This document shows positions 1 to 33,544 of a DNA stretch of 33,544 nucleotides, in pieces; position 1 is the first letter of the stretch; each line of letters opens with the position of its first letter. The stretch spans positions 1 to 33,544 of the forward strand of contig PNJE01000029.1 of assembly GCA_002877915.1 (NCBI GenBank), in the 5' to 3' direction. A program made the translations under genes and the position numbers. The notes below the pieces were generated by a model. It was not told where the DNA came from. It was given only the letters and a program-made list of their open reading frames with translations, and ran no database searches. This DNA is from Candidatus Aminicenantota bacterium (GTDB lineage Bacteria > Acidobacteriota > Aminicenantia > Aminicenantales > Saccharicenantaceae).

Positions 1-116
1 CAATCAAGAAAATGGCTTGTGGCTTTCGCAACCGAGAACATTTTAAAATCGCTATTTACTTCCATTGCGGTGACTTAAACCTTTACCCTGAAACCCACTA
101 AAATGGCTGATGAGCC
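1..116 (+). mobile_element. Right end of a truncated (by window edge) insertion sequence, possibly ISL3-like
   Basis: The first ~100 bases encode the C-terminus of a transposase, followed by a short non-coding end. The likely outer boundary is the small palindrome GGCTgatgAGCC at 105-116, so the terminal inverted repeat read inward would begin GGCTCATC. The next bases (117-124, taaaaaat) would be one copy of an 8-bp target duplication if this is ISL3-like. The other IS end lies outside the window, so neither the repeat nor the duplication can be confirmed. The boundary is about 30 bp upstream of the nitroreductase start. Family assignment is from recalled similarity only. Confidence 0.55.
3..101 (+). 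CDS. Transposase, C-terminal fragment (5' part outside window)
   Basis: Frame 3 is open from the window edge to the TAA at 99-101, giving 32 residues. They contain the strings ACGFRNREHFK and IYFHCGDLNLYPETH. These match the well-known end of DDE transposases of the ISL3/IS204-like type, where a GFRNxExF motif is followed by a short tail with HCGxLDLYP. The catalytic DDE residues lie upstream, outside the window, so whether the element is intact cannot be judged. The gene ends about 15 bp before the proposed IS terminus, the usual compact arrangement for such elements. The transposase call is fairly firm; the exact family is not. Confidence 0.6.
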   Translation: MKKMACGFRNREHFKIAIYFHCGDLNLYPETH

Positions 117-146
117 TAAAAAATTTAATGATAAGAAGAGGGAAGA

Positions 147-701
147 ATGGATATGTCCCTGGATGAAATAATCAGGCAAAGGAGAAGTATCCGCCGGTAT
201 CTTTCAAAACCGGTCGAAAGGGAAAAAATTATAGCCTGCCTGGAAGCTGCTCGCTTAGCTCCTTCGGCCGAAAATAGCCAGCCGTGGCGTTTCCTGGTTA
301 TAGACGATTCTGAACTTAAAGTTAAGGTGGCCGAAAAAGCCTTTTCTGGTATTTACTCTATGTGCCGATTTGCCGCTCAGGCTCCAGTTTTAGTCCTCCT
401 CCTGGCCAAGCCAGATATTCTGGCCAACCGGTTAGGAAAGTTAATTCAGGGCACTCAATTTTATCTTCTGGATGTAGGGATAGCTGGTGAGCACTTTGTC
501 CTAAAGGCTGAAGAGTTGGGGTTAGGAAGTTGCTGGATTGGGTGGTTTAATCAAAGAGCCGTCCGAAAACTTCTGAGAATACCCAGGGGATTTCACTTAG
601 TAGCCATAATCGCCGTCGGCTATCCAGAAAAAAGGCCAACCGGGGAACATTTGAGAAAGCCCCTGGAAGAAATTGCCTGGTTTAATCGTCTTGGAAAATA
701 A
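147..701 (+). CDS. Nitroreductase family protein (FMN-dependent oxidoreductase)
   Basis: The 184-residue protein has the classic nitroreductase layout. The N-terminal RQRRSIRRY (about 10-18) supplies the basic FMN-phosphate-binding residues, SAENSQPWRF (about 40-49) is the second flavin contact, and GLGSCWIGWF (about 125-134) is the usual C-terminal-half motif before the AVGYPEKRP end. Family members are homodimeric cytoplasmic FMN enzymes reducing nitroaromatics, quinones or flavins with NAD(P)H; the short length suits the small subgroup common in anaerobes. The substrate cannot be told. The ATG at 147 follows AGAGGGAAGA, a reasonable Shine-Dalgarno; a second ATG at 153 is possible. It ends 27 bp before the metallophosphoesterase and is probably cotranscribed with it. 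No convincing promoter lies in the 30 bp between the insertion sequence and the start. Confidence 0.88.
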   Translation: MDMSLDEIIRQRRSIRRYLSKPVEREKIIACLEAARLAPSAENSQPWRFLVIDDSELKVKVAEKAFSGIYSMCRFAAQAPVLVLLLAKPDILANRLGKLIQGTQFYLLDVGIAGEHFVLKAEELGLGSCWIGWFNQRAVRKLLRIPRGFHLVAIIAVGYPEKRPTGEHLRKPLEEIAWFNRLGK

Positions 702-728
702 ATTTATCTTGAAGGCTAAACGATTGCT

Positions 729-1889
729 ATGAGGAGTTCAGCAGTGATTATATTTATTACCGTAGTTCTTTTAATCTACGGCCTGGTCAACGGCTATATT
801 ATCTGGCGGGGAACCCAAGCTTTTACTGACTTCAGAGCTCTTCGGACGATATTTATTTTATTTTTCTTATTTTTAGTGTTGTGTTTCCCTTTCGGCCGAA
901 TTATCAATAGTCGGTCTCAATCGCCTTGGTCCCAGGGGCTGACGACTATCGGTTCTTACTACCTGGCGCTGATGATTTATCTGTTTTTCCTTTTAGGCCT
1001 CAAAGATATCATCAGTTGGCTGGCTAAATCTTTTCATTTAAAGGCCGCCTCAGCCAGATTTTTCTCCAGCTATCATCTTGCGACTTTTAGCCTAATTTTA
1101 CTGACTTCCCTGATTATTGTTTACTTCGGGCATCTTAACGCCGTTAATCCCCGATTGAAAGTCCTGGACTTAGGGATTGACAAAATAGTTCCTGGGAAAA
1201 GTGAACTTCGAGCAGTAATGATTTCCGATATTCATTTAGGAATTATCAATCGCTCAGGGCGGCTGGAATCTCTGGTTCAAAAGATCAATCAACTCCAACC
1301 AGAAGTGGTTTTTCTGGCCGGGGACATAGTAGACGAGGCTGTTTCGAAGGAAGAAGAAGAAAAGATGGTTGGCCAGCTCCAAAAAATTAAGGCTCCTTAT
1401 GGAATTTATGCCTGTCCGGGTAACCATGAATATTACGGTGGATTCGAGAAAAATATTTCCTATCTGAGGAAGGCGGGAGTAGTTGTCCTCTTGGATAAGG
1501 CAGTGAAAGTTCAGGATCTTTTTTATGTTATCGGCCGGAAAGACTGGGCCGCAGTCAGGTTGGGTGAAAAAAGACTTTCGTTAGAAGGAATTATCAAGCG
1601 AGATGGCGTTGATAAAAGCCGGCCGATTATTGTTCTGGATCATCAGCCGCTTCACTTAGAAGAGGCCGAAAAAGCCGGGGTTGATCTTCAGCTTTCCGGA
1701 CATACTCATGCCGGGCAGCTATTTCCGTTCAATTTAATCAATAAGCTGGTGTATGAGAAAAATTGGGGCTACCTGAAGAAAGGCCAGACTCATATTTATG
1801 TTTCCTCAGGAGCTGGAACCTGGGGGCCGGCGGTCAGGACTGGGAGTCGCTCGGAGATAATTCTTCTTTGCCTATTTTTTAAAAAATAA
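729..1889 (+). CDS. Membrane-anchored metallophosphoesterase (calcineurin-like, YaeI-type)
   Basis: The 386-residue protein has about four hydrophobic segments in its first 135 residues (roughly 5-25, 40-53, 75-95, 115-135), then a calcineurin-like phosphoesterase domain. The dimetal motifs are intact: SDIHLG (D167, H169), AGDIVDE (D199), PGNHEYYGG (N232, H233), LDHQP (H305) and SGHTHAGQLFP (H325, H327). Membrane relatives such as YaeI/YkuE act on lipid-linked or nucleotide phosphodiesters, but the substrate here is unknown. The orientation of the catalytic domain cannot be fixed from sequence alone. The start has a weak Shine-Dalgarno (GAAGG, rather distant), and translation may depend on the upstream nitroreductase. 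It converges on the ompH-like gene with an 81-bp gap that holds only an AT-rich inverted repeat at 1894-1914. Confidence 0.88.
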   Translation: MRSSAVIIFITVVLLIYGLVNGYIIWRGTQAFTDFRALRTIFILFFLFLVLCFPFGRIINSRSQSPWSQGLTTIGSYYLALMIYLFFLLGLKDIISWLAKSFHLKAASARFFSSYHLATFSLILLTSLIIVYFGHLNAVNPRLKVLDLGIDKIVPGKSELRAVMISDIHLGIINRSGRLESLVQKINQLQPEVVFLAGDIVDEAVSKEEEEKMVGQLQKIKAPYGIYACPGNHEYYGGFEKNISYLRKAGVVVLLDKAVKVQDLFYVIGRKDWAAVRLGEKRLSLEGIIKRDGVDKSRPIIVLDHQPLHLEEAEKAGVDLQLSGHTHAGQLFPFNLINKLVYEKNWGYLKKGQTHIYVSSGAGTWGPAVRTGSRSEIILLCLFFKK

Positions 1890-1970
1890 TAAGACCAATT
1901 TAAATTCAATTGGTTAGCGAAATTTAAATATTTCTTTAGAGCCAGTTTTTTTTATTTGAAGAAGCCGTTT

Positions 1971-2534
1971 TCATTTTCCGGTGCTGGTATTTTTAGAAGC
2001 ATCATATCTTTTAACGACTTCCTCAGTAATATCAAAGGACGGGGTATAATAAATGAGACCCGAAGCGCTCAGGTCAAAAACCAGCTGGTAACCTCTTTCT
2101 TTTACCAGTTGATCGACAATGGACAGCATTTCATCTCTGATTTTTTTAATTAGCTGGCTTTTAAATTGTTCAAAATCACGAGATGATTCTTGCTCGTACT
2201 TTTGTCTGTCGGCTTCTTTCTTATCAATCTGCAGTTGAAGCTGAGTCAGGGCTTCCTGACTTAAAGTTAATTTTTGCTCAGTCAGTTTATCTTTAAGCGC
2301 TTTAAGCTCGTCTTCTCTATTTTTAATTTCAGCCTTGATTTGGTCTTCTTTTTCTTTAAGTATAGCTACTGCTTTTTTCCCTTCGGCTGATTGGTCAAAG
2401 GCTTTTTGGGAATTAATGATGGCTATGCGGGGAGTTTCCTGGGCCTGTCCCGGCAGGGATATCAGGGATATTAAGATTAAAATCAAGCCAAGAATAACGG
2501 CTGGGGGTGACCACAGTTGTTTCTTTGTTATCAT
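1971..2534 (-). CDS. OmpH/Skp family periplasmic chaperone
   Basis: The 187-residue protein starts with a signal peptide (hydrophobic about 11-27, likely cleavage after GQAQ near residue 32). The mature N-terminus PRIAIINSQKAFDQSAEGK is the typical Skp strand-plus-helix opening. A long charged coiled coil follows at about 55-125 (heptad-rich K, E and Q), then a return helix and the C-terminal strand element YQLVFDLSASGLIYY, also typical. Skp-family trimers hold unfolded outer-membrane proteins in the periplasm with their coiled-coil tentacles. The ATG has a strong TAGGAGG ribosome site. It is the last gene of the seven-gene minus-strand run, 34 bp after the aminotransferase. The usual neighbours bamA and lpxD are not adjacent, so this may be a second, specialised copy. 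Confidence 0.9.
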   Translation of the reverse strand: MITKKQLWSPPAVILGLILILISLISLPGQAQETPRIAIINSQKAFDQSAEGKKAVAILKEKEDQIKAEIKNREDELKALKDKLTEQKLTLSQEALTQLQLQIDKKEADRQKYEQESSRDFEQFKSQLIKKIRDEMLSIVDQLVKERGYQLVFDLSASGLIYYTPSFDITEEVVKRYDASKNTSTGK

Positions 2535-2568
2535 TAAAACCTCCTAAATCTCAGCCTTTTCATGTTTT

Positions 2569-3681
2569 TTATTTTATATGTTTCAGACTTTGAGCGACTC
2601 TATCAAGAGCGGCGGTTAAATACTCTTGATTTGAACCATAACCAAGGCGCAAGTGCCCGTCGAGCTCGAAGTGATCACCCGGGACCAAGAGAACGCTTTT
2701 TTCTTGACGGATTTTTTCTACCAGCTCAGTGGAATTTATTTTCAGTCGATAGCCGGCAAAGAGAATGGCCCCAGCCTGCGGTTGATGGTAATAAAATAGG
2801 TCTCCGAAACTTTTAAGCCACTCTTCAAGAACTGGAAGGTTGGAGTTAAGAATTCGACGGGTTCTTCCTAAGAGCTTTTTTCTCCTCTCCGGTTGAAGGG
2901 CAACAGCCGCCAGATAATCAGTCAGGGCGGAGACTGAAATAGTGGTATAATCGTGATAAGTCCAGATTTTTTTTACCAGTTGTTCAGGACCCACCAGCCA
3001 GCCCAGTCTCAGTCCAGGAAGACCATAAGCTTTAGATAACCCTCCGACTACTATTACTTTTTCATAGCTTCCCCAGAAGGAGGAAGTCTCCTGGCCATTT
3101 CTTTCTGCCCCGCGATAAACTTCATCCACCAATAACCAGGCCCCGGCTTTTTCAGCTAAGCGAATTATTTCCTTTCGAGCTTCCTGGCTCAGGATGGACC
3201 CGGTTGGATTATTGGGATTAGTTAGTATTATTAGCTTAGTAGAGGGAGTAATAAGCTTAGGCAAATCATTCAAATCTGGTTGCCAGCCGAGCTCCTCTTT
3301 AAGCCAGAGCGGCTTGACTCTTCCACCAAAAGCTCGACTGAGCCCCCACATCTGCATGTAATTGGGGAGTTCAAAAATGACTTCATCTCCGGGTTCCAGG
3401 AGGCTCCAAACGATGAGAAAATTCGCTTCAGAGGAACCGGCGGTTACCATAATCTGTTCGAGGCCTATTCCAGGATACAAGCGGGAAATGTTTTCTCGCA
3501 GAGGTGGGGTGCCATTGGTCTGGGTATAGCCCAGCTCCTTTTTGAATAATTCTTTTATTTCCTCCGGGGTTAAGAGTTCTTCCAGATTAAGAGGATGGAC
3601 GCCGCTTTCAGACAAATTATATTCAACCACGTTTTCCCAGAGAGATTGCATTCTTTCCATTTTGAAAATTTCAATTTTCAT
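2569..3681 (-). CDS. Class I/II PLP-dependent aminotransferase
   Basis: The 370-residue protein is a fold-type I aminotransferase. Seen in order are TAGSSEANFL (about 80-89, cofactor phosphate binding), NPNNPTGS (155-162), LVDEVYRG (D186, pyridine-nitrogen contact) and GGLSKAYGLPGLRLGW (K217, Schiff-base lysine; R225 phosphate contact). It resembles the branch holding aspartate aminotransferase-like and capreomycidine-synthase-like enzymes. The N-terminus is short and contains an unusual SLWENVVEYNLSESGVHPL segment where other members bind the substrate. The acceptor is unknown. The ATG at 3681 is preceded by AGGAG; an internal ATG at 3660 is a weaker alternative. It lies 27 bp after the membrane-protein gene and 34 bp before the chaperone gene, within the same transcription unit, though it has no obvious link to phosphohydrolase function. 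Confidence 0.87.
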   Translation of the reverse strand: MKIEIFKMERMQSLWENVVEYNLSESGVHPLNLEELLTPEEIKELFKKELGYTQTNGTPPLRENISRLYPGIGLEQIMVTAGSSEANFLIVWSLLEPGDEVIFELPNYMQMWGLSRAFGGRVKPLWLKEELGWQPDLNDLPKLITPSTKLIILTNPNNPTGSILSQEARKEIIRLAEKAGAWLLVDEVYRGAERNGQETSSFWGSYEKVIVVGGLSKAYGLPGLRLGWLVGPEQLVKKIWTYHDYTTISVSALTDYLAAVALQPERRKKLLGRTRRILNSNLPVLEEWLKSFGDLFYYHQPQAGAILFAGYRLKINSTELVEKIRQEKSVLLVPGDHFELDGHLRLGYGSNQEYLTAALDRVAQSLKHIK

Positions 3682-3708
3682 AAATTGCTCCTGAAGATAA
3701 TTTTAAAT

Positions 3709-4536
3709 TTAGATTTCTACTTTTAAAGGCTTCTTCAAGGCAAAGCCTATAATTAAAGAAAGAAGAAAATAAGCCACTAACCAGTGAATCTTAATTCCAA
3801 GAAAATCCAGCCTCTGGAGCGGGTAATTCAGCTCTATTTCTTTTATATAAGAATTAGCCGGCAAGGGCTTTTCTCCGGGATAAAGAAGTTCCAGCCATAA
3901 ATTCCGGCGATCACGGCGAGGAGAGATTCGCTGCCTACTTTTTCCATCTATAACTATATCTTTAAGATATCTTTCTCCGTCGACGACAATTACCAGCGGC
4001 TGACTGGATTGGCCTTCTATTTTGAGCCGCCAGTCAGCTTCATTTTCGTCAATTATCCTTAAAACAGGAGAATCAATTGTTACTTCTGGAGGGACTTCTA
4101 AATTCAAGTTCAGCCGATCTACTTCCATCTGATTTATAAACCTGACTTTAAGCAATAAGGTTTCACCCGGTTCGACCGGACGATAATTGAACCAGAGGTT
4201 CATTTGGGCTAACAAAAGAAATACAGGAATTATCATAATTAATAAGGGCTTTAAATTAAGGATTAAATATCGGGCATTGGCCAGGAGAAGCTCCTTCTGG
4301 GTGGTTAGAATTGTCCTGTAGTCATTCTGAAAAAGCCTCATTTCCAGAAGATGGGCTTTAAGCTGATTTTTAACCTGGCTGATTGCTGCTTGATTTGAGG
4401 TTTTCTTATAAATGAATAGGACTAACAGGGCAGTAAGAAAAGAAAGGAAAGTCATTCCAGCCCAAGGATTTAACCGGATAAAGGGCCAGAGAGCTATTTT
4501 GACTATAAAGCCCACCGCCTGGTTAACCAACCACAT
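3709..4536 (-). CDS. Membrane protein with Oxa1/EMC3-like layout and a large extracytoplasmic domain
   Basis: I do not recognise a named family with certainty. The 275 residues hold an N-terminal amphipathic stretch (about 2-24), a membrane segment (about 27-43), a charged helical region with QVKNQLKAHLLEMRLFQND (about 54-72) running to about residue 90, a second membrane segment (about 93-112), a beta-rich domain (about 115-240) starting YRPVEPGETLLLKVRF, and a final membrane segment (about 248-266). The pattern TM, cytoplasmic helical hairpin, TM resembles the DUF106/EMC3/TMCO1 branch of the Oxa1 insertase superfamily, but the beta domain before the last TM is unlike those. The gene has an AAGGGG ribosome site and starts 19 bp after the 63-residue protein, so it is cotranscribed with the phosphohydrolases. 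An anchoring, insertion or partner role for them is inference. Confidence 0.6.
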   Translation of the reverse strand: MWLVNQAVGFIVKIALWPFIRLNPWAGMTFLSFLTALLVLFIYKKTSNQAAISQVKNQLKAHLLEMRLFQNDYRTILTTQKELLLANARYLILNLKPLLIMIIPVFLLLAQMNLWFNYRPVEPGETLLLKVRFINQMEVDRLNLNLEVPPEVTIDSPVLRIIDENEADWRLKIEGQSSQPLVIVVDGERYLKDIVIDGKSRQRISPRRDRRNLWLELLYPGEKPLPANSYIKEIELNYPLQRLDFLGIKIHWLVAYFLLSLIIGFALKKPLKVEI

Positions 4537-4555
4537 AATTACCCCTTTTTAAAAA

Positions 4556-4747
4556 TCAGGAAATATAGCCTAAACCTTTGAGTCGCTTCTTTATTTCCTC
4601 CTCTGAATCCGCCCCTTCGAATTTAGAAATTTCTTTTTCCAGCAGATGAAGGATAAACTCGTCAGCCGAGCTATACCCGGCTATCTCGGCAATCTTTACA
4701 ATTTTCTCATAAAGATCCTTTTCGATTTTAATTTTGGCTTTGCCCAT
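4556..4747 (-). CDS. Small ribbon-helix-helix-like protein (63 aa)
   Basis: A longer reading frame runs upstream to 4861, but it overlaps the phosphohydrolase gene and begins with a low-complexity out-of-frame stretch. The ATG at 4747 has a strong GAAAGGAG ribosome site and sits 29 bp after the upstream stop, so it is preferred. The 63 residues start KAKIKIEKDLYEKIVKIAE, a beta strand then helix, followed by GYSSADEFILHLLEKEI, a second helix. This is the ribbon-helix-helix (CopG/Arc) pattern, although the basic residues of a DNA-binding ribbon are modest. The C-terminus DSEEEIKKRLKGLGYIS resembles the tail found at the end of many sulfatase and phosphodiesterase proteins of the alkaline phosphatase superfamily (recalled, not searched). 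It could be a repressor of the operon or a small partner protein. Confidence 0.7.
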   Translation of the reverse strand: MGKAKIKIEKDLYEKIVKIAEIAGYSSADEFILHLLEKEISKFEGADSEEEIKKRLKGLGYIS

Positions 4748-4776
4748 CTTTTCTCCTTTCTTTTTTTCTTTTGAAT

Positions 4777-6777
4777 TTAGAAAATCGATTTTCCGGTCAT
4801 TTCGGCAGGAATTTCCAGGCCAAAAAGAGATAGAATTCCGGCGGTTACATCTTCGAGGCACGGATTATTTAATCTTATTGGTCGATTGCTGAAAAGTATG
4901 CCGGGAATGACTCCTGGAGCCGACATATGATCTCCACTCCACTTCTGAGGATTGTCTTCGATGAGTTCACGCGGGAAATTGCCGAGGGGTGAATTCCAGG
5001 AAATGCGATAATTGCGGTTAAAACCAAGAATGAGATCAGGGGCCAGGTCAACATAAGGGCCGTTAAATACTTCCTTGGTGATATAAGCCTTGAGAATAAC
5101 TTTTTCTCCGGTTTTGGGATCAACTACCTGTTCGAGTTTTTGAGCCAGTTCTTTAGTAAGCCGGTTCTTTTCGCTTTGTTCAACAATTCCCCGAGCTTCC
5201 CGACCTTTAAGGTTTAAATAGAGGGCATTTAAACCCACCCCATAAGCTTTGCTTCTGGACCAATCAGTTCCTTGGAAAAGGCTAATTTCCTCCGGTTTAT
5301 ATCCAGGTTCCAGATGATGGTAGCCATTCTGCAGAAGCCAGGTATTGAGATTAAAACCGCGGCGGAAGGGATTAAAGCCGTGGTCCGAAAGAACAATGAT
5401 GGCCGTATTTTTATCGGCTTTTTCCATGGCTAATTGCAGCGCTTTGTCCATTTGCTGGTAAGTTTTTTCTATAACCTGGCCAAATTCAGCGGCCAGCTTT
5501 TCATTATAGGCGGGATGCTGGCGATCAATCAGCCTAAAAAACATATGCTGTCTTTGATCGGTATTGGAAAAATAATAAAATAACACCCCCGACCTGAAAT
5601 TTCTGAGCTCATCTTCCAGCATGGCCATGGTTTCCTGGTAAACCAGCTCATCCTGGGTTAGAAATTCCTTTTCATCCAGGACATCATTTTCTAAGGCGGC
5701 GGTGTCGGCCGGTAGCCCTTTGGTGAAAAATGGTCCAAATTTGGCGGCCAGCTCCTTGGAATAGCTATCTGGAGTTGAAACGGGCAAAGCTGGGTCTGCT
5801 GGGTCAATATTAATAGGACTGACGTAAAGTTTGAATTTTGGACGAATCTCTTTGAGATAGAATAAACAAATTCCGCTGACTCCCTGGGTTGGGAGGAAAT
5901 CAAAACGGATTTTCTTCCAGCCGCTCCACTCTTTTTCGCGGAGAATGAATTCTTGATCCTGGTAAACAATTTTAGCCACTGGATTGACCGGGTCAAGGAA
6001 AACTTTAAAATCGACGAAAGTTTCAGGATTTCCTTTTTTGAAGGGATTATTTGGACCAGGAATCCGACCTTCAACCCGGTTCCCGATAACATAAACATCA
6101 TGCACCCTTCCGCCGCCACCATATTCTTCGGTCACCGTTTTGAATTCATTGGTGTAATAATTGAATAATCCATAGTAACCTTTTATGTCCGGGGTGCCCA
6201 TGCCAGAAAAAGTTCTTTGGTGAGTTTCAACTGGAGGGTAGTTAGAGGGGATTTTAAAAACCGTAGCGGGAATGTCATAGTCTTCCAGAATCTGCCAGAA
6301 AGCCCGTCCCCGGCGCAGGTTACGGACCTGGCCACCAGACAGCGGCAGGATTAAATTGCCTAATCGCAGGTTATGGCTGGCCGGAAGACTCTCGGAAGCT
6401 GAAAAAATCGGGAGGTAGGTTTTTGGGTCGCGGTGGACAAAGTCGAAAATGGCATGACCGCCTGGATTGGTGCCAGTGATAAAATTAGCCCAGGCCACCG
6501 GGCTCTGGGGAGGGATGCTGGTATTTAGAGGGCTGAAACTTCCACTGGCGGCCAGTTTTTTGAAGTAGGGAAGCTTACCTTCTTCCATATATCTTTGAAC
6601 CAGAACCGGGTCCATTCCATCGAATCCCAACACCAAAACCTTAAGCCCGGTTTCCCGACGACCCGAGGTTCGTAGAAGGGACAGGCCTGGTTTTATTAGC
6701 AGGCCGGCAGAAGCCCCCAGAATTAATTGCAAGAATTCTCGGCGCTTGAGCCCTTCAGTGTCTTTTTCTCCGGTCAT
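4777..6777 (-). CDS. Alkaline phosphatase superfamily phosphohydrolase (COG3379-like), Tat-exported
   Basis: The 666-residue protein opens with a twin-arginine signal: KRREFLQ (R12, R13) and a hydrophobic stretch to about residue 35. The enzyme domain shows the alkaline-phosphatase-superfamily metal ligands: GFDGMD (D53), the nucleophile region PPQSPVAWANFITG (S92), SNTDQRQHMFF (D and H), LSDHGFNPFRRG (D and H) and SGDHMSAPG (H). Family members cleave phosphomono- or diesters with two zinc ions; the substrate here is unknown. A middle region of about 150 residues separates the halves of the fold and has a counterpart in the 744-residue neighbour. The start has AAAGGTG upstream and overlaps the preceding gene by 23 bp, pointing to coupled translation. 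Tat export suggests that the enzyme folds, and perhaps takes up metal, before leaving the cytoplasm. Confidence 0.85.
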   Translation of the reverse strand: MTGEKDTEGLKRREFLQLILGASAGLLIKPGLSLLRTSGRRETGLKVLVLGFDGMDPVLVQRYMEEGKLPYFKKLAASGSFSPLNTSIPPQSPVAWANFITGTNPGGHAIFDFVHRDPKTYLPIFSASESLPASHNLRLGNLILPLSGGQVRNLRRGRAFWQILEDYDIPATVFKIPSNYPPVETHQRTFSGMGTPDIKGYYGLFNYYTNEFKTVTEEYGGGGRVHDVYVIGNRVEGRIPGPNNPFKKGNPETFVDFKVFLDPVNPVAKIVYQDQEFILREKEWSGWKKIRFDFLPTQGVSGICLFYLKEIRPKFKLYVSPINIDPADPALPVSTPDSYSKELAAKFGPFFTKGLPADTAALENDVLDEKEFLTQDELVYQETMAMLEDELRNFRSGVLFYYFSNTDQRQHMFFRLIDRQHPAYNEKLAAEFGQVIEKTYQQMDKALQLAMEKADKNTAIIVLSDHGFNPFRRGFNLNTWLLQNGYHHLEPGYKPEEISLFQGTDWSRSKAYGVGLNALYLNLKGREARGIVEQSEKNRLTKELAQKLEQVVDPKTGEKVILKAYITKEVFNGPYVDLAPDLILGFNRNYRISWNSPLGNFPRELIEDNPQKWSGDHMSAPGVIPGILFSNRPIRLNNPCLEDVTAGILSLFGLEIPAEMTGKSIF

Positions 6778-8989
6778 GATTTTTCACCTTTGTCATTTTC
6801 TTCGCCTGATTTTCTGATTCAGTCGCTTTTGTCTCCTGGGGCCTAAACTGCAGGAGCGATTTCCCGTCCATATATTTTGGCGCCTCCAGGCCAAAAAGGC
6901 CCAGGACAGTAGGGGCGATATCCATTATAGAAGGATTTTTTGAATCGAGCTTCAAATTAGTGAAAAAGACACCCGGCACCACCGCCGGATCAAGGCAATG
7001 ATCGGCACTCCAGGCTTTTTTATTATCTTCGAAGACGACCTGATTTACCCGGCCAGTTACTGAATCCCAAGAAGCTCGATACCCAATATTATAACCGACG
7101 ATCAAATCAGGTGCATTCGAGCGATAGGGACCCTGGTAGATTTTTTCTGTATCGATCAGGCGATTTATAGCTACCTGGTTTTTTTCTGGATCTTTAAGCC
7201 CGGAAAGTTTTTCGATTAGTTCCTGTTTGAGCTTCTGACTTTCTTCTCCTGGCTGGATAATTCCTGAGGATTCCCGACCTTTCAGGTTAAGGTAAATTCC
7301 AGCCAATCCCAGAGCATAGGCCTTGGTTCGGCTCCAATCAACCTGCTTGAACCACTCGTCGCTTTCCCGGGCGCCCTCTTTTAAGTAAAGGTAGCCATTT
7401 AGATAAAGCCAGGAATTTAAATTCACTCCCCGGCGGAAAGGCTTGAACCCATGATCGGACATTATAATTAGAGCTGTCCGCTCATTCATTTTTTCTCTCA
7501 CTCGGGCTACCAAATCGTCCATCTTCTGATAAAGATTTTCTATTACTTTGAAGCCATCAGTCAAGTTAGCGGTGGCCTGATAGGCTGGATGGCTTTTGTC
7601 TAAATAACGCCAGAACATGTGCTGGATGCTGTCCGTTGTTTCGAAAACGCAGGCCACCAATCCTTTCCTTGTTTTTTTCAGAGCATTGAAAAAAATATTT
7701 TCCCAGTCCTGGTGAAAAGAGTAGGCTAAATCAAGAAAAGCCTGGTCTGGGAGAACTCCCTCGTTTAGAGCCCAGGTATCATTAGCTTCACCCAGAGTGA
7801 CATAGCTGCCGAAAAGTTTAGCCAGATAAGAAGAATAGATAAAAGGGTGAGAGATCGGCAGGGCCGGCTTTTCCGGATCAATATTCAGGGGAGTAATATA
7901 TAGCTCGAAGTGAGGCTGAGTGCTCAGTAAATAGAATCTGGCTATCCCTCTTACTTTCATTCCCAGGCCGGTCGGGAAGCTCAGCTTTATCCAGGGAGAA
8001 AAGACGCCTTTTTGTAGTTCAAAAGACTGGCCGGAAACCTTAATGGTAACTTTATTCGGGTCGGAACCAAATTGTATTATGAGCGGCAAGCTGATTTCTT
8101 CCGGCTTTTTCAAAAGAGAATTTTCCGGTCCGCGGATAATTGTGTCAATAATATCTCCTTGACGACTTACCAGGAGGCTTTCGCCGCCTTCTTTTTTACT
8201 AATTCTATCTGGGTTAGTAGTATAAAAAAGAAAGGTCCCCTGACTGCCCTTGAGATCCGGTAAACACATTCCTGACAGCAGATGCCCAGCAAATTTTTCT
8301 GGTGGGAACGTTATCGGCACCCGGAGTACCGTAGAAAAAATCCCATTTTCCCCCAGAATCTTCCAGAAAGCCTGGCTCTTACGAAGAAGCCTGATTTCGG
8401 GTCTGGTGAGCGGCAGGCGGAATTTTCCAATAGTCAAGAACCTGGTTGGTGGACCGATGCGGGCGGAGGATAAATCGGGAAGGTAGGTTTTGGGGTTACG
8501 ACTTAAAAAGTCAAAAATGTTATGCTTGGAAGGCTCACAACCAGTCATAAAGGAAGACCAGGCTACCGGACTGATAGCTGGAGTGGTCGTTTGAAGGCGG
8601 CTAAAGGTTCCTTCTTTTTTCAGGCGGCTGAGATTGGGCAGTTTTCCTTCGGCCATGTATTTTTCGGCTAATTCTGGATCCATTCCGTCAAATCCGAGAA
8701 TAATAACTTTGTCCACCAGGCTATTTTTATAGGCTTTTTGGCCACGAAGAAGTCGCCATAATAACCGGAATGGCCAGGAAAGCAAAGAAAAAATTGACAG
8801 GAAAAATGTCAGGATAAAAACCAGAAAAGAGGATAAAAAGGCAAAACCGGCTCCCGGTCCGATATAAGCTTCAGCCGGCCTGGCAATTAGCAGGCAAAAA
8901 AGCAGGAAAAATAAAATCAGAATGACTTTTTTGGATGGGCAGAAAGAAGAAACATCATAAGTTGAATTCTCTATTGTTTTGGCCGTCAT
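6755..8989 (-). CDS. Alkaline phosphatase superfamily phosphohydrolase (COG3379-like) with N-terminal YIGPGAG membrane module
   Basis: The 744-residue protein has a Sec-type hydrophobic signal (about 21-37), a likely cleavage at PAEA, then YIGPGAG (about 42-48) and another membrane segment (about 49-70) followed by the basic WPFRLLWRLLRG. The phosphohydrolase domain follows, with ligands as in its neighbours: GFDGMD (D101), TPAISPVAW (S140), TTDSIQHMFW, MSDHGFKPFRRG and SADHCLDP. It is close in sequence to the 666-residue protein over the whole enzyme domain, so the two look like duplicates with swapped N-termini. The ATG overlaps the upstream stop in an ATGA, so it is translationally coupled and lacks its own clear ribosome site. 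If the second segment is an anchor, the membrane orientation decides which side the enzyme faces; the basic stretch after it would favour a cytoplasmic domain. Topology is therefore open. Confidence 0.84.
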   Translation of the reverse strand: MTAKTIENSTYDVSSFCPSKKVILILFFLLFCLLIARPAEAYIGPGAGFAFLSSFLVFILTFFLSIFSLLSWPFRLLWRLLRGQKAYKNSLVDKVIILGFDGMDPELAEKYMAEGKLPNLSRLKKEGTFSRLQTTTPAISPVAWSSFMTGCEPSKHNIFDFLSRNPKTYLPDLSSARIGPPTRFLTIGKFRLPLTRPEIRLLRKSQAFWKILGENGIFSTVLRVPITFPPEKFAGHLLSGMCLPDLKGSQGTFLFYTTNPDRISKKEGGESLLVSRQGDIIDTIIRGPENSLLKKPEEISLPLIIQFGSDPNKVTIKVSGQSFELQKGVFSPWIKLSFPTGLGMKVRGIARFYLLSTQPHFELYITPLNIDPEKPALPISHPFIYSSYLAKLFGSYVTLGEANDTWALNEGVLPDQAFLDLAYSFHQDWENIFFNALKKTRKGLVACVFETTDSIQHMFWRYLDKSHPAYQATANLTDGFKVIENLYQKMDDLVARVREKMNERTALIIMSDHGFKPFRRGVNLNSWLYLNGYLYLKEGARESDEWFKQVDWSRTKAYALGLAGIYLNLKGRESSGIIQPGEESQKLKQELIEKLSGLKDPEKNQVAINRLIDTEKIYQGPYRSNAPDLIVGYNIGYRASWDSVTGRVNQVVFEDNKKAWSADHCLDPAVVPGVFFTNLKLDSKNPSIMDIAPTVLGLFGLEAPKYMDGKSLLQFRPQETKATESENQAKKMTKVKNHDRRKRH

Positions 8990-10284
8990 TTAATTTTTTT
9001 TAAGATAATGCCCGCCAGGTCTTCAATGGCCAGGTCCGGACCATAATCATCAGTTGCCAAAAAGAAAGCATCGTCCCAGGTATGCATGCCCTGGAGATAA
9101 CTGCGGCCGAATATTTCTTTTTTCTTGATTGAGCCTTTTAAATCAAAACCCGGTTCAGACAGAGCAATAAGATCGGGCCCTCGGGAAGCGTATTTTCCCT
9201 TGTATATCTCTTCAGATTTGAATACCCGACGAATTACTTTCTGTCCTTTATATTCAAGCTGCAAAAGTTTTTGAGCGATTTCTTCTTTTAAGGCTTTTTT
9301 ATCAGCCCGGTCGACTCGACCCCGAGGGAACTTGTTTTTCAAGTTCAGGTAAATTCGGTTTGGGTCAAGAGCAAAGGCCAGAGTTTTGGGAGAAATATCC
9401 TCCAGGCTTTTTGGGGTCGGGGTGGTAAAAGAAAGGTAACCCTGTTCTTCCAACCAGGCATTGAGATAAACTTCCTGGGTTATGCCGGTAAATCCATGAT
9501 CCGAAAGGAGAAAGAATTGGCTTTCATCCTGGTCCATCTTCTTAAACCCATTCAGGATTTTCCCGATGATCCGGTCTATTTGCTGATAGAAATCCAAGAA
9601 GGCCTGATGGTAAGGATGGTTTTTATCCTGATAAGCCGGCCAAAGAAAATGGTGCAGGCGATCGGTTCCGGTAATTACAAATTCGAATAGGTCCCAGTCC
9701 TGCTCCCAGAAATAATTTAGAGCCTTCTGATGGCTGGCCATTGTCTTCGAGAGTTCCTGCCAAAGAAAGTTCAAATTATCCACTACCCGGGAAGTATCCA
9801 CATCAATCTGGTAACCCATCTGCTCTAACGTAGGAAAGAAACTCTGGGGGTAAACTGACCGGGACAGGTCGACGGCCACAAAGCCAGAGATCATTACCCC
9901 ATTTATTCTTCGGGCCGGGTAGGTTGAGGGTTGGTTGATTACGATGCTTTTTAAGCCCCGGTGTCCCAGACTATCCCAGATGGTTTCAGTTTTCAAGTCC
10001 AAAAAATTGGGCACCCGGAGATCATAACTGCCCCCTTTAAAATCAGTAAAGCCAAAGATTCCATGAGTGCCGGGGTTAGTTCCGGTCATAAAATTTGTCC
10101 AGGAAACAGCCGATATCTCTGGCAGGCTGGCTTTCATCTGGTGGAGGTGGCCGCTATCTATCAACCGGGCAACAGTGCTCATAACGCCGGTCTTCGCCAG
10201 GTCTAGAAGCATCGAATAGGGGACCCCGTCGAGCCCGACAATGCAAACTTTCTTGACGGGTTTATTTTTTTTAAAAATAGCCAT
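8986..10284 (-). CDS. Alkaline phosphatase superfamily phosphohydrolase (COG3379-like), no signal peptide
   Basis: This is the first gene of the operon. The 432 residues begin with a short basic stretch and enter the enzyme domain at once: VGLDGVPYSML (D19), LPEISAVSWTNFMTG (S58), TGTDRLHHFLW (D208, H212), LSDHGFTG (D262, H263) and a late GMHTWDD (H). All expected two-metal ligands and the nucleophile are present. No signal or membrane segment is seen, so a cytoplasmic place is likely, unlike its two neighbours. It also lacks most of the ~200-residue middle region of the two larger paralogues. COG3379 proteins are annotated as predicted phosphohydrolases or phosphomutases, and no substrate can be assigned. 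The start codon lies only about 10 bp after a consensus -10 box, so the message may be leaderless. Its stop overlaps the next start (ATGA). Confidence 0.85.
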   Translation of the reverse strand: MAIFKKNKPVKKVCIVGLDGVPYSMLLDLAKTGVMSTVARLIDSGHLHQMKASLPEISAVSWTNFMTGTNPGTHGIFGFTDFKGGSYDLRVPNFLDLKTETIWDSLGHRGLKSIVINQPSTYPARRINGVMISGFVAVDLSRSVYPQSFFPTLEQMGYQIDVDTSRVVDNLNFLWQELSKTMASHQKALNYFWEQDWDLFEFVITGTDRLHHFLWPAYQDKNHPYHQAFLDFYQQIDRIIGKILNGFKKMDQDESQFFLLSDHGFTGITQEVYLNAWLEEQGYLSFTTPTPKSLEDISPKTLAFALDPNRIYLNLKNKFPRGRVDRADKKALKEEIAQKLLQLEYKGQKVIRRVFKSEEIYKGKYASRGPDLIALSEPGFDLKGSIKKKEIFGRSYLQGMHTWDDAFFLATDDYGPDLAIEDLAGIILKKIK

Positions 10285-10294
10285 TTCTCAATTT

Positions 10295-10322
10295 ATTATA
10301 TCACCATACCTCTACCTGTCAA
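10295..10322 (-). promoter_or_regulatory. Sigma70-type promoter of the phosphohydrolase operon
   Basis: On the minus strand, TTGACA (10317-10322) and TATAAT (10295-10300) are both exact consensus with a 16-bp spacer. Transcription would start near 10288, only a few bases before the ATG at 10284, and no Shine-Dalgarno fits between. This suggests a leaderless or near-leaderless transcript. Confidence 0.75.
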
Positions 10323-10386
10323 TTTTCAATAAAATAATCCTGTTTAACTTACTGATTATAAATAAATTAAGTTAGAGATGGATAAA

Positions 10387-11079
10387 TTAGCTGATTGTTT
10401 GGCCAGCTGCTTTCAGCAGGTTTTCCAGAAAGGCCTCTTCAGGAACAGCCCCTTCTAAGGTAACGGATTCGTTGAATATAGTCTTAGGTACACCATATAC
10501 TTCATATTTTTGGGCTAATTCTGGAAATTCAGTGGCTTCGATCATGGAAGCAGTTACTAAAGGAGATTCCAGAGCCATCTGGTGACCAAGGCGGACAGCC
10601 ATCGGGCAGTAGGGACAAGTGGGTGTGACGAAAATTTTAATTTCCACGGCTTTGTTTAATTTTTTCAGAGCTTCTTTGGTCTTGGCGTTTAACTCTGTTT
10701 CGCCCCGGCTGACATCAACAATAGCTTCCAGCAGACTCATAAATTCATATCCGGAAGGTATGCCAAAAAACCGGATCCCATTGTCTTGATCATTAATTAT
10801 CAGGATAGCCGGCACCTTGTCTACCTGAAATTCTTTTACTTTATCTTGATCTTTATCAAAATCATAGACCATCAGCTTAATCTTATCAGAGAGGCTGGTT
10901 AATTCTTCCAGCAATTGCTTGGTTTCTTTACAATAAAGGCAATCCTCGGTCGGCTCTTTTCCCGGAACTATTAAAGGGCTCTTTTCTTTGGTAAAATAGA
11001 CCAAATTAACCGGATTGATTAGTTCAGCCTCAAACTTTTTTTGGGTGAAGTCTCTGACTTCCTGGTTTAAAAGCTCCAT
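10387..11079 (-). CDS. Glutaredoxin-like protein disulfide oxidoreductase with two thioredoxin folds
   Basis: The 230 residues contain two thioredoxin-like halves. The first carries EDCLYCKE (C47, C50) and a cis-proline context VDKVPAILI (P90). The second carries TPTCPYCPM (C155, C158) and VYGVPKTIF. This is the layout of the archaeal/thermophile PDO (GlrX-type) family, where the C-terminal CPYC is the main redox site. Such proteins shuffle or reduce disulfides in the cytoplasm and can serve as an electron donor, for instance to peroxiredoxins, when coupled to a thioredoxin reductase. No signal peptide is present. The ATG has an AAGGAG site. It points the same way as the phosphohydrolase operon but is separated by 102 bp with its own promoter for that operon, so it is likely a separate unit, divergent from the class III aminotransferase. 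Confidence 0.9.
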   Translation of the reverse strand: MELLNQEVRDFTQKKFEAELINPVNLVYFTKEKSPLIVPGKEPTEDCLYCKETKQLLEELTSLSDKIKLMVYDFDKDQDKVKEFQVDKVPAILIINDQDNGIRFFGIPSGYEFMSLLEAIVDVSRGETELNAKTKEALKKLNKAVEIKIFVTPTCPYCPMAVRLGHQMALESPLVTASMIEATEFPELAQKYEVYGVPKTIFNESVTLEGAVPEEAFLENLLKAAGQTIS

Positions 11080-11199
11080 TTATTCTTCTCCTTTTAAAAT
11101 TAAAATGGGTTAAAACCGCTAATTTACACTTTTATTATAAGTTTAGTATAATTTAAGGAAATTTTCAACTCTTTGGAAAAAAGAAAAAGCCATAATTCA

Positions 11200-11228
11200 T
11201 TGACAATGTTCATTGATTAGGATTTAAT
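11200..11228 (+). promoter_or_regulatory. Sigma70-type promoter of the class III aminotransferase gene
   Basis: TTGACA (11200-11205), a 17-bp spacer and TTTAAT (11223-11228, 5 of 6) precede the ATG at 11272, leaving a leader of about 37 bases. A perfect TATAAT at 11242-11247 has no fitting -35 box. No strong Shine-Dalgarno is seen before the start codon. Confidence 0.65.
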
Positions 11229-11271
11229 TAAAATTCAATTTTATAATACGCTAAAAAAAGACAAAAGTAAA

Positions 11272-12660
11272 ATGAATAAGCTTCAGCAATATCTAGAAAC
11301 TGCATATCGGAAAAGGACCCCCAAAAGCGCGGCTCTCTTTGAACGGGCTTCAAAGGTTATGGTCCGAGGTGGTAGTCATACCCTTCGCTTGTGGAAACCT
11401 TACCCCTTTTTCGTAGAATCAGCCCGGGGAAGCCGGGTTAAAGATATTGACGGTCACGAATATCTTGACTACTGGCAGGGTCATTATGCCAATATTCTTG
11501 GTCACAATCCCGAGATAATTCGAAAGTCTCTCGAGCGATATGTCAAAAAGGGAACATTCCATACTGGCTTTGAAACCGTAGTCCAGGTAGAGCTGGCCGA
11601 GAAAATTTTGAAAAGTTTGAAATATCAAAATTATAAGGTCAGGTTTACCACCTCCGGAACGCTGGCGGCTACCTATGCCGTCATGCTGTCAATGGGGTTT
11701 ACGGGAAGAGAATATATTTTGAAGGTTGGCGGCGGATGGCACGGAGCTTCCCCTTATCTCCTTAAGGGAGTGAAATATTACCCGGGGTCTGGATTTAACG
11801 CTCCGGACTCGGCTGGTCTGCCAGCTGAATTCTATAAAAAAATTTTGGTTACCCGCTTCAATGATGGCCACCAACTGGAAAAAATTTTTAAAAAATATGG
11901 CTCAAAATTGGCAGCTTTTATTTTAGAGCCATTCATTGGGGTAGGAGGATTTCTTTTCTGTTCTCCAGAATATCTGAAGTTGGCCAGAAATCTTTCTGAC
12001 CGCTACGGGGTGATTCTTATATTTGATGAAATAATTTCCGGCTTTCGCTTTTTAGCCTCCGGGGTGCAAAAGCTATATCAGGTTCAACCTGACATTTCTT
12101 TATTCGGTAAGCTGATTGGTGGCGGGCAGGCAGTAGCGGCGGTAGTTGGGCGCTCGGAAATAATGGAGGGATGCGAAAAGCCGGGCGCCCGAGAACTTCG
12201 GGTCCATTTTGAAGGCGGGACTTTTTCTTCCCACGAAGAGTATATGAGAGCCGGACTGGCGATGCTGGATTACTTGAGCGAGCGCCAGAAAGATATATAT
12301 CCTTACCTTGGAAGGCTCGGGGCCAGGCTGAGAGAGGGAATTAAAAAAGCTTTTGAGGAGGAAGGGATAGAGGTGGTTTGCACTGGCGAGGTCAATGAAA
12401 TTGTTCCGAACAGTTCTTTTTTCATGGTCAATTTCCCCAAAAAGAAAGCCACTTATGAAACCCCGGAAGATATCTGGAATCCAGAAGTTTCCGATGTTTT
12501 CAGAAGAGAAGAAATTTTAAAATTGGCGCTTTTAATCAATGGAGTGCACGTAGTTCATGGAGGCGGATGCCTCTCAACTGCTCATCGGGAAAGTGAGATA
12601 GAAAAAACTATCCAGGCTTATGCCGAAACAGCCCGCCTTTTCAGAAAGTTTCAGGAATAG
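11272..12660 (+). CDS. Class III aminotransferase, glutamate-1-semialdehyde aminomutase-like
   Basis: The 462-residue protein follows the HemL-like plan: substrate-gate RGGSHTLRL (about 32-40), DIDGHEYLDYWQGHYANILGH (about 58-78), TTSGTLAATYA (cofactor phosphate), GGWHG (about 154-158), FDEIISGFR (D252) and FGKLIGGGQ (K280, Schiff base). True HemL has a NSGTEA phosphate-binding motif; here it is TSGTLA. The C-terminus is longer and there are no haem genes around, so a different amino-shifting role is more likely than tetrapyrrole synthesis. Relatives act on semialdehydes or amino sugars. The gene stands alone, with its own consensus-like promoter, and converges on the rhamnosidase with 44 bp between stops. 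The start has only a poor ribosome site. Confidence 0.82.
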   Translation: MNKLQQYLETAYRKRTPKSAALFERASKVMVRGGSHTLRLWKPYPFFVESARGSRVKDIDGHEYLDYWQGHYANILGHNPEIIRKSLERYVKKGTFHTGFETVVQVELAEKILKSLKYQNYKVRFTTSGTLAATYAVMLSMGFTGREYILKVGGGWHGASPYLLKGVKYYPGSGFNAPDSAGLPAEFYKKILVTRFNDGHQLEKIFKKYGSKLAAFILEPFIGVGGFLFCSPEYLKLARNLSDRYGVILIFDEIISGFRFLASGVQKLYQVQPDISLFGKLIGGGQAVAAVVGRSEIMEGCEKPGARELRVHFEGGTFSSHEEYMRAGLAMLDYLSERQKDIYPYLGRLGARLREGIKKAFEEEGIEVVCTGEVNEIVPNSSFFMVNFPKKKATYETPEDIWNPEVSDVFRREEILKLALLINGVHVVHGGGCLSTAHRESEIEKTIQAYAETARLFRKFQE

Positions 12661-12704
12661 CTCTCTGAAGCTCTGACCAGGGGATTTGAATAGATGGGGA
12701 GAAT

Positions 12705-15407
12705 TTATATTTTTCCCATCTTAAACCGGTAATCACCAGCTTCCACCCAGAAGACCGGGGAGTGATTTTTCTCCGCTGGGGCAAGGCCAGAAGCATTTTC
12801 GGGGATGACAAAATCAGAACCTTCCCAGAGGATAATTTCTGATTCCTGAATTTTGCTCACTGGCCAAAGCTTGGGGAAATAAAGTTTTGCCCGGCTGCCA
12901 ACGGGTACCTTCAGCTCCAAGAGGAACTCTGTTCCAGTTTTTTCCCAGCTAACGGCAATTTCTCCGTAAATTGTCTGAACCTGGCTTTTGACCCAGCTTA
13001 TTTCTCCTTCAGCGAAGGGCTTTAAACGGAATATTTTCCATCCCGATTCTATCGGCTGAAGGCCAACCAGATTTTTATATAGCCAGGCATCCAGGCTGCC
13101 AAACATTACATGATTATGCGAATTCATTCCTCGGCCGGTTAGCTTTTCCCACCTTTCCCAGAGAGTGGTAGCTCCTTCCCGGATCATATATCCCCAGCCC
13201 GGGTAGCTTTCCTGAAGGATAATTTTAAGAGCCACTTCCGGGCGGTCAAAGCGGCTCAGGACATCCAGAAGGTAACGGGTGCCAATTATTCCTGTATCAA
13301 GGTGATAATCATGGTGGACGATAATTGATTCTAAAAGATTCTGCCAGACAGCTGACCGGCAGTCTTCCGGCACCAAATCAAGATAAAGAGGAAGCAAATT
13401 TGAGGTTTGATCAGGTAGCCGATCAATCGGTCCTTGCCTTATTGCTTTGTACTGGTCCTTTTCCAAGAAAGCCCCATTAAAAGCAGCTTTAATCTGGTTT
13501 GATAGTTCTCGGTATTCTCGAGCTTCTTCTTGCCTTCCGACTAATTCGCAGATTTCGGAAAAAATAAGGATATCATGATAATAAAACCAGGTAGCCACCA
13601 ATTCTACTGGAGTTTTCTTTGGGACCAAGCTTCCCGGCTGGCACCAGTCGCCATATTTTCCCAGGACTAACTGCAGGTTTCCGGTAGACTTTTTTTTCAG
13701 GAAATCTATGTAATTTTTAAGATTCTGGAAATGCCTCCGAAGAATATCCCGGTCGCCATAATATTGATAAAGGTGCCAGCAAAGACTGATATAGGCTGAT
13801 CCCCAGGCTGGGTCAGCTGGATAAACTCTTGGATTGTAGGGAGGAACAAAATCCGGCAGGCTGCCATCTTCTTTTTGAGCCTGTCGAATTAAGTTAATAA
13901 AATGGTTGTAAAAGGCCGCCAGGTCAAAATTAAAAGAGGCCTCTTCGGCCGTCATTAAGGCATCAGCCAGCCATCCGTGGCGTTCATCCCGCTGGGGGCA
14001 ATCGGTTGGAAGGCTCATCAGATTGGCTTTCTGGGAATTAATTATATTGCGGTGAATTTGATTAATTAGAGGATTAGAACATTCAAATGAACCGGTCTCT
14101 TCCACATCAGAATGAATAAAACAGGCTTCCAGAGTTTCGGAATCGGGCTTTCCCGGGAATCCGGCCAGCTCCACGTATCTGAATCCATGATAGGTAAAAT
14201 GAGGTTCGAATATTTCTTCTCCCTGACCTTTAAGAATGTAGATATCTGTCGCCCGAGCATTATCGTTGGTCGCTGAATTAAGGCTGCCATCCTCGTTAAG
14301 GAGCTCGGCGTACCTCAATCTGATAGTAGTTCCTTCGGGACCCTGGACTTTGAGCCTGGCCCAACCTGAAATATTCTGGCCAAAATCAAATACATAAACC
14401 CCACGGTCAAAGGAAATAATATTTACAGGCTTCAGGCGCGCTTTGATTTTTATCGGAGGGATATTTTGAGCGGCTAACGGTGGCCCTGAAACTAACACGG
14501 CTTTTTTCCAGCTGGAATCATCGAAGCCGTAATTATTCCAGCCAGGCTGCTCCTTTCTGGCATCATAATTTTCACCGAAATAAAGTCCGTTTTCTTCAAC
14601 CGGTCCGTGGGCTGCTTTCCAGGTATCATCACTGGTAATAACCTCAAAGCCGCCTTTTTCATAATATATTTCCAACCAGAAAATCAGTTTCGGCTGATCA
14701 TAGCCGTATTTTTTAATATGCCGACCGTTCCCTAAGATAACCCCGATAGCATTTTTGTCTGAGATGAGCTCGGTTACTTCATAGACCGAGTAAAAAGCAA
14801 CCTGACGATAATCAGACCAGCAAGGATCGAGCCGGCTGTCTCCAATCCTCCGGCCATTTAAATAAAGCTCATAATATCCGAGGCCGCTGATGTAGGCGGT
14901 AGCTCGAATCGCCCTGCCCCGGCAGCTAAATTCTTTTCTTAGGTAAATGGCCTTGTACTGAATATTTGGAGCCTCTTCTTGACCAAGAAGAATAGTTTTT
15001 TCGGCCAAAAAAGATTCCGGGTCAGCCATAGAAATCCAGTTGGCTCGAAATTTGGAGAGGCCCATGAAACCGGTACCAAAAACAGCTACTTCGCTGTAAG
15101 GACTTACTTGACCGGAAGAATTCCACCAGCGGACCCTCCAAAAGTATTTCTGGCAGCTCAAAAGTTCCTCTCCGGCATAGGGTATGTGGGTAGAGGCTTG
15201 GCTTATTACTTTTTCGCTATCCCAAAAATCGCCAATTTCTTTTTCGGCAATTTCCCTTTCTGAAGCTACTATTATTTGATAAGCAGTTTGATAATCTCCC
15301 CGCAGATCGCTTTTCATTTTCCAGAAGAACCTCGGCCGGGGAATGTCCAGCGCCGGTGGGCACTTTAAGTATTCAACTCTAAGGTCATAAGGTGGGTAAA
15401 GAGGCAT
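12705..15407 (-). CDS. Alpha-L-rhamnosidase, GH78 family
   Basis: The 900-residue protein has the full GH78 layout: N-terminal beta domains (about 1-330) with a jelly-roll portion (GYYELYLNGRRIGD and VILGNGRH), then an (alpha/alpha)6 barrel. The hallmark DCPQRDERHGWLAD (about 466-479) holds the general acid glutamate, and ATTLWERWE (about 748-756) belongs to the barrel region carrying the proposed base. A C-terminal beta domain ends the protein. The family releases terminal alpha-L-rhamnose from glycosides, flavonoids or polysaccharides by inversion. There is no signal peptide, so it likely works in the cytoplasm on imported rhamnosides, consistent with the kinase and isomerase on the same strand. 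The ATG has a GGAG site; 135 bp separate it from the HD-GYP gene, with no clear promoter between, so read-through from upstream is plausible. Confidence 0.93.
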   Translation of the reverse strand: MPLYPPYDLRVEYLKCPPALDIPRPRFFWKMKSDLRGDYQTAYQIIVASEREIAEKEIGDFWDSEKVISQASTHIPYAGEELLSCQKYFWRVRWWNSSGQVSPYSEVAVFGTGFMGLSKFRANWISMADPESFLAEKTILLGQEEAPNIQYKAIYLRKEFSCRGRAIRATAYISGLGYYELYLNGRRIGDSRLDPCWSDYRQVAFYSVYEVTELISDKNAIGVILGNGRHIKKYGYDQPKLIFWLEIYYEKGGFEVITSDDTWKAAHGPVEENGLYFGENYDARKEQPGWNNYGFDDSSWKKAVLVSGPPLAAQNIPPIKIKARLKPVNIISFDRGVYVFDFGQNISGWARLKVQGPEGTTIRLRYAELLNEDGSLNSATNDNARATDIYILKGQGEEIFEPHFTYHGFRYVELAGFPGKPDSETLEACFIHSDVEETGSFECSNPLINQIHRNIINSQKANLMSLPTDCPQRDERHGWLADALMTAEEASFNFDLAAFYNHFINLIRQAQKEDGSLPDFVPPYNPRVYPADPAWGSAYISLCWHLYQYYGDRDILRRHFQNLKNYIDFLKKKSTGNLQLVLGKYGDWCQPGSLVPKKTPVELVATWFYYHDILIFSEICELVGRQEEAREYRELSNQIKAAFNGAFLEKDQYKAIRQGPIDRLPDQTSNLLPLYLDLVPEDCRSAVWQNLLESIIVHHDYHLDTGIIGTRYLLDVLSRFDRPEVALKIILQESYPGWGYMIREGATTLWERWEKLTGRGMNSHNHVMFGSLDAWLYKNLVGLQPIESGWKIFRLKPFAEGEISWVKSQVQTIYGEIAVSWEKTGTEFLLELKVPVGSRAKLYFPKLWPVSKIQESEIILWEGSDFVIPENASGLAPAEKNHSPVFWVEAGDYRFKMGKI

Positions 15408-15542
15408 TATTCTTTCTCCAATATTTAGGAATAAAAATCATTTTAATCTTAGTTAAAATTATTCTGGCCGACCTGATTTCCAGCAGGATAAGCATCTGTA
15501 ATTTTTATCATTTTTTATCTCCAGAAGAAGACCCTTTGGCTT

Positions 15543-16997
15543 TCAGGTTTCTACCCTGGCCAGAAAATAATCAGCGGCGTTTAGACCATACTCTTCACCG
15601 TTTATTTCTTTGACAATTGTTCGTCGATATTTTTTGGCTTCAGGATCAACTTCTGTTAAATCCACCACTTCTCCGTCGATCTTGTTTCCCTGCGAGTCAA
15701 CAACTATTTTCACTCTGGGTCTCAGCATGAATTTGGATTCCTGATTATTCTCCACTACCAATCCGATTTCTCCGGTATTGAGCAAGACCAGAGAACCAAT
15801 CGGAAAGACACCCATCATTTGAACAAAAGTTTTTAGAATAAGGGGATTGAATTCACTCCCGATATACTCCAGCATCAAGCTGAGTGCTTCTGCCCGGGTG
15901 AAAACTTTTTTCCGGTAGACGCGCTTGGTGGTAATGGCATCAAAAAAATCGCAGACCTTGACGATGCGGCTATAAAGATTGATATCATTCTTAATTCGAT
16001 AACGGGGGTAGCCAGTCAGATCTTCCTTGATATGATGCTCCATAGCCACGTGGATAGCACTTAGCGGCAGGCGCCGGAACTCTCTCAACTGAATCAGCTT
16101 TTCTGCTCCCTGGTGCGGATGGAGTTCCATTATTTTCCTTTCTTCTTCCGTCAGTTGCCCTGGCTTATTTAAAATTTCGAGCGGGGTATCAATCTTTCCT
16201 AAATCGTGGAAAAAAGCAGCTATTCCCAGGTCAACTAATTCGGCTCTCGATAATCCTAATCGCCGACCAAGAGCGATTGCCAGGAGACAAACATTGACTG
16301 AATGATTAAGGGTATATTCATCATGGTTCTTAATATTGGTCAGTCCCATCAAAAATGATTCGTTATCTATCAGGTGATTGAAAATTGATTGAATAAGCCT
16401 TCGAGTGGTGTTAAGCTTAATTTTTTCATTTTCTTTATTTCTTTCTGATATTTCTCTTAAATGAAGAATGCTCAGGAAAAAAAGCCGGGCCGAGCTTTTT
16501 TCGGGGCTGGGCAATTTTTCGGCGGCCTCAATTTTTTCCAGACCTACCCCAGTTATTCCTTGATTTCCGAGTTCGCTGATTATCTCTACGAAAGGATCGG
16601 CTGAAGTTCTTTTCTGGCTGATTATCCCCATAGCCTTTACCAGTTCCGGCTTGGAAAGCTCAGGGTAAAAAATCAGCTGGCCAATCTCTTTTTTCCGAAA
16701 TTCTTCCAGCAAGAATTTGAAAATAGGATAGTTGGCGATCGAGAATTTCAGCCTCGATTGGTTAAAGAAAATTGATTCCCGCTTGATTCGAAAAATCACT
16801 TCCCCGGCTGTCTCCTTTAATCTTTGCAGGTCCTGGAAAAGAAGTTCGGTTTGCTCCTGAATCAATTCATTATTTTCAGCATATAATTTTAAAATCTTGT
16901 AAACCAGATAAAATCGGATTAAGAAATTTATAGCCAATTTCTGGCTGGCTAAGCCAGCTTCTTTGATTTCGCCAGCAGTAGAGATATTTTCGACCAT
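15543..16997 (-). CDS. HD-GYP-like phosphohydrolase with an additional N-terminal domain
   Basis: The 484-residue protein ends in an HD-GYP-type domain (about 225-400): NHSVNV (H232), FFHDLGKID (H264, D265), LHPHQG (about 292-297), HHIKEDLTGYP (321-331) and DFFDAIT. HD-GYP enzymes hydrolyse cyclic-di-GMP or cGAMP. Here the usual HHExxDGxGYP is altered (third position I, and L for the first glycine) while the metal ligands and GYP remain, so activity is likely but not certain. The first 200 residues form a helical-plus-strand domain (about 25-130) that resembles the N-terminus of the adjacent HEAT protein. There is no membrane segment or receiver domain. The ATG (AAGGA site) begins one base after the HEAT stop, which points to coupled translation and a shared function. 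Confidence 0.85.
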   Translation of the reverse strand: MVENISTAGEIKEAGLASQKLAINFLIRFYLVYKILKLYAENNELIQEQTELLFQDLQRLKETAGEVIFRIKRESIFFNQSRLKFSIANYPIFKFLLEEFRKKEIGQLIFYPELSKPELVKAMGIISQKRTSADPFVEIISELGNQGITGVGLEKIEAAEKLPSPEKSSARLFFLSILHLREISERNKENEKIKLNTTRRLIQSIFNHLIDNESFLMGLTNIKNHDEYTLNHSVNVCLLAIALGRRLGLSRAELVDLGIAAFFHDLGKIDTPLEILNKPGQLTEEERKIMELHPHQGAEKLIQLREFRRLPLSAIHVAMEHHIKEDLTGYPRYRIKNDINLYSRIVKVCDFFDAITTKRVYRKKVFTRAEALSLMLEYIGSEFNPLILKTFVQMMGVFPIGSLVLLNTGEIGLVVENNQESKFMLRPRVKIVVDSQGNKIDGEVVDLTEVDPEAKKYRRTIVKEINGEEYGLNAADYFLARVET

Positions 16998-16998
16998 T

Positions 16999-18885
16999 TT
17001 ATTTCCTTGATGATTTTTTTAAGGTTAAACGAACCAGAGCTGAGGCAGCTGCTTCCCGGACTTTTCGATTAAAAATCTTTTCTCCCCGGCGTAGCACTTC
17101 CACCGCTTCTTTTGTTTCCATGGCTTCAAGCCCGGCGACCGCGCCTAAGCGGAGCTCGGTAATAGAAGGGCGGAGAGATTTTTTTAAAAAAACTTTCTTT
17201 AAAAAATCAAAAGCTTCCTGGCTTCGGGTTTTCCCCAAGAATTCAAAAAAAGCCTTCTTCTCTTCATAGTGTTTTTCCTTAAATTTCTTGGTAAAAACTT
17301 CTTTCATCAATTGCTTCAATTTAGCTGTATCCCCAAGAAACTTCAAACTGGTCGTAGCTTTCAATCGAACTTCCTGGGAGCTATCTTCTAAAAAGCCTAA
17401 CAAAATCCGATTGGCCATTTCGTCACTAAATGAGCTCAGGGCTTCAATGGCTTTAATTTTTAGTTCCTGGTTGGATAGAGTAAGGAAACTGGAGAAATGA
17501 GGGATAATTTTTTTCCCGGGTTGGCTTCGCATTATTTCGATAATGGCCGCGGTCAGCTGTGGTCGCTGATCGTCGATTAGGCTAACAATTAAGCCGGGAT
17601 CAAACTGAATTTTATTCTGGAATAGTTCTTTAGTTTTGTCTCTATATTCTTGGTAGTCAATATATTCATATAGCTCGGCTAAAAAGGGCAAAGCTGTCTC
17701 GCCAAATTGGGCCAGATAATCAAACAGGGCCGAAAAGTTCAATTCAACTCTTTCTTTTACCAGCTTTCTGATTTCGTCAAAAAGTTTCAAATCAGAAGTC
17801 CGATTTAAGAAGTCCTCTAATAAAGGTATTTTGCTATCAGGCTCAGAGGCGAGCAGCGCCTTAAGTTCTTTTATTTTTTGGTTGAGCTGGATGGGAATAT
17901 TGAAGTGGCCGTTCTTAATATTTTCCTGGTAAAAATCATAAAGAATATTCAGGTTGGTTTGGAATTGGTTCAAGTCTTTTTCCTGGGCTAAGATTTCCAT
18001 CATCAAGTTCAAAAATTCCTCTTCGGCCGAAAGCTGGCGATTTTTTTCTACCAACTGATTGAGCTGCTTAAGTTCTTCCTGGGTGAGAGAAAGTTCTGAA
18101 GGAATTTTTTTGGCGGCTGGAATGGCCTTTTCTTCCGGCTGGCTAACTTCCGGGGTTGATTCTTTTTTCTGCTGTTCGCCTTCAAAATAAAAACTCTGTT
18201 GCCAATTTTCTGGTAACTCCAAGAATTCTTCCTCAGTAAATGATTCCAGAGCTTGCTTTTCTTCTGGTTTTAGTTCCACCTTTCCTGAAAAGAGGCTTGA
18301 CCGATCGACAGTAATTTCGATGGCTTTGTTGGCCAGCTCCTGGGGGATTATTTGAAGGCCCTTTTTACTCAAGGTCTCGGCTCTTTCTTCCAGGATTCGA
18401 TTTTCTATGAATTCTTCGGGAGCATAATACTGAACGTTGGGCAGATCTTTAAGCCACAGGGCATTTACCAGGTCAGACTCTTCAGCGGTCTTGGCTGATT
18501 CTGTTCGGACTAATTCTAAAAATTCATTTATTTCCTGCTCATCCATTCCCTGGTAGAAAACTAACAGTCTGAGGCCGTCTTTATAAAAAAGGAAGGGAAG
18601 ACTTTTACTGGAAATTTCGTCCTGGTAAACCTGCTTTCCCTGATAGAAAAAGGCATATTCTCCCATCTCTATTTCCAGTTGCTGGTACTCTTCCAGAAAG
18701 CTTTTAAACTTGGTGATGAAATCCTGGCGAAAATGGATAGCTGAGGTATGATGGGCCGGGAAAATTTTTAGAGCTGAAATAGTATTGGCTAAGGAAAGAA
18801 GGAGTTCTTTTACTTTCTGGATCGCCCGAGGATCGACTTCCTCGGTTGATTTTTGGGCCTGGCGAACTTTTTCTTCTAAAGGCAT
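16999..18885 (-). CDS. HEAT-repeat protein, likely partner of the HD-GYP-like protein
   Basis: The 628-residue soluble protein has three parts. An N-terminal domain (about 20-150) contains ISALKIFPAHH, EYAFFYQGKQVY and LRLLVFYQGMDEQEINEFLEL. A charged linker (about 200-270) is rich in E, Q and K with a proline/alanine tract. A long alpha-helical region (about 265-628) follows, with HEAT repeats clearest near the end, for example PHFSSFLTLSNQELKIKAIEALSSF, SSQEVRLKATTSLKFLGD and ELRLGAVAGLEAMETKEAVEVL. HEAT solenoids bind partners rather than catalyse. One base separates it from the HD-GYP gene, so a complex is likely. The ATG at 18885 has no clear Shine-Dalgarno, and no firm promoter was seen in the 80 bp after rhaA. 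Its location inside the rhamnose block may be chance. Confidence 0.72.
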   Translation of the reverse strand: MPLEEKVRQAQKSTEEVDPRAIQKVKELLLSLANTISALKIFPAHHTSAIHFRQDFITKFKSFLEEYQQLEIEMGEYAFFYQGKQVYQDEISSKSLPFLFYKDGLRLLVFYQGMDEQEINEFLELVRTESAKTAEESDLVNALWLKDLPNVQYYAPEEFIENRILEERAETLSKKGLQIIPQELANKAIEITVDRSSLFSGKVELKPEEKQALESFTEEEFLELPENWQQSFYFEGEQQKKESTPEVSQPEEKAIPAAKKIPSELSLTQEELKQLNQLVEKNRQLSAEEEFLNLMMEILAQEKDLNQFQTNLNILYDFYQENIKNGHFNIPIQLNQKIKELKALLASEPDSKIPLLEDFLNRTSDLKLFDEIRKLVKERVELNFSALFDYLAQFGETALPFLAELYEYIDYQEYRDKTKELFQNKIQFDPGLIVSLIDDQRPQLTAAIIEIMRSQPGKKIIPHFSSFLTLSNQELKIKAIEALSSFSDEMANRILLGFLEDSSQEVRLKATTSLKFLGDTAKLKQLMKEVFTKKFKEKHYEEKKAFFEFLGKTRSQEAFDFLKKVFLKKSLRPSITELRLGAVAGLEAMETKEAVEVLRRGEKIFNRKVREAAASALVRLTLKKSSRK

Positions 18886-18965
18886 GTTTTTATACGGCCG
18901 TTAATAGTTTAATTTTTTTTGGAATAATCAGTCAAATTCAATCAAAAGTTGTCAATCAGGCAGCC

Positions 18966-20231
18966 TTAATCCCGCTGGCTGAGAATGTTTTTTTCGTAGC
19001 TTTTAACTTCTGACAGCCATAAATTTTCCGGGGGGACATTCAGGCTAAGACAGTAATAATCCCAAACTGGACCAAAAGGTAACTCCTGAGATAGTTGCCT
19101 CCAGGCCAGTTTGGTTAGGCTGTCGCCTTTAAGTTCGGCTTCTTTAATTTGCTTCCAGGGCAGAAGAAGAGCTCTCAGCAGGCCTCTTAAGGTTGCTCTT
19201 GCTCCCAACACCCAGGCACCGATTCTGTTCATAGAGGCGTCAAAATAATCAAGGGCCAGATATATTTTTTCTGGGGCTGGAGCGTTGACGATTTCCTGAC
19301 ATAAAATCTCAATTTCATCATTTAATATGACCACATGATCACTATCCCAGCGCAGGCCCCGGCTGAGGTGCAGCAGGATTTCTCCGGTAAATGGCAAAAT
19401 AGCTGAAAGCTTATCAGCTACCAATTCAGTTGGATGAAAATGTCCCAGGTCTAAGCAGACCATTTTGCCTTTTTTTAGAGCATATCCTAAATAAAATTCG
19501 TGCGACCCAGTTACAAAGGCCTCACTGCCAATTCCAAAAAGTTTGCTTTCCAGAGAATCTTTAAGCTGGGTTTGGCTGTAATCGATTTCAAAAATTTCCT
19601 CAAGGGATTCATAGAGCCATTTTCGATATAGCCAGCGGTCTGAGGGCCATTCTTTAAGGCCATCTGGAATCCAGAGATTATGAATGGAAAAGGATTTCAG
19701 TTCCCGCCCAAAAAAGGCGGCAATTTTCCGGCAGTTTTTAACATGCTCAATCCAGAATTTCCGGATCTCTTTTTTGGGATTACTGAGGGTTAAACCGTCG
19801 GCTGCCTTTGGATGGGCAAAGCAGGTAGCATTGAAATCCAGTTTCAGGTCATTAGCCTTAGCCCATTCTAACCAGCCCCGGAAATGACTGGGCTCATATT
19901 CATTTCTTTCTACCGGTCCGTTAAATTCACCGTATATTGAGTGCAAGTTGACCCGGTGCTTCCCGGGAATTAAAGACAGAGCTTTTTCCATATCTTGCCG
20001 GAGTTCAGAGACATTTCTGGCCCGTCCAGGATAATTTCCGGTCACCTGAAGACCAGATCTACTCAGCTCCGATGGATGGTATTCGAAACCCCTGACGTCA
20101 TCGCCTTGCCAGCAATGAATTGATAGCTGGAAGTTTTTCAATCGCCCGAGGGCTTCTTCTGTATCAATTTCCAGCTCGGCAAATTTTTGCTTAGCTTCAA
20201 AATATTGCTTCTCTATGGTTCGGTCATCCAT
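18966..20231 (-). CDS. rhaA: L-rhamnose isomerase
   Basis: The 421-residue protein matches the classical RhaA family in both length (E. coli has 419) and sequence. Visible landmarks are SIHCWQGDDVRGFE, TGNYPGRARNVSELR, KHRVNLHSIYGE, LDFNATCFAHPKA, CLDLGHFHPTE (metal-binding histidine) and RWDSDHVV (metal-binding aspartates). It converts L-rhamnose to L-rhamnulose in the cytoplasm, using manganese and another divalent ion. The ATG has a strong GAGGAGG site. A promoter (20256-20284) lies in the 100-bp gap after rhaB, so it may be transcribed both from there and from the rhaB promoter. No rhaD aldolase or rhaT-type transporter is in the window. Confidence 0.95.
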   Translation of the reverse strand: MDDRTIEKQYFEAKQKFAELEIDTEEALGRLKNFQLSIHCWQGDDVRGFEYHPSELSRSGLQVTGNYPGRARNVSELRQDMEKALSLIPGKHRVNLHSIYGEFNGPVERNEYEPSHFRGWLEWAKANDLKLDFNATCFAHPKAADGLTLSNPKKEIRKFWIEHVKNCRKIAAFFGRELKSFSIHNLWIPDGLKEWPSDRWLYRKWLYESLEEIFEIDYSQTQLKDSLESKLFGIGSEAFVTGSHEFYLGYALKKGKMVCLDLGHFHPTELVADKLSAILPFTGEILLHLSRGLRWDSDHVVILNDEIEILCQEIVNAPAPEKIYLALDYFDASMNRIGAWVLGARATLRGLLRALLLPWKQIKEAELKGDSLTKLAWRQLSQELPFGPVWDYYCLSLNVPPENLWLSEVKSYEKNILSQRD

Positions 20232-20255
20232 CTTTTACCCTCCTCGGCCTTTTTG

Positions 20256-20284
20256 ATTATTATTATTTCCCGTCTTATTGTCAA
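20256..20284 (-). promoter_or_regulatory. Sigma70-type promoter upstream of rhaA
   Basis: On the minus strand, TTGACA (20279-20284), a 17-bp spacer and AATAAT (20256-20261, 5 of 6) lie between rhaB and rhaA. The predicted start is about 18 bases before the rhaA ATG. An internal promoter would allow rhaA to be expressed apart from rhaB. Confidence 0.6.
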
Positions 20285-20331
20285 GACAGCCTTCAATCAA
20301 TTTAGCCAGAATTACCCAGCAAAAATTGACT

Positions 20332-21810
20332 TTACTTTCTGGACCGGGCCATGATTTCCAGAAAGTCGGCATAATGTTTATCCCAGAGAGCAGGATTTTG
20401 GGGCTGAAATTCTTTAATTTCAAACGATTGTCTGACTATTTCCCTGATTCGGGGCCAGCTGTCGAGTTCTCCCAGGGCTAACGCCTGGACTAAAATGTTT
20501 CCGGCTGAGGTGGCTTCATCTGGGCCGGCATAGACCGTTAAGCCAGTAGCTTCAGCTGTAAATTGATTTAACAAATTATTTCGAGAGCCACCACCAATGA
20601 TATGGATTTTTCTAAACTGCCGTCCGGTTATCGCCTTTAATTCTTCTACCACCAAGCGGTATTTAAAGGCCAGACTTTCTAAAATAGCTCTGGCGATGAT
20701 ACCCATATCTTTCTGGCTTTTCTGTCTGGTCTGGGCAACAAAAGAAATAATGGCTTCAACCATATTTTCTGGCTGGAGAAATTCAGGGGCATCAGGGTCG
20801 ATAAAAAATTGGAAAGGTTCTGAATTTCGAGCGAGTTCTACTAACTGCTCATAAGTCCAGTCTATCTGTCTGGACCAGATTTTTCGGCACTGTTGAAGCG
20901 GCCAGAGCCCGGTTACATTTTTGAGAAAACGGATGGTTTGCCTGACTCCACTTTCATTGGTAAAGTTGGCTGCAAAGGAAGCGGTTGAAACCACTGGCTC
21001 TTCAAGTTCCACCCCCACCAGGGACCAGGTTCCAGAGCTGATGTAAAGCCAATCGTCTCCCCGGCCAGGAGCCGCGGCCACAGCCGAAGCTGTATCATGG
21101 CTGGCCACTTGAATTACCAGGATATCTGGCAGCCCCTCGGCCACCAGCCAGCCTGAAACATTTCCAAGGACAGTTCCCGGCTGATTGATTTCAGGAAGAA
21201 TAGCCGGGGAAATCCCCATTCTTTCCAGAAGCTCTGGCTGCCACTTCCGGGAAAATGGGGAGAGGAGCTGAGAAGTGGAAGCAATGGTAAGCTCGGTAGC
21301 TTTTTTCCCTGTAAGAAGATAATTAATGAGATCAGGAGTGAAAAGAAATTTATCAGCCAGCTTCAGCAATTCGGGGTTTTCATCCAGATAGGCATATAAC
21401 TGGAACAGAGAATTAAAAGGCAGAAACTGGATCCCGGTAAGAGAATAAAGCTCATCAGCTGAAAAGTTTTGGAAATACTTTTCCATCGCCCGGGGAAAAG
21501 ATTTATCCCGATAACAATAGGGTAGAGTCAAAATGTTTCCTTTGGCATCTAATAAACAAAAATCGACCCCCCAAGTATCTACTCCGAGACTAATGGGGTT
21601 GAACTCCTCTTGCTGGCATTTCTGCAAAACTGTTCTTATTTCTTCAAATAGATAATAAATATTCCAGTGTAAATGATTTTCGAGAAGAATAGTTTTGTTA
21701 GGGAAGCGATGGATCAAGCGAAGTTGCAATTTATCATTTTCCAACTGCCCGAGGATGGCTCGACCGCTTTCTGCTCCGAGGTCAAAAGCTAAAAAATCTC
21801 TGGCTTTCAA
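20332..21810 (-). CDS. rhaB: L-rhamnulokinase
   Basis: The 492-residue protein is a FGGY-type sugar kinase of the RhaB branch, close to E. coli RhaB in length (489). Landmarks are AFDLGAESGRA (about 8-18, first phosphate-binding loop), LGVDTWGVDFCLL (about 74-86), YCYRDKS (about 97-103), SHDTASAVAAAPG (second ATPase motif region), SSGTWSLVGVE and IIGGGSRNNLLNQFTA (adenosine-binding region). It phosphorylates L-rhamnulose on O1 with ATP to rhamnulose 1-phosphate. Translation appears to begin at a TTG (21808-21810); the site AAAGG lies a little far upstream and no in-frame ATG is better placed. A sigma70-like promoter (21844-21871) precedes it, back to back with the one for the exonuclease gene. 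No adjacent regulator was found. Confidence 0.94.
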   Translation of the reverse strand: MKARDFLAFDLGAESGRAILGQLENDKLQLRLIHRFPNKTILLENHLHWNIYYLFEEIRTVLQKCQQEEFNPISLGVDTWGVDFCLLDAKGNILTLPYCYRDKSFPRAMEKYFQNFSADELYSLTGIQFLPFNSLFQLYAYLDENPELLKLADKFLFTPDLINYLLTGKKATELTIASTSQLLSPFSRKWQPELLERMGISPAILPEINQPGTVLGNVSGWLVAEGLPDILVIQVASHDTASAVAAAPGRGDDWLYISSGTWSLVGVELEEPVVSTASFAANFTNESGVRQTIRFLKNVTGLWPLQQCRKIWSRQIDWTYEQLVELARNSEPFQFFIDPDAPEFLQPENMVEAIISFVAQTRQKSQKDMGIIARAILESLAFKYRLVVEELKAITGRQFRKIHIIGGGSRNNLLNQFTAEATGLTVYAGPDEATSAGNILVQALALGELDSWPRIREIVRQSFEIKEFQPQNPALWDKHYADFLEIMARSRK

Positions 21811-21843
21811 CTGGTCTTAACCTTTCGTTTGATTTTTTCTTTT

Positions 21844-21871
21844 AGTATATTGAGCGCCGGGAGAAATTCAA
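21844..21871 (-). promoter_or_regulatory. Probable promoter of rhaB
   Basis: On the minus strand, TTGAAT (21866-21871, 4 of 6) is followed after 16 bp by TATACT (21844-21849, 5 of 6). The start would be near 21837, giving a leader of about 27 bases to the TTG start codon. It is a moderate match in the correct intergenic place. Confidence 0.5.
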
Positions 21872-21880
21872 GTCAGATTT

Positions 21881-21909
21881 TTGCAACCAGAAGAAAATTG
21901 GATTATATT
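21881..21909 (+). promoter_or_regulatory. Probable promoter of the exonuclease/alcohol dehydrogenase pair
   Basis: TTGCAA (21881-21886, 4 of 6), a 17-bp spacer and TATATT (21904-21909, 5 of 6) face away from the rhaB promoter. The predicted start near 21916 leaves a leader of about 95 bases before the preferred ATG at 22011, or about 40 before an upstream ATG at 21957. Confidence 0.5.
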
Positions 21910-22010
21910 AAATTTGGTTAGAAAATAAGAAAAAGGGAAATTATTGTCCGAGAAGAATGGGTAAAGGCAGCAGAGCTGCCGGAAAAGAAGCTGAAAAGAG
22001 AGGAAGGCTG

Positions 22011-23363
22011 ATGGATATTGATGAATTAAGAGAAACTTTAAGAAGAAAAGCCAGAAATCAGTCAAACCAGCAGGATAAAGTCAAAGAAATCTGGAAAAAT
22101 CTTAATTCTCGAAAAGATTTAACCACTAAGGAAAAACTGGAAAAGTTATTGGCTCTTTCCAGGAAAGCACCCCTTGAGTCAAGAAATCAATCCCGGATGG
22201 AAGTAAGTGAGCTCGCTTCAGCCCGAAAAGATCAACCCTATCTGGTTTTAGAAAATAAATTTAATTTAAGTTCTCGCTACGGCCAGATACCGATATCTTT
22301 GGGACTTAATATTCCTGGAAAGGTATTGGCCCTTCTGAGTCGTGATGAAGCTTTTGAACTTTTATCTCTCTCTCAAGCACTTTTTATCGACCTGGAAACT
22401 ACCGGTCTGGCTGGAGGAACAGGCACTGTTCCGTTTCTTGTTGGTCTCGGTTATTTTGAAAATGAGGCTTTCAAAATAATACAGTTTTTTCTCAATGATT
22501 TAGCTGCAGAAGCGAGAATGCTTCAAGAAATAAAAACTCTTTGTGAAGACAAGAAATTCAGCTCAATTGTTTCTTATAATGGCAAGGGTTTTGATCTTCC
22601 CCTGCTGGAAACCCGGTTTGCCCTCAATCGGCTGCCGTTTCCGCTGGAAGGGTTGCCCCACCTGGATTTTCTTTTTTCTGCCAGGTATCTCTGGAAGCAT
22701 AAGTATGAAAGCTGCCGGCTTTATAATTTAGCTCTGGAACATCTGGGGGCAGACCGAGCTGAAGATATCCCCTCAGAAGAAATCCCCTGGCGGTATTTTC
22801 AGTACCTTCGAAATCAGGATTTTTCGCTGGTTGAACCGATTCTTTATCACAATCAGGAAGACATAATGTCGCTTTACGGAGTGGTCGTGGCTGGAGCTGT
22901 ATTAGTAGCCAAAAGCGTGGAGGAAGACCAGTTGGAAGCTGATGCCCTGGATCTATTTGGAGTCGGTAAAATCTGGGAAAGAGCCGGGGAAGTGGAAAGG
23001 TCGGTAGTTCTTTACGAGAGGGCTTTGGATAAGAAGCTTCCTGGGGAAGTCTCAGTTAAAGTGAAAAAAAATTTAGCTCATCATTTCAAGAAGAGCGGAC
23101 GATGGGAAAAAGCCCTCCGGCTGTGGCAAGAGCTGGTGGAAGGAAGTGAAGATTTGGAATGCTTTCGAGAACTGGCTATGTACTTTGAGCATCAGGCCAA
23201 AAATCCTGAAGAAGCCCTCAAGTATGCTCTGGATGGCCTGGCTCTGGCCCGGGGAGTCAGTCCCGGGTATGAAGAAGATTTTCAGAGAAGGATTGATAGA
23301 CTCAAGAGAAAGGCGGAAAATTTAAAATCATTTAAGGAGGGAGGTCAAAAGGAGAAAAAATGA
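22011..23363 (+). CDS. YprB-like ribonuclease H-fold exonuclease with C-terminal TPR-like region
   Basis: The frame could begin at 21957, but the ATG at 22011 has a strong AGAGGAAGG site at good spacing and starts the recognisable protein, giving 450 residues. After a charged helical N-terminus comes a DEDD-type 3'-5' exonuclease-like domain (about 125-290): FIDLETTGLAGGTGTVPFLVG (D127, E129), SYNGKGFDLPLLETRF (conserved aspartate) and HNQEDIMSLYGV (third acidic residue). This set defines the YprB ribonuclease H-like domain. The final ~130 residues look like TPR helices (VVLYERALDKK, KALRLWQEL, EEALKYALDGLAL). Nuclease activity is inferred; the biological target is unknown. Its stop overlaps the start of the alcohol dehydrogenase gene in ATGA, so the two are translated together, although a functional link is not obvious. 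Confidence 0.85.
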   Translation: MDIDELRETLRRKARNQSNQQDKVKEIWKNLNSRKDLTTKEKLEKLLALSRKAPLESRNQSRMEVSELASARKDQPYLVLENKFNLSSRYGQIPISLGLNIPGKVLALLSRDEAFELLSLSQALFIDLETTGLAGGTGTVPFLVGLGYFENEAFKIIQFFLNDLAAEARMLQEIKTLCEDKKFSSIVSYNGKGFDLPLLETRFALNRLPFPLEGLPHLDFLFSARYLWKHKYESCRLYNLALEHLGADRAEDIPSEEIPWRYFQYLRNQDFSLVEPILYHNQEDIMSLYGVVVAGAVLVAKSVEEDQLEADALDLFGVGKIWERAGEVERSVVLYERALDKKLPGEVSVKVKKNLAHHFKKSGRWEKALRLWQELVEGSEDLECFRELAMYFEHQAKNPEEALKYALDGLALARGVSPGYEEDFQRRIDRLKRKAENLKSFKEGGQKEKK

Positions 23364-24361
23364 AAGCTATGGTTCTTTCTGAATTTAAACCAGTGGAGGA
23401 GGAACCGCTTAAATTACAAGAAATAGATACTCCAGTTCCTAAAGAGGGAGAAATTTTGATAAAAATAAATTACTGCGGGGTTTGTCATACCGATCTTCAT
23501 ACAGTGGAAGGAGAACTACCGGCGGTAAATCTGCCCCGGATTCCCGGGCACCAGGTAGTTGGCCGGGTAGAACGAACTGGGGAAGGGGTTAACCTTTTTC
23601 AACTTCATGACCGGGTGGGGGTGGCCTGGCTTTATAGTTCATGCGGGCGATGTCGCTTCTGTCGCCGCGGAAGGGAGAATCTTTGCCTGGAGGCTAAGTT
23701 TACTGGCTATCAGGTAGATGGTGGTTATGCTGAATATATGGTCGTGCCGGAAAAGTTCGCCTATGAACTTCCCGATGATATCCCGGATGAAAAAGCGGCT
23801 CCTCTTCTTTGTGGTGGAATTATCGGTTATCGTGCTTTGAGGTTGAGCCGGATAAGACCAGGAGAGAAGCTGGGACTTTTTGGTTTTGGAGCTTCGGCTC
23901 ATATAACCATTCAGGTAGCTCGATACTGGGGATGCCCAGTTTATGTCTTTTCCCGAAGCAAAGAACATAGAAAACATGCCCTTGAACTCGGAGCTACCTG
24001 GGTTGGCTCTCCGGATGAAATTCCTCCGCAAAAGCTCGATGGGGTAATAGTCTTTGCCCCGGCTGGAGAATTAGCCCGCCAAGCCCTAAGAGTTATAGAT
24101 AGAGGCGGGACTGTAGCCCTGGCGGGAATCTATCTGAGCCAAATTCCTCCCCTCGATTACGAAAAAGAACTTTATTTCGAAAAATCACTCACCAGTGTGG
24201 CTAATGCTACCAGGCAGGATGGGGTTGAATTCCTTAAAATAGCCTCTGAAATTCCAGTCAAAACAGATATTCAAATCTATCCCCTGGAGAAAGCTAACCA
24301 GGCCCTGCTGGAGGTAAAGCACAGTCAGATAAATGGCTCAGCTGTCCTTAAAATATCTTGA
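23360..24361 (+). CDS. Zinc-dependent alcohol dehydrogenase family protein
   Basis: The 333-residue protein is a medium-chain dehydrogenase/reductase. Catalytic zinc ligands are C42 (GVCHTDLH) and H64 (IPGHQVVG), with a further cysteine at PLLCGG. The structural zinc is held by CGRCRFCRRGRENLC (C95, C98, C101, C109). The cofactor fold motif appears as LFGFGASAHITIQVA. The pattern GELPAVNLPRIPGHQVVGRV and TGYQVDGGYAEYMV is that of the COG1064-type subgroup, which oxidises primary alcohols or reduces aldehydes with NAD(P). The preceding region carries two AGGAG-like sites (GGAGGG and AAGGAG); the latter is near the ATG. It overlaps the exonuclease gene by 4 bases. It might reduce lactaldehyde from rhamnose breakdown, but is not in the rhamnose operon and this is speculation. 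Confidence 0.9.
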   Translation: MKAMVLSEFKPVEEEPLKLQEIDTPVPKEGEILIKINYCGVCHTDLHTVEGELPAVNLPRIPGHQVVGRVERTGEGVNLFQLHDRVGVAWLYSSCGRCRFCRRGRENLCLEAKFTGYQVDGGYAEYMVVPEKFAYELPDDIPDEKAAPLLCGGIIGYRALRLSRIRPGEKLGLFGFGASAHITIQVARYWGCPVYVFSRSKEHRKHALELGATWVGSPDEIPPQKLDGVIVFAPAGELARQALRVIDRGGTVALAGIYLSQIPPLDYEKELYFEKSLTSVANATRQDGVEFLKIASEIPVKTDIQIYPLEKANQALLEVKHSQINGSAVLKIS

Positions 24362-24416
24362 TTTTGCTTTAATCTTATCAATTTTGTTTTTTAGAAGAAA
24401 AAAAGCGGTCTTCGGA

Positions 24417-24445
24417 TTGAAAAATTTAATCCTATAAGTTAATAT
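24417..24445 (+). promoter_or_regulatory. Probable promoter of tRNA-Arg
   Basis: TTGAAA (24417-24422), a 17-bp spacer and TAATAT (24440-24445, 4 of 6) precede the tRNA by about 27 bases, with transcription predicted near 24452. The match is moderate, but placement is typical for a tRNA gene. Confidence 0.4.
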
Positions 24446-24472
24446 TTATGCAGTTTTATAAAAGCCATAAGG

Positions 24473-24546
<74 letters not shown>

Positions 24547-24661
24547 TTTGTTATTATTGCTTTTAGCCAAGTTTAAATCTATCTTTGAGATTTTTAAAAT
24601 CAAAATTTGCTTGAATATGGAGCTATTAATAGCCCGAGTGCAGAAAGTCCCGAAAAGACGG

Positions 24662-25504
24662 ATGAAAAATTCTATTTTCAAGGCTATTTTGCTTTTGGGA
24701 TTGCCCGGGGCAGGGAAGACTCCTTTTGGTGATTTCCTCGAGAAGAAAATAATCTACGGCCATCACCTGCATCATTTTGATTTTGGGCGGGAATTGCGAG
24801 CCATTTTAAAGAATTTCCAATTGAGGGAGAAGAATAATCCAGGTTTTTCACTGGCTAAGGAAATTGAAAGTTCAGCTTCCGACAGAAAAAATTTAAGCCC
24901 ACCGATTCCCAGAAGTAAACCTGGACATAACTCTCGTTCAGAAGATCTCCTGAAGAGTTCGTCTGCCCGAAATACCCAGGAAACCGACTTTTTAGCCGGG
25001 ACTCCATTTAATCTTCCATTTGAAAATTATTTTAGCCTCAGCGAAATTGAACGGCTTCGATTGTCTGTTGAATCAGGCACATTGTTTGAGGAAGAAGATA
25101 AAGAATTAGTTAAAAAAATTTTCCATTATTATCTTCAAACTCATCAGGTTTTGCCTGAAGATTGGTTGGTTTTAAATGGATTGCCCCGTCACGTTGGCCA
25201 GGTAAATTGGCTTCGGGGATTGGTTGATCTCAGGCTGGTTTTGTACTTAGTCTGCTCTGAAGAGGTAGCTAGGAAGCGCCTGGCCGCTAATCTCGATGGC
25301 GAACGATCTGAGCGAATGGATGACCGTAGCGATATAATCAGCCGTCGACACCAGATTTATCGGGAAAGAACCGAGCCTTTGGTTGGTTTCTTCAACCAGA
25401 GGGGAATTCCAGTAGTAGAATTGAAGGTTGAGGAAAACACCCGCCCAGAAGAGCTCTGGGTTAGCCTCCAGCAGACCAAAGCTCTGGAAAAGATTAAGCA
25501 GTAA
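24662..25504 (+). CDS. Adenylate-kinase-like P-loop nucleotide kinase with large insert
   Basis: The frame opens just after the tRNA, but recognisable sequence starts at the ATG at 24662 (280 residues; weak ribosome site AAGACGG; an ATG at 24617 is an alternative). The P-loop is GLPGAGKT (13-20). FGRELRAIL (41-49) and VESGTLFEEEDKELV (136-150) match the two halves of the adenylate kinase NMP-binding region, LNGLPRHVGQV (171-181) matches the DGFPRT motif, and ERMDDRSDIISRRHQIYRE (217-235) matches the RxDD segment after the lid. The lid itself is nearly absent. A polar, low-complexity insert of about 70 residues (55-125) splits the NMP region. Canonical GPPGxGKGT is changed to KTPF. Substrate could differ from AMP. 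It is not the housekeeping Adk in appearance. Confidence 0.72.
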   Translation: MKNSIFKAILLLGLPGAGKTPFGDFLEKKIIYGHHLHHFDFGRELRAILKNFQLREKNNPGFSLAKEIESSASDRKNLSPPIPRSKPGHNSRSEDLLKSSSARNTQETDFLAGTPFNLPFENYFSLSEIERLRLSVESGTLFEEEDKELVKKIFHYYLQTHQVLPEDWLVLNGLPRHVGQVNWLRGLVDLRLVLYLVCSEEVARKRLAANLDGERSERMDDRSDIISRRHQIYRERTEPLVGFFNQRGIPVVELKVEENTRPEELWVSLQQTKALEKIKQ

Positions 25505-25575
25505 GAAAAAATTTTTTGAAAAAGGCTAAAAAAGTTTCCAGAAATAATTGTGTTAACTAAGCTTCGACCATTATT

Positions 25576-26919
25576 TTAATCTATCAATTTTCTGGCTTCG
25601 AGATAAAAACGTTTTTCCCAGGCTTCGCCCAGCGAAAAAGTCTTCCTGGGAAGCGCACCGTCTAAAATTACTGTTCGGAAAAATTCATTCTTGTCCATGG
25701 CTGGCAGGTAAAAGCCGATGCTCCTTTCTTTTTTCTTTATTATGTTAATTAGGGAATCATCACCGTGAACGTAATCGACACCGGAAGCGGCCTTTTTCTG
25801 AAGGTAATCATCCAGGAAATTCTGGAGTGTTCCCACCGTCAGATTGTAAACGGGTTGCAGAAAGCGAACTGATTTATAGGAATCCTTATAAATTATTCCA
25901 GCCACCTGCTCATTTTTTTTCTTGGAATTTACCTCCGACCGGAGCTGTTCAAAGGAATGGTGTTCTTTGATTTGAACCGCGCCGTTAAAAAAGTCCTCAA
26001 AATCCTTTTCGAAGCCTTCCGGGACTATCACCTCAAATAATACTCGATGAATAGGCTCAAATACTAAGGACTCGTCATGCAGATTAACCACCTCCACCAG
26101 GGCATAGCGAAGCGGAGAGTTTTGGAGCTGTCTCGAGTCCTTGAGGTTATTCTTGACTTTTTCCCAGATAGTTTTAGCGGTTGCCAGGGAATGATTGCCA
26201 TCCCCCATGGCAAATAGCAAAGGCGGTGTTCCTTCAGGTAAGTTATATTTCTGGCAGAACTTTTCTGTCTGAACCAAATTTTCCAACCCGTTGATAATCA
26301 TTTTTTCTACCCGGGGTTGATTTACCAAATAGCCAGAAACTCGTCCAGAATCAAACATCAGATCAAAATCATAGAGCAGCTGAAATTCATTTTTATGATC
26401 AGTAACCGGGCCAATAACCGAATTGGTCTCATCATCAATCAGGATCATAATGTGCGGAACTTCTAAAGCGGCACCTTCCCGGATTTTTACCCTGGGCGGA
26501 ATCCGATCGAGAATAGTGCCTTCAGTCGCCCGGATTAAGCTGCTGGCCCCAGGTTGGTAATCATATTTTTCCAGGTCCACCGCCAGCAGTAATCCTTTTC
26601 GAATCCCATGGGCGGTTTCTCTTTCGACGTAGACGGGTCCTTCTACCGAGCGAAAAATGCCCCGGGATAAGTATTCTTTCATGGTGGCTTGGATTTTGGC
26701 GATTCTGATTTCTTTATCGGGAGCATTTAGATATACTTCTGGGTAGATAAGATGAAGGGTAGAAGGGGAGGACCCAACAAAATTTTCTACCTTTTGCCAG
26801 TATTCTGGCTCAGAAGTGTATTGATCGCAGGCGATTACTGCCCATCGGATTAGATCAATTCCTTCAACTGGAAGCAAGATTTCGGGGAGGCCGATAGCTA
26901 TCGAATCAAAAACTCTCAT
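25576..26919 (-). CDS. DUF1015 family protein
   Basis: The frame could start at 26943, but the ATG at 26919 has an AAAGGA site and begins MRVFDSIAIGLPEILLPVEG, giving 447 residues. The protein matches the DUF1015 family: RWAVIACDQYTSEPEYW near the start, LLLAVDLEKYDY, RATEGTILDRIPPRVKIREGA and LILIDDETNSV in the middle, and MGDGNHSLATAKTIWE (about 235-250), the most conserved motif, followed by a VEVVNLHDESLVFEPIHRVL stretch. The function of the family is unknown; it is often seen beside serine or phosphoglycerate metabolism genes, though not here. It is soluble with no signal. It has its own promoter (26960-26988), divergent from acyl-CoA dehydrogenase, and converges on the adenylate-kinase-like gene. 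Confidence 0.87.
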   Translation of the reverse strand: MRVFDSIAIGLPEILLPVEGIDLIRWAVIACDQYTSEPEYWQKVENFVGSSPSTLHLIYPEVYLNAPDKEIRIAKIQATMKEYLSRGIFRSVEGPVYVERETAHGIRKGLLLAVDLEKYDYQPGASSLIRATEGTILDRIPPRVKIREGAALEVPHIMILIDDETNSVIGPVTDHKNEFQLLYDFDLMFDSGRVSGYLVNQPRVEKMIINGLENLVQTEKFCQKYNLPEGTPPLLFAMGDGNHSLATAKTIWEKVKNNLKDSRQLQNSPLRYALVEVVNLHDESLVFEPIHRVLFEVIVPEGFEKDFEDFFNGAVQIKEHHSFEQLRSEVNSKKKNEQVAGIIYKDSYKSVRFLQPVYNLTVGTLQNFLDDYLQKKAASGVDYVHGDDSLINIIKKKERSIGFYLPAMDKNEFFRTVILDGALPRKTFSLGEAWEKRFYLEARKLID

Positions 26920-26959
26920 TTTATTAATCCTTTTTGATAACATTTATTATTAAAAACTT

Positions 26960-26988
26960 TTTATATAATAAGAGTCCGATTTTTTCAA
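26960..26988 (-). promoter_or_regulatory. Probable promoter of the DUF1015 gene
   Basis: On the minus strand, TTGAAA (26983-26988), a 17-bp spacer and TATAAA (26960-26965, 5 of 6) give a start near 26953 and a leader of about 35 bases to the ATG at 26919. Confidence 0.55.
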
Positions 26989-27036
26989 CCTGGACATTGG
27001 GGATGGAGTCGGAGAGGCCCGCAACAATCTAACCGG

Positions 27037-27065
27037 TTGACAAATTTAGGCTATTCCATTATAAA
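27037..27065 (+). promoter_or_regulatory. Sigma70-type promoter of the acyl-CoA dehydrogenase gene
   Basis: An exact TTGACA (27037-27042), a 17-bp spacer and TATAAA (27060-27065, 5 of 6) give a predicted start near 27072, with a leader of about 40 bases to the GTG start. Confidence 0.7.
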
Positions 27066-27113
27066 AGCTCCATATTTCAGACATTTTAAAATTTATTTCA
27101 AGAGAGGTGCTAA

Positions 27114-28268
27114 GTGATTGCTTTTGAGCTTACTGAAGAACAAAAAGCATTACAAGAAATGGCTCATTCTTTTGCTGAAAAAGAAATGAGACCCAAGGCG
27201 GCCTTTTATGACCGGGAAGAAAAATTCCCAGAAGAGGTCATGAAAAAAGCTTTTGAAGCTGGGTTTCTAACCTGTAATGTTCCAGTGGAATATGGCGGCG
27301 GTGGCTTATCTGATCTGGAGATGGCTATTATTTCTGAAGAGTTAGCCTGGGGCTGTGCTGGAATGTATACCACGATGATGGCTAATTCTCTGGCCTTTAC
27401 TCCGATAATTCTTTATGGAACTGAGGAACAGAAGAAAAAATTCTTAACCCCCTTTACCCAGAAAATGGCTTTTGCTTCATACTGCCTGACCGAAAGAGAA
27501 GCTGGATCTGATACCTCAGCCATAAAAACAATAGCCAGAAAAGATGGTACTGATTATATAATTAATGGTTCTAAATGCTTTATAACCAATGGGGGAGTGG
27601 CCAACCTCTATGTTATTTTTGCTAATGCTGCTCCAGAAAAAGGAGCCAGGGGAATTACTGCCTTCATTGTTCCACGCGAGACGCCCGGGATAACTATCGG
27701 AAAGATAGAAGACAAGATGGGTCACCGGGCTTCTAATACCGCTGAAATATTTTTAGAGGACGTTCGGGTGCCGGCTGAAAATATACTTGGCCGGGTGGGC
27801 CAGGGATTTTTAATTGCCATGCGGACATTCGATCGGACGAGGGCGGCAGTGGGGGCAGCCGGAGTTGGGCTTGCTCGGGCAGCCCTGGAGTATGCAATTG
27901 ATTATGCCAAAACCCGGGTTCAGTTTGGCCAGGCTATTGCCAATTTTCAGGCAATCGCTTTTAAAATTGCCCAGATGGCGATGGAAATTGAAGCCGCCAG
28001 GCTGCTCGTCTGGAAAGCTGCCTGGATGGTGGACCAGGGACTACCCTGTGGGTTGAATTCAGCTATGGCCAAATGCTTTGGTTCTGACCTGGCGATGAAA
28101 GCTTCTTTAGAGGCCCTTCAAATTTTTGGTGGCTATGGTTATATGAAAGATTACCCGATAGAAAAACTCGTTCGGGATGCCAAATTGCTTCAGATTTATG
28201 AGGGAACCAACGAAATCCAGAGGCTGGTAATTTCGAGAGAGGTAATTGGTCCAATTATAAAAAAGTAA
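27114..28268 (+). CDS. Acyl-CoA dehydrogenase
   Basis: The 384-residue protein is a standard acyl-CoA dehydrogenase: N-terminal helical domain (LTEEQKALQEMAHSFAEKEM), middle beta domain with the signature CLTEREAGSDTSAIKT (about 123-138) and ITNGGVANLYVIFA, then the C-terminal helical domain ending QIFGGYGYMKDYPIEKLVRDAKLLQIYEGTNEIQR. The glutamate in YEGTNEIQ (about 365) is the catalytic base position of short- and medium-chain enzymes. It forms enoyl-CoA using FAD and passes electrons to electron-transfer flavoprotein. Translation starts at GTG (27114) after AGAGAGG. The gene is monocistronic, with its own promoter and a terminator at 28295-28325. Etf and thiolase genes are not in the window, so chain-length and pathway (beta-oxidation, amino acid or glutaryl-type) remain open. 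Confidence 0.94.
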   Translation: MIAFELTEEQKALQEMAHSFAEKEMRPKAAFYDREEKFPEEVMKKAFEAGFLTCNVPVEYGGGGLSDLEMAIISEELAWGCAGMYTTMMANSLAFTPIILYGTEEQKKKFLTPFTQKMAFASYCLTEREAGSDTSAIKTIARKDGTDYIINGSKCFITNGGVANLYVIFANAAPEKGARGITAFIVPRETPGITIGKIEDKMGHRASNTAEIFLEDVRVPAENILGRVGQGFLIAMRTFDRTRAAVGAAGVGLARAALEYAIDYAKTRVQFGQAIANFQAIAFKIAQMAMEIEAARLLVWKAAWMVDQGLPCGLNSAMAKCFGSDLAMKASLEALQIFGGYGYMKDYPIEKLVRDAKLLQIYEGTNEIQRLVISREVIGPIIKK

Positions 28269-28294
28269 ACTGAACAAAATAAAAGGCTAAATAA

Positions 28295-28325
28295 AAAAAG
28301 GGGCAATTTTTTAGCCCCTTTTTTT
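28295..28325. terminator. Bidirectional rho-independent terminator
   Basis: AAAAAAGGGGC (28295-28305) and GCCCCTTTTTT (28315-28325) form an 11-bp stem with a 9-base loop. The A run on one side and the T run on the other let it end transcription from both directions. It sits between the convergent acyl-CoA dehydrogenase (+) and exbD (-) genes, 27 bases from each stop codon. Confidence 0.9.
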
Positions 28326-28351
28326 GCCATAACAAAGAATTAATTATTTGG

Positions 28352-28744
28352 TTATTCTTCGGTGAATTGCTCTGGAATAATCGCCAGAGTCTCAACTCCG
28401 GCTCCCTTGCAAATATCCATCACTTCCATTATCTTGCTGAAGGGGAGTTTGGAATCGGCCCGGATGAAAATTGTTTTATCCTGGCGGGCAGCATACAAAC
28501 GCCTTAATTCTTCCAACAACATCCTTAGTTCTAGAGGATTTCTCTGTATTTCCACCATATCATTTTTCTTTATGGTAAGAACGATAACATTAGGATCCTG
28601 ACTGCCCTTAGAGGTATCAGCTTGGACTTCAGGAAGTTTAACATCAATGCCCATCTGAACCATGGGAGTAATAACCATAAAAATAATCAATAAAACGAGT
28701 AGTACGTCGCACAGCGGAACGACATTGGGTTCAGCTTTCGCCAT
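28352..28744 (-). CDS. ExbD/TolR family biopolymer transport protein
   Basis: The 130-residue protein has one N-terminal membrane segment (about 11-28) with NVVPLCDVLLVLLIIFMV, including the conserved aspartate D13 of the proton channel. A periplasmic domain follows with VIVLTIKKNDMV, the DKTIFIRADSKLPFSKIMEVMD motif and the common C-terminal ALGII-like stretch (ETLAIIPE). ExbD/TolR works with ExbB/TolQ to couple proton flow to outer-membrane transport or envelope stability. No ExbB/TolQ, TonB or Tol partner is adjacent, which is unusual. It has its own consensus-like promoter, an AAGGAGG ribosome site and a terminator, so it is expressed alone. The gene may be an accessory ExbD serving a complex encoded elsewhere, or one half of a double-ExbD set. 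Confidence 0.92.
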   Translation of the reverse strand: MAKAEPNVVPLCDVLLVLLIIFMVITPMVQMGIDVKLPEVQADTSKGSQDPNVIVLTIKKNDMVEIQRNPLELRMLLEELRRLYAARQDKTIFIRADSKLPFSKIMEVMDICKGAGVETLAIIPEQFTEE

Positions 28745-28773
28745 AATGTCCTCCTTAATATCTTTAAGATGAA

Positions 28774-28802
28774 ATTCTATTTCAAATCGAAGCTTTTGTC
28801 AA
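28774..28802 (-). promoter_or_regulatory. Sigma70-type promoter of the exbD-like gene
   Basis: On the minus strand, an exact TTGACA (28797-28802), a 17-bp spacer and TAGAAT (28774-28779, 5 of 6) give a start near 28767 and a leader of about 23 bases. Confidence 0.7.
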
Positions 28803-28832
28803 ATAACTTTTCAATATTCCGTTTTAAAAATC

Positions 28833-29228
28833 CTATTGTAAAGTTTTCAGGGCTTTTTTATTATTGCTTGTCTTGAAAACAAGGAGGGTTCGGCCTGAAC
28901 CGGCTGAAGAACCATAAGAGTACTTGATATCAATCACAGCTCCACCAAGAAGAGCCCCAATTTCAGCTCCGACCCCAATGCGGTCAGCTACTTCGACTGT
29001 AATCACTTTGCTGATTCTTATTTTATAGCCAAGGGCTCTTAAGGCACTCTCGGCTTTTTCATTATCGGCAGTAACTAAATAGAAATGCCCTTTACCATCT
29101 TTAGATATAACACAGTAAGCTCTTAGATTGATTCCGGCATTGGCTAAGGTTCCCAGCACCCGACCAAAAATGCCGGGCTCATCAGGGGTGGTAACGTGAA
29201 GCTCGGTTTCTTCTCTTACAATATTCAC
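28833..29228 (-). CDS. ACT domain protein (tandem ACT)
   Basis: The 131 residues hold two ACT-like units. The first (about 6-68) has the typical DEPGIFGRVLGTLANAGINL turn-plus-helix and YLVTADNEKAESALRALGY. The second (about 72-131) begins VITVEVADRIGVGAEIGALLG and ends LLVFKTSNNKKALKTL. ACT pairs bind amino acids or similar small ligands and often regulate biosynthesis or act as stand-alone sensors. No enzyme domain is attached. Translation starts at GTG (29228) with an AAGGAG site. It faces away from the glutamine amidotransferase gene and has no close operon partner, so the ligand cannot be guessed. Confidence 0.87.
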   Translation of the reverse strand: MNIVREETELHVTTPDEPGIFGRVLGTLANAGINLRAYCVISKDGKGHFYLVTADNEKAESALRALGYKIRISKVITVEVADRIGVGAEIGALLGGAVIDIKYSYGSSAGSGRTLLVFKTSNNKKALKTLQ

Positions 29229-29384
29229 CTCGGTGTCTCCTTAAATTTATAAATCTATTTATTAATGCTGGGAATCATAAAAAATCAACTTACACTCAGA
29301 CATTCTCTTCTATCCAATCCTGTGATTCTATTAATGCTAAAATAGGTTATTAATTTTTTCCTATTATTATTACAAAATTTTCAG

Positions 29385-29390
29385 TATAAT
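29385..29390 (+). promoter_or_regulatory. Candidate -10 element of the amidotransferase gene
   Basis: A perfect TATAAT lies about 34 bases before the preferred ATG, but the -35 region at 16-18 bp upstream is only AT-rich (tattat) with no good match. A weak or activator-dependent promoter is possible. Confidence 0.3.
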
Positions 29391-29423
29391 TTCAACATAT
29401 TTTTATTGAAATGGGCAATTAAA

Positions 29424-30104
29424 ATGAAGAAATTGGCTATTGTAGACAATTCACTCTGGCCGGAAATTTACAATCCGGTTAAACATTGGACTTCCTGGAT
29501 TGATCTCCCCTACCAGGCGTTTCGAGCAGTTGAAGGCCAGTGGCCTTCTCTGGAGGAAGGCTATACCCATCTAATTATTACTGGTTCAGAGGCTTCCATT
29601 GTTGACCAGGATCCCTGGGTAATTCCTGAAATAGAGCTAATTCGGGAAGCGGTTAAAAGGGGATTAACCATTTTAGGTAGCTGCTATGGCCACCAGCTTT
29701 TGGCTCTGGCTTTAGCCGGTCCGAAAAGTGTAAGGAGAGCGGCCCAGCCAGAAATTGGCTGGATAGAAATAGAAGTATTAAAAGAAGATGAGCTATTTGG
29801 GCCAAAATCAAAGCTTTTTGTTTTTTCTTCTCACTATGATGAAGTTTATAACCTGGATGAAAAGCAGTTTGAAATCATTGCTCGAAGCAAGAAATGTCCG
29901 GTTCAGGCTTTCCGGCTCAAAGGGCACAAAGTCTGGGGTATCCAGGCCCATCCGGAAATAAAGCCCGGAGAAGCCAGAAAGCTGCTAACTGGGATGCTGG
30001 AAAAGAATTTTTCCAGTATTGATCTTATCAAAGAAGCCCTGAGTTCAGCCGGACGCGATTCAGGGTGGATAAAGCAGATCAGCCTTAATTTCGCCCGACT
30101 TTAA
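29424..30104 (+). CDS. Class I glutamine amidotransferase-like protein
   Basis: A TTG at 29406 opens the frame, but the ATG at 29424 starts the natural MKKLAIVDNS sequence, giving 226 residues; neither has a strong ribosome site. The GATase1 triad is visible: nucleophile C87 in LGSCYGHQLL, and AHPE (H176, E178) at the end of the fold. LIITGSEAS (about 50-58) is the oxyanion/ligand-loop region. It resembles the GuaA-like stand-alone amidotransferases (COG0518), which release ammonia from glutamine or hydrolyse gamma-glutamyl compounds. No synthetase domain is fused or adjacent. The divergent ACT gene may share the intergenic control region. The substrate is unknown. Confidence 0.85.
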   Translation: MKKLAIVDNSLWPEIYNPVKHWTSWIDLPYQAFRAVEGQWPSLEEGYTHLIITGSEASIVDQDPWVIPEIELIREAVKRGLTILGSCYGHQLLALALAGPKSVRRAAQPEIGWIEIEVLKEDELFGPKSKLFVFSSHYDEVYNLDEKQFEIIARSKKCPVQAFRLKGHKVWGIQAHPEIKPGEARKLLTGMLEKNFSSIDLIKEALSSAGRDSGWIKQISLNFARL

Positions 30105-30302
30105 AAACTTCAATCCTAAAGGCTTAAAAGCTCTACCGAATTATTTTTTGATTTATAAAGCTGGCCCCCCTCCATCTCGAAAATTATCGACCTATTAATC
30201 CTAATAGATTTAAAACCTAAAAAATTATAAATTCTGAAAATTATTTAAATACGAATTCGGCTTTAACTTATTGTAATAATAATAAGGTTATAAAAATTTT
30301 AC

Positions 30303-30332
30303 TTGACCAATAAAGGTTTAATGTTTTAGCAT
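30303..30332 (+). promoter_or_regulatory. Possible promoter of the first PKD protein gene
   Basis: TTGACC (30303-30308, 5 of 6), an 18-bp spacer and TAGCAT (30327-30332, 4 of 6) precede the ATG at 30362. It is weaker than the promoter of the second copy. A TAAAAT at 30332-30337 is an alternative -10 with poor spacing. Confidence 0.4.
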
Positions 30333-30361
30333 AAAATAAAGAAAATATTGGAGGTAGTGGG

Positions 30362-31828
30362 ATGAAAAGCAAAAATGCTTTGATTTGGGTTTCAGTATTT
30401 TTGGTTTTTTGCTTAGTTGCCAGTGCTTCAGCTGAAGTTAAGAAGATAAAATCAATCGGTCATTTTACCTTTGCCCGAGTTCGGGGGAAAATTCCAACTC
30501 CAGAAGTAATGAAAATGCTGGCTGACCGCTATGCCGGTGATATTAAATATGGCTTTGATCAGGCTGGCTATGGAGATATTTATTTGGCTTTTATCGAACA
30601 ACTTAAATCGGCTAAGTTCGAAGACACGACTTGGAATCCAGGAGAAACGGTAAAGTGGATGTTATTTCGATCTCATGGGAGAACCAAGGTAACTGGAGAG
30701 CTTGAATGGGCCGGAAAAAAGCCAGTGGAAGTTTTTGCGGTAAAAGTGAAGAAAGGTTTCAAAACTTATACCTTTATAATTCCCAAGCCATGCGGCAATA
30801 TTGCTTTGAAAAGTGAAGTGGAAGAGATTCCCGAAGCTATCTGCGCTCTTTCGGTTTCGCCGGCCAAAGCCAATATTAATGACCCAATCTCTGTGGATAT
30901 GAGTGCCAGTCAGTACGCTAAGAGTTTGAGAGTGGAGATTTACGATAAGCAAGGAAACAAAGTGGCCAGCAAGGATTTAACGCCGGGAGCGACCAAGTGG
31001 CAGACCAAGTTTGATAAGCCCGGCGAGTATTTATTTAAGGGTGTGGCGATTAATTTTGCTGATAAAGCCTCGGTTAATCCCTGCGAGGGCAAAGTTTATA
31101 TTAATTTCCCACCAATCGGCAAAGTTGTTCCGAACTGTTTATATTGTCGGGAGTATGTCGGTCGACCTTTGACCTTTGATGCTTCTGGCTCTTATGATCC
31201 GGATGGCGAAGTAACCAAGGTTTCTTTCGAATTGACCGACAGCCAGGGGCAGGTTGTTGATACTTACACGGCGGCTCAAAAACCTTTTATCTGGAAAAAG
31301 ACGCTTTACCGTAAAGGGAGCTATACAATTTCTGTGACTGCCTATGATAATGATGGAGCGGCTTCCAGTTCGACGCCTGATTCCCATAAGACCATCCAGG
31401 TAACCAGGAAGACTCTCTTTGTAACGACCGAGGTGGGACCGCTACTGGCTCATGGTTCTTCTTATACGGGATTTGTTTTTGCCAGGGCAGGAATGTTCTT
31501 GTGGCTAAATCCTGACCGGACAAGCCTGTCCTTTACCAGCGGAGCTGCTATGCCGACTAAAGGAGCTCCCTGGAAAGCAGCGATCAGTGCTAATCTTCTG
31601 GGTAACATTCATTTCGGACAGTTTTTCACCGGGCTCGGTGTTGGTTTTATGACCAAGGAAAGATCCGATCGTAAAGATGGAGTGGATGCATTAGTTCAAG
31701 TGGGTTGCAACCTTTCTTCTAACATTTATTTTAATATGTGGCAGTTATATTTCGAATTCAGAGTTCCGATCGGTCGCTCATTCACCGATTGCCACAAGTT
31801 TGCTCTCGGACTGAGATACAACTTCTAA
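30362..31828 (+). CDS. Secreted PKD-domain protein with barrel-like C-terminus, copy 1
   Basis: The 488 residues start with a Sec signal (hydrophobic 6-20, cleavage after SASA near 24). Next is a domain of unknown function (about 25-150, EVKKIKSIG start, with WAGKKPVEVFAVKV). An Ig/PKD-like unit (about 160-248, LSVSPAKANINDPISVDMS to VYINFPP) is followed by a clearer PKD repeat (about 250-348, LTFDASGSYDPDGEV to ISVTAYDNDG), which opens with CLYC. The last ~140 residues are beta-strand-rich with alternating residues (GPLLAHGSSY, LGVGFMTK, LYFEFRVPIG) and end LGLRYNF; the C-terminal phenylalanine is the outer-membrane signature. An outer-membrane barrel bearing periplasmic PKD domains is therefore likely. 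GGAGG lies close before the ATG. It is a tandem duplicate of the next gene. Confidence 0.8.
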   Translation: MKSKNALIWVSVFLVFCLVASASAEVKKIKSIGHFTFARVRGKIPTPEVMKMLADRYAGDIKYGFDQAGYGDIYLAFIEQLKSAKFEDTTWNPGETVKWMLFRSHGRTKVTGELEWAGKKPVEVFAVKVKKGFKTYTFIIPKPCGNIALKSEVEEIPEAICALSVSPAKANINDPISVDMSASQYAKSLRVEIYDKQGNKVASKDLTPGATKWQTKFDKPGEYLFKGVAINFADKASVNPCEGKVYINFPPIGKVVPNCLYCREYVGRPLTFDASGSYDPDGEVTKVSFELTDSQGQVVDTYTAAQKPFIWKKTLYRKGSYTISVTAYDNDGAASSSTPDSHKTIQVTRKTLFVTTEVGPLLAHGSSYTGFVFARAGMFLWLNPDRTSLSFTSGAAMPTKGAPWKAAISANLLGNIHFGQFFTGLGVGFMTKERSDRKDGVDALVQVGCNLSSNIYFNMWQLYFEFRVPIGRSFTDCHKFALGLRYNF

Positions 31829-31857
31829 TTTCTTTAGAAACAATTGATTAATTAAAT

Positions 31858-31883
31858 CAGGGTAATTAAGCCAGGTTGCCCTG
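31858..31883 (+). terminator. Stem-loop between the tandem PKD genes (weak terminator or attenuator candidate)
   Basis: CAGGGTAA (31858-31865) pairs with TTGCCCTG (31876-31883) over 8 bp, including one G-T pair, with a 10-base loop, 30 bp after the stop of copy 1. No good U run follows (agagttaatttt), so it may be partly terminating or simply stabilise the transcript. Confidence 0.35.
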
Positions 31884-31993
31884 AGAGTTAATTTTGCCAG
31901 CCTAATAAATCCCTGGTTGAATAGAAACATTTATCAAAATAACAGGAAAACCAAAAAAATAATAGTGGCAAAATAATAGTTGCCTTAATTTTC

Positions 31994-32022
31994 TTGACAA
32001 TTCCTAATTTTTCTTATTTAAT
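31994..32022 (+). promoter_or_regulatory. Sigma70-type promoter of the second PKD protein gene
   Basis: An exact TTGACA (31994-31999), a 17-bp spacer and TTTAAT (32017-32022, 5 of 6) give a start near 32029 and a leader of about 30 bases. It has the same -35 and -10 hexamers and spacer as the aminotransferase promoter at 11200-11228. Confidence 0.7.
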
Positions 32023-32058
32023 TAAGAAGTCAATGAAAGAGAAATGGAGGTAAGGCTC

Positions 32059-33519
32059 ATGAAAAAAAGCAAAATTCTGGTGTTAATGGGCTTGTTTTTA
32101 GCCTTAGTAATGGTGGTTCAAGCTTCGGCTGAAGTTAAAAAAATCAAGTCAATCGGTCAATTTACCTTTGCTCGAGTTCGGGGCAAAATTCCAACCCCGG
32201 AAGTAATGAAAATGCTGGTTGATCGTTATTCCGCTGATATCAAAACCGGATTTGAGCAGGCTGGTAGTGCCGATCTTTATCAGCCTTTTATCGATCAGCT
32301 GAAAACTGCTCAATTTGAAGACACCACCTGGAATCCAGGCGACACTGTCCAATGGATGTTATTCCGCTCTCATGGCAAGGTAAAAGTAAGTGGAGAGCTT
32401 GAATGGGCCGGGAAAAAGCCGGTAGAAGTTTTTGCCGTAAAAGTAAAAATCGGATTCAAGACTTATACCTTTATTATTCCCAAGCCATGCGGCAATATTG
32501 CTTTGAAAGGTATGGTAGAAGAGATTCCCGAAGCCATCTGCGCCCTTTCAGTTTCTCCGGCCAAGGCCAATATTAATGACCCGATCACTGTGGATATGAG
32601 TGCCAGTCAGTATGCTAAAAGTCTAAGAGTTGAGGTTTATGATAAGCAGGGAAACAAAGTGGCCAGCAAGGATTTAACCCCGGAAGCGGCCAAGTGGCAA
32701 ACCAAATTTGATAAGCCCGGAGAATATTTATTCAAAGGTGTGGCGATTAATTTTGCTGATAAAGCTTCGGTCAATCCTTGTGAGGGCAAAGTTTATATTA
32801 ATTTCCCGCCCGTGGCTAAGGTGGTGCCAAGCTGCACCGAATGCAAGAATTATTATGGTCGTCCCATAACCTTTGATGCCTCGGGTTCATCTGATCCAGA
32901 TGGCGAAGTAACCAAGGTTTCTTTCGAATTAACCGATAACAATGGCCAGGTGATTGATTCTCATGTTGATACTCAAAAACCATTTACCTGGGAAAAAACC
33001 CTTTATAAAGAAGGAACCTTCAATATCTCAGTAACTGCTTATGATAATGATGGAGCTTCTTCTGCCTCCACTCCCGATTCTAAAAAGAGTATAACCGTAA
33101 CCAGGAAAAAATTATTCGATCTGATTGAAGGTGGCCCGCTTCTGGCTCATGGCTCTTCCTATCAAACCTATATTTACTTCCGGACGGGGCTTTTTACTTG
33201 GATAAACCCCGATAAAATCAGTCTGACCTTCACTGCTGGAGCTGGCGCCCCGCTTAAAGGTTCGCCCTGGAAAGCTATTATGCTGGCTGAGCTCCTGGCC
33301 AATGCTCATTTTGGCAATTTCTACTTGGGAGCTGGACCTGGATTTACTACCAAAGAAGAAACTGGTAGAAAAGCTGGTGTTGATGGCGTGGGCCAGATCG
33401 GCTATACCATTTTCAATAATTATTTGAAGATGAGCCAAATCTTTTTTGAATTCCGAGCTCCAATTGGCCGGACCTTCGATTCCCATAAGATGGCCATTGG
33501 TTTCAGGTATTGTTTCTAA
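32059..33519 (+). CDS. Secreted PKD-domain protein with barrel-like C-terminus, copy 2
   Basis: A longer frame begins at 32044, but the ATG at 32059 has GGAGG at ideal spacing, as in copy 1, and gives a normal signal peptide (486 residues, cleavage after QASA near 24). Domain order equals copy 1: unknown domain (25-150), Ig/PKD-like unit (160-248), PKD repeat (250-348, FDASGSSDPDGEV, opening with CTEC) and a barrel-like region ending IGFRYCF. By eye the first ~250 residues are nearly identical to copy 1, while the PKD repeat and the last 140 residues differ much more. It has its own strong promoter, so the two copies can be expressed independently. Outer-membrane location is inferred from the signal peptide and the terminal phenylalanine; what the PKD domains bind is unknown. 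Confidence 0.8.
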   Translation: MKKSKILVLMGLFLALVMVVQASAEVKKIKSIGQFTFARVRGKIPTPEVMKMLVDRYSADIKTGFEQAGSADLYQPFIDQLKTAQFEDTTWNPGDTVQWMLFRSHGKVKVSGELEWAGKKPVEVFAVKVKIGFKTYTFIIPKPCGNIALKGMVEEIPEAICALSVSPAKANINDPITVDMSASQYAKSLRVEVYDKQGNKVASKDLTPEAAKWQTKFDKPGEYLFKGVAINFADKASVNPCEGKVYINFPPVAKVVPSCTECKNYYGRPITFDASGSSDPDGEVTKVSFELTDNNGQVIDSHVDTQKPFTWEKTLYKEGTFNISVTAYDNDGASSASTPDSKKSITVTRKKLFDLIEGGPLLAHGSSYQTYIYFRTGLFTWINPDKISLTFTAGAGAPLKGSPWKAIMLAELLANAHFGNFYLGAGPGFTTKEETGRKAGVDGVGQIGYTIFNNYLKMSQIFFEFRAPIGRTFDSHKMAIGFRYCF

Positions 33520-33544
33520 TTAGCCAATTGAATTATTAGAGGGG

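Follow-up and report, generated by a model that had tools for sequence, protein, structure and literature searches.

Published accounts (PMC8675477, PMC8887752) assign the DUF106/EMC3/TMCO1 branch of the Oxa1 superfamily to archaea and eukaryotes and regard YidC as the superfamily's bacterial representative, and we found no description of a bacterial DUF106/EMC3-type protein in the open-licence literature. Among the described systems to which the protein considered here, EMC3L, can be compared, MJ0480 ('archaeal YidC'; PF01956, PDB 5c8j) has the same order of elements, with profile similarity that runs from the N-terminal helix to TM2 and is weak in TM3. The two differ in the segment that separates the parts of TM2 and TM3 covered by the match, which has 46 residues in MJ0480 (126 to 172) and about 126-131 in EMC3L, where an Ig-like domain is predicted; unlike the MJ0480 gene, that of EMC3L has phosphodiesterase genes as neighbours, and its host bacteria possess YidC as well. 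The eukaryotic proteins EMC3 and TMCO1 (PF01956), the commonest Pfam match of the EMC3L family, likewise have three TMs and a cytoplasmic hairpin, whereas EMC3L has a fused Ig-like domain added and lacks a direct match to TMCO1 at the sequence level. Bacterial YidC (PF02096) is placed in the same superfamily by published work (PMC8675477), but EMC3L shows no profile similarity to it, lacks the TM hairpin that YidC has between TM2 and TM3, and resides in another gene neighbourhood. The enzymes encoded beside EMC3L, which we call PDE1, PDE2 and PDE3, resemble type I phosphodiesterases / nucleotide pyrophosphatases (PF01663) by family match, and the metal ligands and nucleophile position are intact in PDE1 and PDE2; unlike known PF01663 members, the cassette enzymes carry a large family-specific insert, and PDE2 has in addition an N-terminal YIGPGAG membrane segment.

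EMC3L is encoded in a window of 33,544 nucleotides (the whole stretch of DNA that was analysed) from a 2.55-Mb draft genome of the Acidobacteriota, G000, of Candidatus Saccharicenans type. The gene and the predicted parts of its product are given below in window coordinates.

3709..4536, minus strand: EMC3L, 275 aa, ATG start; very probably an archaeal-type (DUF106/EMC3/TMCO1) Oxa1-superfamily protein, with a predicted Ig-like insert.
4480..4533, minus strand: EMC3L N-terminal helix, residues 2-19, from the AlphaFold2 model; the MJ0480 alignment begins here.
4399..4467, minus strand: EMC3L TM1, residues 24-46 (AlphaFold2), with conserved S32, T35 and K/R44.
4189..4392, minus strand: EMC3L hairpin arms, residues 49-68 and 73 to about 92, running on into TM2 (to 116) (AlphaFold2); predicted to be cytoplasmic; contains P97 and P104.
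3787..4182, minus strand: EMC3L beta region, residues 119-250, predicted to be extracytoplasmic; residues 120-200 are Ig/filamin-like.
3733..3783, minus strand: EMC3L TM3, residues 252-268 (AlphaFold2), with invariant W252 and conserved S260 and K/R268.

The EMC3L reading frame is a real, conserved gene, well beyond what chance would give. Of 40 close relatives, 37 have a full-length homologue free of internal stops, and a sample of 297 genomes taken over the Acidobacteriota contains homologues in 77 of them, representing 44 of 166 genera; nearly all of these are full length, a few are partial at contig ends, and none has internal stops. Identities across the two sets are 25-69%. In the alignment of these 77 sequences, S47, Q49, P97, P104 and W252 are invariant, with S47 and Q49 forming an SxQ motif after TM1, W169 and P220 are invariant or nearly so, and K56, Y90, R170, K192 and E222 are nearly invariant. 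The cytoplasmic end of TM1 bears a basic residue (K/R44) in 75 of the 77 homologues, which may be the equivalent of R31 of EMC3, the basic residue at the cytoplasmic end of its TM1. Homologues are also found in records labelled Gemmatimonadetes, Planctomycetota, Dadabacteria, Desulfobacterales and Clostridiales, for which mislabelling, contamination and transfer are all open explanations; 20 relatives of the 'Gemmatimonadetes'-labelled record contain no EMC3L homologue.

The predicted structure, an AlphaFold2 model built with the 77-sequence alignment (mean pLDDT 92.3, pTM 0.82), has helices at residues 2-19, 24-46, 49-68, 73-116 and 252-268 and strands from 126 to 250. The elements follow in the order TM1, cytoplasmic helical hairpin, TM2 and TM3, and the orientation in the membrane was deduced from the distribution of charges. 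The N-terminal helix can be likened to EH1/H0, the peripheral helix that proteins of the Oxa1 superfamily have on the extracytoplasmic side. An earlier note on this DNA had described a TM, a charged helical pair, a second TM, an added extracytoplasmic beta domain and a third TM; the model reproduces this order, folds the charged region into a hairpin as the note held, and places an Ig-like region between TM2 and TM3. In its details the earlier description overlooked the helix at residues 2-19 and gave about 125 residues for a TM2-TM3 connection that is ~131 residues long. When the full model is compared with known structures (Foldseek, VIA), it matches mainly Ig-like folds, at residues 120-200, and this region superimposes on Ig and filamin domains with Z about 6 and rmsd of 2.0-2.7 over 71-78 residues. 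The scores are middling and indicate for this region an Ig-like fold and no more. The position between TM2 and TM3 is hypervariable, and its occupation by an Ig-like domain represents a third form, of which we found no description in the open-licence literature.

Judging from sequence profiles, EMC3L in all likelihood represents the DUF106/EMC3/TMCO1 branch of the Oxa1 superfamily in bacteria. A single-sequence search of the PDB sequences gave no useful match, and NCBIfam has no family for the protein. The sole Pfam match of EMC3L alone is EMC3_TMCO1 (PF01956), at 16.7 bits against a cut-off of 27.1, and one homologue lies above this curated cut-off, at 29 bits. With E <= 1, 15 of 39 homologues match EMC3_TMCO1 (best 1.5e-5), which makes it the commonest family among the members. 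A profile of the 39 sequences, searched against 177,635 PDB sequences, has a sole significant match, the archaeal DUF106 protein MJ0480 (E 4.5e-10), which the 77-sequence profile matches at E 9e-10, and hhalign gives 93-94% for EMC3L against MJ0480. The match spans the N-terminal helix, TM1, the hairpin and TM2, and the aligned positions include prolines and the D/N-Q after TM1; a second, weak match in TM3 (MJ0480 172-197) is by itself not significant (i-E 24 and 4.4e3).

For the helical core, the comparison of folds showed no clear match. Modelled separately, the core (residues 1-121, pLDDT 83.8) aligns with TMCO1 (entry 7tut, whose chain 8 was taken as TMCO1 from its length and because the entry has a single TMCO1 chain) with Z 7.0 and rmsd 3.6 over 103 residues, but unrelated chains with long helices score equally or higher. 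The matches listed for the core (Foldseek, VIA) are long-helix proteins with no clear winner, and EMC3 and MJ0480 are absent among them. The placement in this branch, which had been proposed before, is supported by the profiles and by the predicted arrangement. One might instead regard EMC3L as a membrane scaffold of other descent that carries an Ig-like domain, in which the likeness of the core reflects the common TM-coiled-coil-TM arrangement, and both the failure of the core comparison to single out the Oxa1 family and the sub-threshold Pfam score of EMC3L itself would fit such a protein. We consider this very unlikely, given that native MJ0480 scores 38.3 bits while 999 shuffles that keep its TM/hydrophilic pattern reach a maximum of 12.8, that the prolines and the D/N-Q after TM1 match MJ0480, and that a DUF106 protein is the one significant match in the PDB.

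EMC3L was also considered as a YidC and rejected: none of the 39 members matches PF02096 at E <= 1, and hhalign gives 0.2% against 18 YidCs of the phylum. A canonical YidC is encoded elsewhere in the EMC3L-bearing genome. PF01956 also matches proteins of 500-600 aa in other families of the phylum, which are probably YidCs that cross-match and not EMC3L; in G066 and G092 the match to PF01956 overlaps the one to PF02096. A second PF02096 protein, which is short (212 aa, 75 bits), is present at G040:C2:809512-810042, and weak PF02096 matches occur within frames of 350-456 aa at G061:C19:703-828 and in G074:C98, G087:C92 and G045:C9; these short or weak matches are possible other Oxa1-like proteins. 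A search of 21 genomes for an EMC6-type partner (PF07019) gave none, with a model that is insensitive and that, among the control genomes, matches Haloferax alone, below the cut-off.

The features of the run of genes around EMC3L in the window, all on the same strand, are listed here from the promoter onwards.

10295..10322, minus strand: promoter TTGACA-16-TATAAT, a perfect extended consensus, with its end some 10 nt upstream of the start codon of PDE3.
8986..10284, minus strand: PDE3, a third type I phosphodiesterase, the operon's first gene in Aminicenantia and outside the phylum-wide core.
6755..8989, minus strand: PDE2, type I phosphodiesterase, with catalytic residues D101, S140, D453, H457, D512, H513 and H664.
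8847..8866, minus strand: DNA of PDE2 encoding YIGPGAG, the motif's only match in the genome.
4777..6777, minus strand: PDE1, type I phosphodiesterase, with an RRxFL (Tat-type) signal and catalytic residues D53, S92, D407, H411, D465, H466 and H617.
4556..4747, minus strand: RHH-like small protein, 63 aa, adjoining EMC3L across the phylum, with a conserved C-terminal tail KRLKGLGYIS.
2569..3681, minus strand: aminotransferase, class I/II, after a 27-nt gap; linked in near relatives only.
1971..2534, minus strand: OmpH/Skp-like periplasmic protein, the last gene of the run; linked in near relatives only.

The PDE3 promoter is conserved upstream of PDE3 in many Aminicenantia loci (for example L078, L088, L091 and L123), with TG-TATAAT in many, and its end about 10 nt before the start codon suggests that the operon transcript is leaderless or nearly so. 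Farther along the window, at 12705-21810, lie genes for the use of rhamnose, which encode alpha-L-rhamnosidase, the rhamnose isomerase RhaA and an FGGY kinase, interspersed with genes for HD-domain and HEAT-repeat proteins.

EMC3L belongs to a conserved cassette in Acidobacteriota, with the gene order PDE2, PDE1, small RHH-like gene and EMC3L recurring in loci across the phylum. We surveyed 98 loci that extend 5 kb or more upstream of EMC3L, some genomes being counted twice. A phosphodiesterase is the immediate upstream neighbour in all 98, 93 of them have both PDEs, and the RHH gene was detected in 93. Co-occurrence was counted by hand over the 297 genomes, with PDE2 orthologues accepted at E <= 1e-200: PDE2 and EMC3L are found together in 73 genomes, PDE2 alone in 2, EMC3L alone in 4, and neither in 218, so that EMC3L is present in 73 of the 75 genomes with a PDE2 orthologue versus 4 of the 222 without one. 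The 4 genomes with EMC3L only are all drafts of at least 390 contigs. As for the two with PDE2 only, in G108 the contig stops at the expected site of EMC3L, 82 bases beyond the end of PDE1. G190, whose assembly has broken frames, encodes PDE2 and a PDE1-like lipoprotein with no RHH or EMC3L nearby, which means that PDE2 may not strictly need EMC3L. The RHH gene occurs in 77 of the 77 EMC3L genomes, and the genomes with RHH only have weak matches only (E 2e-4 to 8e-7), which are probably paralogues. The same enzyme families also occur in a different arrangement, at L212 5860-7707, where a phosphodiesterase that lacks the YIGPGAG membrane segment precedes another phosphodiesterase and then a sulfatase-like membrane protein; EMC3L was not found in that genome.

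This distribution bears on whether EMC3L could be a second insertase, or a membrane chaperone, of general function that lies in the PDE operon by chance. Well-studied members of the superfamily do insert membrane proteins, and EMC can replace Oxa1 in mitochondria (PMC8887752), which speaks for such a role. EMC3L, however, is present in only 77 of the 297 genomes, nearly always with PDE2, PDE1 and RHH, and because it tracks one enzyme cassette it is unlike a housekeeping insertase; moreover, a general insertase is not needed, since a canonical YidC is present in the genome. We therefore hold a general function in insertion to be improbable.

The phosphodiesterase genes around EMC3L match Pfam Phosphodiest (PF01663) at E 4e-31 to 5e-42, and in 112 PDE1 and 93 PDE2 sequences the metal ligands and the Ser/Thr nucleophile of the alkaline phosphatase superfamily are at least 93% conserved. 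The PDE2 profile matches the structures of NPP1/2 and phosphonoacetate hydrolase; no solved relative was found with the PDE1 profile. The two enzymes appear to be placed differently with respect to the membrane. PDE1 has an RRxFL (Tat-type) signal in Aminicenantia and a lipobox or a Sec-type signal elsewhere, and because of these signals it is likely to be exported and extracytoplasmic. The N-terminus of PDE2 consists of a signal-like segment, an A-YIGPGAGFAF motif, one further TM and then a basic stretch, and since the basic stretch follows the TM (positive-inside rule), the catalytic domain is probably cytoplasmic. YIGPGAGFAF (residues 42-50), presumably at the N-terminus of the mature protein, shows at least 93% conservation among the 93 PDE2 sequences, and we found no mention of it in the open-licence literature. 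The DNA pattern for YIGPGAG occurs once in each of 4 matching genomes, at PDE2, and does not occur in 3 others, one of which, G086, has the cassette and lacks an exact pattern match. The RHH-like protein has the appearance of a ribbon-helix-helix protein and matches no Pfam family at the cut-off. A tail of the form (K/R)RLxxLGY(I/L), as in the RHH protein, also ends the phosphodiesterase at L212 7704-9158 and the gene that immediately precedes PDE3 in L051, L053 and L157, the proteins being otherwise different.

The earlier note had suggested that EMC3L may insert, hold or present the phosphohydrolases or their lipid substrate, which is compatible with the conservation of the cassette. To account for the linkage, we tentatively propose that EMC3L is an Oxa1-type membrane subunit dedicated to the two PDEs, which it would insert and hold; this is the likeliest of the readings considered, and we give it somewhat less than an even chance. 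The groove and the cytoplasmic hairpin of EMC3L would receive and hold the N-terminal membrane (YIGPGAG) segment of PDE2, whose catalytic domain would remain in the cytoplasm, while the Ig-like domain would dock the exported PDE1 on the opposite face. PDE1 and PDE2 could then each work, from its own side, on a phosphodiester substrate carried by the membrane, with the RHH protein probably serving as a regulator or adaptor. A more far-reaching version, in which bacteria would have recruited an archaeal/ER-type Oxa1 fold as the channel through the membrane for a phosphodiesterase machine with two sides, with a lipid-linked phosphodiester passed between PDE2 and PDE1 and the Ig-like domain gating or docking outside, seems to us unlikely.

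Some enzymes of the alkaline phosphatase superfamily act on lipid headgroups, and the main rival to a dedicated inserting and holding subunit is a lipid-headgroup translocator (scramblase), in which a phospholipid or lipid-linked phosphodiester would cross the membrane via the hydrophilic groove of EMC3L and PDE2 and PDE1 would act on the leaflets in turn. Such an activity has precedents in the superfamily, as YidC, Oxa1 and Get1 scramble lipids in vitro, and Emc3 and TMCO1 do so in simulation (PMC10491306). The predicted location of PDE1 and PDE2 on opposite faces of the membrane would suit a translocator, as would the availability of YidC for protein insertion. Against this, the lipid nature of the PDE substrate is an assumption, no conserved charged residue stands out at mid-membrane in the 77-sequence alignment, and the scrambling of lipids by insertases may be a side activity. 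On balance we regard translocation of a lipid headgroup as possible and rather doubtful.

If EMC3L does serve the phosphodiesterases as their dedicated inserting and holding subunit, it would represent a natural case of an Oxa1-type protein devoted to one enzyme cassette, with few candidate clients. Because it is tied to a single cassette with so few candidates, the distinction between a client-specific insertase and a lipid translocator becomes directly testable in this system. The linkage of EMC3L with PDE1 and PDE2 also offers an initial clue to what the phosphodiesterases of this widespread and so far uncharacterised family do.

Follow-up and report, generated by a model that had tools for sequence, protein, structure and literature searches.

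Probable partial gene conversion between tandem, predicted outer-membrane paralogues of an Aminicenantota bacterium

Gene pair and genomic setting

The window analysed here is an entire contig of 33,544 bases, taken from a draft assembly of 187 contigs that is the only genome of the source species used. The named relatives of this genome are mostly MAGs of Candidatus Aminicenantes or Acidobacteriota. Two long ORFs lie in tandem at the end of the contig, where the sequence-only reading had placed them, and the contig stops 25 bases past the second. A search of the genome itself found these two as the sole loci of the family. The genes and the domains discussed below are:

30362..31828, + strand: copy A, a 488-residue predicted outer-membrane protein with signal peptide, N-terminal domain, Ig domain, PKD domain and 8-stranded barrel (ORF, Pfam FlgD_ig and PKD, AlphaFold, NspA/OmpA barrel match)
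31106..31402, + strand: PKD domain of A, codons 249-347, 70% identical to B
31403..31828, + strand: predicted C-terminal 8-stranded beta-barrel of A, codons 348-488, 57% identical to B
32044..33519, + strand: copy B, tandem paralogue of A, 491 amino acids as listed

For copy B a start at 32059 is more likely, giving a protein of 486 amino acids in register with A.

Upstream of A are genes for an acyl-CoA dehydrogenase, ExbD, an ACT-domain protein and a glutamine-amidotransferase, while in the relative G017 genes for TruB, DHH and IF-2 are found downstream of the pair. The genomic setting is one of housekeeping genes, and the pair is syntenic across relatives. Several congeners carry a long ORF of ~580 amino acids between the ExbD and ACT genes (L061 2054-3802; CstA-like by Pfam in G003), whereas the window lacks this ORF at 28745-28832. 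The sequence retrieved around the complete A+B pair of G017, G016, G001, L055 and G006 shows no third family copy after the pair, and by comparison none would be expected beyond the window end.

Protein architecture

The AlphaFold model of A (pLDDT 88.5) consists of a signal helix, an N-terminal domain with three helices and a sheet, an Ig domain, a PKD domain and eight C-terminal strands. With a pTM of 0.55, the arrangement of these domains is uncertain. Pfam places a PKD domain (PF00801) in A at 24.5 bits and in B at 24.0 bits, against a cut-off of 23.5, and FlgD_ig matches copy A. Structurally, residues 248-349 of A are aligned to the PKD domain of the bacterial collagenase ColG (4tn9; VIA-align Z 13.3, 1.4 Å over 86 residues, 24% identity). 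However, unlike in the collagenases, no catalytic domain was found in A/B, and the PKD domain is joined to the predicted membrane barrel.

The eight predicted strands span residues 352-487, and the C-terminal residue is Phe in both copies and in all 28 aligned rows. The prediction is of an 8-stranded outer-membrane beta-barrel with an OmpA-like transmembrane fold: in VIA-align, residues 347-488 of A match NspA (1p4t; Z 16.8, 3.2 Å over 139 residues) and OmpA (1bxw; Z 15.3, 2.4 Å over 137 residues), with an identity of only 9-14% to the 8-stranded barrels of OmpA, NspA and OmpW. In A/B the barrel is C-terminal, after Ig and PKD, unlike in OmpA, where it is N-terminal. As to the OmpA family proper, no OmpA-like C-terminal domain was found in A/B (Pfam, E<=1) or among the families listed for 28 members (E<=0.1); instead, the barrel ends the protein. 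Nor was a C-terminal sorting domain of type IX secretion cargo found, the Por_Secre_tail and CHU_C matches of A/B lying inside Ig or PKD. The topology of 8-stranded barrels places a long N-terminal part in the periplasm, and the N-terminal, Ig and PKD domains would therefore be periplasmic.

The N-terminal domain (residues 26-155; 30437-30826 in the window) is modelled confidently, with a pTM of 0.83. In Foldseek the top hit was lysostaphin SH3b at E 0.084, short of the threshold of E<=0.001, and among 997 chains none reached a Z of 5 or more (best Z 3.0). The modelled fold may be new, although the lack of a match is no proof of this. As far as Pfam and literature searches show, the protein family is undescribed: no paper was found that joins Aminicenantes, 'outer membrane' and 'PKD domain', and the sole match for Aminicenantes and 'gene conversion' concerns, in the part of it available, fluoroquinolones.

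Distribution in relatives

A homologue was found in 126 of the 148 related genomes searched. Among 18 congeners, two or more matches are present in five (G001, G006, G016, G017 and G018, all tandem pairs), one in ten and none in three. In G018 (C10; L062 5665-7418) copy B is split into two overlapping frames of 486 and 109 amino acids, owing either to a frameshift or to a mistake in the assembly.

G003 (C12; L061 5252-6739), which is closest to this genome in its flanking genes, has a single copy in which A-like and B-like residues are mixed. The diagnostic residues hint at a deletion chimera with an A front and a B back; such a fusion is possible from the sequence, and we do not claim it, as no hypothesis was rejected in the five segments.

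A distant relative from another family, G034 (C61; L080 781-4332), has its own tandem pair. Here 89% of the same-residue codons are identical, and 96% over codons 156-437, which would fit an independent recent duplication or conversion taking in most of the barrel. Other distant relatives differ in their domain sets. Of the four domains, L075 and L076 have the N-terminal one only, L077 and L078 have an N-Ig-barrel order without a separate PKD, and L079 is Ig-PKD-barrel with the N-terminal domain not detected. Judged from these domain sets, the modules recombine at deeper divergence.

Mosaic divergence between A and B

The amino acid identity between A and B is 40% for residues 1-25, 84.0% for 26-150, 93.9% for 151-248, 69.7% for the PKD domain (249-347) and 56.8% for the barrel (348-488). 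The sequence-only reading had described just such a mosaic, with a similar front half and a diverged barrel half, and had called residues of about 25-250 almost the same. The latter is correct for the region as a whole (88% over 26-248) but not uniformly so, as identity drops to 70% over residues 61-100 within it. The divergence of the back half had been overestimated: differing positions make up ~30% of the PKD domain and ~43% of the barrel, not about half.

Silent sites also show the low divergence of the front half. The uncorrected synonymous difference pS is 0.52 for 26-150, 0.42 for 151-248, 0.67 for 249-347 and 0.78 for 348-488, i.e., it climbs in parallel with the amino acid divergence. 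Uniform divergence, the outcome that would have spoken against the mosaic, was not seen, as a two-rate HMM on the A/B nucleotide alignment outscores a single rate by 44 log units. The HMM gives three low-divergence tracts, at 30430-30535, 30690-31110 and 31180-31238 in A coordinates; the main one stops at codon 250, the Ig/PKD boundary, and the third, short one sits within the PKD domain.

30690..31110, + strand: main low-divergence, putatively converted tract in A, codons 110-250, 10.7% nucleotide difference to B (HMM, trees, AU tests)
32387..32807, + strand: main low-divergence, putatively converted tract in B, partner of A 30690-31110 (HMM)
30430..30535, + strand: second, shorter low-divergence tract in A, codons 23-58, B partner 32127-32232 (HMM; AU test non-significant)
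30542..30661, + strand: putative unconverted island in A with A-specific residues, codons 61-100 (A+B sisterhood rejected, AU p=0.005)

The ~11% of sites at which A and B still differ within the tracts make an assembly collapse unlikely. Long runs of identical DNA do exist, as had been noticed by eye, the longest being 33 nt at 30779/32476. However, in 500 shuffles the mean maximum is 20.8 and the largest 38 nt, and the run was rejected as sole proof of conversion.

Silent and diagnostic sites suggest conversion, apparently in both directions

Of the four-fold sites in identical codon boxes, 36/56 agree between A and B in 101-248 versus 25/73 in 249-488 (Fisher p=0.0008), and the four-fold identity in 101-248 is the highest among the 66 pairs examined. 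At third positions 68-77% match in 101-248 and 35-48% in 249-488. A max-segment permutation test on same-amino-acid codons gives p=0.027 for this pair, with p<0.05 also in 4 of 14 other pairs. Given this modest signal the test was set aside as main proof, and we rely on topology tests.

At nucleotides diagnostic for A or B, the two copies have a common state at 23 of 30 sites in 101-248, the proper A/B split being kept at four. Of 98 such sites in 249-488, 29 retain the split and 33 have a common state. The back half is thus not free of shared states, and it is the topology tests, not the diagnostic sites, that set it apart. By segment, both copies have the B state at 4/9 sites in 26-60 (both A at none), the A state at 8/14 in 101-150 (both B at two) and the B state at 9/16 in 151-248 (both A at four). 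Because the sharing is mixed in this way, conversion seems to have gone both ways, from A to B and from B to A. Its timing is weakly defined, since outside the tracts synonymous change approaches saturation.

Segment trees are in conflict

The pair of L055, a near twin of G001, was left out of trees, diagnostic counts and averages, and the G034 pair out of the AU tests. The broken copy B of G018 was left out of all gene comparisons, and partial copies at contig edges (e.g., G007) were left out throughout.

For residues 101-248 and 151-248, the best tree joins the two copies of this genome as sisters, and a clade of A orthologues is rejected by the AU test (p=0.0008 and p=0.0017, respectively); the ultrafast bootstrap for A+B in 101-248 is 100. 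The reverse is seen around and behind this region, where A+B sisterhood is rejected: p=0.005 for 61-100, p=0.023 for 249-347 and p=0.0002 for 348-488. Taken singly, segments 26-60 and 101-150 do not significantly favour any topology. A segment in which the paralogues are sisters is thus flanked by segments rejecting that sisterhood, as in gene-converted tandem paralogues, and the silent sites follow the same mosaic. Gene conversion, one of the explanations that the sequence-only reading had named, is borne out by these reciprocal tests, and the recombination tests that it proposed for the pair and its orthologues do conflict between segments.

In the best tree of 151-248 there is a second grouping of A with B, within the subclade of G017, G016, G001 and G018, which the AU tests reject for 249-347 and 348-488. 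This suggests an earlier conversion event in that subclade, to judge from the sequences. G006 has no excess A/B identity in the Ig region (69% within the genome). In the 348-488 tree the A copies form one clade (bootstrap 100), and the B copy of G006 groups with eight single copies of congeners (82). From these groupings the duplication is probably older than the split, with A lost in the single-copy lineage.

Constraint alone does not explain the front half

Strong constraint on the front half had been the other explanation for its likeness. Purifying selection that acts harder there than on the barrel, without any recombination, would agree with the low dN/dS of the front half (about 0.05-0.10) and with residues 26-150 being the most conserved part of A among orthologues (90%; 85% for B). 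However, constraint would make orthologues equally alike in the same segment, and this is not the case. In 151-248 the mean identity is 73% for 15 A-A pairs and 83% for 10 B-B pairs, against 94% for A and B of this genome; the A orthologues differ at a mean of 27% of residues and the pair at 6%. The silent sites of the pair are likewise more alike, whereas the silent divergence of orthologues is about equal along the gene, and the significant conflict between segment trees contradicts this explanation. We consider it very improbable.

The barrels do not show surface diversification

It had also been proposed that the membrane-exposed half is diversifying, i.e., that phage or hosts drive the barrel apart while the front half is kept. 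A/B divergence is indeed highest in the barrel, and in the alignment some B copies of relatives have 5-6 extra residues near loop 1, outside the loop count. Among orthologues, however, the barrels are 79% (A-A) and 78% (B-B) identical. Neither Ig nor PKD of A (both 73%) exceeds this, nor does the PKD of B (78%), and only residues 26-150 and the Ig of B (83%) are more conserved. The model gives short loops of 5-9 residues, and in the A/B comparison their identity (71%) exceeds that of the strands (53%), with loops assigned from the predicted model and columns gapped in A left uncounted. Orthologues show 79-81% identity in loops and 77-78% in strands. Conservation is poor in one turn, 451-458 (25% A/B identity). 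The loops thus lack the faster evolution, relative to strands, that would be expected of a hypervariable surface protein, and the flanks hold housekeeping genes; a surface arms race is hardly credible here. Within-genome A/B barrel identity is 53-59% in all five compared genomes with two intact copies, and judging from these comparisons the barrel difference is an old, stable difference between the A and B paralogues.

A model of conversion in patches

We suggest that A and B are very probably old tandem paralogues that have undergone partial gene conversion, in patches, with their paralogue-specific barrels kept. Each is predicted to have a Sec signal peptide, three periplasmic domains and a C-terminal 8-stranded barrel. 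In this lineage ordinary homologous recombination would have pasted patches of one gene over the other, apparently in both directions: the main patch covering codons ~101-250, i.e., the end of the N-terminal domain and the Ig domain, and codons 23-58 probably too. The PKD domain, the barrel and codons 61-100 would mostly have escaped overwriting and so have retained sequence that has long been specific to A or B. These limits are most simply explained by a need of conversion for near-identical runs, so that the similar half would keep exchanging, whereas the barrels would have become too diverged to pair. Selection that favours two different barrels may contribute.

In a stronger form, selection itself would stop the tracts at the domain boundary for reasons of function, keeping a periplasmic module identical for a common partner and the two barrels distinct. 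The end of the main tract at the Ig/PKD boundary, the conversion-like Ig-region grouping in the second subclade and the similar barrel identity in the five genomes would all agree with such domain-level concerted evolution. However, the same pattern would fit a neutral account in which DNA converts only where it is similar, G006 lacks the excess identity in its Ig region, and the third tract lies inside the PKD domain. We therefore regard it as possible but unlikely.

Known parallels and meaning

Partial gene conversion between A and B would be a known and ordinary process acting on an undescribed protein family. According to the available part of PMC4552749, bab outer-membrane paralogues of H. 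pylori recombine over part of the gene, another part being paralogue-specific, and A/B likewise exchange one part and keep the other distinct. In bab, as described there, conversion yields phase-variable adhesin chimeras and the middle region is paralogue-specific; A/B, in contrast, are tandem and syntenic, the membrane barrel is kept apart, and there is no sign of unusual variability among orthologues. In prokaryotic concerted evolution of 26 genes, recurrent conversion makes paralogues of the same genome more alike than orthologues, and short-term concerted evolution often hits outer membrane protein genes (PMC6053082, in the part available). A/B resemble this in that paralogues exceed orthologues in likeness, but here in part of the gene only.

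It can be speculated, with considerable doubt, that this Aminicenantes outer-membrane family, its N-terminal fold perhaps new, has a periplasmic module that is repeatedly homogenised between tandem copies while the barrels stay apart, because the two proteins would share a periplasmic partner and do different membrane jobs.

The pair would offer a clean, testable case of partial gene conversion in an uncultured lineage, with a homogenised half set against a paralogue-specific membrane half, and it cautions against taking such mosaics for surface diversification. Beyond this, the pair draws attention to an outer-membrane family that is undescribed and occurs in most of the relatives searched (126/148).
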